From contig JBAIAA010000700.1 in NCBI GenBank assembly GCA_037893245.1, positions 310,001-374,000 of the forward strand: 64,000 nucleotides of DNA, read 5' to 3'. The position numbers and the translations under genes are program-made. Below the pieces are notes generated by a model that was given only the letters and a program-made list of their open reading frames with translations, was not told where the DNA came from and searched no databases. This document shows, in pieces, positions 1-64,000 of this stretch. Positions within the stretch are counted from its first letter, which is position 1; every line of letters starts with the position of its first letter. The stretch comes from Crossaster papposus. Its lineage: Eukaryota; Echinodermata; Asteroidea; Velatida; Solasteridae.

Positions 1-150
1 ACGACACTCCACTTATATATGACACAATTCTGGTTAACTCTTTGATTACCACATTTATTTTACTATGCTAAAAAACAGTCAAGTAAACTCTCGAGTAAGA
101 TCTTGCCGACTTCCGTCTCAATTAGTTGGTGATTTTGGTTCTTCCCGTAG

Positions 151-3100
151 GTATGCCCCAAGGTAAACTGATCAAACGGCAGCGCCTTCCCAAGAATGAC
201 CAAGGTGACCATTGGCACTGGAAGGACCTCAACGTAGACATCAATGTGACGTTCTACGGCAAAGTCTTCCACATTACACAGTGTGACAAGTGGACACAGG
301 TTAGTAAACAAAACTAATTTCTAAGGCAGACCATCCGATTACAGACCGTTCAGGTACTGAGCCCAGTAAACCATTCCCTTTCACCCTACTTGGCATTCAG
401 CCAGAAGCCTCCCGGTAACTAAAGCATGAATCCACTTCCCAAATTGGTTCTAACAGGTAACTCGGAATTATACAAAAGACAGCTGAAGTAGTTGCCATTG
501 TTAAGGCGGACCGTCAAATCCAAATCCCTTTCGGGACCGTTTGGGTTCTAGCCCGCCCGGTATTGTCAAAGGCACTTTAGACTGAACCGATCGGGCAGGA
601 TTAACTCAACGAGTCTCGATCGCCACGCGAGATTGAAGTCATTTGGCAAGAGGGCAATTATCCAGGAGATTATCTAGGCAATTATCATAGAAACAATTGC
701 GTACCACAGTGCATTCGTTACCAAATGTTGTTTTCCTCCCGTCAGGAGTACATGGCTAGTGAGGGTATCGAGCTGAACTCACCCCAGGGTGTCCCGCAGG
801 ACCCCTACGTCGAGTCTCGCAAGGAATTGGCAGCACTCCGGACTTACCAGACCAAGTCAACGTTTGACAAGCTGAAGCAGTTCATGGATCTAGATCGAAA
901 GGTAAAAAAACAAATTAGGATTTGTAGATCTGCAAATGTTTTAGATATGGATTGCATTTGATTGGTCTAATTTTATTTCTTCTTCATTCTACGAAAAAAC
1001 TTCTGCGTCACATTAAAACTTTGTAATCGGCCTTATATACTTTCTCTAATCGCACCAATCAGGTGCTGCGTTTCTACAGCGTTTGGGACGACCGGGACAT
1101 CATGTTTGGTGAGATGCGACCGTACATCATTCAGTACTATCTCGTTAACGACACGGTGGAGGTGCGCGAGGTCCACGAGTCCAACGATGGCCGAGACCCG
1201 TTTCCGCTTCTGCTTAAACGCCAAAAGTTGCCCAAGGACCGCTACAATGTTGAATGTAAGTTGAAATATTTGTGGTCTGAGTTTACTGAATGGCTTGTAT
1301 TTTTTATGTCCCCTTGTGTGTTGCACATTTATTTTTCGCCTCTAGTTCTTTGCTAGAGCAAATGTTTTACCTCCAATTTCACAATGACTGAAAGTTCATC
1401 AAGCTCTTAACATTCTTGTTCATAATTCGTGAGTTTACCTACCATTACAAAGTAAAAGAGATACTTTAACTTTAGCTTGTTTTTCGGTTTTATTTTCATC
1501 TTTTACAGCCTCTTTCCCCGCGGTTGTCATGGAATTGTCGGACCACGAGATCAAGCAGTGGTGCACTCCCGAGAACTTCATGATTGGCAAGACTGTCTTT
1601 ATTTACAACCGGCCGTTCTTGATCTATGACATGGATGAATTTACACGGGACTGGATGCACGATAAGTACGGCGTGCGCAACTTCACACCTGTAGAAGTAT
1701 CAGGACCGGCAAAGGAGCTACTAACAAGGGTGAGAAAGTTTATCCTAAACTTTTTTCCCGAAATTTCACTTAATTTGTCGTCATCATTTTAACAGCTAGA
1801 ACTTTTGTTCTGATTATGATTTTTTTTTTTTTTTTTGCAACAGGAGTTACCCCCGTACAATGGCTTCGGTTCCTTGGAAGATTCTCTGCAGTCCTGCTTG
1901 TCTCTTGTACCCCAACCGCCCAAGAAAGACTTCATTAAGATGCTGGAGAACGACCACAAGCAGCTGAGATTTGAAGCCGTGCTGGTGAGATGTTCTTTCA
2001 CTACTTCGTTGTCCATGTATGAGGCCTAAAGTAGGAGTCCGCAGTTTTCAAAAATCAGATTTATTTTATTATTTATTATTCCACTTAACTTACCGTCTCC
2101 GTTCTCTTCTAGGATTCTATCAAACCGGAAGATCGCGGCCGCCGTTTCATCATCTGCTACCGCCTCTCTGATGACATGGTCACCATCTTCGAGCCCCCGG
2201 TCCGCAACTCAGGCATAATCAGCGGCAAGTTCCTTGAGCCGACGCGCGTCACGAAACCGGGATCCGTCCCCGAGAATCCGCAGTTCTACGGTCCGCAGGA
2301 CATGTACATCGGCGCGGTCGTCCAGGTCTTTAGTCATCGTTTCGTGATCACGAACGCCGATAATTACGTCCTGACGTACTTGGAGGCGAACCAGAGTGAC
2401 TTCCCCGGGAGCGGAAAGACCATCGAGTCGATACGCCAGAAACAATTGCTCGGCGAACCGGCGATGAGATCCTCAGTGAAGGGTGCTCCTATGAAGATCA
2501 AACGAAGGTGAGTTTTTTTGTTTCTTCACATTGTGTTTCTTTTTGGTAATTATGCAAAAGTACAACTGCAGGCAGGCATGCAACTTGGAATTAACCAAAC
2601 AATTAGGAAATTCAAATTTGTACAAGACGCATTGACCTCTGACATATGACCCCCTTCTTCACTCCCCCCCCCCCCCCCCCCCTCCCCTTCCCCACAGCCC
2701 CGGTGACCTCAAGAACCTGATTCAAGAGGTCAAGGCACAGCTGCGGAAGGACAACTACATCAACTTCAACTCTTTGACGGAGGCTTTCCTGCAGTACGAT
2801 CGGGACCGGTCTGGGTACGTGGACATCGGCGAGTTGAAAAAGGTCTGTCAGAAGCAGAATCTGCCCCTGGACGATGATCTCATGCAAGCTGTAAGTACCC
2901 TTTTTTTGGGCGGAAAATATTGATGGTTACTGCTAAGAAACCTAAAAGATAAATATTTGTAAGGCACTTCTAAACACATGATTGTACATTTATAGGGTTC
3001 CCACAACCCTTGAAAATCCTCCTGGAAAAAGAGTTGTCCAGGAAAGTCACCACTTAAACGACCTAAACGCTAAACAATTTTAAAAGCGTTTTAAGTTTTT

Positions 3101-3272
3101 ATTTTGACTGGAAGTCATTACATACATTAAATTGTAGGCAATTTGGAACAACAATTGTAACAATTATATGTGTGTGTCTTTTTTGTTTCTACAGTTGATT
3201 TCAGAATGTGGCGGGGACGAACAAGGAAGAATAAAACATGCCGAGTTTATGCGTTTCCTCTCCTGGGATTAG
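151..3272 (+). CDS. EFHC1: EFHC1 (myoclonin-1) orthologue, 3' eight exons, 5' end outside window
   Basis: Coding exons read 151-299, 746-901, 1063-1255, 1509-1729, 1844-1984, 2113-2507, 2698-2890 and 3195-3272 (TAG at 3270-3272). Phases agree at every junction and all introns are GT-AG. The roughly 508 encoded residues follow human EFHC1 closely: [63 protein letters not shown] and [12 protein letters not shown]. They cover the end of the first DM10 domain, all of the second (about 1063-1729) and third (about 1950-2507), and a C-terminal EF-hand whose loop [12 protein letters not shown] is a canonical calcium loop. EFHC1 is known as an inner protein of ciliary doublet microtubules and a microtubule-associated protein. 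The N-terminal exons (about 130 residues by comparison with human) lie upstream; bases 1-150 are intron. EFHC2 is the alternative, but the spacing and C-terminus fit EFHC1 better. Confidence 0.93.
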
Positions 3273-4193
3273 AATAGCCAATTTATATTACCCACACTGG
3301 ATTGGTAAGAGCTGTCAAAAGCAAAAGAGCATATAAAACAAAGTGTACCATTCAAGACAAACTTGGTTTGTGGGAGTCAGAATCGCAGAGTCTTGGGGAA
3401 AAAGTTCTTGGGGAAAAAGTGGCACCGGAAATAAGCCTGCTTCATCAACAGAGCAAAAAGTTTAATTTGGCAAGTGATTCAAATTCGGTGTATCACTCAA
3501 GTTGACGGAAGTCACTAAAAACTAACCAGTGTAGCGTTCTTCTTGTATTTTTCAAGGCACTTATGAACCTAACCCGGTTTTTCCATCAACCTTGTTCTAA
3601 GGTTAAAATAACCCATAAGAAAAAGTGTCAAAGAAAAAGTCGAACGTTAGCTATAGTCGGATTCGAACCGCAGACCTTTTGATCTATAGCTCTCCTCTTT
3701 ACCAACTATGCTATTGGCGAGTTGGTTGAGGAAGCCGTTCTTTATAATTCTTTACAGTTCTTTAATGTATATGAGTTGTCATTGCTCTTTCTCATGAATA
3801 TACATTCACGCACCACCTAGCTCCTGAAACAAATATCGCGAACCGCTACACCGGTTAGTAATAAGTGTCTTCCTAGGTTGACACCTTATAATGTAAAGTT
3901 GTTATTTGGGTGAAAGGGTCGATTGTTTCCTAACATTTCTGTTGCGTAGGACGCTGTTAAAAGGTGTATTACTCAAAATTAGCTCTGTCAACTTAATAAT
4001 TGCGACTCATTTCGTTGGGTTAATGGTCACATTTGCTGTTACTCTGTTTATAGTGTGTAAATAGAAGTCTTGTGGATTATGCTAAACAAAAAACTTGGAC
4101 AATTATTCTATGAACTGTCAATATTATTTTCCATTCTAGTCACTCTTTGACATAAATTCCGTCCACCACTTTTGTTTTGCAAGATTAAATAAA
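3273..4193 (+). other. Probable 3' UTR and downstream region of EFHC1
   Basis: No coding exon is visible after the TAG. A candidate polyadenylation signal AATAAA lies at 4188-4193, in AT-rich sequence. If it is used, the 3' UTR would be about 900 nt long and would contain the TIR element at 3521-3859. Earlier cleavage cannot be excluded. Confidence 0.35.
3521..3859. mobile_element. Composite element: terminal inverted repeats enclosing a tRNA-like (SINE-type) promoter
   Basis: The ends are inverted repeats of about 19 bp: CTAACCAGTGTAGCG at the left, CGCTACACCGGTTAG at the right. Inside, on the minus strand, the sequence at about 3655-3725 looks tRNA-derived. It has an A-box-like TAGCATAGTTGG near 3705-3717 and a perfect B box GGTTCGAATCC near 3658-3668, with spacing close to a tRNA gene. 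The region may be a tRNA-derived SINE or tRNA pseudogene trapped in a non-autonomous DNA transposon. I did not fold a full cloverleaf. Confidence 0.5.
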
Positions 4194-5335
4194 ATGAATT
4201 GTACAAAGTCGCTACTAAATATTCTTATGAATTTTTCGTAATAAAAATAATTGAGTTACAGTTGTAATTTTAACTCGGGATGTCAGAAAGGTATCACAGT
4301 TCAACCGTCTATTCGTGTAGAAAACTTCGGCTAAATACTAATTATTCTCGTTTCCAGAAACTTTTGTTTGCCAACACGAGAACAATTTGATAAAAATGAA
4401 ATGTTGGCCAATTTTAAGATGCAAGAATAACCACTTACAGTTTTAAATGTTTGAGAAAAATGAAATTTTGGCAATTTTTTATGTTGGATTAGGGAAGTCG
4501 TTAAAAATGGAAAGAGAACTCAGATCTGTGAAGTGTGATGTTTTATTCTGTCAGATGAAAAATAGAGGTCTTACCTCGGCACCAGTTAGCATTGGAATCC
4601 TTTATTGATAATAAATGCGAAGGTTGTGGCAATTTACCGCCAAATATACCTGACGGCCGCCATCTTGAAATGTAATTTTAAAAATGTGGACATTAATCGA
4701 AACAAAACGTAAGAAATAAGGGACATTAGTCTTGAGGCTATTGCAACAAGATGAAATAATTATAGAGGAACATCGTGAAACATGTCAAACAATCCTTTGC
4801 ATTTAGGTCTATCAAAATGACGAAATGCAAACATAATACATGAGGACTGATAGGAATTGTGAAAGTGAATAAAATTACCCAGACTTGTAATTACCTGTCG
4901 GGAGAGAAAATACGGAAGAGAGACTCGGTGTTATAACTAACAAGGTGTTCTCTCGGCTCCAACTAGCATTGAAATAGCACTACTAATGAATCCGTATTTA
5001 AATATCTATTGAATAGTACAAACGGCGAAAGCCGATTGGTCAACAGAAATTAATATTAATGAGAAACTGATATAAATAATAAAGGTATTTACAGGGCGAA
5101 TCTAAAAACGAATAGCCTACTTTTTACGCCCGTTACATTTATAAAAATGCAAGGTTAACCCCTTCCAATTTAATTTTTAAATTAAATGTAAGGCGAACCC
5201 CTTGCAATTTAAAGATTTTCAGAAAAATGAAATTTTGCTCAATTTTGATAAAAATGCAACCATGACTCTTCTGGGCTCAACTCCCGGCCCACCGTCCGCT
5301 TCCTTCCGAAGGCCAAGCAAGACACTTTTGGTACT
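4194..5335. other. Intergenic DNA, no gene seen
   Basis: AT-rich sequence without a supported exon. Short recurrent phrases such as AAAAATGAAATTTTGGC (about 4398, 4459, 5225) suggest decayed repeats. No intact ends were identified. Confidence 0.5.
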
Positions 5336-5429
5336 TTGAGACGGTTTTTAAAATCATTTAAAGCATTTAAAACGTTTAAATTCTATGCGTGCATTCTTTT
5401 CCAAGTCCCTGCTTCGGTGATTGTTTTCA

Positions 5430-5865
5430 CTAGAGTGAGATCCCAGCCAGCAATTGACCCTCGGCCCAGGGTTGGCCCAGTCCTGGCAAGACCTGGCAGA
5501 AAGGGATGGCCCAACCCTGGCATGCCACAGCTGGCCCACCCCTGGCCAGCCTTGGGCCAACCTTTGCCAGCCTTGGACCAGGCTTGTTAATGCTCACCCG
5601 GGCCAGACCTGGGCCAGGGCTGGTCAGCCAGTAGCAGCCAGGACTGGCCCAGAGCTGGCAGCCAGTTGGCCCAGAGCTGGCAGCCGGTTGGCCCAGAGCT
5701 GGCAGCCGGTTGGCCCAGCGCTGGGCCAGCCCCGGCCAGCCAGTGGCAGACAGAACTGGCCCAGAGCTGGCAGCCGGTTGGCCCAGCCCTGGGCCAGCCC
5801 CGGCTAGCCAGTGGCAGGCAGAACTGGCCCAGAACTGGCAGCCGGTTGGCCCAAGGCTGGCAGAT
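5430..5865. repeat. GC-rich minisatellite-like region (TGGCCCAG/AGCTGGCA motif)
   Basis: A GC-rich island in AT-rich DNA made of degenerate, tandem and partly palindromic copies of CTGGCCCAGAGCTGGCA, GCCGGTTGGCCCAG and related words. Every reading frame is open because the unit lacks stops, which produces several overlapping Gly/Ala/Trp/Pro-rich frames. I regard these as spurious. The same motif recurs at 42337-42580, and both loci lie near a shared short segment GACGGTTTTAAAATCATTTA (with one extra T at about 5340; about 43108). Confidence 0.75.
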
Positions 5866-7045
5866 GCCGTGCAATTTTGTGGGATGTACCCCATATTTTA
5901 CTTCAAACGGGATATATTTTCATTTTTTGTGTGAAGACAGAGCGTAAATAGCACGGTCAATTCAGCTTGGGTTCATAAAGGTTGCTGATAATGTGCAAGT
6001 TAATGAAGTTTAGGCGAAAAAAATACATGAAGTGCTTCTTATCATAGCAACAGGAACAGCAAACATACGAGTTTTGCTCTTACTAAAATGTCAATACAGT
6101 TTGAATAATCTATTTCATGAAACCAATCAAAATGTTCCAGGAGTAACTTTGCTTCATTTTAATATTTCTTAATTTCTTAATATTTCTTATACATCGTTGC
6201 TGGTTCGTTAGTTTTCAAAACATGTGGAACAGACTACGACAATTTAATTTAAATGATAATTATGAAACCATTACTCTACATTACAAGATGAAGTCGACAG
6301 TGTACATTAATTAATACATTTTCCCTCAGAATTAAAAATAGAACTCGAAAGTTACACGGATATGTGCTTCACAAAATTTGGCATTATTAGCAAAATATGG
6401 GCATCCCGGTCAAAGACTTGAAACCTATTTTATTAGCAGAATGTGGAACAGTTTACTCCTTTAAAACAAATAACTTGCATTATCAAAACTTGTAAGCAGA
6501 CAAAATTACATAGAACCTTTAATTTCCACTTTTTAACCCCAACTCAGCATTGTTATTGAACAATACAATTCCTTCAAAATCCTCCAATTTCCTTTGTTGT
6601 CTAGGGAGTTAGGGTTAAGCAGAAAGTTTTGCAATTGATTCTTTTTACATCAAATTACATGTACTTTACATATTACTGTACATATTATCTTACAGGAACC
6701 TTGTTCTTTCAGGAATGCAAAACTAAACTTTTAACTTTTAAACAAGTCCTTGGGATTTCAAAAAAATAAATGTTTCTCATTTTGAGGAGAAAAACAATTT
6801 AGTTGCATTCATATAGATGGCTGAATTAAATGATGCCAAGTGTGTAGTTATAAAGAGTTGTTATTAATGAAAAAAATATATAAACGCGTGTATCTTTGGC
6901 AACAAATCTTCACCATATAACTAGTGCAGTGCCTGTTCGGAACGGGCGTATTACCGTGATCAAAATAATTTAGCAGGTTTAAAAACAAAAGCGCCCTGAA
7001 AGGATAGACCTATCTTTGTTTGGATCTGTATACTGTAGCATGCAT
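5866..7045. other. AT-rich intergenic DNA with one dispersed repeat
   Basis: No exon supported. A segment at about 6542-6625 (words TTGTTATTGAACAATAC and TAGGGAGTTAGGGTTAA) recurs almost unchanged at about 39860-39940, so it is a dispersed repeat of about 75 bp. Confidence 0.5.
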
Positions 7046-7093
7046 TAACTCATTAATGATAGCCCATGCGCATGGGCTATCATTAATGAGTTA
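7046..7093. repeat. 48-bp perfect palindrome
   Basis: The sequence TAACTCATTAATGATAGCCC and the following bases read identically on both strands around the centre at 7069/7070 (ATGC|GCAT), with no mismatch and no spacer. Long perfect spacer-free palindromes are unusual and can extrude as cruciforms. It may be the relic of a foldback element whose arms have fused. Confidence 0.95.
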
Positions 7094-7182
7094 TTTTTTT
7101 GGACATCACTGTCTCGCTGTCTACAAAAATAAATAATTTAAACAAATTAAAACAAACAAACAAAAAAAGAAGTAGAAAGTCT

Positions 7183-7309
7183 TTAGTCTTCCTGTTGTGG
7201 CGCTTTGGCTGCCCTTTCCGTCTTGTCTGCAGTTCCTCTAAGACGTCGGTCACCTTGTTTCCAAATGTTGTAGTCGGGCATGTTGGGGTAGAGTTTGGCA
7301 GTCCAATAG
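7183..7309 (-). CDS. Candidate terminal exon of an unrecognised gene
   Basis: On the minus strand a pyrimidine-rich acceptor (TTTCCACTTCCAG) precedes a 127-nt frame. It encodes 41 residues beginning YWTAKLYPNMPDYNIWKQGD and ending KAPQQED before TAA at 7183-7185. The composition (Trp, Tyr, charged residues, no low complexity) looks protein-like, and GC content rises over it. The exon would be entered with one leftover base (phase 2 intron). I do not recognise the family and found no convincing upstream exon among the repeats at 8-13 kb, so this could be chance. Confidence 0.35.
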
Positions 7310-7607
7310 CTGGAAGTGGAAAGAAAACACACATGATTACATGTACCACGACTTAACATTGCTATACAAGTATGCATGTACTGGACTTGTTGGCCTAGAA
7401 ATAACAAATGTACAACATTCCAATAAGCAAACAAAACAATCGGATAAATCGGTAAATAAAGTGAAATTAGCAATTTGCAACTATAAAGTAAAAATTGTTT
7501 TGGGATATTTTTCTTAAGATTTGCCTCGTTGCGATTTAAAGTCTATACTAATAGTTTTATTAACATGATCTGGCGTCCTCGGGAGTGTGCCATATCGTGT
7601 GCAGCAT

Positions 7608-8185
7608 TAAATCAAAATGCCACTTTGCCGACAAAAAAAAAAATCAAATTTCACCCTCAAAACGGCCACAAAATTACTTGACATACTGGCGGTAGGCCTA
7701 CCACCCGAGATACCAATAATATATATAGGCCTTGTCATCATTTACTAAAATCATGGTACTTTATAAGTCTACCTACATAAGTGACTTACGATCTTCATGA
7801 AAAGTGAAATTTTCAGAGGAATTCCGAGAGTGTCATTCTTGACCGTTATTTTATTTTGCACCCCCGTTTACAATGGAGCCGTTAACCTTGATCACAGTTA
7901 GCGCCTACTTTAAACGTTACAAAAACAAGATCGAGTGCGGAAAAATTTTTGCCAAGGCAAACGTGGGTGCAAAACAAATATAGTCAAGAATGAGAGAGCT
8001 CTTGGAATTCCTCTAGCAAATTATGAAGATTGTTGTAAGTAAACTTGGGCTGGTTCCATGAATTTAGTATTTGTATCTCGGGTGGTATAATTGTTAAGTA
8101 ATTTGTGGTTGTATCTGACCCAGTACCCAGTGATGGTTGAATTTTTGGCAAAGTGGCAATTAGTTTAACACGATAAATTACCACT
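7608..8185. mobile_element. Foldback (long inverted repeat) element
   Basis: Segments at about 7608-7860 and 7955-8185 are imperfect reverse complements. Matching words include GCCACTTTGCC, ACAAAATTACTTGACA/ACAAATTACTTAACA, ACCACCCGAGATAC, GAGGAATTCC and TTTTGCACCC. Arms of about 200 bp flank a short loop near 7870-7950. There is no coding capacity. This resembles a MITE or foldback non-autonomous DNA transposon; target duplication was not resolved. Confidence 0.65.
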
Positions 8186-8334
8186 TTCATAAGAGAATGA
8201 AGACAAATGCAGTGGGTAATTAAGGTACAGCGTCATACCAAAACTAAAGCCTAAGGCAAGCATGGAGAGAAAAGAGTCTGTTACACAAATTACATGTACA
8301 TGACAATAACTTGATTGCACTGTTGAAACTGGAC

Positions 8335-8415
8335 GTACAATGCATGTTTACTATTAAACTGTACATCATGTACTGTACATCATGTACTGTACTGCATACA
8401 TACAGTGTACATGTA
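8335..8415. repeat. Palindromic TGTACA/CATGTACT-rich simple repeat
   Basis: Alternating TACATCATGTACTGTACATC repeats at 8360-8400, locally self-complementary. A GT microsatellite follows at about 8520-8536. Confidence 0.6.
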
Positions 8416-8439
8416 TAGCCACACATACTTGTTCAGCAT

Positions 8440-9660
8440 ACAATTTGAGCCCCTAAGCACAATACCAACTTTTTGAGGAGCCCTCAAATTGTTCCCAAAT
8501 TAAGAACACCTCGTCTGATTGTGTGTGTGTGTGTGTTTTTTTGGTTTTTCCAGTATATATTTGCATATGACGTCACATCATGAATAGTCAGCAAAGGAAG
8601 CTAATAATCAATGTCATAGAAGTTCGGTTTAGTCATGAATGATTTTTTGTGATTCCAACAATCTAGTTAGTGAAAAATATATGTAAACTAACCCATTAAG
8701 GTTTCATCTATCTCGTCATGGATTTTTCTTATGGTGGAACAACAGTGGTGTCAGCAGTTATGATTCAAACTATTAAATATAATTGCATGACGAGTCACAA
8801 GTCATTTTGACTCGCAGGGTTACATGGAAATGCTACAAAATTTGAAACAGAAATTTGAAGAACTTCAGATGGAGTACTTGTACTTATTTTATTATGACAA
8901 AATACAAAACAAAACAATGACAAATTTCAAGTAACGAAAGTACTGAAATAAAAAATTACACTTATTGCACAGTAACATAAAACACATTAACAAAATTAAG
9001 GAAAAACGAGGTGTCCTTAAATTGGGTGAAGGGTTGCCTACGTGGGAGAGTTCAAGGAAAATTCCCAGAATTTTTGGTAAAAAGAACATTTTTAATAATA
9101 ATAATAATAATAAATCTTATAAAGCGCTGGTATCTAGAAAAAACTATTCACTGCGCGTGAATTTTTTTTGACATTGACATAATTATTGTAATTAGCAACA
9201 TTCATCTTTTAATTTGGGAATAATCAATCCTGCAAAGTCCTCCGATGCATCAACTTCCAAGTGCCCTCAATCCTGCAAAGTCCTGCATTTTACAAAGAGG
9301 ATTTTTGAGGATTTGGGTTGAAAAACTAACTGGTAACACTTTTTTTACACTAAAGATAATTATACCTTATTAAATTTGTGAGCTAAATATACAGGATTAG
9401 GTTTTGGTTAAAATTAACCCTCTCATAACTTGACAGTGTATGAGTCCTGTTGCTGCCTGCTCATCAGACCTGTTAAGGTAGTGCCTGCTAGCTGAAACTG
9501 TTATGCATGTCCTGATGCAATGTAGGATCCAGCTGTTCATAAAGCTGGTGTGCTGTGCCTGCTTAGCCATAGCCTGTCAATGCCATTGATGTGATGTTGT
9601 CCAGTCATGATGTTCAGCTTTATCCTAAGACACCAAGTCGTTTAGCTGAATGTTGAAAAT
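8440..9660. other. Intergenic DNA with simple repeats
   Basis: No exon supported. Contains a (TAA)n tract at about 9093-9112, a duplicated phrase ATCCTGCAAAGTCCT (about 9229 and 9270) and, at about 9023-9064, a stretch resembling one arm of the hairpin at 43668-43812 (shared words GGGTTGCC, GAGAGTTCAAGGAAA). Confidence 0.45.
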
Positions 9661-9664
9661 ACAA

Positions 9665-9930
9665 ACCACAACTTTGTGATTCAAATTTAAATTAGACTTG
9701 AGGGTTTGCATAGAATGAGAGGTTTGCAGTAACACTATGCGGTACATCTTTTTTGCGAGTTTGTGTGGTTCTAAAAAAGAACCGGAGTGAACGTGACGTT
9801 TCAAACAGTATGCTGACGAACAGAGTATACTGTTCTTTTCAGAACCACACAAGAGATTTACCACATGGTGTTAATGCAAACCTCCCATCTATTAATTTAA
9901 ATTTAACTAGAATTATCACAGGCACTGGCC
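9665..9930. mobile_element. Foldback element
   Basis: Outer arms TTCAAATTTAAATTAGAC...GGGTTTGCA (about 9680-9712) and TGCAAACCTCCC...TTTAAATTTAAC (about 9877-9908) are inverted. An inner inverted pair, TGTGTGGTTCTAAAAAAGAAC and GTTCTTTTCAGAACCACAC, lies at about 9761-9851. Non-coding. Confidence 0.55.
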
Positions 9931-10049
9931 TGGCCCACACAGGTTTTTAAGTGGGTATGTACGGCCAACATAGACTCGGGCAAATTTTTTATTTTTTTTG
10001 TTTGGGGGGGGGGGGGGATTTTTTGTCTTGATTGGTGTATCCCGTTGCT

Positions 10050-10178
10050 ATTTGTGACCTGCTTCCACAAAATCAAAGTAAAGTTGACAATTTGATATTT
10101 TTGATGGGCTATTTTAAATCATAACTTAATATAGCATAGCGCAACTTTACGCCATCTTTGTGGGAGCAGGTCACATTT
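10050..10178. mobile_element. Short hairpin MITE (TGTGACCTGC ends)
   Basis: The left end TGTGACCTGCTTCCACAAA (about 10053) and right end TTTGTGGGAGCAGGTCACA (about 10155-10174) are inverted, with further pairing AAAGTTG/CAACTTTA inside. A run of G lies just upstream (about 10005-10017). Typical of a tiny non-autonomous DNA transposon. Confidence 0.65.
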
Positions 10179-10352
10179 GTTGTTCAGGCAAAAAGACATA
10201 CATGTATGTAGATGTTAAATGTGACATACATGTATGTGAACTGTGGAGTATTTGTTGAATAGCAAAAGATTGATTCATTCAAAGCAAACCTTGAATATCT
10301 TGCAGGGCCACCTTCTTCTTATCACATTGAACTCCAGAAATGAAACTTGGAG

Positions 10353-10545
10353 TTCGTCGTACAATATTAGCCAATGATCATTGTAGTAAGTCCCACACAC
10401 TCCATGGATGTTGAAGTTTGTGCACAACTGCACCATACCAATTAGAACCCATTCAAAATCTGTAACAAAATAGGCTACTGTTGGGAGACTCATCGTGACA
10501 AAGTGGCACATTGAGGAGATTGCCATGAAATAGTTATAACTGGAT
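10353..10545. repeat. Dispersed direct repeat, copy 1
   Basis: About 190 bp starting ACAATATTAGCCAATGATCA and ending near ATAGTTATAACTGGAT. It recurs in the same orientation at 12492-12684 with only a few differences, a recent local duplication about 2.1 kb apart. Confidence 0.85.
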
Positions 10546-11252
10546 CAAACAGCTCAATTTGCCTCATGCGTCAACACAACTGAAACACATTTTCCCAACA
10601 CCTCAATTTGTCTGTTGTGACACACCCCGTACACATGACATACCTTAAAGAAATACTATACTGCTGTAGCTGAAATTAGATTTATTTTTCTAAAAGCATT
10701 CAAGATTGACTTGTTTGGCTTTTGAGCCTGTCCAAAAAAGGTAAAACAAAACCCACAAATGACACCGAGAAAAGTTTTCATTGAAACTGACAAAACGACG
10801 ATCATTATAATTAGTAATTTTAATTAAATTACCCTGTATCGTGGACGAATTTTTCGTTCGATGACACACCTAAACAAATCAATTAGGCAAAATGTTTGAA
10901 AAATTTGAGGAACTTTGGCTGGAGCACTTAAGATATAATATATGTTTATTTCCTACAAAAATATAACAACAGTTGTTTAGGGTATAATATCAGCTTCAAA
11001 GAACAATATGGCAAAAGAAGTGATCGAATATGAAGGTAAACATGCCGTCCACTCTAAAGATTGTTAGGAAGACGAAAATTAGAGTACGGTAAACCTGACA
11101 GAGGTGGAAATGAAGAATGTGCCGTGAAGGTAGACGGGGGTGATCGGGTAAATTTTATTCAGGTGGAGCCAGCGACCAGTGTCTGCATTCAAAAGATGAC
11201 AAACCAGCCTGATTACACACACCGAGAGCCGAGGTTGCTGCCACTGTTGAAA

Positions 11253-11270
11253 ATGTCGGTCAGAAGAGAG
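11253..11270 (+). CDS. Possible first coding exon (MSVRRE) with strong splice donor
   Basis: ATG TCG GTC AGA AGA GAG is followed directly by the strong donor GTAAGT at 11271, within a locally higher-GC stretch (11060-11270) that could be a 5' UTR. No downstream exon on this strand was recognised before the tandem array. Offered as a weak candidate only. Confidence 0.18.
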
Positions 11271-11289
11271 GTAAGTTGAGGACATGGTT

Positions 11290-12040
11290 GACAGATACGA
11301 GCTTTACAGGCTGACCAAGCATGCAACACTACACTATAAACGTAATGTAAACTAGTGAAGAATTTAGGATCGGTTTGGCAGACAAGCAGTTCCAAGTCAA
11401 AGTTTCTTATACTGATGAAAATAATGATCAAAAAGAATAACAGAAGGATGGTTATAATAACATTAAGTAAACCTAGAGCAGAAAGTGAGGACACGTGCTT
11501 GGAGGCTCGCGAGACCAAGTCCTCTTCTGTCAGGTTCACAACAAAAGTTTTTAGTTTAAGTAGATGTCTTTTACTGGACCAGATGAAGTCGACCAGATGA
11601 TTTTGGGGTTCACCTAGAACTTTTGTCTGGGGGAAAAAAACACTTATTTCTGGACGATTTTTGAAGCAGTGAGCTGGTTAGCAATCAGAATGTTTACTTC
11701 AAGAAAAAGGGAAGACGAAAGTCTCTTTTAGTTTCATTCAAGAAAGGAAACAATATAAACATGAAGGTTTATAAGATTTAAAAATCTCTGCATCCAAAAC
11801 TGGTTCCAATTGAGCAGACAAATTAACTGTACCTATGATCTGGGTTGTTTTTATCGAGATGAAAGGGTGGGGTGGAGTCATTAAACGCCTACAGAGTGCA
11901 TTACATGTCCTTGGTCAACAGTCAGTAGAACTCCATTCAAACAACACAATATACACATAATTAATGCTGAAAAGTACCGGTAATTTTTATTTTACAAGTA
12001 CCTCTATACAAGTTTTTGACATTAGCTGCTTTCAGTGTAT
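11290..12040. other. Intergenic DNA, nothing recognised
   Basis: No exon or clear repeat structure seen. Confidence 0.4.
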
Positions 12041-12041
12041 T

Positions 12042-12420
12042 TATATGTGACCCACTCTGCAAAAATGAATCTGATGGTCAGAAAAAGCAGGAAATAAGCT
12101 TTCATTTGATATAACTCTGTAGAACGTGTAATGCATTGGTCTTTTACAATTTTTGGAATTTGTTTTCTGTTATTCAAAATGTCTTCGAAAAGAAATGTAG
12201 ATTTACAGTTGTACTTGTAGTGCTCCATCAGATACTATAGTAAGAAAATGAAAAAACCTGTATTAAATTTAATTTAGGGATCAAAACAATATTTTCAATC
12301 GATCAGATCTGAAAATATAAATTTGTTTAAGAAAAAAAATCACTTTCGAGACAATAAACAGCCCTTTACGTAAAAAATGTATTTTATGACAGACTCATTT
12401 TTGCAGAGCGGGTCACATAT
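12042..12420. mobile_element. MITE with ATGTGACCC terminal inverted repeats
   Basis: The left end ATGTGACCCACTCTGCAAAA (from about 12044) and right end TTTTGCAGAGCGGGTCACAT (to about 12418) form near-perfect inverted repeats of about 30 bp around 375 bp of AT-rich non-coding DNA. Flanking TA on both sides would suit a mariner/Tc1-type target. Family assignment is inference. Confidence 0.7.
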
Positions 12421-12491
12421 TGAGAAAATAATTTCTCTACCCAACATTAGAGCTACAAAAATGCATGGGGACAAAATTGTCTAAACAGTAA

Positions 12492-12684
12492 ATTGTACAA
12501 TATTAGCCAATGATCATTGTAGTAAGTCCCACACACTACATGGATGTTGAAGTTTGTGCACAACTGGACCATACCAATTAGAACCCATTCAAAATCTGTA
12601 ACAAAATAGGCTACTGTTGGGAGACTCATCGTGACAAAGTGGCAAATTCAGGAGATTGCCATGAAATAGTTATAACTGGATTAT
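12492..12684. repeat. Dispersed direct repeat, copy 2
   Basis: Direct copy of 10353-10545; differences by eye include CTCCATGG to CTACATGG and ACTGCACC to ACTGGACC. It is followed by AT-rich DNA and a C-run of about 28 at 12818-12845. Confidence 0.85.
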
Positions 12685-12813
12685 AATACCCCAATTATCA
12701 GTACAATTGTACTCTTTAAAATAATATCCTTTTTAACCAAAATGTTCTTAAAAGGGCAAATCAGCTTTACTTCTACATTTGTAAATTATAAGTTTAGAAT
12801 AGTGCACAAATGT

Positions 12814-12846
<33 letters not shown>

Positions 12847-13645
12847 TCTAGGTATGTATGTCAAATAAATGTGTGTCTTAGTCCCAAGGTATTATAAACC
12901 CCAGTTAATAACAACGTTTAATTTAAAACCTTTATTCAAAGTATGTTTATATATGTCTACAGGACAGGGGTTTTAATTGGTGACAACAATTATATATGGT
13001 GCAAATGCAGCAGTCAGTAAAGTGAATTTCAGTTTTTTGTTTACATAGTTTCTAGTTTAAAGGTTTTTGGTGTGATTTGGATATAATGCACATCCTGGAG
13101 TTCTGGGTCAGCACGTCTTTATAGAAACATGTAATATAAAAAACATGTATTATCATTGCAAACATGATTAGTTTTTTTAAATGTACAGTACAGTAGGAAT
13201 GATCATAATCACGATAATAGCAAAGAAAATAACACTTGCAAGAGAGAATCATTGCACGCTGTGTAAACCAGTAATAAACATAGCTACCGTACATACATGT
13301 ACATGTATCAACTGTCCGGTAATTACATTTTTGTTGATAAACAAAACAATACTTTTTAGAACAATTGAGCAGTACATGCTAAAAACTGAAGTGTTGAATC
13401 CAATACATACAAGCCTACTAGCATGCGGTCAGGGACTACACTTTGAAAACATTTTTTAAATATTCAATGTAGCATTTTTATTTTTAAATCCAACTTTTAG
13501 ACTGTTATTTCAACGTTTTAAAGGCTGATTTGACAATTCCACGTACAAAAATGTTGAATTTGCACTTGACCAATTTGCACCGTTTTTCCCGTGGCATGTT
13601 TATCAGTCATCCATTTTAAATTAATAAAATGTCTATGCGAACTGG

Positions 13646-13881
13646 TTAACCAGTTTGCACCAGAGGAGGTATATACGCAAAGTTTTCCAAAAAAATTAAA
13701 ACGGATGACGCATCAACAAGTCATGAGCAAGGCTGGAAATGTCTGTCAGCAGCGAGCAAGGCTGTATAAATGAGTGGGTGTGCTTACCGGGACCATCGGC
13801 CTGAACCCGCCTCTGATCGAGTTTCGTTAAAAATAATCCCGCGTCAGTGATGTTAAAATAATCCCGGCAAGAATTGGTTAA
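13646..13881. mobile_element. TTAA-flanked MITE, CCAGTTYGCRCC family, inside monomer 1
   Basis: TTAA then CCAGTTTGCACC at the left, AGAATTGG then TTAA at the right. Internal words CGGATGACGCAT and GGGATTATTTTTAACG (inverse strand) match the free-standing copies at 38562-38774 and 51965-52179. A shorter derivative lies directly before it (about 13563-13649), sharing the TTAA. The same pair occurs in every monomer, for example 20577-20812. Confidence 0.7.
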
Positions 13882-13898
13882 ATTATTAAAATAACTCT

Positions 13899-14326
13899 TT
13901 AAAGGGGAACTTAACGATTTTTTTGTTTTCAATTTTGTGTGTTTTTGTGGCAGAGTATAGATTAAATAATAAATATTAAAAAAATTGGGTAAAGTAGTTA
14001 ATTAGGTGAGAAATACGTTTTTTAGAGGCATATTCTTTCTGCGTCTGCAAAGCCAGAAATAAAATCTCCGTCTGTATGTAAACATTATGACGTCATTCTG
14101 GGAGACGGTGGCACTACATACATGTATGCAGTGCCACCGTCTCCCAGAATGTAGTCATATGCTTACATACAGACTTTTCAGATTTCTGGCTGTGCAGGCG
14201 CAGAAAGAAAATGCCTCTAAAAAACGTATTTCTTACCTAATTTGTTTTATATTTATTATTTAATCTATACTCTGCCACAAAAACACAAAAAATTGAAAAA
14301 AAACAAAACTTTTAGTTCCCCTTTAA
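13899..14326. mobile_element. Palindromic TTAA-type MITE (420 bp) in array monomers 1-5
   Basis: TTAA at 13899-13902 and 14323-14326 flank an almost complete palindrome with ends AGGGGAACT/AGTTCCCCT. The arms of about 200 bp meet at CACTACATACATGTATGCAG. Corresponding copies sit in monomers 2-5. Monomer 6 has a single TTAA at 20831-20834 in the otherwise identical context ATAACTCTTTAAATGTTGG, which is the empty site and defines TTAA as the target duplication. TTAA targets are characteristic of piggyBac-type transposons. No transposase is encoded. Confidence 0.85.
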
Positions 14327-17300
14327 ATGTTGGAGTTATTATTTGAAATGTTGAATTAAACATTCAAAATGATTCAACTCTTTCAAAGAGTAGTCACTGA
14401 CGGTACACATGTAAGTGTTGGATTCAACACTTTACTTTTTAGTGTATAATTAAATTATTAATGATCAACAGAAATGCTGTTTAAGAAACATCTTTATAAA
14501 CGTCTTTAGAGAAACATTATAAAAAACATGTTTTATCATTGCAAACATGATTAGTTTTTTTAAATGTACAGTACAGTAGGAATGATCATAATCACGATAA
14601 TAGCAAAGAAAATAACACTTGCAAGAGAGAATCATTGCACGCTGTGTAAACCAGTAATAAACATAGCTACCGTACATACATGTACATGTATCAACTGTCC
14701 GGTAATTACATTTTTGTTTATAAACAAAACAATACTGTTTAGAACAATTGAGCAGTACATGCTAAAAACTGAAGTGTTGAATCCAATACATACAAGCCTA
14801 CTAGCATGCGGTCAGGGACTACACTTTGAAAACATTTTTTAAATATTAAGTCTAGCATTTTTATTTTTAAATCCAACATTTAGACTGTTAATTCAACGTT
14901 TTAAAGGCTGATTTGACAATTCCACGAAAAAAAATGTTGAATTTGCACTTAACCAGTTTGCACCGTTTTTCCCGTGGCATGTTTATCAGTCATCCATTTT
15001 AAATTAATAAAATGTCTATGCGAAAACCAGTTTGCACCCGAGGACGTATATACACGCAAAGTTTTCCAAAAAAATTAAAACGGATGACGCATCAACAAGT
15101 CATGAGCAAGGCTGGAAATGTCTGTCAGCAGCGAGCAAGGCTGTAAATGAGTGGGTGTGCTTACCGGGACCATCGGCCTGAACCCGCCTCTGATCAAGTT
15201 TCGTTAAAAATAATCCCGCGCCTCGGTCAGTGCTGTTAAAATAATCCCGGCAAGAATTGGTTACATTTTTGAAATAACTCTTTAAAGGGGAACTAAGATT
15301 TTCTTGTTTTCGATTTGTGTTTTTGTGGCAGATTAAATAATACATTTTAAAAAAATTGGGTAAATTAGTTAATTAGGTAAGAAATACGTTTTTTAGAGGC
15401 ATTTTCTTTCTGCGTCTGCAAAGCCAGAAATCTGAAAAGCGCGAAATAAAATCTCCGTCTGTATGTAAACATTATGGCGTCATTCAGGGAGACGGTGGCA
15501 CTGCATACATGTATGCAGTGCCACCGTCTCCCAGAATGTAGTCATATGCTTACATACAGACTTTTCAGATTTCTGGCTGTGCAGGCGCAGAAAGAAAATG
15601 CCTCTAAAAAACGTATTTCTTACCTAATTTGTTTTATATTTATTATTTAATCTATACTCTGCCACAAAAACACAAAAAATTGAAAAAAAACAAAACTTTT
15701 AGTTCCCCTTTAAATGTTGGAGTTATTATTTGAAATGTTGAATTAAACATTCAAAATGATTCAACTCTTTCAAAGAGTAGTCACTGACGGTACACATGTA
15801 AGTGTTGGATTCAACACTTTACTTTTTAGTGTATAATTAAATTATTAATGATCAACAGAAATGCTGTTTAAGAAACATCTTTATAAACGTCTTTAGAGAA
15901 ACATTATAAAAAACATGTTTTATCATTGCAAACATGATTAGTTTTTTTAAATGTACAGTACAGTAGGAATGATCATAATCACGATAATAGCAAAGAAAAT
16001 AACACTTGCAAGAGAGAATCATTGCACGCTGTGTAAACCAGTAATAAACATAGCTACCGTACATACATGTACATGTATCAACTGTCCGGTAATTACATTT
16101 TTGTTTATAAACAAAACAATACTGTTTAGAACAATTGAGCAGTACATGCTAAAAACTGAAGTGTTGAATCCAATACATACAAGCCTACTAGCATGCGGTC
16201 AGGGACTACACTTTGAAAACATTTTTTAAATATTAAGTCTAGCATTTTTATTTTTAAATCCAACATTTAGACTGTTAATTCAACGTTTTAAAGGCTGATT
16301 TGACAATTCCACGAAAAAAAATGTTGAATTTGCACTTAACCAGTTTGCACCGTTTTTCCCGTGGCATGTTTATCAGTCATCCATTTTAAATTAATAAAAT
16401 GTCTATGCGAAAACCAGTTTGCACCCGAGGACGTATATACACGCAAAGTTTTCCAAAAAAATTAAAACGGATGACGCATCAACAAGTCATGAGCAAGGCT
16501 GGAAATGTCTGTCAGCAGCGAGCAAGGCTGTAAATGAGTGGGTGTGCTTACCGGGACCATCGGCCTGAACCCGCCTCTGATCAAGTTTCGTTAAAAATAA
16601 TCCCGCGCCTCGGTCAGTGCTGTTAAAATAATCCCGGCAAGAATTGGTTACATTTTTGAAATAACTCTTTAAAGGGGAACTAAGATTTTCTTGTTTTCGA
16701 TTTGTGTTTTTGTGGCAGATTAAATAATACATTTTAAAAAAATTGGGTAAATTAGTTAATTAGGTAAGAAATACGTTTTTTAGAGGCATTTTCTTTCTGC
16801 GTCTGCAAAGCCAGAAATCTGAAAAGCGCGAAATAAAATCTCCGTCTGTATGTAAACATTATGGCGTCATTCAGGGAGACGGTGGCACTGCATACATGTA
16901 TGCAGTGCCACCGTCTCCCAGAATGTAGTCATATGCTTACATACAGACTTTTCAGATTTCTGGCTGTGCAGGCGCAGAAATAAAATGCCTCTAAAAAACG
17001 TATTTCTTACCTAATTTGTTTTATATTTATTATTTAATCTATACTCTGCCACAAAAACACAAAAAATTGAAAAAAAAACAAAACTTTTAGTTCCCCTTTA
17101 AATGTTGGAGTTATTATTTGAAATGTTGAATTAAACATTCAAAATGATTCAACTCTTTCAAAGAGTAGTCACTGACGGTACACATGTAAGTGTTGGATTC
17201 AACACTTTACTTTTTAGTGTATAATTAAATTATTAATGATCAACAGAAATGCTGTTTAAGAAACATCTTTATAAACGTCTTTAGAGAAACATTATAAAAA

Positions 17301-20300
17301 ACATGTTTTATCATTGCAAACATGATTAGTTTTTTTAAATGTACAGTACAGTAGGAATGATCATAATCACGATAATAGCAAAGAAAATAACACTTGCAAG
17401 AGAGAATCATTGCACGCTGTGTAAACCAGTAATAAACATAGCTACCGTACATACATGTACATGTATCAACTGTCCGGTAATTACATTTTTGTTTATAAAC
17501 AAAACAATACTGTTTAGAACAATTGAGCAGTACATGCTAAAAACTGAAGTGTTGAATCCAATACATACAAGCCTACTAGCATGCGGTCAGGGACTACACT
17601 TTGAAAACATTTTTTAAATATTAAGTCTAGCATTTTTATTTTTAAATCCAACATTTAGACTGTTAATTCAACGTTTTAAAGGCTGATTTGACAATTCCAC
17701 GAAAAAAAATGTTGAATTTGCACTTAACCAGTTTGCACCGTTTTTCCCGTGGCATGTTTATCAGTCATCCATTTTAAATTAATAAAATGTCTATGCGAAA
17801 ACCAGTTTGCACCCGAGGACGTATATACACGCAAAGTTTTCCAAAAAAATTAAAACGGATGACGCATCAACAAGTCATGAGCAAGGCTGGAAATGTCTGT
17901 CAGCAGCGAGCAAGGCTGTAAATGAGTGGGTGTGCTTACCGGGACCATCGGCCTGAACCCGCCTCTGATCAAGTTTCGTTAAAAATAATCCCGCGCCTCG
18001 GTCAGTGCTGTTAAAATAATCCCGGCAAGAATTGGTTACATTTTTGAAATAACTCTTTAAAGGGGAACTAAGATTTTCTTGTTTTCGATTTGTGTTTTTG
18101 TGGCAGATTAAATAATACATTTTAAAAAAATTGGGTAAATTAGTTAATTAGGTAAGAAATACGTTTTTTAGAGGCATTTTCTTTCTGCGTCTGCAAAGCC
18201 AGAAATCTGAAAAGCGCGAAATAAAATCTCCGTCTGTATGTAAACATTATGGCGTCATTCAGGGAGACGGTGGCACTGCATACATGTATGCAGTGCCACC
18301 GTCTCCCAGAATGTAGTCATATGCTTACATACAGACTTTTCAGATTTCTGGCTGTGCAGGCGCAGAAATAAAATGCCTCTAAAAAACGTATTTCTTACCT
18401 AATTTGTTTTATATTTATTATTTAATCTATACTCTGCCACAAAAACACAAAAAATTGAAAAAAAACAAAACTTTTAGTTCCCCTTTAAATGTTGGAGTTA
18501 TTATTTGAAATGTTGAATTAAACATTCAAAATGATTCAACTCTTTCAAAGAGTAGTCACTGACGGTACACATGTAAGTGTTGGATTCAACACTTTACTTT
18601 TTAGTGTATAATTAAATTATTAATGATCAACAGAAATGCTGTTTAAGAAACATCTTTATAAACGTCTTTAGAGAAACATTATAAAAAACATGTTTTATCA
18701 TTGCAAACATGATTAGTTTTTTTAAATGTACAGTACAGTAGGAATGATCATAATCACGATAATAGCAAAGAAAATAACACTTGCAAGAGAGAATCATTGC
18801 ACGCTGTGTAAACCAGTAATAAACATAGCTACCGTACATACATGTACATGTATCAACTGTCCGGTAATTACATTTTTGTTTATAAACAAAACAATACTGT
18901 TTAGAACAATTGAGCAGTACATGCTAAAAACTGAAGTGTTGAATCCAATACATACAAGCCTACTAGCATGCGGTCAGGGACTACACTTTGAAAACATTTT
19001 TTAAATATTAAGTCTAGCATTTTTATTTTTAAATCCAACATTTAGACTGTTAATTCAACGTTTTAAAGGCTGATTTGACAATTCCACGAAAAAAAATGTT
19101 GAATTTGCACTTAACCAGTTTGCACCGTTTTTCCCGTGGCATGTTTATCAGTCATCCATTTTAAATTAATAAAATGTCTATGCGAAAACCAGTTTGCACC
19201 CGAGGACGTATATACACGCAAAGTTTTCCAAAAAAATTAAAACGGATGACGCATCAACAAGTCATGAGCAAGGCTGGAAATGTCTGTCAGCAGCGAGCAA
19301 GGCTGTAAATGAGTGGGTGTGCTTACCGGGACCATCGGCCTGAACCCGCCTCTGATCAAGTTTCGTTAAAAATAATCCCGCGCCTCGGTCAGTGCTGTTA
19401 AAATAATCCCGGCAAGAATTGGTTACATTTTTGAAATAACTCTTTAAAGGGGAACTAAGATTTTCTTGTTTTCGATTTGTGTTTTTGTGGCAGATTAAAT
19501 AATACATTTTAAAAAAATTGGGTAAATTAGTTAATTAGGTAAGAAATACGTTTTTTAGAGGCATTTTCTTTCTGCGTCTGCAAAGCCAGAAATCTGAAAA
19601 GCGCGAAATAAAATCTCCGTCTGTATGTAAACATTATGGCGTCATTCAGGGAGACGGTGGCACTGCATACATGTATGCAGTGCCACCGTCTCCCAGAATG
19701 TAGTCATATGCTTACATACAGACTTTTCAGATTTCTGGCTGTGCAGGCGCAGAAATAAAATGCCTCTAAAAAACGTATTTCTTACCTAATTTGTTTTATA
19801 TTTATTATTTAATCTATACTCTGCCACAAAAACACAAAAAATTGAAAAAAAACAAAACTTTTAGTTCCCCTTTAAATGTTGGAGTTATTATTTGAAATGT
19901 TGAATTAAACATTCAAAATGATTCAACTCTTTCAAAGAGTAGTCACTGACGGTACACATGTAAGTGTTGGATTCAACACTTTACTTTTTAGTGTATAATT
20001 AAATTATTAATGATCAACAGAAATGCTGTTTAAGAAACATCTTTATAAACGTCTTTAGAGAAACATTATAAAAAACATGTTTTATCATTGCAAACATGAT
20101 TAGTTTTTTTAAATGTACAGTACAGTAGGAATGATCATAATCACGATAATAGCAAAGAAAATAACACTTGCAAGAGAGAATCATTGCACGCTGTGTAAAC
20201 CAGTAATAAACATAGCTACCGTACATACATGTACATGTATCAACTGTCCGGTAATTACATTTTTGTTTATAAACAAAACAATACTGTTTAGAACAATTGA

Positions 20301-21030
20301 GCAGTACATGCTAAAAACTGAAGTGTTGAATCCAATACATACAAGCCTACTAGCATGCGGTCAGGGACTACACTTTGAAAACATTTTTTAAATATTAAAT
20401 GTAGCATTTTTATTTTTAAATCCAACTTTTAGACTGTTAATTCAACGTTTTAAAGGCTGATTTGACAATTCCACGTACAAAAATGTTGAATTTGCACTTA
20501 ACCAGTTTGCACCGTTTTTCCCGTGGCATGTTTATCAGTCATCCATTTTAAATTAATAAAATGTCTATGCGAACTGGTTAACCAGTTTGCACCAGAGGAG
20601 GTATATACGCAAAGTTTTCCAAAAAAATTAAAACGGATGACGCATCAACAAGTCATGAGCAAGGCTGGAAATGTCTGTCAGCAGCGAGCAAGGCTGTATA
20701 AATGAGTGGGTGTGCTTACCGGGACCATCGGCCTGAACCCGCCTCTGATCGAGTTTCGTTAAAAATAATCCCGCGTCAGTGATGTTAAAATAATCCCGGC
20801 AAGAATTGGTTAAATTATTAAAATAACTCTTTAAATGTTGGAGTTATTATTTGAAATGTTGAATTAAACATTGAATTAAACATTCAAAGAGTAGGCACTG
20901 AAGGCACACATATGCAAGTGATGGATTCAACACTTTAATTTTTAGTGTATAATTAAATTATTGATGATCAACAGAAATGCTGTTTTAGAGTGTATAATTA
21001 AATTATTGATGATCAACAGAAATGCTGTTT

Positions 21031-21395
21031 TAGAACGTTTAAGTAAGTGCAACACATAAACAGGGCATATAACAAATGTCAACAATCTTAAAGAACAATA
21101 TATCTTTATATCGCAACACCTTAAAACTTGTACCGTACCAATGAAGCCTATACTCCATGAGAAAATGAGCTGCAGTGGAATCTCCAAAGAGAAACACTTA
21201 AATGTTTTATTTAAAAATGTCAACACAGATAAATATGATAGTTTACTTTGTAAACATCAAGAAGGTTTGAGTGAATAAAGGAGATTCTATCTTACAACTT
21301 ACTGATGAGCCTTTATATGTGGGTGTACATGTTGTACGTGTACATGCTGCACATGTCATTTCACGACAGAAGTTTTATTTAAATGTTTTTGCATA
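21031..21395. other. Spacer between array and transposon genes
   Basis: AT-rich, no gene recognised. Contains a palindromic GTACATGTTGTACGTGTACA tract near 21326-21345. Confidence 0.4.
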
Positions 21396-22990
21396 CTAAT
21401 TAACATATATCAGCATCTGCTGAAAATCAAGCACTACCCCACCATCAAGCACTACATCTTCAGTAAGTACTGCCTCATTGTCAAGCACTATTTCATCTAA
21501 TGTTTTTCCCTTAAACTCATGTAATTTTCCCTTTTCAAGAGCATCCAAAAGTTTCCCAACCTTACCCAGAATCAGGGCCTCATGAGGAAGTCTGTAATAT
21601 TCTCGGTGCACGGATACATCGTGACCGAGGTAGTTCGCTAGTTGCTCCAATTCATGTTTTTTCAAATTGAGCAACTGACTTATCGTCGCAACATGCTTCC
21701 CGAGTCTCGTTGAAGTGATTGTTTCCGGGTGTTCAGCTCCACACTTTTGCGCATGTAAGCGTAAACAATCAACCAGTATAAAATGGTTTTTACCCTCCAA
21801 AGTTCCATTCATGTACGAGTCATATTGTACATGGCATGCACCCAATGATTCTGCACTTGTTCTTGCAAAAACATAGGGATTTTCTGGGTTTATTCCACAA
21901 GCCTCACGTGATCCGAATAGGAGATCAACTGATTCCCTAACATTAGGAGTCAGTAGAAGTGGCACTCCTCTGTCTCTCTTTCCCCGTATGTACACTAGGC
22001 TAAAGTCTTTCAATTGAAAGTTGTTCAGAGAGGGACAGTGATTCCACAACATCAGTATTTGCATCCATTCCACTAATTTCTTTTTTCTGTATGTTTCAAC
22101 CTTCAAAAACTGTGTCTCTCCTGGTCGTCGTCGATTGTAAACAATCAGTTGTGCCAGGGTTAGCTTTGCCAATTGCGAGAAAGTTTCCCCAGTAATCCCA
22201 CACTGCTTTATTTGGCCCTTTATTTCACGCTCTTCATTGCACATATGTTTATGTAGCTTCATGATGTCCTTTGTAAGTGGAAGCCTTTTTGGCTCATTCC
22301 ACTTTGAGGTGGCTGCCTGCCGCAAAGCATAACCTGACACCCTTGTTGGCCATTCAAGCTGCATGAGTCTTTTAAACCCCGCACCATTGTTATCAGAAAT
22401 CCCAGTTTTAAGAGACTGTGCATCAATTATTTCAGCCATTCTATTCAGTATGTGTCCATGTTTTCTGGCTAGGGATGGAGTTGAAAACTGAAATGTGTGG
22501 TCATCAAAGTTTGAACACTTCAAGGTAGCCTCAACTACTGCATCAAAATTTCTGGGATTAACCAAGTCCCTTGCTGTACAGATATGGTCATCAAAGGTGC
22601 CTGCAGTGTTCAATAAGGCATACAAAAAAAATGTTATGTTGGCGTAACCCGACCGACCCTGAATTTTTTTTTTCAAGGGACGAAATTTAATGATTAAAAT
22701 CTATATAAATCTAGTTATAAATACGTTTGAAACCATTTCTGATCGTTTCTCAATGTTGTGTGTGTGGATTGTGTAAATAGTGAACCTGGACACGCTATCG
22801 TGTATCACTAACTGGCTTAAACAATTAGAAAACATAATTTTCATTGCTGGGATAAAAAATTAAATTACATAAAAAAAATCCCTACCTACCTTCCCCTATT
22901 TTTTTTGGGCCCGTTACGCCAACGTAATTTTTTTTATTATGCCTAAGCGGGCAGCTTCTCTCATTTTCTGAGATACATAGTGGTGGATGA
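21396..22990 (-). pseudogene. Truncated Crypton-like tyrosine recombinase copy, interrupted by a MITE
   Basis: A direct partial duplicate of the gene at 23152-25836, covering roughly its residues 376-755. The open frame 21396-22676 gives 426 residues, but about its first 21 come from the MITE at 22617-22943. Compared with the full copy, residues after VETYRKKK run in a shifted frame and return before SLVYIRGK, implying two compensating indels. About 20 extra residues lie before DCLRLHAQK. The motif TSTRLRKH reads TSTRLGKH (AGG to GGG), losing the likely second catalytic arginine. Box I (NRRRPGE) and the LGH...Y box are kept. The N-terminal fingers and C-terminal Myb-like end are absent. It is very unlikely to be an active recombinase. 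Confidence 0.8.
22617..22943. mobile_element. 327-bp MITE with GGCATA ends and TAA target duplication (PIF/Harbinger-like)
   Basis: The insertion is defined by comparison with the intact paralogue: TTCAATAAGCGGGCAG (near 24650) is here split into TTCAATAA + element + TAAGCGGGCAG. The TAA triplet is therefore duplicated at 22614-22616 and 22944-22946. Ends are GGCATAC...GTTGGCGTAAC and GTTACGCCAAC...TTATGCC. A 3-bp TAA (TWA) duplication is typical of PIF/Harbinger. A second copy lies at 35774-36076 in the opposite orientation. Confidence 0.88.
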
Positions 22991-23151
22991 CGAATTGTTA
23001 ATTGAATCATAAGGCTAAACATCACCACTAACTAACCCACCAACCCCCCTCTCCCCCTTCTCCTGCTTAAGCTTTTATATTATTATTTTGGGTGCATGTC
23101 ATGTACAATATGACTCCTACATGAATGAAACTTTGGAGGGTAAAAAACATT

Positions 23152-25836
23152 TTATACTGCAGCATTTTCTTTTTCCATCTTCTTTCTCTCAGCTTTGATG
23201 AGATTCCACACTTTTGACTTTATTTGGGAAATGGTTCTACCCGCCAAAGCGTTGTACTCTTCCTTTGCGTCCTTACAAATGTTATGTGTCGGAGTTTTGC
23301 CCAAAAGAAAACATTTTCTTAAGCCTTTGTGATTTGTTACAGCTGCAAGTTCCTCGGTAGTCCAAGCTGTTTTGGTACATGTGCGTTTAGAGTTCTTACA
23401 TTTTAGAACTGGGGCTACTGTTTTGCAACTTCCTGAGGCGATATTGGTTTCACACTCAGTTTTCTTGGCTGCTTCATCATCAAGCACTACCTTGTCATCA
23501 AGCACTACCGGTACCTCGTCATCAAGCACTACCCCACCATCAAGCACTACCCCACCATCCAGCACTACCTCATTGTCAAGCACTATTTCATCTAATGTTT
23601 TTCCCTTAAACTCATGTAATTTTCCCTTTTCAAGAGCATCCAAAAGTTTCCCAACCTTACCCAGAATCAGGGCCTCATGAGGAAGTCTGTAATATTCTCG
23701 GTGCACGGATACATCGTGACCGAGGTGGTTCGCTAGTTGCTCCAATTCATGTTTTTTCAAATTGAGCAACTGACTCATCGTCGCAACATGCTTCCTGAGT
23801 CTTGTTGAAGTGATTGTTTCCGGGTGTTCAGCTCCACACTTTTGCGCATGTAAGCGTAAACAATCACACCCCCTATGAGGTCCCAATGATTCTGCACTTG
23901 TTCTTGCAAAAACATATGGATTTTCTGGGTTTATTCCACAAGCCTCACGTGATCCGACTAGGAGATCAACTGATTCCCTAACATTAGGAGTCAGTAGAAG
24001 TGGCACTCCTCTGTTTCTCTTTCCCCGTATGTACACTAGGCTAAGTCTTTCGATTGAAAGTTGTTCAGAGAGGGACAGAGATTCCACAACATCAGTATTT
24101 GCATCCATTCCGCGTGATTTCTTTTTTTTGTATGTTTCAACCTTCAAAAACTGTGTCTCTCCTGGTCGTCGTCGATTGTAAACAATCAGTTGTGCCAGGG
24201 TTAGCTTTGCCAATTGCGAGAAAGTTTCCCCAGTAATCCCACACTGCTTTATTTGGCCCTTTATTTCACGCTCTTCATTGCACATATGTTTATGTAGCTT
24301 CATGATGTCCTTTGTAAGTGGAAGCCTTTTTGGCTCATTCCACTTTGAGGTGGCTGCCTGCCGCAAAGCATGACCTGACACCCTTGTTGGCCATTCAAGC
24401 TGCATGAGTCTTTTAAACCCCGCACCATTGTTATCAGAAATCCCAGTTTTAAGAGACTGTGCATCAATTATTTCAGCCATTCTATTCAGTATGTGTCCAT
24501 GTTTTCTGGCTAGGGATGGAGTTGAAAACTGAAATGTGTGGTCATCAAAGTTTGAACACTTCAAGGTAGCCTCAACTACTGCATCAAAATTTCTGGGATT
24601 AACCAAGTCCCTTGCTGTACAGATATGGTCATCAAAGGTGCGTGCAGTGTTCAATAAGCGGGCAGCTTCTCTCATTTTCTGAGACACATAGTGGTTGCTG
24701 TTATTTGTATGTCCAGCAGCTGCGGCATAGTGTTCGCCCAATTTTAAAATTAACCTATCATTCCTTGCTATGAGAGTTATTTCATCGTGCTCCATCCCAT
24801 TCAGGACATTTGCCAGGTATCTTGACACATTTTCTGACACAGGCATAAGAGCAGCCCCTGCCCTTAAATGTCTCGTCTTTTTGGGGTTTGGTTTATGACT
24901 GGGACACCTCTTTTTGTGGCGGTACAAAGCAGCCTTTTTGTACAGACCTCTACAATCAGAACAAAACATGTACTGTTTGATCTTATGTTTGTCGCCATAC
25001 TTTGGACGTTTATGGACAATAATCTCGCCCTTTTCACTACCACCTAAGACACGTTTGTTGTGCTCATAATCGCCTGCTTTTCTCAATTCAGCTATGAGAT
25101 CCCTTTTTTCTTTTGATTTTTTTTCAAGGGCAAGTATTTTTCCGATCTCTGTTTCCTCTGAGTGCTTGTCTTCCCAATGTTCTGTTATCTTCTTATAAGG
25201 CTTGTGACAAAAAAGGCAGTAGTGTCGTTTGTCCCACACCCTCTCTCCAGTTTTGGATGTGCTTGCTGATGACACAATCCAAGTTGTTGTTTTTTGTTGT
25301 ACCATTCGATTCTCCTTATTACTTCTTTTCCTTTTTTTGTTTGCCCCTTTCTGACCCTGCAATGCATGTTTACGTTTTTCGTTTGGTGGTTGTCCATGGT
25401 TTCCAATAGGTACACTACATACAAAGTGGTCATCTTCAGAAAAATCTGAGGCTTCAGAAAAATCACAGGATTCATTTTGCACACTTGAATTGGCCCCATT
25501 TTCTAAAGATCTAAATCCGGTCTTGTCACTGGGTACATCTGCTATCCCAGGAAGGTCATGTTCACTGACTGAAGTGTCACTGCTTTGTGAGTAATCTTCG
25601 CTCCACGAAGGTGGCTCATATACATCATCACTGGATTCATCTGTGTCAGAAAACATTTCTTCATCACTAAGAACAGGCCTATCTACCATTTCAGATGAAC
25701 TGATTATATCTAAAGTGTCCTCCACCTTCTCTACACGGACAGAATTATCCTCTACATATACACGTACTTGTACTTGGTCCACAGATCTGTTCTCTGGTTT
25801 GTCACTTTTCACATGGTTTGTGCATGTTGGTACATC
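23152..25836 (-). CDS. Crypton-like tyrosine recombinase (long open exon, 5' exon unknown)
   Basis: One open frame of 894 residues. The first ATG is not obvious: the frame runs upstream to a good acceptor (TTTATTTGTTTTATAG) and begins DVPTCTNHVKSD, so a 5' exon is probably missing. Counting from the GTG at 25812: acidic Ser/Asp/Glu-rich N-terminus (1-130), basic stretch (144-168), zinc-finger-like CLFCHK...H...H (199-217) and CSDC...H...C (284-303). The tyrosine-recombinase core has Arg in NRRRPGE (about 546-551), TSTRLRKH (668-675), LGHD (697-700) and Tyr in HREYYRLP (704-711). VLDGGV/VLDDEV repeats span 749-779, and a Myb/SANT-like C-terminus (about 812-870) has WTTEEL and VWNLIKAERKK. Tyrosine recombinase without reverse transcriptase, plus a DNA-binding C-terminus, points to a Crypton-type DNA transposon or a host gene derived from one. 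Looks intact here. Confidence 0.75.
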   Translation of the reverse strand, partial: DVPTCTNHVKSDKPENRSVDQVQVRVYVEDNSVRVEKVEDTLDIISSSEMVDRPVLSDEEMFSDTDESSDDVYEPPSWSEDYSQSSDTSVSEHDLPGIADVPSDKTGFRSLENGANSSVQNESCDFSEASDFSEDDHFVCSVPIGNHGQPPNEKRKHALQGQKGANKKRKRSNKENRMVQQKTTTWIVSSASTSKTGERVWDKRHYCLFCHKPYKKITEHWEDKHSEETEIGKILALEKKSKEKRDLIAELRKAGDYEHNKRVLGGSEKGEIIVHKRPKYGDKHKIKQYMFCSDCRGLYKKAALYRHKKRCPSHKPNPKKTRHLRAGAALMPVSENVSRYLANVLNGMEHDEITLIARNDRLILKLGEHYAAAAGHTNNSNHYVSQKMREAARLLNTARTFDDHICTARDLVNPRNFDAVVEATLKCSNFDDHTFQFSTPSLARKHGHILNRMAEIIDAQSLKTGISDNNGAGFKRLMQLEWPTRVSGHALRQAATSKWNEPKRLPLTKDIMKLHKHMCNEEREIKGQIKQCGITGETFSQLAKLTLAQLIVYNRRRPGETQFLKVETYKKKKSRGMDANTDVVESLSLSEQLSIERLSLVYIRGKRNRGVPLLLTPNVRESVDLLVGSREACGINPENPYVFARTSAESLGPHRGCDCLRLHAQKCGAEHPETITSTRLRKHVATMSQLLNLKKHELEQLANHLGHDVSVHREYYRLPHEALILGKVGKLLDALEKGKLHEFKGKTLDEIVLDNEVVLDGGVVLDGGVVLDDEVPVVLDDKVVLDDEAAKKTECETNIASGSCKTVAPVLKCKNSKRTCTKTAWTTEELAAVTNHKGLRKCFLLGKTPTHNICKDAKEEYNALAGRTISQIKSKVWNLIKAERKKMEKENAAV

Positions 25837-26093
25837 CTATAAAACAAATAAAAACAACAAAAAAATCATTTTAACATGTTGGGATGTAATCTAAGAAGTC
25901 CCAGCTTTTATGTCACTGCAGGGTACATCTGCTATCTTAGGAAGGTCATGTTCACAGACTGAAATGCCACTGCTTTGTGAGTCATCTTCGCTCCACGAAG
26001 GTGGCTCATATGTACATCATCACTGGATTCATCTTTGTCAGAAAACATGTCTTTATCACTAAGAACAGGCCTACATGTATCTATCATTTCAGA

Positions 26094-26792
26094 CAGGGGT
26101 GTGGAAGTGAATTTGGGCCCAGGAAAAAAAATGTGTATTCTAGATGCTCTGTGGTGCAATCTGAGGCATTTCCTGGGTAATTTCTTCTGACATTTTTTAT
26201 CAAATTTGCCAACATTTTCTTGGCATTTTTTATTGCATTATTTTTCTTCTGAGTAGAACTCATATTGAGAGCGGGGGATGACTGGCATCATGCCTGATCA
26301 AAAGGTGATCAACATCAAGACATCATAGCCTATTAAACAGTTCTCTGCAAAACCGCCTACTTTTATCAATTCCCTGTAGTGTACACATTGTAGGTTAAGA
26401 ATTCAGATAGTTCTGTAGAAACTTGAACTGAGGTAGGGACATTAAGATTTACTGTTCTGTGGTAACTTTGAACTCTCAGTGACCTGCCTAATGGTCACTT
26501 TAGTCTGAAGTCTTGCAATAACTCAGGGTCAAATGGGGGTCAATGTACATAGGATGATAGACAATGAATAAAGTATGCTGGAGAATTACAGAGAGGACTT
26601 TCTGTCTTATTTTGTTCAGTCAGCATTTGGAGCCTCTGTCCGCAAATGGGCCACCAAATTATTAATTTGGTGGCCCATTTTGTCGACTGAGTTGTTGTGG
26701 TCACATTGCCCACTGAGGCTCGAAATGCCGACTGAGGGAAATTATTTGGGGGGGGGGGGGGGATGACACACCTCCAAGTCGTTACGCCCCAG
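26094..26792. mobile_element. hAT-like non-autonomous element, 699 bp, 8-bp target duplication
   Basis: The flanks ATTTCAGA at 26086-26093 and 26793-26800 are an 8-bp duplication of exon sequence (CATTTCAGATGAACTG in the intact gene, near 25688). The ends CAGGGGTG and CGCCCCAG are approximately inverted, as in hAT transposons. The element includes a G-run next to its right end and the hairpin MITE at about 26615-26728. It was amplified with the array, so descendants lie in each 2.49-kb unit (from about 28579, 31068 and 33550). Confidence 0.8.
26615..26728. mobile_element. Foldback MITE inside the hAT-like element
   Basis: The outer inverted words CAGTCAGCATTTGGAGCCTC and GAGGCTCGAAATGCCGACTG enclose an inner palindrome GGGCCACCAAATT/AATTTGGTGGCCC (about 26648-26678). 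Co-amplified in every 2.49-kb unit. Confidence 0.7.
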
Positions 26793-27039
26793 ATTTCAGA
26801 TGAACTGATTATATCTAAAGTGTCCTCCACCTTCTCTACACGGACAAAATTATCCTCTACATATACACGTACTTGTACTTGGTCCACAGGTCTGTTCTCT
26901 GGTTTGTCACTTTTCACATGGTTTGTGCATGTTGGTACATCCTATAAAACAAATAAAAACAAAAACAAATCATTTTAACCTGTTGGATGTAATCTAAGAA
27001 GTCCCAGCTTTGATGTCACTGGGTACATCTGCTATCCCA

Positions 27040-27347
27040 CGCAGCTTTACCTTACATACGTACTGTGGACATTCCTTTGTCTTCGTGTAGTTAAAAAACG
27101 TTGACTAAATACTAATTTTTCTCGCTTCCCCAAAACAAATTTACCCTCAAAATTTGATTCTGGGCCTCTCCGCTGTTTCTTCTATCTTTTCTATAAATAA
27201 CCCTAACCCGTTTTTCCTCTAGCGTTCTTTTTCGGAAACTGAAAAACGGATTGTGGACCTGGGCGAACCCACAAACCGTAACCTCTTCCCGCATCGTGTG
27301 GACCTATTTTGTTCGGAGGTCCACAGTGCGTATGCAAGACTAACTCA
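27040..27347. mobile_element. 308-bp TIR element in duplicated exon (first of seven copies)
   Basis: The uninterrupted context CTATCCCAGGAAGGTCATG (25544-25562) is split into CTATCCCA + insert + GGAAGGTCATG. Slightly inside each end are the inverted repeats CATACGTACTGTGGAC and GTCCACAGTGCGTATG. Copies recur at about 27725-28037, 29527-29838, 30215-30529, 32015-32323, 32697-33009 and 34492-34805. Non-coding; superfamily not determined. Confidence 0.75.
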
Positions 27348-30300
27348 GGAAGGTCATGTTCACTGACTGAAGTGTCACTGCTTTGTGAGTCATCTTCGCT
27401 CCACGAAGGTGGCTCATATACATCATCACTGGATTCATCTGTCAGAAAAAAATTCTTCATCACTAAGAACAGGCCTATCTACCATTTCAGATGAACTGAT
27501 TATATCTAAAGTGTCCTCCACCTTCTCTACACGGACAAAATTATCCTCTACATATACACGTACTTGTACTTGGTCCACAGGTCTGTTCTCTGGTTTGTCA
27601 CTTTTCACATGGTTTGTGCTTGTTGGTACATCCTATAAAACAAACAAAAACAAATCATTTTAACCTGTTGGATGTAATCTAAGAAGTCCCAGCTTTGATG
27701 TCACTGGGTACATCTGCTATCCCACGCAGCTTTAATTACCTTACATACGTACTGTGGACTTTCCTTTGTCTTCGTATAGTTAAAAAAAACGTTGACTAAA
27801 TACTAATTTTTCTCGCTTCCCCAAAACAAATTTACCCTCAAAATTTGATTCTGGGCCTCTCCGCTGTTTCTTCTATCTTTTCTATATATAACCCTAACCC
27901 ATTTTTCCTCTAGCGTTCTTTTTCGGAAACTGAAAAACGGATTGTGGACCTGGGCGAGTCCACAAACCGTAACCTCTTCCCGCATCGTGTGGACCTATTT
28001 TGTTCGGAGGTCCACAGTGCGTATGCAAGACTAACTCAGGAAGGTCATGTTCACTGACTAAAGTGTCACTGCTTTGTAAGTCATCTTCGCTCCACGAAGG
28101 TGGCTCATATACATCATCACTGGATTCATCTGTCAAAAATCATTTCTTCATCACTAAGAACAGGCCTATCTACCATTTCAGATGAACTGATTATATCTAA
28201 AGTGTCCTCCACCTTCTCTACACGGACAGAATTATCCTCTAAATATACACGTACTTGTACTTGGTTCACAGATCTGTTCTCTGGTTTGTCACTTTTCACA
28301 TGGTTTGTGCATGTTGGTACATCCTATAAAACAAATAAAAACAAAAAAAAAATCATTTTAACCTGTTGGGATTTAATCTAAGAAGTCCCAGCTTTTATGT
28401 CACTGCTGGGTACATCTGCTATCTTAGGAAGGTCATGTTCACAGACTGAAATGCCACTGCTTTGTGAGTCATCTTCGCTCCACGAAGGTGGCTCATATGT
28501 ACATCATCACTGGATTCATCTTTGTCAGAAAACATGTCTTTATCACTAAGAACAGGCCTACATGTATCTATCATTTCAGAAAGGGGTGTGGAAGTGAATT
28601 TGGGCCAAGGAAAAAAATGTGTATTATAGATGCTCTGTGGTGCAATCTGAGGCATTTCCTGGGTACTTTCTTCTGACATTTTTTATCAAATTTGCCAACA
28701 TTTTCTTGGCATTTGTTATTGCATTATTTTTCTTCCGAGTAGAACTCATATTGAGAGCAGGGGATGACTGGCATCATGCCTGATCAAAAGGTGATCAACA
28801 TCAAGACATCATAGCCTATTAAACAGTTCTCTGCAAAACGGCCTACTTTTATCAATTCCCTGTAGTGTACACATTGTAGGTTAAGAATTCAGATAGTTCT
28901 GTAGAAACTTGAACTGAGGTAGGGACATTAAGATTTACTGTTCTGTGGTAACTTTGAACTCTCAGTGACCTGCCTAATGGTCACTTTAGTCTGAAGTCTT
29001 GCAATAACTCAGGGTCAAATGGGGGTCAATGTACATAGGATGATAGACAATGAATAAAGTATGCTGGAGAATTACAGAGAGGACTTTCTGTCTTATTTTG
29101 TTCAGTCAGCATTTGGAGCCTCTGTCCGCAAATGGGCCACCAAATTATTAATTTGGTGGCCCATTTTGTCGACTGAGTTGTTGTGGTCACATTGCCCACT
29201 GAGGCTCGAAATGCCGACTGAGGGAAATTACTTGGGGGGGGGGGGGGTTGACACACCTCCAAGTCGCTACGCCCCAGATTTCAGATGAACTGATTATATC
29301 TAAAGTGTCCTCAACCTTCTCTACACGGACAAAATTATCCTCTACATATACACGTACTTGTACTTGGTCCACAGGTCTGTTCTCTGGTTTGTCACTTTTC
29401 ACATTGTTTGTGCATGTTGGTACATCCTATAAAACAAATAAAAACAAAAACAAATCATTTTAACCTGTTGGATGTAATCTAAGAAGTCTCAGCTTTGATG
29501 TCACTGCAGGGTACATCTGCTATTCCACGCAGCTTTACCTTACATACGTACTGTGGACATTCCTTTGTCTTCGTGTAGTTAAAAAAACGTTGACTAAATA
29601 CAATTTTTTCTCGATTCCCCAAAACAAATTTACCCTCAAAATTTGATTCTGGGCCTCTCCGCTGTTTCTTCTATCTTTTCTATAAATAACCCTAACCCGT
29701 TTTTCCTCTAGCGTTCTTTTTCGGAAACTGAAAAACGGATTGTGGACCTGGGCGAACCCACAAACCGTAACCTCTTCCCGCATCGTGTGGACCTATTTTG
29801 TTCGGAGGTCCACAGTGCGTATGCAAGACTAACTCAGGAAGGTCATGTTCACTGACTGAAGTGTCACTGCTTTGTGAGTCATCTTCGCTCCACGAAGGTG
29901 GCTCATATACATCATCACTGGATTCATCTGTCAGAAAAAAATTCTTCATCACTAAGAACAGGCCTATCTACCATTTCAGATGAACTGATTATATCTAAAG
30001 TGTCCTCCACCTTCTCTACACGGACAAAATTATCCTCTACATATACACGTACTTGTACTTGGTCCACAGGTCTGTTCTCTGGTTTGTCACTTTTCACATG
30101 GTTTGTGCTTGTTGGTACATCCTATAAAACAAACAAAAACAAATCATTTTAACCTGTTGGATGTAATCTAAGAAGTCCCAGCTTTGATGTCACTGGGTAC
30201 ATCTGCTATCCCACGCAGCTTTAATTACCTTACATACGTACTGTGGACTTTCCTTTGTCTTCGTATAGTTAAAAAAAACGTTGACTAAATACTAATTTTT

Positions 30301-33300
30301 CTCGCTTCCCCAAAACAAATTTACCCTCAAAATTTGATTCTGGGCCTCTCCGCTGTTTCTTCTATCTTTTCTATATATAACCCTAACCCATTTTTCCTCT
30401 AGCGTTCTTTTTCGGAAACTGAAAAACGGATTGTGGACCTGGGCGAGTCCACAAACCGTAACCTCTTCCCGCATCGTGTGGACCTATTTTGTTCGGAGGT
30501 CCACAGTGCGTATGCAAGACTAACTCAGGAAGGTCATGTTCACTGACTAAAGTGTCACTGCTTTGTGAGTCATCTTCGCTCCACGAAGGTGGCTCATATA
30601 CATCATCACTGGATTCATCTGTCAAAAATCATTTCTTCATCACTAAGAACAGGCCTATCTACCATTTCAGATGAACTGATTATATCTAAAGTGTCCTCCA
30701 CCTTCTCTACACGGACAGAATTATCCTCTAAATATACACGTACTTGTACTTGGTTCACAGATCTGTTCTCTGGTTTGTCACTTTTCACATGGTTTGTGCA
30801 TGTTGGTACATCCTATAAAACAAATAAAAACAAAAAAAAAATCATTTTAACCTGTTGGGATTTAATCTAAGAAGTCCCAGCTTTTATGTCACTGCTGGGT
30901 ACATCTGCTATCTTAGGAAGGTCATGTTCACAGACTGAAATGCCACTGCTTTGTGAGTCATCTTCGCTCCACGAAGGTGGCTCATATGTACATCATCACT
31001 GGATTCATCTTTGTCAGAAAACATGTCTTTATCACTAAGAACAGGCCTACATGTATCTATCATTTCAGAAAGGGGTGTGGAAGTGAATTTGGGCCAAGGA
31101 AAAAAATGTGTATTATAGATGCTCTGTGGTGCAATCTGAGGCATTTCCTGGGTACTTTCTTCTGACATTTTTTATCAAATTTGCCAACATTTTCTTGGCA
31201 TTTGTTATTGCATTATTTTTCTTCCGAGTAGAACTCATATTGAGAGCAGGGGATGACTGGCATCATGCCTGATCAAAAGGTGATCAACATCAAGACATCA
31301 TAGCCTATTAAACAGTTCTCTGCAAAACGGCCTACTTTTATCAATTCCCTGTAGTGTACACATTGTAGGTTAAGAATTCAGATAGTTCTGTAGAAACTTG
31401 AACTGAGGTAGGGACATTAAGATTTACTGTTCTGTGGTAACTTTGAACTCTCAGTGACCTGCCTAATGGTCACTTTAGTCTGAAGTCTTGCAATAACTCA
31501 GGGTCAAATGGGGGTCAATGTACATAGGATGATAGACAATGAATAAAGTATGCTGGAGAATTACAGAGAGGACTTTCTGTCTTATTTTGTTCAGTCAGCA
31601 TTTGGAGCCTCTGTCCGCAAATGGGCCACCAAATTATTAATTTGGTGGCCCATTTTGTCGACTGAGTTGTTGTGGTCACATTGCCCACTGAGGCTCGAAA
31701 TGCCGACTGAGGGAAATTACTTGGGGGGGGGGGGGTTGACACACCTCCAAGTCGCTACGCCCCAGATTTCAGATGAACTGATTATATCTAAAGTGTCCTC
31801 AACCTTCTCTACACGGACAAAATTATCCTCTACATATACACGTACTTGTACTTGGTCCACAGGTCTGTTCTCTGGTTTGTCACTTTTCACATTGTTTGTG
31901 CATGTTGGTACATCCTATAAAACAAATAAAAACAAAAACAAATCATTTTAACCTGTTGGATGTAATCTAAGAAGTCTCAGCTTTGATGTCACTGCAGGGT
32001 ACATCTGCTATTCCACGCAGCTTTACCTTACATACGTACTGTGGACATTCCTTTGTCTTCGTGTAGTTAAAAAAACGTTGACTACATACAATTTTTTCTC
32101 GATTCCCCAAAACAAATTTACCCTCAAAATTTGATTCTGGGCCTCTCCGCTGTTTCTATCTTTTCTATAAATAACCCTAACCCGTTTTTCCTCTAGCGTT
32201 CTTTTTCGGAAACTGAAAAACGGATTGTGGACCTGGGCGAACCCACAAACCGTAACCTCTTCCCGCATCGTGTGGACCTATTTTGTTCGGAGGTCCACAG
32301 TGCGTATGCAAGACTAACTCAGGAAGGTCATGTTCACTGACTGAAGTGTCACTGCTTTGTGAGTCATCTTCGCTCCACGAAGGTGGCTCATATACATCAT
32401 CACTGGATTCATCTGTCAGAAAAAAATTCTTCATCACTAAGAACAGGCCTATCTACCATTTCAGATGAACTGATTATATCTAAAGTGTCCTCCACCTTCT
32501 CTACACGGACAAAATTATCCTCTACATATACACGTACTTGTACTTGGTCCACAGGTCTGTTCTCTGGTTTGTCACTTTTCACATGGTTTGTGCTTGTTGG
32601 TACATCCTATAAAACAAACAAAAACAAATCATTTTAACCTGTTGGATGTAATCTAAGAAGTCCCAGCTTTGATGTCACTGGGTACATCTGCTATCCCACG
32701 CAGCTTTACCTTACATACGTACTGTGGACTTTCCTTTGTCTTCGTATAGTTAAAAAAACGTTGACTAAATACTAATTTTTCTCGCTTCCCCAAAACAAAT
32801 TTACCCTCAAAATTTGATTCTGGGCCTCTCCGCTGTTTCTTCTATCTTTTCTATATATAACCCTAACCCGTTTTTCCTCTAGCGTTCTTTTTCGGAAACT
32901 GAAAAACGGATTGTGGACCTGGGCGAGTCCACTAACCGTAACCTCTTCCCGCATCGTGTGGACCTATTTTGTTCGGAGGTCCACAGTGCGTATGCAAGAC
33001 TAACTCAGGAAGGTCATGTTCACTGAATAAATTGTCACTGCTTTGTAAGTCATCTTCGCTCCACGAAGGTGGCTCATATACATCATCACTGGATTCATCT
33101 GTCAAAAATCATTTCTTCATCACTAAGAACAGGCCTATCTACCATTTCAGATGAACTGATTATATCTAAAGTGTCCTCCACCTTCTCTACACGGACAGAA
33201 TTATCCTCTAAATATACACGTACTTGTACTTGGTTCACAGATCTGTTCTCTGGTTTGTCACTTTTCACATGGTTTGTGCATGTTGGTACATCCTATAAAA

Positions 33301-35222
33301 CAAATAAAAACAAAAACAAAATCATTTTAACCTGTTGGGATGTAATCTAAGAAGTCCCAGCTTTTATGTCACTGCAGGGTACATCTGCTATCTTAGGAAA
33401 GTCATGTTCACAGACTGAAATGCCACTGCTTTGTGAGTCATCTTCGCTCCACGAAGGTGGCTCATATGTACATCATCACTGGATTCATCTTTGTCAGAAA
33501 ACATGTCTTTATCACTAAGAACAGGCCTACATGTATCTATCATTTCAGAAAGGGGTGTGGAAGTGAATTTGGGCCAAGGAAAAAAATGTGTATTATAGAT
33601 GCTCTGTGGTGCAATCTGAGGCATTTCCTGGGTACTTTCTTCTGACATTTTTTATCAAATTTGCCAACATTTTCTTGGCATTTGTTATTGCATTATTTTT
33701 CTTCCGAGTAGAACTCATATTGAGAGCAGGGGATGACTGGCATCATGCCTGATCAAAAGGTGATCAACATCAAGACATCATAGCCTATTAAACAGTTCTC
33801 TGCAAAACGGCCTACTTTTATCAATTCCCTGTAGTGTACACATTGTAGGTTAAGAATTCAGATAGTTCTGTAGAAACTTGAACTGAGGTAGGGACATTAA
33901 GATTTACTGTTCTGTGGTAACTTTGAACTCTCAGTGACCTGCCTAATGGTCACTTTAGTCTGAAGTCTTGCAATAACTCAGGGTCAAATGGGGGTCAATG
34001 TACATAGGATGATAGACAATGAATAAAGTATGCTGGAGAATTACAGAGAGGACTTTCTGTCTTATTTTGTTCAGTCAGCATTTGGAGCCTCTGTCCGCAA
34101 ATGGGCCACCAAATTATTAATTTGGTGGCCCATTTTGTCGACTGAGTTGTTGTGGTCACATTGCCCACTGAGGCTCGAAATGCCGACTGAGGGAAATTAC
34201 TTGGGGGGGGGGTTGACACACCTCCAAGTCGCTACGCCCCAGATTTCAGATGAACTGATTATATCTAAAGTGTCCTCAACCTTCTCTACACGGACAAAAT
34301 TATCCTCTACATATACACGTACTTGTACTTGGTCCACAGGTCTGTTCTCTGGTTTGTCACTTTTCACATTGTTTGTGCATGTTGGTACATCCTATAAAAC
34401 AAATAAAAACAAAAACAAATCATTTTAACCTGTTGGATGTAATCTAAGAAGTCTCAGCTTTGATGTCACTGCAGGGTACATCTGCTATCCCACGCAGCTT
34501 TACCTTACATACGTACTGTGGACATTCCTTTGTCTTCGTGTAGTTAAAAAAACGTTGACTAAATACAATTTTTTCTCGATTCCCCAAAACAAATTTACCC
34601 TCAAAATTTGATTCTGGGCCTCTCCGCTGTTTCTTCTATCTTTTCTATATATATAACCCTAACCCGTTTTTCCTCTAGCGTTCTTTTTCGGAAACTGAAA
34701 AACGGATTGTGGACCTGGGCGAGTCCACAAACCGTAACCTCTTCCCGCATCGTGTGGACCTATTTTGTTCGGAGGTCCACAGTGCGTATGCAAGACTAAC
34801 TCAGGAAGGTCATGTTCACTGACTGAAGTGTCACTGCTTTGTGAGTCATCTTCGCTCCACGAAGGTGGCTCATATACATCATCACTGGATTCATCTGTCA
34901 GAAAAAAATTCTTCATCACTAAGAACAGGCCTATCTACCATTTCAGATGAACTGATTATATCTAAAGTGTCCTCCACCTTCTCTACACGGACAAAATTAT
35001 CCTCTACATATACACGTACTTGTACTTGGTTCACAGATCTGTTCTCTGGTTTGTCACTTTTCACATGGTTTGTGCATGTTGGTACATCCTATAAAACAAA
35101 TAAAAACAAAAACAAAATCATTTTAACCTGTTGGGATGTAAGCTTATATTGGCTTAAAGGTAGGATACACCATTTGAAAAACATAATTGTACTTCAAATT
35201 TAAATGTGTATAATTGTCCTAC

Positions 35223-35418
35223 CTTGTGTCTGAAGTTGGTGATCTTCCTAGTGCATTTGTGCCGTGCCCTCGACGTGCCCCAGGGGTGGTAGTGCATGTA
35301 ACACTCCTTGCAGTAGCTCAACTTGCAGTCCAGACAGCTATTGGTGGCATCCAATGGGGGTCGGACCTTACACAGGCCACAGGGGATGCTGATAGTCTTC
35401 TTGGCTGTTAGCTTGAAC
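35223..35418 (-). CDS. B-box exon of a TRIM36/TRIM46-type E3 ligase gene
   Basis: A 196-nt exon on the minus strand with acceptor CCCCTCGCAG and donor AAG|GTAGGA. It encodes FKLTAKKTISIPCGLCKVRP, then a cysteine/histidine-rich segment with CLDCKLSYCKECYMHYHPWG and ends ITNFRHK. The HPWGT-x-RAxH signature and the C-x2-C...C-x2-C...C-x2-C spacing match the first B-box of human TRIM46/TRIM36 (known as RING-B-box-coiled-coil ligases associated with microtubules). I recognise neither the upstream RING exons nor the following B-box 2 exon. The next exon would have to lie beyond the transposon arrays, so those arrays may sit in an intron of this gene, or the exon is a stranded fragment. Confidence 0.75.
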
Positions 35419-35773
35419 CTGCGAGGGGAACGACAGCAACGTGGAGACAACATCAGTATTCACAAATGCTACAAATCAGAATCTCTGTCAAGACAAGCTG
35501 GCTGTAATGGCTCAATTTGTATTCTATATACGATTAATTTTAATGAATGTTATGCCGTGTCCAAAACAGCTACAGCTATGGCTGTGTAAATTGCTTGCCT
35601 GCTCACACATAGTTGTAATGGACAAACCGCTACACAATAGCCATAGACAAGAGATTCGGATACGGCCTATTTCTCAAACGCCACGGCCGGTGTCACATGA
35701 ATATCAGACTCCTATGAAAACGACTCTTTTTCCTATTGGTTAAACCCTCTCACGTGACAGGTCACTCTCCTAA

Positions 35774-36076
35774 GGCATAACAAAAAAAATTGTTATGTTG
35801 GCGTAACGGGCCCAAAAAAATAGGGTAGGTAGGTAGGGATTTGTTTTATTTATTTTTTTATTTTGTTTCGTCCCAGCAATTAAAATGATGTTTTCTAATT
35901 GTTTAAGCCGGTAGTGATACACGATAGCGTGTCCAGGTTCAATATATACACAATTTACACACACAACAATGAGAAACGGTCAGAAATGGTTTCAAACGTA
36001 TTTATAACTAGATTTATATAGATTTGAATCATTAAATTTCGTCCCTTGAAAACAAAACATTTTTTTGTTTAATGCC
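35774..36076. mobile_element. Second copy of the GGCATA-ended MITE, opposite orientation
   Basis: Begins GGCATAACAAAA after TAA (35771-35773), continues GTTATGTTGGCGTAACGGGC, and ends TTTTTGTTTAATGCC before TAC. It matches 22617-22943 in reverse orientation, including GCTATCGTGT and TTATAACTAGATTT. The target duplication is decayed (TAA/TAC). Confidence 0.8.
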
Positions 36077-36339
36077 TACAAAAGTAATTATCTCCACTTA
36101 TCTCCATGTACAGTGTATGTGATTCTGTGGTCCAAGCTGGGACTGAACAATTTAATGTGGTAAAGTATAATTATGCTGTAAATGTATGCCGAGTTATGCA
36201 GTACAGATTGATTTCAGACATACAAATGCCACTTTCGCGAGGCGTGGGGGTACGATTGCACGCCTTAAATCATTTATAAGCTCTTTGCAAGGATTTAATT
36301 TTCAAGAACAGCCATGAGTTTCAAGCAGTAGTTGCTCAA

Positions 36340-36660
36340 ATCAGGATGAGTGAAATAATATTCTGGGCTGGTGCATTTCAGCCCAACATATTAAAACGAC
36401 TCAGTGTGCATGCGGGGGCGAGGAGCTATTTGAGCCATACTTGGAATGTCCTCGGAATTTTACGGGTTCACGTGACTCTTGCGTCAAGACCGTGCTGGGA
36501 ACTGAATCTGGCGATAATTAAGGGCACCGTCAAGGGGACGGCGCTCCCCGGAACAGATGAACAGCTCGGTCTGGGAGCAAGACTACTCCTCAATGGGTAT
36601 GTTGCATGTGTTGATATACTGTCTAAAATGAACTAAGGTATTCAAAACAACTTTGAACTG
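36340..36660. other. Locally GC-richer segment, no recognisable gene
   Basis: 36346-36636 is open on the plus strand (96 codons) and is followed in frame by a possible donor (ATGG|GTATGT near 36597). The translation resembles no family I know. Not claimed as a gene. Confidence 0.2.
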
Positions 36661-36799
36661 TTCATAGTCAATACGTTATCGATTAAAATTCATTTATTGG
36701 TGATTAGGAAATACACGTTACCAGGCCCACCATTTGTTTTTAATGTTTTGTGATTTTTCTTTCGCAACACACCAGTGTTGTAGTCAAGACTCTTACATG

Positions 36800-37290
36800 T
36801 ATGTCCGAGACCGAGACCAAGACCAAGGCTTTCAAGACCGGGACCGAGACCAAGGCTTACGAGACCGAGACAGCACTTCCGAGAACTAGAATTTTGTAGT
36901 CCGAGACCAAACATGACAAAAATGTATGGTGTTTGAGCCATTACTAAATCTAAATATTGAAACTAGTCTATGACCGACATATAGCAAAACAGGTCGACCT
37001 CATAAAAACTAACATTGATAGAGACAGAACAGTTTGGAGTTAATTCACAACATTTGACCTCTCTTTCTCTCTACAGTGTCGTACAGCATCGTTTATGTTC
37101 AGGATGAAGACTAGATTTTTGTGGTGCAACACATTTTGCAGTGGTCACGACGGGTCTCGAGGGTAAAACACGAGACTGTGAGACCCATGACTTTGCTTGG
37201 ACAAGACCGAGACCGAGACCTAAACAAAAACGATATGGAGATGGTCTCCAGACTGAGACCAGGTCTCAAAACCCCAATCACTGCTGCACA
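36800..37290. repeat. Degenerate GACCGAGACCAAG repeats
   Basis: Two clusters, at about 36806-36912 and 37195-37280, of the purine-biased word CCGAGACCAAGACC in several variants, separated by unique AT-rich DNA. Confidence 0.6.
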
Positions 37291-37602
37291 CAGTCAACCT
37301 CTTAAGCCTAAAACAACTTAAAAACAAAATAGTAGTTTGAGATATCAAGCATGTACATGTACAATGTAATGCTGAAAAGTGTTTTTGTCTCAGCATAGAG
37401 TAGGCCCAAGAGAAATCTCAAGCAGTTATTTAAAACGAAAACAAACAGCAAATGTTTCTGTTGGAGGGAGAGGGGTTGGTGGGGGTTTCTTGAGGAAAAA
37501 GACAAGGAATATTAGCAGGGCATTTTAAGATCCTCAATCGGTCATTGAAAAAATAGGATCTTACCTTGGGGGTGATATCCCGGTAACCTGTGTAGTGACG
37601 AC

Positions 37603-37800
37603 AGAATGTGTAGGCTGCAATACATGTGTAGGCTGCAATACATGTGTAGGCTGCAATACATGTGTAGGCTGCAATACATGTGTAGGCTGCAATACATGTG
37701 TAGGCTGCAATACATGTGTAGGCTGCAATACATGTGTAGGCTGCAATACATGTGTAGGCTGCAATACATGTACATGTGTAGGCTGCAAAACATGTGTAGA
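37603..37800. repeat. 18-bp minisatellite
   Basis: About ten copies of TGTAGGCTGCAATACATG, the last ones varied (an extra TACATG, then CAAAACATG). The unit is a multiple of three without stops, so both strands show periodic frames (for example CVGCNT repeated) that I treat as artefacts. Confidence 0.95.
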
Positions 37801-38561
37801 CTCTGGAACAGAGTGTAATGTGATAAAGTATTATTTACACCTAGATCCCGGTTGAAAGCTGATAATATACAAACTATGTAATGAAGAAATTTCAGAAAGA
37901 ACTTGTAAAGTTGTATAGCTTCTATCTAACATAGCACATATACCAGCACCGAGTGTCCGTCAGTCATTTTAATCCTTGAATCTTCATCATTGACTGAAAT
38001 TCACTTCACATCATGACAAAATGACAAAACAGGTTGAAACAGGTAGGCCACTAAAGCATAGAAATTTTCAAAATAGGGTCGGTAGGTCGGAAAGATTATT
38101 TTGTTTGCAAAATATTTGTGTGCTGATTAAATACCACACTACACTGGGAACCGCAATGCGGCTTTATTTGCATGCACAATTACATGTTACCAGTTTGTAG
38201 AAGGTATATATCCTCGTGCCGCAAGTCGCATGCATGTATCGTGCTCCAATTTTTTTCATTTTCGCTACGAAAGACATTTAATAATGGCAACGTGGATATG
38301 ATGTGCTGTTGTACTACATAGCTTTCATTTTTGTTAATGTTTAAAAAAATTGCGTCCATTTTTATAACATTAAACAACCTAATAGGCACGTTGAAGTGAC
38401 CAACGCTGGAAGTTGTGTATGCAGCACACCATATCATGCATCTACTTGCGCTTAATGAAAACAAGATAATTCACCCCTTAAAATAATGGTCGAGCACTCG
38501 CCCACGTCACATACATGAGAACAATGCATTGGTCTGGACTTGCGCCAGAAAGTAAAGTTTG

Positions 38562-38774
38562 TTAACCAGTTCGCGCCGGGATTATTTTTACATCGCCGAG
38601 CCGACGAAGTGTGTTCAGGCTGATAGTGCCGGGAAGCACACCCACGCATTTCCGGCCTTGCGCGCTGCTGACATACATTTCTGAACTTGAACTTGGCGTG
38701 TTTATGCGTCATCCGTTTTGAATTTTGGGAAATAATTGCGTTTATATATACGTCATTCGGCGCGAACTGGTTAA
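38562..38774. mobile_element. TTAA-flanked MITE, CCAGTTCGCGCC family
   Basis: TTAA at 38562-38565 and 38771-38774 flank 205 bp with inverted ends CCAGTTCGCGCCG and CGGCGCGAACTGG. Internal words GGGATTATTTTTAC and ATGCGTCATCCG match the array-embedded copies and 51965-52179. The TTAA duplication suggests a piggyBac-like mobiliser. Best-preserved member of the family in the window. Confidence 0.85.
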
Positions 38775-38924
38775 AATGTTAAAAAGAACGATAACTCGGA
38801 CTAGCTACATGTATGACTGAGGTAGCTTTACGTAAGGACTAGGCCTACCTAAAGCATAATGAATAGAAATGCAAATATCATCGATCATGTACTTACTCCT
38901 TACGTTAGCCCTAGCCTATGACCC

Positions 38925-40720
38925 GCAATAGAGTACACTCTGTGCTATAGGCCATACGTCCATCAGTGCAAAAAACATAAGTTATGTCTAGTCCGAGTAA
39001 ATTTATTGCACCTAAAAATTACCTTTTTTAACATTTGGACATGGTCGGGTGATATTAGGGTCCAAGCAAGAGCAATTTGAATCGCTGTACGAAATGTCTG
39101 CACATCGATTTCCCACATGACCTCCCACACTTTTCTTTCCCCCAAAATGTCACGGAAAACGGCCACTTACAAAAATGCTGCTTGTTAAGTCCCGAGTAGG
39201 CAGTAAGGATCAAGGAAGACACTAACACTATCGGTGTGTTCTTACCTTTGAAGAAAGTGAGAAAATCTGGCCTCAAAATGTGGAGCAATGTTCGCCGATT
39301 CAAATGCACGTAGCCATTGTTGAGCAAAGTCAACGGCTGTTACCTGTTCCATGCACTGTGCTACAGCCATCTACTGCAGGTCATGGCCATGGGGGATCGA
39401 TGTGCAGACATTTCGTACAGCGATTCAAATGGCTCTTGCTTGGACCCTAATATCACCAGACCATGTCCAAAAAATGTTTAAAAAGGTGATTTTTGGGTCC
39501 AAGTTACTCGGACTAAGTTATGTCATGGAAATCATTCGGTCTCAAACTCGGCATGCAGGTTCATTTCTTATAGCTCATCGATATTTCCCTAAAATTAGGA
39601 CTTTTCCGTGGTTCCGTCTGGTGTAATTTGTCTCTAAATCTGCGTTATAAAGTTTCCAAAAATTCGCGATGAACACAAAACAATATGGCGGATCAAGTCT
39701 GCGCAGGCATGCACAGCTCATCGAATTCTGTTGTTCGGTGCGACGAGCTTGCACAGACTTGTTCCGCTATATTGTTTTGCATTTATCCCTATTTTTTTGA
39801 AATTTTTTTAAGCAGATTTAGAGAAATTATACCAGACGAAATCACGAAAAAGTCCCTCACCATTGTTATTGAACAATACAATTCCTTCAAAATCCTCCAA
39901 CTTCCTTTGTTGTGTAGGGAGTTAGGGTTAATGCGCTATAATAAATGAACCTGCATGCCGAGTTTGAGACCGAATGATTTACATCAAATAAGTGAAACTA
40001 ATCCAGGTTTTTTTGCACTGATGGACGTAAGGCCTATAGCACAGAGTAGGGGGGGCCCCAACAAAGTGCGCCACCAACGTTGAAATGTATCTCATTCATT
40101 CTTCCACGCTCATGAGCCACACATCTCACACAGTAAATACGTATAGATCGCTACCTCGAACTGCACCATTGAAACACGTACAAATTTGCTCCGTGCTCGC
40201 TTCCCGAATTCAGTGATTTATACAACGTCCGCAAAGCCAGGTACACAGGCACGATCTACACAAAGTTTTTTTGGGGCGATGTAATTTTCTGCCATTTTAG
40301 TTCGAAAACAACACGATAAAACGCAAGGGGTTCACAGGCAGATTTTTTAAAAAATTCAGTATATCACTGCTACATCCTTTTTTAACGTATCCATGGAAAA
40401 AAATGAGTAGGTTCGAAGCACGATTTTTCACAATTTATCAATTATTATTGCCCTTTTTAGGGGAGGTATTTGTTAACGTTGTTTGAGTATTTGTGCACAA
40501 TCTTCACGCGCAACAACGGTACGTCAACGCTAAAAAAATTTCGACTGCTTTTTAAATTTTCAATACAATTTTTGTCATTAGATGATAAAAATTAAGGTAA
40601 ATAACAACCTTTTACAACTACAAAAGACAAGATGTTAAGATTGGATGCCAAAAACTCTTATTTTTCGCGTGAGAAAATTGTTCCCCCTCCCCCCTGGCAC
40701 AGAGTGTACTTTAGTGCGGG
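38925..40720. mobile_element. Large multi-nested foldback element
   Basis: Several inverted pairs are nested around one centre near 39725. TACACTCTGTGCTATAGGCC (about 38935) pairs with GGCCTATAGCACAGAGT (to 40047). TCCAAGCAAGAGC...TACGAAATGTCTGCACATCG (about 39060-39110) pairs with its complement at about 39396-39455. CGGTCTCAAACTCGGCATGC (about 39538) pairs with GCATGCCGAGTTTGAGACCG (about 39953). TCTAAATCTGC pairs with GCAGATTTAGA near the centre. The right terminus is split by the hAT-like element at 40048-40696 and resumes at 40697. A dispersed 75-bp repeat (about 39858-39940) sits in the right arm. No coding capacity recognised. Confidence 0.7.
40048..40696. mobile_element. hAT-like non-autonomous element with GCACAGAGT duplication
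   Basis: GCACAGAGT occurs at 40039-40047 and 40697-40705, directly flanking a 649-bp block. Its ends AGGGGGGGCCCC and CCTCCCCCCTG are roughly inverted. hAT transposons make 8-bp duplications and often end CAGGG, which fits (CACAGAGT plus one chance match). The insertion falls in the right terminal repeat of the foldback element, so it is younger than that element. No transposase frame. Confidence 0.72.
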
Positions 40721-41031
40721 GCCATCTAGACTAAGACTAGGCCTGGGCTACCCTACGTAGTACGTCTAAGTTTACCAATTTTTTTCAAGTTCGATTAAAA
40801 ACATTTTAAACCATGTCCATTTTGTAAAGCATACAAAATGATTTACAATGGTGGGTGGTATCTCACTATACTGTAGCTCAACCATAACGAAAGATATTTA
40901 AATTTTACAGTCGTAAAAACTAACATACAAATTTGGACGTTTTCGCTAATCACGTGCCACGTGGTCTAGCCTAGTACTAGTGCCATGTCATGTACGGGAC
41001 TACGCTACGGCCGGGTAGTATTTTTTCCTAC

Positions 41032-41152
41032 CTTTTAGTTCTGTGTCGCGGACACTAAAGTCCCTCACTCGATCGTAACTAGAGTTAACATGATATTGCA
41101 GGGCTTTCTCGTCTGGGTGCTTTTTCGTCAGATGTTTTTTTCCGAAGTTCAT
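41032..41152 (-). CDS. Possible first coding exon of an unrecognised gene
   Basis: Minus-strand ATG at 41152 opens MNFGKKHLTKKHPDEKALQY and runs 40 codons to a good donor (AAAAG|GTAGGA, exon end 41032). The preceding DNA is of higher GC, as a promoter or 5' UTR might be. In principle it could be the 5' exon of the TRIM-type gene at 35223, but no RING is encoded and I have no evidence of linkage. Confidence 0.22.
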
Positions 41153-41159
41153 TTTTGTT

Positions 41160-42336
41160 ACGGCACGTTGAAATGTTGATCGATGGATGGTCCGCACTCG
41201 AATCCTCCTCAGATATCTGGCAGCAATGTCTGGAGCGCGCGAAAACCGGCCCACAACTTGAGGAGTTTCCCAGAGGGCGCTATGCAACATGAGTCCATCA
41301 GAAAAACACACGCTGCTCGCACGCACACAGGCAATTTGAGAAAAACTGTGCCGACTCTAGTAAATTTGAGGAGTTTTTCAAAGTAACCAAAAATTGATAA
41401 ACAGCGCCCTCTAGAAGTGATTTAACGCACATGAAAGATTGAGGAGCTCCTCAAATTACTGGTCACACAATAAAAACTCCTCGAAACGTGGGTGTGTGTG
41501 CGCGCACAACTCCTCGGTGAGTACGAAAGACAAACACATGTGTACGTACATGTACACTACAGTACATCATACATGTGGACAGTCGTGACACTGACAGTTG
41601 TATCATGACCTCGCCCTGTGCTGTGGTGAAACTAAGAACACGTTTTGCTAAAAAGTAAATATCCAAGATCTAAAGGGATCTGCTACTTTAATTGATTGTC
41701 ATTACCTTAGAATTACCACAATCAGGTAAGAATTTATGAAGCCTGAAGGATGAAGAAGATTCGAGGCACAATGTTGCACTTGCAGCAGTCTTTGTCCACC
41801 ATCAAACCGGCATGGAAGTAGTCTGGTTCCGTTACGTTCAAGTACTATACTTAGCAGTTAATATTGGGTTGGGAACCAGACTTGATCAACTGACACGCGT
41901 ATGAATCCTGAGATTCAAAAAAATACCTCTACATGTGTATTATTTCGTGATATATTTTCAATTTGTAGAAAAACAATTGAAATATATTAAAAATAATATT
42001 GAAATAACAAATTATATAAGTAATTAACTGGATCACATGTTTTTAGAAAGTGAAATGATCTTTTGAAAATAATTTGACCTAAAAATGAATGACCGGTGCA
42101 CACACGTTATAAGCCAAAATAAACGTGTACATGCGCTAAGACAAATGAGGGCCTTTAAAAACGACAAGTACACAACAAACAAATTTAATCCATAATTAAT
42201 TTACTTATTTAATTCTAAATCTCCTCCCCCACCAAAAATAATAATTAGACACAAACAACAAACAAACCGAAGAAGAAACAAAACAAAACAAACCAAAACC
42301 AAAGAAAGTGAAAGATAGTATTGCGGTTTGCCCCAA
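41160..42336. other. Intergenic DNA
   Basis: No exon recognised. A recurrent phrase TTTGAGGAGTTT/GAGGAGCTCCTCAAATT near 41270-41480 (also TTTTGAGGAGCCCTCAAATT at 8471-8490) suggests remnants of a short inverted-repeat element. Confidence 0.4.
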
Positions 42337-42580
42337 CTGGCCAGCACTGGCCCAGAGCTGGCAAGAGCCTGCAGTTTATATTTACAAAATGGTGCCAGCT
42401 GTGGGCCAGCACTGGCCCAGGGGTTGGCAGGGCTGGCCCGGAGCTGGCAAGAGCTAGTTCATTTACAAAATGGCGCCAGCTGTGGGCCAGCACTGGCCCA
42501 AGGGTTGGCAGGGCTGGGCCAACCCATGCCAGATTTTGCCACCCCTGGGCCAAGCCTGGGCCAACCCTCTGGTGCTAGCT
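42337..42580. repeat. GC-rich minisatellite-like region, second locus
   Basis: Built from the same CTGGCCCAGAGCTGGCA, GGGCCAGCACTGGCCCA and GGTTGGCAGGGCTGG words as 5430-5865. Contains an internal duplication of about 100 bp (TTTACAAAATGG then GCCAGCTGTGGGCC at about 42380 and 42460). Open frames through it are artefacts of stop-free repeats. Confidence 0.75.
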
Positions 42581-43129
42581 GGGATAATTTCTCTCGCGCA
42601 GGTCGACAAAAAGCAAGGCGTTATTATTTTGCTAGTTCTGTTGATGTCATAATTATTTGTGCATTTAAGTAAAATTAGCCAAGATGTCACAGTTGGCCAA
42701 CATTATGGTTAGCTTTCTCGTCGGAGAAAATAAAAAGTTACGAGTGTTGACCGAGCTTCAGGGGCCGGAATGACTATGAACTCAACTCCACTGAGACGTA
42801 AATTGTCCAACGGCTCATGAGCCCATCATATGAACGACCCCTGATCCTCTGTGCTCTCGGATCTTCCGGGTGCGTACCCGCCTCCTCCCCTGTCCAATCA
42901 TGTAGCCCGAAGGCCAGGCAACCATAAAAGGGAGGAAACAAGGCGGTGCCCTAAGCCCTGAAACCCGAGTGACTAGTTCGTGCCTTAAACAATGCTTAAA
43001 CCTGAGACCAGTATACTGGTCTCAGCTTAAACCTGGTGCTAATCTAACACTAACACCAGCAGCACGTCTAGCGCCAACGCTAGGGTACTGTTGGTAATTG
43101 TTGGGACGGTTTTAAAATCATTTAAAGCA

Positions 43130-43229
43130 AATGGGGGATCCGGAGTGCGCGCGGTTACTAAAAACAAGACCCAGGCCCGGATTCGAACCCCGTCCGTCTG
43201 TGGGTCCTGTTGCCCACCAACTATAGCCA
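43130..43229 (-). repeat. tRNA-like SINE fragment or tRNA pseudogene
   Basis: On the minus strand an A-box-like TGGCTATAGTTGGT (about 43215-43228) is followed by a perfect B box GGTTCGAATCC (43179-43189), with tRNA-like spacing. It resembles the tRNA-like core of 3655-3725. The terminal CCA and a full acceptor stem are not evident, so a SINE is likelier than a functional tRNA. Confidence 0.5.
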
Positions 43230-43230
43230 G

Positions 43231-44275
43231 TCTTTAAAAATTCAAGTGGTGGAAATATGACTTATTTGCATAAATCATTAATCCCTGCCGCGTAATATAT
43301 TTATTCCCATTATTTGGGTATTTAAAAAAAAAAACAAATTAAAAGTTTATTTTGGTGATTCTACTTACAACCAAACATGTCGGCTGCTCAAACGAAAGTG
43401 AGTGGCCGAGTGCTCGAATTGAGGTTATAGTATCAAGCCAAGACTGAACTAGTTCATATCCATAAATCAATCCGACCACAAGGGGAGTGACCTGAATTGA
43501 CCAAACTCTAGTTCCGTCAAAGCCTTGCAAACTGTCCAGCGGCGATAAATCATTTGAAGCTTTAATGACCTCAAACGTATTAAATAACATTTTCTAAAGC
43601 AAAGTGACTGGATAATTATGAGAACATAGTAATTATCCACAATGACAACTTCGTGACCCTATAAATTTGGTTGCCTAAAGTGAGAGACTTGAACAAGTTA
43701 AAGGAAATTCCCAAAATACATTTTAACGTAGATATGATTATTGTAAGCAACACAAATCTTTAATTTGGGGGGGTTTCCTTGAACTTGTTCAAGTCTCTCA
43801 CCTTGGGCAACCCTTCACCTACTTTTTAGCCCAATTTATAATGGACACACCATTTCCCCCTAGTTTTTGTTTGCTGGGCTAAATATCACAATGTTATCAT
43901 TGTTCATAATGATTTTCCATGAGGTTTTAATAGGATTATTGTGCCAGTAAGCAACTTGGTGAATTTGAAGCTCGTCAATACTGACTACTTGATTATATCT
44001 GGAGACAAGTTAAATGCGTGCAAATTATAGGGTATAATTGTAGTCGTTTTTGACCATTACTATATTTTCATAATTATTCGGTCAAAGCTATTGCTTTAGA
44101 AAATGTTAGTGAAGTATAAGGATGTGTAAGTAGAATCACTAAAATAAACTTTTTAAAAAATAAAAATAAAATGTATACCCAAATATGGGAATAAACGTAT
44201 TACACGGCAGGGATTAACGATTTATGCAAATTAGACATATTTCCACCACTTGGATTTTTAAAGACTTTTAGTATG
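43231..44275. mobile_element. Foldback element with exon-like insertion in one arm
   Basis: The left arm (from 43231) and right arm (ending 44275) are inverted. Paired words include AGTCTTTAAAAAT, CAAGTGGTGGAAATATG, ATTTGCATAAATC, TTAATCCCTGCCG and GATTCTACTTAC, continuing through ACATTTTCTAAAGCAA. The left arm carries about 210 extra bases (43370-43580) between GATTCTACTTAC and ACATTTTCTAAAG, where the right arm has only about 18. A second hairpin is nested in the loop at 43668-43812. Confidence 0.72.
43668..43812. mobile_element. Small hairpin MITE nested in foldback loop
   Basis: Inverted ends GGTTGCCTAAAGTGAGAGAC and GTCTCTCACCTTGGGCAACC, with further pairing TTGAACAAGTT/AACTTGTTCAA and AAGGAAATTCCC/GGGTTTCCTT. 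145 bp, non-coding. A related half arm occurs at about 9023-9064. Confidence 0.75.
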
Positions 44276-44279
44276 TCAT

Positions 44280-45090
44280 TTTAAAAGTGCACTGTGGTGA
44301 AAAAACAATTAGTTTCAATTTGTTTGAGGTCAACCAAAAATTAAGTATTTTGCCTGGAAATAATAAAAACGTCTTCGGTAAATAAAAAGTCTTCGGTAAA
44401 TAAAACATTTACCGCTGGTTTTGCTAGTAATATTGGGCCGAAGTGTACAAGTTGTTTTTAAAACAGGGCAATAAAAAAAAAACCAGATTTTTTTCAAGAC
44501 GTAACTAACACCACTAACAATTGGATCAACGAAATTGTTTTTGTTGTAATGCATGTGAAAAAGCTAATTTATTTCAGTAATCCAAAATAATACAAATTGT
44601 ACATTTAAGGCGAAGTAGCAGTACCATTCAAGTTGAAAATACACGACTAATGAAAAAAACTTAACAATATTAAATCAAAAAATTCACTTGCAAAAGTATT
44701 ACAAAAATTATAAAACAATGCTAGCAAAATACAAATTTGTAAAATGTAATTTTGTTTGCCAAATTAACTCTACCCAGCTCAAATTTCTACAAACCTTACA
44801 AGTTTTGGCTGAATTTGTTAGATTTAGAAATAAACTTTTGACTCGCAATAGATTTTTAAATTGAATTAGGACAGTTAGTGGCAAATTATAGGCTTTTGGT
44901 TAAATAATTACTTGGTTAAAATAACCTTTATTTATTGCTCGGTGTAGACAATAAATATTGTTCCCAACAATAAGCCCAAAATAGTCTTGCATTTACCTTT
45001 ACTTTTTTGCTACGGATGGGACAATTACACATGTACATGTAAACATTTAAAATTATACAAAAAGGACATACATTCACTCAATCTTCCTTT
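44280..45090. other. AT-rich intergenic DNA
   Basis: No exon or defined element recognised. CGTCTTCGGTAAATAAAA-type duplication at 44370-44405. Confidence 0.4.
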
Positions 45091-45094
45091 AATT

Positions 45095-45525
45095 AACCCT
45101 AACCCTACCTAATGCTACTTTTTACTACTAGTAGTAAAAAGTAGTATGCAGTACTCTCACTGACTTGTGTGCAATACCTGTAGTAATTTTTAGTATTCAT
45201 AGTACTTTTTAGCATTGGGTCCCTCTGCTTGCTGAGTGTGCATGGCCCATGTATGCTGTGTAAGGTGTTCTAAACTCTACAGCAAAAATTGTCACTTGGG
45301 ACACAGCAATGGGTAAAGGCTGGACAACTGCATTTTTTGCCAGGTAAGTATTACTGACCTGTATTGCCACTATTAGTATTTTGTAGTTGGCAGTATCTGT
45401 ACTCTGTCAGTACACACCCAATCATCAGTCACGGAGAGACCCAATGCTACAAAATACTAAGTAGTATTCTGTAGTACGCAGTTCTTTAGCCCAAAGTAAG
45501 GCCTAGGGGGTTAGGGTTAAAGAAG
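45095..45525. mobile_element. Foldback element with TTAACCCTAACCCT ends
   Basis: Begins TTAACCCTAACCCTACC (about 45093) and ends GGGGTTAGGGTTAA (about 45509-45522), with inner inverted words AATGCTAC...TACTAGTAGTA and AGCATTGGGTCCCTC/GAGACCCAATGCT (about 45210 and 45433). The telomere-like TTAGGG words look like part of the element's termini rather than a telomere. Confidence 0.5.
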
Positions 45526-46043
45526 TTTTCAATGCACGAAACCTTCGAAGCCTGGCGCTACACCCCGAGTACTTCTCCCCCTTAAAATTGGTCAAAATTC
45601 GTTAAGAGAAAAAAATATAGGTCTGGGGAGTACAGGCAGTATATATTTAACCCAAATCCTCCCAGAGACAGCACAGTGCATCAGGTGGAAAGGTCTGCTA
45701 CACTTTGATGCATTAAGCTAGCAACACCAGTGCATAAACGACAAAGTCCAAGTCTATTGTGAGCTAGTCCCCATTGAACCATCCTAGAGATAGATTCTGC
45801 TATTGGATGATCACAGACTCTAAGGCATCTTTCCCTTGAGATTGTTTGACCTGATGAATCTTGCTGCACTGGGCAGGCTATAGTCATTTTAACAAATGGT
45901 GCATGTTGCTGCATCCGGCAAGGTTTCTAGCCAAAATAGTACGCAGGGTTAGGGTTAATGAAAAGGTTCAGCAAAAGAAATTGGAGACCACCCTACCCTA
46001 ATTATCGATTTAGACAGAGCTAGTAGTTGATACTGTGTCGTCT

Positions 46044-48815
46044 CTACGGGATTGCGGGCTGGCCGGCCGTGACGGCACCTTCGATTCCGCACTCGTTTTT
46101 GCCGCGCAGAATCTTGAAGAAACCTGTTGGAGCAAGTACATAACTTGAAGATAAAATTCGACATTACAGTAGCTTTAATCTAATAATTTTGTGGCAAAAC
46201 TAACTTATTTTTCTTTAAATGATCTATGAGACACTTGATAAAAAACTAAAAGACAATGTTTTGCAATGCATTTATGAAATATAAGTCTAAGGTATAGCCT
46301 CAAATTTGTTCCAATAACACTTTTTCCAACCAAAAATATAAAAACATTTTGTCCACCCTCTACTATTTCTTGTCGTTGCCCGACTATTAATTGCTTACTC
46401 CAAACCCCTCCAGGAACCCGCCCACCGATTCTTACCCTTTGCTCCCCAGTCGGTGTTCCAGGAATTGGCAACGAGCCAATAGTCGACTCCATTTTCGACT
46501 CCCCATCCCAGAATCTTCACCGCGTGTCCCCCGAGAAGTTCACCGGTTTCGTGCTTGTAAACGCCTACGGAGAAAGACAGAAGAACCACCTCGTCATTTG
46601 ATGCTTAATTATTTAGCACTTAATTTCCACAAAAGCCCGGTGCAATTATTACCCCTGTTCAACAAGCCATGTGAACAAGGTTCTGCCACAACACACAATT
46701 GAACCATAACAGGTCCCTATTTATCCTTCTTAGTGGAGAGAGGCAATTGAGGTAAGTGTCTTGCTCAAGAACACAGGCACCATATTCCGGTCACAACTTT
46801 CACAGGTTCTCATTTCAACTCGTAGATGGAGAGTGGTAATTATTGTAAATTGTCTTGCTCAAGAACACAAGCACCATGTAATCTGGTCTCTACCCTTACA
46901 GGTACCCTTTTATACTCCTGGCTGGAGAGGAGAAATTATTGTCGTGTCCTGCTCAAGAACACAAGCATATTCATTGGACCATGATGCTCACCGGATTTAT
47001 AGGAGGGAAAGTCGGCGTAGACGCTGAACGCCGCTTCGACGGGGCCAAAGGTCATCATCTCGGCTTGGATCTCAGATACATTGGTGGGGAGCGAGTAGGA
47101 GTTCTTTCCTGTTGTCCGAAGAAAAAAAAAATGACAAGACAAGACGAACTAATATTTTGAATATTTACAGATTGGTAGAATAACAAAACGTTTTCACAAT
47201 TTTCAAAATGGCCGCCTTTGCTTGTTATTCTACCGATATTTTTTCGTCAAAGTTCAAATCTGCGATGGCCCTACACTACAGCCACATATGTTTCTCAGGA
47301 CAGATTCTGACTATGTGCCAAATCTTTTGCTTGTGTCATCAAACGCACAATTCCCCCTAATATTTTCTGCCCACTAAAAAAATAATAATATTAATAATAA
47401 TATTCCATGGCCCAATAAAGGCTAAAAGAATTGAGCAATTTTTAGTACCAAATAAAAAATCAAAAAACCAAAAACCCAACCACAATTGTACCGTAATGCA
47501 AGTCGTCTTGGTATGAAGTCTCGTAGCCAGGGATGCACGTCTTTACACATGCCGGTGTGGGATCGTCTGCCGTGCAAGGTTTCAGTTTCCCAACGACGTG
47601 GTGGTCGCAAGCTGGTATCTTGTACGGCTGGCAACCCTCGGAGCTGTTGTACTGGCCACCGGTGACGATACCGGTTTTACGGAAGTACTCCCACGCTGCA
47701 CCGGGATAGCCGCCGTTACATCTGCCGAGACGACGAAGACAAAAAGAAGACCATCATTTGACTGTAGCATTTCAAGTACTGAGGTCAAAGTTCATTTAAG
47801 GTCAAGTTCTAGAATATGCCTGAATTGTAAAATTGGTCTTATTTTATATCTTGGGCCATAGATGAAATATTTAAACTTGCATGTGATGGCAATATTAAAA
47901 GTCGCATACTGAGGTCAAAGGTCATTTAAGGTCAAGTTATAAAAGTACGCGGGACTCGAGGTTCGAGAACTATCTTTCTTTTCTTACCCGTCACCGCACG
48001 TTTTGCAGCACGTGGCAAGATTCTCGGCCGATATGTGATAATTTAATCCCAGCATGATGCATAGACGATCAGTCATTGCCTCCACAGCACCAAAGGCCTG
48101 AAAGGAGAGAATTAACAACATTTTTAAATGAACAAATTCAAAAACTGTTCTCACTGCAACTCAACCGTGCCAAATGTTTAGGGGTTACTTTCGAGTGGCG
48201 GGGTATTCTGCAATTAATTTAAATTTACGAATTTGGATTTCTAGACGAAAACCTCCTAACTTACCCAGCATGACCCACAGGCCCCCTGGTCGCGAATCTC
48301 GTTCAGGCTCGGGCATCTATTCCATTTGTCGCGACAGTCAAAGCTGTCTGGAATGCCCGCCCCGCCAAGAAGATATTGCGTCCGCGACGGAAGTTGGAAT
48401 TCCTCTGGGGTGGGCGTAAGAACTCCCATGCGTCTCTTCACATTCTGTCGGGAGTAGCCGGCAAAGTTGGGCCCAGCCTTGATAAAGAGAAAAGAAGATA
48501 AACAACATTATTTCGCAGGAAGAATGCAAGAAACATACAACTTCATTACAAGTGTAAACAAGAAATTAGATGTACTTGGCTTAAAAGACAAAACGTTATA
48601 TTTTTAATCAGCCAATTTTTTTGTATTTGTTTAAAAGTGTGGACGAACATCGGTAATTTTAAATCAACACTTTAAACACTTGCCTTCCACGTCGTTTTGA
48701 TTGAGTTGACGTATTGTGCCTCGATTATGAAGGGGTCAAGGTCCACAGGGCCGGTTTTAACAACCGCGGCATGACAGAAAGCCACAAGGCAAGCCAGGAG
48801 CACAAAACACTGCAT
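46044..48815 (-). CDS. CTSB: Cathepsin B (papain-family lysosomal cysteine protease), complete
   Basis: Coding exons in order: 48815-48684, 48477-48265, 48097-47988, 47721-47492, 47108-46992, 46564-46436, 46123-46044. They total 1011 nt, giving 336 aa (human 339), with all phases in agreement. Residues 1-16 ([16 protein letters not shown]) form a signal peptide, followed by the C1 propeptide (about 22-80: [19 protein letters not shown]). The mature enzyme starts near Ile86-Pro-Asp. The catalytic triad is Cys114 in QGACGSCW, His281 in [11 protein letters not shown] and Asn301 in NSWNTDWG. The occluding-loop dihistidine His192-His193 (CDHHVVG), which gives cathepsin B its peptidyl-dipeptidase activity, is present. 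Intron 1 of the coding region uses a GC donor. A non-coding 5' exon ends at 49212. Lysosomal proteolysis is the expected role. Confidence 0.97.
46720..46985. repeat. Three degenerate tandem copies of an about 90-bp repeat in a cathepsin B intron
   Basis: Each copy has GGAGAG, an AATTATTGT-like word and CTTGCTCAAGAACACA (about 46761, 46853, 46950). They fill the intron between coding exons 5 and 6. Confidence 0.7.
47778..47932. promoter_or_regulatory. Duplicated DR1 nuclear-receptor-type motifs in a cathepsin B intron
   Basis: Two copies of ACTGAGGTCAAAG(G/T)TCATTTAAGGTCAAG lie about 130 bp apart (about 47778 and 47909). The second contains AGGTCAAAGGTCA, an exact direct repeat of AGGTCA spaced by one base (DR1), plus a third half-site AGGTCA. 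DR1 is the known binding geometry for RXR heterodimers, HNF4 and COUP-TF. Function here is inference; the motif could also be part of a dispersed repeat. Confidence 0.45.
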
Positions 48816-49211
48816 TCTGAAACAAAAACAAATCTTCATACGTTAAGATATAATAAGAAAATAATAAGAAAATAGGAAAGTAATTTTCTGACAAACTTTG
48901 GGTATGTGACTGTGTGTAGATAATTAATACTTTTAATAGTTAATTAATCGGAATTTGTCAACTTAATGTATTAAAAAAAAAAACTTTAATTAACTTGGTA
49001 TTTTCCGAGATGTTTGTATTGTTGGCATGGAGGTTTCCTACCTCTATGGTAATTGTAATAAGACATACATGTAGATAGAGAAAATAAGTGCGCCACGTGT
49101 CGCCAGCCTTTGCGAAAAGAAATTACTTTAGTTTTGTGAATCAAGTACCTTTCACTGCAGCTCAAACTTGTCAAAGGCAACGATATAATCAATTCATCTA
49201 AGAAGACTCAC

Positions 49212-49320
49212 CTCAGTGTCATAAACTGGAAAATTCTTCAAGGAAAATTGGTGATTAGTGCTTGAACTTGGCTAGCTAACGCGAAATGTCGACTGCTGCG
49301 CAATGCTCAGATCCGCAACT
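49212..49320 (-). other. CTSB: Probable non-coding first exon of cathepsin B
   Basis: On the minus strand ACACTGAG is followed by the strong donor GTGAGT (49211-49206). The next coding exon has its acceptor TTTGTTTCAG one base before the initiator ATG (48815), so an upstream 5' UTR exon is required. The transcription start is not identifiable; the upper bound is approximate. Confidence 0.6.
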
Positions 49321-49985
49321 TGTACAAGTGCGTACGCGTAGTGTGTGTCGTTTCTTGTCATGTGATGTTGACAAAAAAATCACATGATCACACGCTTCCC
49401 ATGCCGCTCCGACGGCTGTTACCTGTTATGCGTATTATATATTGTATTACCCATGCCGATGGCCGTTACCTGTTATGCTCATTATACATATTAAAAAGTA
49501 TTTAACTTTATTGGAGGTTTTTTTAAGGCAGTTTGGGGCATTCTGTTTTTCCGTTAACCCTTTTTTTTTTCTTCAAATCTGAAGTTATTTTTAAACAGTC
49601 GTCAAGACAATAGAAACAAATGCACAAGTAGGTAAACAACATTGTTTTTATTTACACAAAGCTGCTCAATTTTTTTACAATTCCTTTGATTCTAATCATG
49701 ATTCTTCAAAGCCATTTTAGATATTTATCAAGGAATTGAGATTATATATAACCCTGAAAAAACCTCAAAAAACACAGATTTGATGTGTCAGTAAATGGCA
49801 GTAAACTTCCTCTAAATGTTATGTTTTCAATAAACACATTTTAGGTTCACAATTTGACAGAAATCCATAACTAAATTGTCTTTCTAAAATGACATCATAG
49901 TAGCATTGTCATTAGCTGCCAAGAAAAGCACAGAATTTGTGTAATGTTTATAAAAGTGCACTTTTAATAAAACTAACCAAAAAAA
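49321..49985. other. Intergenic DNA upstream of cathepsin B
   Basis: Contains a roughly 55-bp direct repeat (CCATGCCG...GTTACCTGTTATGC at about 49398 and 49451). Otherwise nothing recognised. Confidence 0.4.
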
Positions 49986-50300
49986 AAGACGTCAAATAGT
50001 TTTCCTGTATTTATCAAAAGTGAAAAGTTTCACAAAATGTATTCCTAAGAAAAAAAACCAAACTTTCAGGGGACCTTTAAGTTTAACCCTTCCCAAATCT
50101 ATCAAAATCTATCCCCCTATTTTGGTCATGCAGTTTGGCCTTGACTCGTCAAATAGTTTTCCTGTATTTATCAAAAGTGAAAAGTTTCACAAAATGTATT
50201 CCTAAGAAAAAAACCCAAAACTTTCAGTAGACCTTTAACCCTTCCCAAATCTATCAAAATCTATCCCCCTATTTTGGTCATGCAGTTTGGCCTTGACTCT
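49985..50300. repeat. Two-copy tandem duplication, about 150 bp unit
   Basis: GTCAAATAGTTTTCCTGTAT occurs at about 49991 and 50145, and TTTTGGTCATGCAGTTTGGC at about 50117 and 50272. The copies are nearly identical; the first has a few extra bases (GGGG...AAGTTT). Confidence 0.9.
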
Positions 50301-51094
50301 GATGAACTGCTGGGGGACTCTGATTGTTGTTGTCTATCATGCAGCACTGCTGTTGTCATATAATCCATGTGTACTAAGTCCACCAACATGCACAAGTGGT
50401 TGTTCCATTAAAGCATGTACCAAGAAGCACAGCGAGTGATGGATTTTGATAGACATGGTCCTCTCCTTAAAAGTAACTAAGTTCATGTAAGACCACATGC
50501 ATCTAAACACAATGCAGCCTAATAAATATAAAAATAATAAATAAAACTAAAATAATGGCCTATTTTTAGTACTCTCCCTCCAGAAAACTAGTTTGGATGG
50601 ACGCGGAATCTTTCTAGATAAAAAATGACACCAAGATCACTCGATTCGGTTGAGTAGTTTTCATTCTGGAGACCTTTTTCTGTAACAATGTCGGGGGCTC
50701 AGTTGGAAAGATGATCAACAGAAACGCCATCTTTTTTTCTGGTTGGTAGGCACTAGAAATAGGCTGTTCCGTTTTGTGTTTACTACCCTGTAAATGTACA
50801 GTCATTGCCTAAACTTTTTCCTAATATACTCCACTGGCATTTTAAAAATAAAAGTACATGTTGAATTATGAATACACGATTAGTTTTTCCCTAAAAACAT
50901 AAGGTTTTGTCACATAACAAAAACGCAACCGCTATCATATTGAATTGATCCTGAAATCTACAAATGGAAAAAAAAAAATTGCAAACCTAACATGTCAGTC
51001 TAATTTTAAATATAATTCACATTTTACAGTACAAAACTACATATTAATTGATTCTGGATAAGAAATTTCATTAACCCTTGCTCTATGAGAGTTG
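50301..51094. other. Intergenic DNA, nothing recognised
   Basis: No supported exon between the tandem duplication and the peflin 3' end. Confidence 0.4.
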
Positions 51095-51100
51095 TTTATT
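51095..51100 (-). terminator. PEF1: Candidate polyadenylation signal of peflin
   Basis: Minus-strand AATAAA about 350 nt after the peflin stop codon, with no competing AATAAA seen between them. Confidence 0.4.
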
Positions 51101-51452
51101 GCAAGTCAGTGGTACATGTCAATGCACTCCAGCTGCAGAGCATTGGAGGATTCCTAATTATCAGACAACTGATTTTCAAAACTTCTACTCAATGCATTGG
51201 GGCACACTGTTTAGCAGTAAAGGTAATAACTTGGCATGTGGCTTTGCTTATCAGTGTAATATACAGTGGGCTTATAGCATGACCAAGTTGACCTCTAGTT
51301 TCATTTGGCATTCCTCAGAGTGCATTGGAGGGCCATGCAATAAACATAGTTTCTGTGGGTTTTTTTGTTGGTGTTTTTTTTTTTTGGGGGGGGGCAATAT
51401 TGAAGTGCATTGGAGCGTAAACAAGAGCAAGGGTTAAACAATGAACAAAGGG

Positions 51453-54213
51453 TTACGGTTTGTATAACATTCCAAGGTTCATAAAGTCTTCGTAATTCAT
51501 CTGGATCTTGCCGTTGAGGTTGGTGTCCCGTTGCTTGAAGGCATCCGTCAGCGAGCGCAGCAGAACGCAGATCTGAATGAAGTCGTCAAACTTGACCGAG
51601 CGCCGGGAGAGCCTGTCGTACCGGACGATGACCGACTGGACGAAGTTCACGCTGACTCGAAAACCCATCTCGTTTAACGCTGCACACAAATATAAGATGA
51701 GGAATGTGAATTAACACGGGATTCGAACCTGTGTCACCTTGAACACTGCGCCGGTGATAACAACATCTCAGCGTTTGACCAAACAGGAGATTCAACAAAG
51801 ACTACTGACTACAGTTGGATTCGAACCTTCAACCTCAAATGCACGGCATCGGTAATCTGCCAAGCCCTGCGTCGGTTTTTAGATCAAACAAATCACAGGT
51901 GGTTGGACAAAGACAACTGACAGTGACAGAGGCTGGGCTCTAACCCACAATACTCCACTTGTTTTTAACTAGATCATGCCGGGATTATTTTGACATTAAA
52001 CGGGCCCAGGTGCGGGATTGTTTTTCCTGAACCTTGATCCGACACGGGTCCAGGCCAGCATCTGTGGGTATAGCACACCCTGATATTTATGGCCTCGCTC
52101 GCTGCGAGCCGATTGAAGACAGACATTGCCAGGCCTTGCTCGTGACGTGTATACACGTCATCCGATGCGAACTGGTTGAAGAGGATTTTTAAGAATTTGG
52201 GATGGTTAGGATTATTTATGCCTTACCTTGGCAACAAAATTTGATCTAGACACCTTCGGACAACATTTGTTTAAGACCAGCCTTACTTGAAATTTCGAAT
52301 TGTTTTAGGTAGAATTTTGGTCTGCCGTTTTACCTGTCGTCAACTCTCCGGCATCGATATTTCCCGATCTGTCCCTGTCGTAGCGCGCAAACACCCCCCT
52401 CCACTGTTTGATATACGTCCACAGTGCACCAAACTCTTGCAGGTTGATCGTGCCGTTATTATCTTTGTCAAACATTCCTAGAAAAGAAGAAGAAAATAGG
52501 GGCAATTCATGGTGGGGTTTGTTCCCTTTTTTGTTTACACTTTTTGTTTTGAAAAGAGAATTTCTTTCGATCAAACGAAACAAGGCCTGAGTTTCTATAC
52601 CTATCATTAATCTACACGTCTCGCCGTTGAAGTGGGACCAGTTGTTATTGGTTAGCGCTTGCTGAAGCTCGTTGGCCGAGATGCTGCCAGTTTTATCCTG
52701 GTCGACAGCTAGAAACCACTGGTAGAGCTCTGGGTCAATGCCTGGTGGTGGGCCTCCTGCTGGCGCACCAAAACCTGCCCCCCCCCCAAAAAAAAAAAAA
52801 AAATACCAAGAAAAAGTAATATGCAAGGTATTCTCAACAAACTCTTGGTGAATTGGAATGACTAGGAATGACTAGGAATTGGCACAAAATGAAGAAACTG
52901 TGAGCTTTACAATACTGTTTGCAGTTTTTTATGCCATACAAGCGAAGCAAAGAAACAGAAAAAATATAGAAAATCGGCCGATTCTAAGAAATGTTGCAGT
53001 AAATCAAGCTTGGAGTTGGAGGGTACTTATGTCTGGAACCCAGGATCTTACCTGGTTGGCTGTAGCCACCCTGAGGTGCCCCGTACCCTTGCTGACCTTG
53101 GGGTGAGGCACCGTACCCTTGCTGGCCTTGGGGTGGGGCACCGTACCCAGGTTGACTTGGGGTCGGGGCACCGTACCCAGGTTGGCTGGGAGGTGGGGCA
53201 CCATAACCTTGCTGCCCCGTCGGTTGGGCCCCGTAGCCCGCTTGTCCTCCGCTGGGAGCCCTATATTGCGTTGCTGGAGGAGCACCAAACCCACCCGGGG
53301 CTCCGTAACTAGGTTGTCCCCCAGGGGGCGCGTATCCTGGCTGTCCCGGTGCCGGGGGTCTGTACTGGGAAGGGGTAGGAGCTCTGTAGCCCTGTTGCCC
53401 TGGAGGTGGGGCTCCGTAACCTGGTTGCTGACCCTGACGTCCGACAAAATAAAAATGAATTTAAATCATTTTTATACCATTTTAACACCATTATTTGTAT
53501 TGGTGTCGCATTTAAGTTTGTGTTGAATACCGAGTGATATGATAGAAACCAGTGCAGATTAAGAATGACGTGACAACGATCACGTGCGTGGCAACAATCA
53601 CAACCATAACCCCGAACTTTCTCATGCTCCAAAGCAGCTTTGCAGGTACGATCCAAAACAAATGATGTGTAAAATCTTTTAGTTTTAGCACACACATCTG
53701 GGATAAATTGGCATGTGCCACTGCCCTTAGTTATTTATAGAGGGAGGGTTAATAATCAATAGCAAATGTCCTTGAATGAAAATCAAAATAAATGCACGAA
53801 AGAAAACGAAAACACCCGTTTAAAAGCCTTATTATAATGTATTCCAATTTGACTTGTTGTACAGCCGGCTACACACTCTCTAAATTGTGTAAATTTTTGT
53901 AGATTGGCCTACTCATTTTGAAAAAATGTATGTAAAAATATATGTGGACAGACTTGTTATTCTGTCAAAAATAAGACCTACACATGATGTACTAATAGCC
54001 TTGCCATAACGTTACTGGTCAAGGTAATTTACAGTTCATCTCCAACCAATCATTCGAGTTTTTGCCATTTTCCTTTACAAATACTAAACAGCAAAGCACG
54101 ATAATTATAAATCATAATTGTCAACACAAACTGGTACATAAATTAATATTAAAAGTCAGAAATGCCCCCATTTTGACTAATAATTTTAACGTTAAACGGC
54201 TTACATACGACAT
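51453..54213 (-). CDS. PEF1: Peflin (penta-EF-hand protein), complete
   Basis: Coding exons: 54213-54205 (MSY only), 53433-53052, 52774-52601, 52477-52334, 51679-51453. They total 936 nt, giving 311 aa (human peflin 284), with phases in agreement. Residues 4-130 are Gly/Pro/Gln/Tyr-rich repeats of the type [10 protein letters not shown], the typical peflin N-terminus. The penta-EF-hand domain follows: EF1 loop [12 protein letters not shown] (155-166), EF2 [12 protein letters not shown] (192-203), EF3 [12 protein letters not shown] (222-233). EF4 and EF5 are degenerate ([24 protein letters not shown]), as is usual for dimerisation hands. Peflin is known to pair with ALG-2 at COPII/ER exit sites and to act with CUL3-KLHL12. 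The three-codon first exon is inferred from MSY|GTAAGC joining GQQPGYGAP in frame. The acceptor of exon 3 has an unusual G-run before CAG. Confidence 0.93.
51715..51880. repeat. tRNA B-box-like motifs in peflin intron
   Basis: Two minus-strand GGTTCGAATC motifs (51719-51729 and 51817-51827) about 100 bp apart suggest SINE-type remnants. A boxes are not convincing. Confidence 0.35.
51965..52179. mobile_element. CCAGTTCGCGCC-family MITE in peflin intron (older copy)
   Basis: TTAACTAGATCATGCCGGGA at the left and GATGCGAACTGGTTGA at the right correspond to the ends of 38562-38774. Internal GGGATTATTTTGAC and CGTCATCCGATG also match. Both TIRs have diverged, so this copy is older. Confidence 0.7.
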
Positions 54214-54412
54214 CTTGACTTTTTACTTTTTTTCAGAAACGAAGGTGACGTCTGGTTTCTTGTTCATTTAATGGGGTTAAAAACTGATGCGCTGAATTAT
54301 ACACTGGCACCAGACTACAACCGCTTTGACAAAAGAGCAAAAGAGGGCGTTGTTTTATAACGTCAGAAAAAGTTTTTGCCGCCTAAATCGATAATCCGGC
54401 TAGTTTGGAGTG

Positions 54413-54651
54413 CGCGCAAGAGCTGTACAGAAAAGTCACCAAAATGACGAATTCGACTTGATTTGGGACGCTGGCACAGAAAGTGAATTGGCCCGAGACG
54501 TGTAGTGGGCGTTTAGCGATATCTACAAAACCCGACGGAGCAGACAAAACTGTGAAAGAAGGGCTACAACTACAAGAATTGGCGAAGAAATGGAGCTGCC
54601 TGAGACTGAGAGTTGGGCCTGCACTGCACGTTCGCAAAAGCATGTTTAGTT
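54413..54651 (+). other. Possible first exon of a divergent plus-strand transcript
   Basis: Higher-GC sequence 200-440 bp from the peflin start, ending in a strong donor (TTTAGTTTG|GTAAGT, 54652). Short frames (MELPETESWACTARS...) do not stay open to the donor in every frame, and no downstream exon was recognised. The 54214-54412 interval could be a bidirectional promoter. Speculative. Confidence 0.25.
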
Positions 54652-54967
54652 TGGTAAGTCTTATTTCACGTTATGACCTTATTCTTGAACCGAAGAAGGC
54701 GCTGTAACTACAATATTTTTGAGGGTGTAATCCGTAGTGAACGTTTCCATAGTTACTGGCTACTTTCCAATATTATATTGTAATGTTTGATTAATGTAAA
54801 GTTAGGGCTGCCCGGCCTACGTCGCACATTATTTACATAAACTGGTGCGCTTTCTAATGTGAGGACGAGTTTCTCTCGCCAACTCGTCCCCACCTGACTT
54901 CCATTCATTGGAACGCGCACATGTAAATATAGTGTGACGTCATTAGGTCTTTGCTTGGGTCTATAAA

Positions 54968-55213
54968 CAGGGGCCAATTTCACGGAGCTGCTAAGCACAA
55001 CAATTTGCTTAGCATGCAAATTTGTCCTTGGTAAAAACAAGGTTACAGACCAAATTTTCATGTGATCTTTATTGTTTTTGATTGATAATCAGCTGTTTTT
55101 TTGCTTAGCATGAAAAACATGTAGAGTTTTAGCTGATAACTTGTTTTTAATGAGCAAGACTTTTTGTGCTAAGCAAATTGTTGTGCTTAGCAGCTCCGTG
55201 AAATTGGCCCCTG
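54968..55213. mobile_element. MITE with 45-bp inverted repeats (CAGGGGCCAATTTCACGG)
   Basis: The ends CAGGGGCCAATTTCACGG and CCGTGAAATTGGCCCCTG are perfect complements, and pairing continues through AGCTGCTAAGCACAACAATT/AATTGTTGTGCTTAGCAGCT. Total 246 bp. I recall similar GGGGCCAATTTC-ended elements from echinoderm and other marine deuterostome genomes, which weakly supports the taxonomic guess. No unambiguous target duplication. Confidence 0.85.
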
Positions 55214-56285
55214 ATGCTACCAGTGCTAGCTTGTTGGTACCGTACACGTACCGTAGACATCTAAATAATAGATTTTATTTTAGATGTCTATGACATGTAC
55301 ATACATGTACCATGGCATCCTAACAGCGCCCTCATTCGTTCAACAGAAAGGCCAATTCTTTTGTATGGTAGACATAATAAAAGGGTGCGATTTGAAGCAG
55401 GTAAATTTTTCGTATTCATGGCTTAAGCCTTTTAATAGGCCTACATGCCGTTTCTTTTATTCAGAATTTGATAGCAAACTTGCACATGTATATCAAACTT
55501 ACAAAAAAAATTGTTAAAATAATTGGCCATGTTTACTCAAATATTCCAGTCCGCTATACACTATTCTAAATCTGTCACTGCATGGTGACTAAAGCCTGCA
55601 AGCTGCTGCCCTAAAACTGTGGAACAATTAATACTTATCTTATACATTTAGTATCCACCACTCTAGCTCACTGGCAGCTTTATGATAAAATATATACATG
55701 TACTAATTTTGTTTTGCTAGTTGTTTTATTATGTAGAGCGCTGTGATACTTTATGAATAGTTGGAGATCTCTGTATTATTATCATTATACTTATGTCTAG
55801 GTTGCATGGTGTAGCAATTACAAGTGAAATCTGGTGTCTCTGTTAGATTTTCCATGTAAATGTAACATGCAAAATAACACATCTGCGTACACCATTTGTG
55901 TTTTTTCCGAACTGCATGTGTTGAGCAACACAAACATTTAGACCCAATTTTTTTTACAGAAAGACAATAGATAGAAAGACTTTAGGAAACCCATGGTTGG
56001 CTTACAAGCAAACTTGGCTTTGATACAAACAAATAAACAAATTAACGACTTCAATTCCCAACACCAAATACAGTTTTATTTATAGATTTAAAAATAAAAT
56101 CACAAAAATACACAAATCTATTGTGTAGAAATATACTGCATGTATCTTCTGCTTCAGATGTTACTACTAGTTGACAATGATATCACAAATAAGCTACTTT
56201 ATACTAATAGTGTTGTCCTAATAAAAAAATATACACTACCAATAATAAGCCTATATAATAATTGATACCATACCGTAATCACCTC
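55214..56285. other. AT-rich intergenic DNA between peflin and SLC18B1
   Basis: No supported exon. The interval contains a possible SLC18B1 3' end and simple AT-rich sequence. Confidence 0.4.
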
Positions 56286-56291
56286 TTTATT
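56286..56291 (-). terminator. SLC18B1: Candidate polyadenylation signal of SLC18B1
   Basis: Minus-strand AATAAA about 110 nt after the TGA. Confidence 0.45.
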
Positions 56292-56398
56292 TCATTGAGC
56301 TCACAACATTCGTTTCTTAAAAAACACCGTGCAGCTGAAGCAATATTGAAACTGCGTCTTCTCCTGCCTGCTGTTTATGCAACAAAAGGCAACTCGAA

Positions 56399-59300
56399 TC
56401 ACACATCACTTGAAATAAGCAGCTTCCGTTCCTCGTCAGTAGCCTTTATCTCCAGCCGAGACCTCGGGATCCGTCTTCTGCAAGGTCAAAGATTATGGAT
56501 CATGACATTGTAACCCGTTTTACACCTTTAGCTTCATACGTCCGTTTTTTTATCGTTGTACCATTGTCTCGCGATAATTTTGTACAACACGTTTATGAAT
56601 GGAGTTTACCTGGGCTTTATTAAACAGTCGTAGGCGACTTTAAACTTAACTTTTGACATAACCAGGGCACTTTGAACCAAGACCTATAAAACCCTTGATA
56701 CGTAAAATATACTACCCTAAGTAATGAGACACGGCGACTTTGGCTTCATTAAATATAGCTTTATTGGTAGTTTTTTTAATTGATCCTAGTTTACTAAATT
56801 ATGTTCAAAATCTTCCAATGGAACATGATCATTCATTCGTTCAATAGTCAATACAGACTTGGATTTGTGGTAATCAACCAATCAGGACTCAAGTTTTATT
56901 TAATTTGACTTACCCTAACCCGCACCGATATTCCCAGACTCCAAATAGGCACATCAGAATCATGGACAAGATTAAAATACCGGCGAGGATTGTAGTGGCG
57001 TATGCAAATCCCAAGGCCTGAGTCAGAGCGCTCGCAAGCGTGGGCCCTATCACAGACCTATCCAGAGATAGAACGAAGTGTATTTGAAAGGAAAAGGTGC
57101 AATTTAGGTCATTAGCCTCAGTCAAAGCAATTGGGCGACCGTTATCAAAATGATAATACTCATTGCGATTTTTGGCAAGGTATGCACACATGGAGTGTGA
57201 CCAGGGGCGGCTAAACAAGAGGGGGGGGGGGGGGGGGGGGGGACTTGTGATAGCATTGCAGCTTTTATCAAAGTTAACAGGGTTAAAGCTCACAGGGTTC
57301 CAACGGAAATGTGAAAAAAACATTACTTTTTCAGGAGTAAATTATGACAATTTCCATGGCATTAACGTCATTTTGAAAAAAAATGTTAGTCCAACATAAT
57401 ATTACCAATGGTATTATAATGTTGGCCAACCATTTTTGTTAGCTTTGGAAAACAGCTTTAAATAATACCCGTTATTCTGTTATCACATCAAAACCGGCCC
57501 ATTACAAAAATAACCCCTGCATAATCTTGATTTCCATGACGTTCTAATTTTACTAATATAACATTACAGGTACTTCCATGACAACCCCTCTCCCCCCTCC
57601 TAGGATTTTCCATGACCATGGGAACCAATCGACTTACGTACCCGACTCCAAACCCGCTGTTATAAAGGCCAGCAATTGCGGACGTCAACACAATGTCGTT
57701 GGGAATACCATGCCATCTGTTGAAGTAAATTGAATAAACTAATGATGTACCTCAATAAGGCGTATCCATGAATGCTTTGGGGTTTTTTATGCAAGAAAAT
57801 GTAAACCCCCGATAAGTTTATCCTCAATGTAGCGCCTTTTTACATATTTTTCCGAAACAAAATCGAATTGTTCTTAAAAATTGTCTAAAAAATAAAAAAA
57901 GAAGTTAATCTCCAGAATGCCAAAGTTAATTCCCCCGGGCGCCAAAGTTAATTCCCCCGGGCGCCAAAGTTAATTCCCCCGGGCGCCAAAGTTAATTCCC
58001 CCGGGCGCCAAAGGTAATTCCCCGGGCGCCAAAGTTAATTCCCCCGGGCGCCAAAGGTAATTCCCCCGGGCGCCAAAGGTAATTCCCCCGGGCGCCAAAG
58101 GTAATTCCCCCGGGCGCCAAAGGTAATTCCCCCGGGCGCCAAAGGTAATTCCCCCGGGCGCCAAAGGTAATTCCCCCGGGCGCCAAAGGTAATTCCCCCG
58201 GGCGCCAAAGGTAATTCCCCCGGCGCCAAAGGTAATTCCCCCGGGCGCCAAAGGTAAATCCCCCGGGCGCCAAAGGTAAATCCCCCGGGCGACAAAGGTA
58301 AATCCCCCGGGCGCCAAAGGTAAATCCCCCGGGCGACAAAGGTAAATCCCCCGGGCGCCAAAGGTAAATCCCCCGGGCGCCAAAGGTAAATCCCCCGGGC
58401 GCCAAAGGTAAATCCCCCGGGCGCCAAAGTTAGTCCCCCGGGTGCCAAAGTTAGTCCCCCGGGTGCCAAAGTTAGTCCCCCGGGTGCCAAAGTTAGTCCT
58501 CCGGGTGCCAAAGTTAGTCCCCCGGGTGCCAAAGTTAGTCCCCCGGGTGCCAAAGTTAGTCCCCCGGGTGCCAAAGTTAGTCCCCCGGGTGCCAAAGTTA
58601 CCCCATTTTACGGTAATTCCTATTGTCCGATAACAATGTAAGTCCCTATTTCCACACGGCTTACTCTGCTGAGCTGAACATGTCGACTAACGTTGGAATA
58701 GACATCAGACTGATCACTATGGCACCAAGTGGTGCAGCCACAAGGATATCTAACTTAGTCCTGTCGAAGGAAAAAAAACACACATAAATCAATAATAATA
58801 ATAATAATAATAATAAAAATAATAAAAATAATAATAAGCGCCATTCCGTATTCTCCATATATGCACTCCATGCGGAAACTTGTTGGAGGCTAAGTGTTCG
58901 TTGCAAATTCAGTTGTACAAAGTGTTCGCGTTTTGCGAACGTTATTTTGTGCATTGGTCCTGTGTGTAATGTATGGGATATACGTCTGTGTATTGTACAT
59001 TAAATGAAAACGACGGAGGAAAACGGGTATGTGTACGAAGTAAACAACGAGTGTTTTTTGTTGTTTTCGTTTAAAACATAAGGTTGGTGAATTCCTTTCA
59101 ACAAGATGTTTGAAATAATGTAAGTAAACAATTTCTTGAACGGTAATGTCACTTTAATAACACTTACGAGGCTATATTCAGCAGTGGCGACGGTCCCAAA
59201 AATAGGAAGAAAACTGCGGTGCTAAACGATCCAATGACGATCATAATCCGTGTGGCTTTCTGTTTAAACCCAACAATTTAACTGTTGTTAGTACCCAAAC

Positions 59301-62300
59301 AAAACTTTATTATGTCAGGCGTCAATTTATTAAAGTATTATCAAGTTGGTATGATTATTTATAACTAGGCCTATTCTTCATTTATTGCATTATTGGGCCC
59401 ATAGTTGGCTAATTTGTGGTTCAACATACCAACCGGCAATAATAAAGGTCTATTCCTTGCCATTGTTTTATTGGCAATTCAAATCCAGGGTTTATATAGT
59501 TTCAGGCTCGGCGTCACTATCAAAAGGAAACGAGCCATGGTTTGTTTTTTCAAACCACAGCTTCGTTCTCGTCTCAGACTTCAATCGGACACGGATCAGA
59601 AGCCAAATCTATAGTTGTTCAGAAAACAGGCCAGGAGCTCACGAACGTTGCCCACGTTGGCCATCTAACTACGCAAACAATTGTCCATTAGTCTTGCAAA
59701 CAAAGTTAGTGAAGTCTGCATTGTTCGCGTGAGTAAAACGCACCGCAAGGATAACATCAAGGGGAGGATCAAGGGTCAAGGGTCACGAGTTAAATTGCAT
59801 ATTTTAACAGGGGAATTAGGCACAAGCCACATTACCCCCCCCCCCCACCCACCCCCCCCCCCCCCCCCCCCACCCACCCACCCCCCCCCCCCCCCCCCCC
59901 CCCCACCCCCACTTGACGTACCTTTGCGTCTGCAACAGCTCCCCAGAGTACGGAGGAAATCCGTACGCAAAGCCCATACCGAGAAAGATTAAACTTAGCG
60001 GTATCACAGCAAAGTCAAGCTGTAAAGAGAAATGGAGGAAAAAACAAATACCAAAAAAACCCAAACACATTTAGACAGTAGAGTAGACCTAAGACAGTAA
60101 TGACGCCAAGCTTTGTTTAAATGTGTGCTTTCCTATGGGAGCCAAGTAGGGGTAATTATTGTCAGGCGTAAACAAATTGTCTGGGGGTTGATATAGGGTT
60201 AAGCGATTTTCCCCTATATATACGCATGCACCGCACACGTACATTATGGTTAAGTTTAGCATAGGAATTTACCTTTTTCAAATGAATAGAAAGAAGTGGG
60301 TCAAGAGATGAAAAGCAAGTCGTTGCCACAGTAAAAGCCATTAAGGCCAACCAAATGGCCGGTATACTCAAAAGTTTGGCGAGTGGACCAGATGACTCGT
60401 TATTCCTTGTTCCTGATAAAAAACAACACCAAGACCATTTCAAGCTATTTTTTAGTTAGTTTGCACATACAAACAATAACAATGTTGTTTATTAAAGCAG
60501 TGTTATGGACACATTTGCATTTCTGACAATGATCTTCAATGCAATTGTGTATATGTTCCAAAAATGGCGTCGCTTAAGCGCCCTCCTTGTTTAAATTTCA
60601 GCCGATTCAAGATCTCACTACAAGTACACGTAAATGTATTACAAGGGCAAGGTGTCTTGTACTCGTTTTTTTAAAAAACAAGTTCGTTGCTTTGAAAAGA
60701 AGCCATTCGATTATAATGGAACTCACCCTGCACTTCAGGCAATAAGAAGAAATTTAAGATAACGACTGCTAAAACAAGTCCTCCTAAAGCGAAGAACGGA
60801 ACCCCAAAGCCACCAGCCTGTCAATGAAAACAATATAATGGCTCTAAGATAACGTTTTAACCCTGCGAGCTGCCATGAGGAGATTTCAGTAGGCACATTT
60901 CTTTCTTTTTCTAACTTCCATTATGAAGCCGTCGGTCTATATTCCATTCAAATTGTGTGTATTCTTCAAGACAAACTACTGCTGGCCGAGTGACACAGCG
61001 ATTATATTTCTTGATGAAATTGAAGGAATTTCCTGTTGACAATAGGTTTTTAACTCTCCTTTATCAGTCCTTGATTCACAGTATTCTTACTTTTTGTCTT
61101 GTTTGTAATTTTGGTAACTTGTCAAAGGAAAACGTCAAAAAGGAAGAAAGAACCAGGAAGATTGCCCAACGTATAATTAATTCAAATCTTCCGTCTATTG
61201 TTTCTTTGTACGAGCATCGGGTTCTGTTAAAAGTTAACCAAATAATGCAGGACTTCTCACATCCATTGAATAATCATTTTAAATACAACAGATCTGGCAT
61301 TCGTCTTTGTGTTATACCCACTTCACTCCGTCACACTAGAAATTCCTTTGTCCCAAATGCCATCCAACTTTTCAATAAGGGTGTCAAGAGGTAATTGCCG
61401 ACGCTTATATCATGTACATCCATACAGTCATAAATATTGGCCCTTAATATATATATACATATACATGTTTATATACATGAATTAGACATGGATTTTGGGA
61501 TTGTTTATTAACTGGTTCATCATTATTATTTATGTGTGCAATGTCGTGTTTGTCGTTTCTTTGTTTTATATTGCGGAGTTTTAGTCGCGTCGGTCACGGT
61601 TCGCTGAAGGTCGGTCGCGCAGTGTTTATTTTGGTCGACTCGCGAGCTGTTGATGAACTTTGACGGAGGCATTCCTTTGCCTTTGTTGTTCCTCTTCTAG
61701 GCTGGCTTGTGAGTGGCTTGTGAGTGGCTTGTGAGTGGCTTGTGAGTGGCTTGTGAGTGGCTTGTGAGTGGCTTGTGAGTGGCTTGTGAGTGGCTTGTGA
61801 GTGGCTTGTGAGTGGCTTGTGAGTGGCTTGTGAGTGGCTTGTGAGTGGCTTGTGAGTGGCTTGTGAGTGGCTTGTGAGTGGCTTGTGAGTGGCTTGTGAG
61901 TGGCTTGTGAGTGGCTTGTGAGTGGCTTGTGAGTGGCTTGTGAGTGGCTTGTGAGTGGCTTGTGAGTGCCAGTGAAAGCTGAATTTCTATGCTTTGTATA
62001 TAGAGTGGATAATAAATAAATTGAATTGAAAACATAGGTAAGCAAAAGTGCCTTCCAAAATCTCCACACGGAAGCTGCGCGCAAATTTACGCGCAGCTCG
62101 CAAAGTGACAAAAATTATATTAAAACAAGATCAGTCTGGTTCCCAGACTAAATGTTTTTGACATTTTGTTTATGAATATTAATTAAGACAATTTAGAACA
62201 TTCCAATTTAGATGTTTGGGTATATTCAGGGAGCAAACTATTAAAGGAGGTTTTTTAGACTCTTGGTGGCAGCAGACACACTCTTTCCTTTCCTATTGTA

Positions 62301-63448
62301 TAAGTCATTTCGAACATTACTTTTAACATGATATTGTTATGGTAATGAAAAAAACATTTCCACTGATGTCCCCCCATTACAATGCCCCACCAGTTTAAAA
62401 TATTGCCTCTGTTTTGATAACAAAATATGCTTTGTTCTGCTTTGTATTTTGTACTTGCATTATACAGCAGACCGCCAATTGCTGGCCCGATTGCAAACGA
62501 CAATCCTCCTGTCATCTCGATTAAACTCTGTTTACAAACAAATAAAATAATAATTAATCACAAATAAAATAATAATCTTTCACCGATCTAACACAAACAC
62601 TGATCTAACACTGTTTACTCATAATTGTTAACACTAATCCCCGGCTACTGTGTAATCTGACACGTCACACCTCTATCACACCAACACAACACCAACAACA
62701 CCAAATTGTGTTAATAATATACACCTACCTAAAACAAGTAACGTGCCTAATGTCACCGTTGTTTCCACACTGGTACAGTAAAAGGTAGAATACACTAATT
62801 CTTTTACTACTGATTTATTAATAAATACCTTACTTATTTGAAAGTAAATAATGAATCTAGGCATCCAGCAAAATGACTGTGCTAAATATCCTGTAATTGA
62901 TCAGAAAAATTGAATTTTATAAAACAAATTCACAATCGCCGAACGGCGATCCCCCCAAAAAACCAAGAACTGCCCGAATCCGGTTGAAAACGAACACCGT
63001 TTGTCTTGTTTGTTTTGTAGTAAAACTTCAGGCAGGCCTGTTAAACGATATTTACTATAAAATACAACCCCCCCTTAAATTCACCAATTCCTGATAATTC
63101 AAGCAATCACAAATGGTGTATCCTACCTTTGAAATGACAGGGTATTAACCAACGATCGATACATCGGCCTTGTACCAATCTCACATCAATATTACACCGA
63201 TATCACCCATCCGCATCCCCAGGATGTTTATTATTATTGACATCTCCAACACCCACACATACAGGCACAAAATAATACCAATCATAATTAGAAGATTTAC
63301 CATTGCCGTTCCGACGTTGTCGGGAAAGTTCAACGTCACAATGGCCCCGGATGAAGTCAATACAGCCGAGCTGCCTAGCCCCTCTAAGAGCCTCAAGGCG
63401 AAACTGAACCCAATGAAAGTTGCTTTGGTTGGCATCTGATTAACAAAC
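56399..63448 (-). CDS. SLC18B1: SLC18B1-type MFS transporter, last ten exons, 5' end outside window
   Basis: Exons: 63448-63301, 62527-62459, 60817-60727, 60412-60273, 60019-59918, 59259-59168, 58760-58665, 57716-57642, 57057-56914, 56477-56399 (TGA). About 345 residues follow human SLC18B1 segment by segment: AVLTSSGAIVTLNFPDNVGT, FAIGPAIGGLLYNAGGFGVP, LGMGFAYG, FLFLGPSPLLNIAS, GVGSVIGPTLASALTQALGF, and the tail EYRCGLGRRI...DEERKLLISS. They represent roughly TM4/5 to TM12 and the cytosolic tail; the first three or four helices lie upstream. Human SLC18B1 is known as a vesicular polyamine transporter. One exon ends with an alternative: the stronger donor at 59921 (GTACGT) breaks the frame, whereas GTCAAG at 59917 keeps it. 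The intron after 62459 starts with GC. Confidence 0.9.
57925..58605. repeat. 22/21-bp minisatellite in SLC18B1 intron, with E2F-like core
   Basis: About thirty tandem copies of CCCCCGGGCGCCAAAGNTAA-type units, in blocks. GTTAATT units come first (57933-58040), then GGTAATT (to about 58250), GGTAAAT (to about 58425), and a 21-bp form GTTAGT with GGTGCC instead of GGCGCC (58430-58600). About twenty units contain TTTGGCGC on the minus strand, an exact match to the E2F consensus TTTSSCGC. Long stop-free frames through it are artefacts. Confidence 0.95.
58793..58836. repeat. AAT microsatellite
   Basis: (AAT)n interrupted by AAAAAT, in an SLC18B1 intron just upstream of exon 58665-58760 in gene orientation. 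Confidence 0.9.
59834..59909. repeat. Long C/CCCACC tract abutting an SLC18B1 splice donor
   Basis: About 76 bases almost entirely C with occasional A. In transcript sense it is a G-run beginning about 9 nt after the exon 60019-59918 donor, with many GGGG blocks able to form G-quadruplex RNA. Run length is probably uncertain in the assembly. Confidence 0.9.
60950..61600 (+). mobile_element. LINE (non-LTR retrotransposon) 3' fragment, 5' truncated
   Basis: 60957-61394 encodes 145 residues matching the extreme C-terminus of LINE reverse-transcriptase ORF2 in the L2/CR1/Rex-like style: QRLYFLMKLKEF, LLYQSLIHSILTFCLVCNFG, RKIAQRIINS, LYEHRVLLKVNQI, HPLNN, RNSFVPNAIQLFN. The catalytic RT domain is absent, consistent with the usual 5' truncation. 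It lies in an SLC18B1 intron, antisense to the gene. The 3' boundary is not sharply defined. Confidence 0.8.
61697..61972. repeat. 11-bp minisatellite (GTGAGTGGCTT)
   Basis: About 25 virtually perfect copies. Near-perfect homogeneity implies recent expansion. The unit includes GTGAGT, a splice-donor-like word, on the plus strand only (antisense to SLC18B1). The 11-bp period read in three frames gives a repeating 11-residue peptide on the minus strand, which I reject as coding. Confidence 0.97.
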
Positions 63449-64000
63449 CTGCAATAGATGATCGACCAGAGTTAGTCGAACTACAGTTAATATAGTTCTT
63501 GATCGAACTTTTGGAAATGTGAAGTAACGGATTGTTGGGCTCGAAACGCCATAATGTTTATTGTTAAAAGGGTATTCATATCATGCCTGAATTTTTGCAT
63601 TTTTGTACAAGTTTGGATTACTTTTCTTTTTATATAGGCCTATATACATATATATTTTTTTTTAATTATTTTTTGTTATTTATTTTTCAAATTTTTTTTT
63701 AGGAGGGTGTGTGTGTGCGTTTGTTTTTGATTGAAATAGGGGACGTATGACAAAGGGAACAATGGGGTCCCCTATTCCGCAAAGGTCCCCGATTCAGACT
63801 CGTGTGCAAATCCTATGGCGATCATCCGAAAACGTTAGAGTACAAACAAAAGAGGGAAGACGGTCGGACAATGCCCCGTCCCCTATTGACGGCATTTACC
63901 CACTTGCGTGTGTGTGTGCGTGTGTAATGACCGGCAATCGTGGTCGTCGGACAAAAGAATTGGGAGTCAAACAATGGGTCCACGATTGACAAAACGTCCA
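63449..64000. other. SLC18B1 intron, no further exon found
   Basis: T-rich tract at about 63630-63700, GTGTGTGTGCG microsatellite patches (about 63706-63721 and 63908-63925). No segment resembling the N-terminal transporter helices. Confidence 0.45.

Follow-up and report, generated by a model that had tools for sequence, protein, structure and literature searches.

The tandem array in the window, by which is meant the whole stretch of 64,000 nucleotides of Crossaster papposus DNA analysed here, is best explained, with a probability of about 0.7, as a tandem-repeat module inside a giant transposon that is dispersed in the genome and that moved and changed in several steps. A unit of ~970 bp in an ancestral element would have been duplicated and a MITE would have inserted into a TTAA of the upstream unit, after which filled monomers may have multiplied, shrunk and swapped segments through unequal crossing-over and gene conversion. 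The whole element would then have moved as one piece into CA-rich targets, probably by its own tyrosine recombinase via a circular form in which the ACACA end is linked to the TACTTG end. Copy number would have changed afterwards in each insertion, with a gain to four middle units in the window's element (C700) and a loss in one of its two relatives (C1097, the other being C599).

The array, its TTAA MITE and the empty site

The initial annotation had described six monomers, five of them filled with a MITE, and this array was present as claimed, monomers 1-5 being filled and the period being 1387-1388 bp (Table 1). The left parts of the monomers (783-787 bp; matches starting at 13113, 14500, 15887, 17275, 18662 and 20049) are 96.5-100% identical to that of the last monomer. 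Those of the middle monomers are 100% identical to one another (4/4), and monomer 1 is distinct from monomers 2-5. The description of the monomer as a nest of MITEs holds in so far as nested repeat pieces were found, namely the TTAA MITE, a dispersed repeat whose copies elsewhere show mostly 81-86% identity among the matches scored (40 of 3044 candidates), and one segment also present within the monomer as an inverted, diverged copy.

Table 1. Coordinates of the array, its carrier element and their parts (positions in the window unless a contig is named)
Feature	Position	Strand	Remarks
Tandem array	13113..20988	+	first monomer, four middle, last (empty)
First monomer, filled	13113..14462	+	left edge is non-array element sequence
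Four middle monomers, filled	14463..20011	+	near identical to each other
Last monomer	20012..20988	+	empty TTAA at 20831-20834
Dispersed ~240-bp repeat	20578..20814		within every monomer
TTAA MITE 1, first monomer	13900..14326	+	
TTAA MITE 1, monomer 2	15283..15713	+	
TTAA MITE 1, monomer 3	16670..17101	+	
TTAA MITE 1, monomer 4	18058..18488	+	
TTAA MITE 1, monomer 5	19445..19875	+	
Dispersed mobile element (as interpreted) containing the array, 33,114 bp	8425..41538		sharp ends, unrelated flanks, three places
Second copy of element, 24.6 kb	C599:2063797-2088427	-	
Third copy of element, 24.0 kb	C1097:194481-218515	+	
Left terminal ~92 bp	8425..8516	+	ATACTTGTTCAGC...; inverted repeat ACAATTTGAG/CTCAAATTGT
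Right terminal 100 bp	41439..41538	+	palindrome TTGAGGAGCTCCTCAA, two AACTCCTCG motifs, end ...GACAAACACA
Second internal tandem array, ~2.49-kb period	25542..35144		repeats 5' part of recombinase frame and neighbouring DNA
Open frame, 894 codons, probable tyrosine recombinase	23155..25836	-	first Met at codon 50; two C2H2-like stretches before, 143-residue tail
Second, partial recombinase frame copy, 434 codons	21399..22700	-	LRKH-box arginine reads G

MITE 1 is a near-palindrome of 427-432 bp with arms 75-81% alike and TTAA at both ends in 5/5 copies; the TTAA target duplication, inverted repeats and empty site in monomer 6 place it in the TTAA MITE class. It belongs to a dispersed family: of 228 candidates 40 were scored, and 32 of the 40, with identities of 79-85%, are located away from the three arrays. 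The four middle copies differ by one substitution and one A-run indel, and first and middle copies by 11-12/415 substitutions in C700 and 19/431 in C599. Two independent insertions, one in the first and one in the middle type, were considered and set aside: the initial figure of 91% identity was largely due to gaps, and with substitutions at 11/415 a single insertion is enough, if not proven. Across the three element copies MITE 1 fills all first and middle monomers, while the last monomer never has it. In C1097 a second TTAA MITE is clustered, and two of its members lie exactly at both ends of MITE 1.

The unfilled TTAA reported for the edge monomer was confirmed as perfect, with the same left context as in the filled monomers, and the MITE scar that would have told against it was absent. 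First and last monomers differ at 1-3 of about 434 positions over ~430 bp left of the site. To its right the first 38 bp of monomer 6 equal those of monomer 1, a run for which the local rate gives p about 0.02, and 11/153 aligned bases differ overall, with indels. This near identity on both sides of the site, against 11/115 in the rest of the right part, speaks for a last monomer that was once filled and lost its MITE by precise excision. Precise excision is habitual in piggyBac-type TTAA elements, and the data hint that conversion ran across the site at a time when the MITE was no longer young (first against middle copies, 11/415 in C700 and 19/431 in C599). However, the last monomer is empty in 3/3 copies, so that one ancestral empty state suffices, a tract halted at the heterology accounts for much of the same data, and no intermediate was seen. 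Excision is therefore considered unlikely and a last monomer that was never filled is favoured. Because of the 38 identical bases, conversion through the empty site is weakly favoured, and this would require excision or the loss of a heteroduplex.

Carrier element: ends, target sites and recombinase-like frame

The segments containing the array behave as a young dispersed mobile element. Substitutions between the three copies amount to 0.4-0.7%, and their ends are sharp and identical to the base in 3/3. Homology between their flanks was limited to a stray 48-base match on the left and, on the right, a 205-base dispersed repeat in non-adjacent position; a reading as allelic haplotigs of one locus was dropped since left and right flanks alike are different in each of the three. 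Nor is the array an assembler's repeat of one place, because separate arrays lie on C599 and C1097; the initial annotation had named an assembly artefact among the findings that would refute its reading. In searches allowing up to 3 mismatches, with reversed-pattern controls yielding 0, the left 26-bp terminus had 4 exact matches genome-wide, in the three elements and in a left end alone on C798. The right terminus was found at 12 places, all without mismatch. Nine of these are outside the elements, and the four that were read sit inside another dispersed repeat, of which the simple model gives no account.

No terminal inverted repeat was present at the very ends, only short matches and a subterminal palindromic motif common to both ends (19 bp at 95%). 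A TG microsatellite lies some 100 bp inwards from the left end, and none of 4227 RNA families matched window positions 8000-42000 at the gathering threshold. Junctions are CA-rich in 3/3 copies; in C700 and C1097 both read ACACA, and in C599 they read ACGCA/ACACA, an agreement that in CA-rich targets may be due to chance. In none of the three copies could a target duplication be told apart from the CA-rich target. Transposition is thus read from the ends and empty sites alone. Relatives lacking the element exist for two of the three target sites. The joined C700 flanks have a continuous relative on C304 (84% over 883 bp), which is a diverged paralog, and on C630 and C271 both C700 flanks occur at 85-90%, only 0.7-0.9 kb apart. 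Both C599 flanks are found on C45 at 96-100%, separated by about 600 bp as against 24.6 kb, although this is not a clean empty allele because another insert of about 590 bp is present there.

The 894-codon frame, open in two of the three copies (C700 and C599), probably encodes a tyrosine recombinase, judging from sequence motifs. RxRxGE, GKR, LRK, GHD and H..YY columns are invariant in 6/6 related frames, and the invariant R, R, H and Y columns are taken by us, from their pattern, to be the candidate catalytic R-H-R-Y residues. The Pfam Phage_integrase model matched two of the six family members below its curated cut-off (best E 5.7e-5) and did not match the window's own protein. For the latter there were no Pfam matches at E up to 0.01, none in PHROGs or NCBIfam at 0.1, and only an unrelated chain in the PDB (0.97); with E up to 1 allowed, the core matched only an unrelated EF-hand model (0.35), and the family profile retrieved only unrelated PDB chains (0.26 or worse). 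No Pfam family was named for the 143-residue tail, and a single-sequence structure model of the core was useless (mean pLDDT 33.9). Between C700 and C599 the frame differs by 6 substitutions in 2685 bases. Four further segments of the element, including one that overlaps with the partial second frame, show 23/3209. Three of the changes in the 894-codon frame are synonymous and three are not, which is no proof of selection. Since the gene is interior, 14.7-17.4 kb from the left end of the element, the recombinase could be cargo rather than mobiliser.

The same evidence bears on whether these are segmental duplications that spread other than by transposition, for example as DNA circles inserting again at CA microsatellites, with the recombinase frames as passengers. 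Such a route would fit the CA-rich junctions and the lack of inverted repeats or a separable target duplication, and also the presence of only three full copies in the genome, which limits the transposon reading. It is nevertheless judged quite unlikely in view of ends identical to the base in every copy, the lone left end on C798, the palindromic motif shared by both ends and a recombinase frame that is open, with few changes, in two copies.

Mosaic monomers and the order of events

Monomer counts, as read from the assembly, are 5+1, 2+1 and 1+1 (filled + empty) in the three element copies, with four middle monomers in C700, one in C599 and none in C1097. First and last monomer types are common to all three copies and the middle type to two. 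Different parts of the monomers give different trees, indicating from alignment that the monomers are mosaics. In C700 the middle monomers group with the last over the left 353 columns (0/349 differences), the first groups with the last in the right part left of the MITE site (3/434), and over the segment that follows the MITE on the right the first groups with the middle (0/159). The latter two groupings also hold in C599, where only indels and two flanking bases support the left-part grouping of middle with last (middle-last 3/349, first-last 3, first-middle 4). The monomer tree that the initial annotation had proposed as a check would therefore mislead.

The initial annotation had the MITE inserting into one monomer that was then amplified, and saw in this the birth of a satellite. 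The first part stands to the extent that filled monomers multiplied after the insertion (middle monomers numbering 4, 1 and 0), and MITE insertion before amplification is favoured; what does not stand is that this was local. As the monomer types are common to the element copies, unit duplication and MITE insertion are older than the spread of the element, and copy number changed afterwards. The array travels in a dispersed element, and the sharing of first and last types by three copies and of the middle type by two places the founding events elsewhere and earlier. A newborn satellite bound to this locus, in which the MITE hit one of two units and the filled unit was amplified with the empty original left at the edge, would agree with the unit order, the homogeneous middle monomers and the perfect empty TTAA. 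It is distinctly improbable, and refuted as to locus, because the element carries the array at three sites and the order of events is accordingly common to the copies. Moreover, simple copying of the first monomer would not give the C700 middle monomers, which differ from it at 16/426 bases right of column 353 and at 11-12/415 in the MITE, yet at 0/159 right of it. Satellite is itself too strong a word: scoring of all candidates (35/35) showed that the 1.02-Gb assembly contains 11 monomers of full length, every one in the three short arrays within the element copies, rather than long, genome-abundant arrays. The single monomers at other loci that the initial annotation had proposed looking for were not found at full length outside the element copies.

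Relation to known elements and significance

The array-bearing element resembles a giant Crypton and may belong to that group. Cryptons carry short (4-6 bp) terminal direct repeats. According to excerpts of PMC3212892, Cryptons share with it the absence of terminal inverted repeats and of a clear target duplication, and would share a tyrosine-recombinase-like frame and short identical bases (ACACA-like) at both junctions. Animal Cryptons are recorded there from chordates, echinoderms, hemichordates, molluscs, arthropods and cnidarians and as having no C-terminal domain, whereas 143 residues follow the conserved region here (PMC3212892). Compared by description only, the element also differs in its size of 24-33 kb, its N-terminal C2H2-like stretches and its two internal tandem arrays. 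As to the host, contig C1841 of the assembly bears a COX1 in which 13 TGA codons stand in frame, a feature of mitochondria in animals and in some other eukaryotes.

The captain of a Starship sits at one end of the element; the recombinase frame found here is, in contrast, interior, the content is mostly repeats, and no Pfam match to DUF3435 was obtained for the frame (E up to 0.01) or its core (E up to 1). A length of tens of kilobases, few copies per genome and probably a tyrosine recombinase are nevertheless shared with Starships, which excerpts of PMC10175614 describe as fungal, with a DUF3435 recombinase and carried accessory genes. Excerpts of PMC2872659 describe CMITE of Acropora as piggyBac-related MITEs in tandem arrays, to which the TTAA-type MITE 1 is comparable, but there the full-sized MITE is the tandem unit whereas MITE 1 is a passenger in a larger monomer.

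Satellite-like cargo is also known from non-autonomous HINE/Helentron elements of Crassostrea gigas, in which monomers are of 140-180 bp and insertion prefers oligo-T (PMC7492417, in excerpt); as in the present element, few-monomer arrays of varying copy number lie inside a dispersed transposon with subterminal repeats and a right-end palindrome. The monomer of the present element is, by contrast, one of 1.39 kb with a MITE inside. That the carrier is itself a rolling-circle Helentron, as these likenesses and the TG microsatellite near the left end might suggest, is very improbable given CA-rich instead of oligo-T junctions in 3/3 copies, no Rep/helicase in the 9 of 12 element frames (at least 110 codons) scanned, and a large frame that is recombinase-like instead.

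More tentatively, the three copies may represent tyrosine-recombinase transposons of giant size (24-33 kb) that form a young family, derived from Crypton-like elements and paralleling the fungal Starships. Their two arrays would be variable modules in which satellite-like repeats are built, edited and exported, and an extrachromosomal or open-chromatin stage might make them attract TTAA MITEs. A literature search at title/abstract level found no giant animal element of such kind, which is no proof of absence from print. Most eukaryotic transposable elements are under 10 kb (PMC10175614, in excerpt), and the present one points to tyrosine-recombinase elements far above that usual size. Satellites are thought to arise from transposons and the steps are seldom caught; three young copies with their own repeat numbers amount to replicate experiments on one starting array, whose gains, losses and exchanges of units the tree of the element itself can put in order.

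The monomer array and the segment containing it

The six monomers of the initial annotation were all found where it had placed them, as was the MITE in five of them, a palindromic element of 427-432 bp with TTAA at either end (MITE 1). The unfilled site in monomer 6 was examined for an imperfect TTAA, a scar that the initial annotation said would refute its reading, and has a perfect one at 20831-20834. The assembly (1,023,315,904 bases in 1841 contigs) was searched with a 501-bp query from the unit, chosen to exclude the unit's dispersed repeat. Eleven full matches were obtained at 98-100% identity, confined to contigs C700, which holds the window at 310001-374000 on the plus strand (n=6), C599 (n=3) and C1097 (n=2). 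Single monomers at other loci, a suggested check, were not recovered, the best match beyond these eleven being 75% over 133 bp. Genes for a bacterial-type cytochrome bo oxidase occur on C8, a contig of over 5.2 Mb (best relative 71%, Pandoraea MAG), and may point to a symbiont or to contamination among the assembled contigs. C1841 carries COX1 with 13 in-frame TGA and looks mitochondrial.

When the C599 and C1097 arrays, each with 30 kb around it, were aligned with the window, homology extended far past the array. The boundaries fell at the same base in all three copies, on the left at window 8425-8426 (ATACTTGTTCAGC) and on the right at 41538 (...GACAAACACA), delimiting elements of 33,114 bp (C700), 24,631 bp (C599) and 24,036 bp (C1097). 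The array had been read as a satellite being born from transposon debris in this place; the underlying observation is sound, but the array sits within a longer dispersed segment and that reading did not hold up. Flanks were compared directly (E 1e-5) over 8.4 (C700), 7.6 and 7.5 kb on the left, and over 22.5 kb for C700 and 1.5 kb each for C599 and C1097 on the right. The sole left match was 48 bases between C700 and C599, with no other homology among the three left flanks at this threshold. On the right the sole match was a 205-base dispersed repeat (C700 versus C1097), which adjoins the C1097 element and in C700 lies 22 kb off and inverted.

Features of the window and occurrences of the right terminus outside the elements
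Feature	Location	Strand	Remarks
Host gene, DM10-domain exons	window 1433-2508	+	left of element
Second copy of recombinase frame, 434 codons	window 21399-22700		G replaces arginine of LRK
Open frame, 894 codons	window 23155-25836	-	first Met at codon 50
Minisatellite	window 37606-37771		18-bp unit x9
Host gene, EF-hand protein	window 52308-52871	-	right of element
Minisatellite	window 57919-58597		22-bp unit x31
Minisatellite	window 61703-61968		11-bp unit x24
Right terminus outside elements	C853, C641, C444, C37, C18, C157, C237, C409, C787

Termini and insertion sites

Inverted repeats were looked for at the element termini and were absent. The left flanks finish in CACAC (C700, C1097) or ACGC (C599), and the right end of the element is ACACA. 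A palindromic motif lies near either end (left TTGAGGAGCCCTCAA, right TTGAGGAGCTCCTCAA; 19 bp at 95%) and the right end has two copies of AACTCCTCG; these may be protein-binding sites. The left terminus occurs four times in the genome, in the three elements and on C798, where the match is limited to 92 bp. The right terminus occurs 12 times, in the three elements and at nine other places that carry the element's last 30 bp without mismatch; the four of these examined (C853, C641, C444 and C37) all belong to another dispersed repeat and have flanks that match to the left and to the right.

Relatives of the insertion sites were sought with the flanks of C700, joined by script, and of C599. The joined C700 flanks resembled one unbroken stretch of C304 (84% over 883 bp) and both also occur on C630 and C271 (85-90%, 0.7-0.9 kb apart), indicating that the two flanks belong together. 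Sequence around the C700 junction is CATGTACA-rich and the exact insertion site is unreadable. C45 has both flanks of the C599 insertion (96-100% identity) with about 600 bp between them; this interval is other repeat DNA, part of which also flanks the C1097 insertion on the right. No clean empty allele was found among the relatives retrieved with these flanks. The C304, C630, C271 and C45 relatives support insertion of the element.

Mosaic units and the empty site

First units, which like middle units contain MITE 1, are alike across the three element copies, as are last units; middle units are alike across C700 and C599, and C1097 has none. Over columns 1-353 in C700, middle and last units are identical (0/349 differences) and the first differs from each at 5 positions. 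Over columns 354-800, 3 of 434 positions separate the first unit from the last, and the middle departs from the first at 16 and from the last at 13 of 426; across all copies these values were 1-3 of 434-440 for first versus last and 13-16 of 426-428 for middle versus either. In the C599 left part substitutions give no grouping (3-4 of 349 every way), and units are joined only by a common gap of 4 bases together with two bases of flank. MITE 1 differs between first and middle units at 11-12 of 415 positions in C700 and 19/431 in C599, plus indels. In the right segment, first and middle units are identical in C700 (0/159) and 99.4% identical in C599, where the count covers more sequence, and the last unit differs at 11/153 plus indels. 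Such contrasts between segments are unlikely by chance (C700 counts, Fisher p 5e-5, 9e-3, 4e-4 and 0.04; four tests, uncorrected), indicating that the units are mosaics, and the monomers cannot therefore be ordered by a single tree as had been proposed.

To measure divergence between copies, differences were counted over four segments that exclude the first array (about 3209 bases, gaps excluded), one of which overlaps the partial recombinase frame. The differences (C700-C1097 12, C700-C599 23, C1097-C599 19) weakly suggest that C700 and C1097 are sister copies. If so, one middle unit or more would have been present in their ancestor, C700 later gaining three and C1097 losing its own. The four C700 middle units have identical left parts and MITEs varying by one substitution and one A-run change, a near-identity indicating recent gain. 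In a second tandem array (window 25542-35144), the 5' part of the recombinase frame recurs with a period of ~2.49 kb. This array seems longer in C700 than in C599: the two elements differ in length by 8.5 kb, and the first array accounts for only about half of that.

The empty last unit had been attributed either to MITE insertion into one monomer that was then amplified or to precise excision. It is empty in all three element copies, most simply explained by a last unit that was never filled. Counting against this are 38 difference-free bases right of its TTAA (p about 0.02), next to a tract left of the site that first and last units came to share very recently; together these suggest exchange across the site when MITE 1 was already old. 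A never-filled last unit is judged the likelier, at about 3:1.

A second TTAA MITE, 387 bp long (TTAAAGGTAGTATACACC...), is present in the C1097 element (C1097:194481-218515) as six full copies plus a partial one; five of the full copies are 88-98% identical to the sixth, used as query. This MITE was not found in the C700 element or in the 30-kb C599 stretch, and its one distant relative in the window lies outside the element at 62803-63130. Three full copies were present at 22 other loci (75.4 kb), giving p about 0.008 (binomial) for the C1097 excess (6 vs 3), or 5e-4 with the background as known, these loci being a non-random sample selected for holding MITE 1. Two of the six copies lie exactly at both TTAA ends of MITE 1 in the C1097 first unit, a placement whose probability is about 0.001 on the assumption that TTAA sites are equal targets (165 in the 22.5 kb scanned, or 149 with inserts masked).

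A candidate recombinase and the proposed class of the element

The C700 and C599 copies both keep the 894-codon frame open and differ within it at 6 of 2685 bases (three synonymous, three nonsynonymous); in the C1097 copy it is interrupted. A search for related frames scored 51 of 1416 candidates and listed 54 matches; among the matches listed, a 685-codon frame occurs at least 30 times, stop-free within the match in 29 of 30, at 35-36% identity. Alignment of the window frame with five of the listed relatives showed RxRxGE, GKR, LRK, GHD and H..YY to be invariant, which we take to be the tyrosine recombinase pattern. In the window frame, two C2H2-like stretches precede the conserved region and 143 residues follow it. 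Pfam Phage_integrase matched two of the six members below cut-off (best E 5.7e-5), the window protein by itself gave no credible match in database searches, and a Pfam scan of nine of the 12 element frames of >=110 codons named no other mobile-element gene.

The 685-codon family is high-copy, many members having equal score (one examined), for example C474:1090479-1092227, C162:524062-525810 and C278:1025195-1026943; on these contigs frame pairs lie 12.7-13.9 kb apart, as though elements stood in tandem. Some 24 kb away from its element copy, C599 has a further, distinct recombinase frame of 725 codons (39% identity) at C599:2112546-2114642.

With its candidate recombinase, the element would work similarly to a Crypton or integrative element. 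Animal Cryptons are described as being without a C-terminal domain (PMC3212892), a trait unmatched by the 143-residue tail of the present frame. Oyster HINE elements carry repeats (PMC7492417), as the present element does. It is filed here as Crypton-like, an element of giant size whose internal arrays vary.
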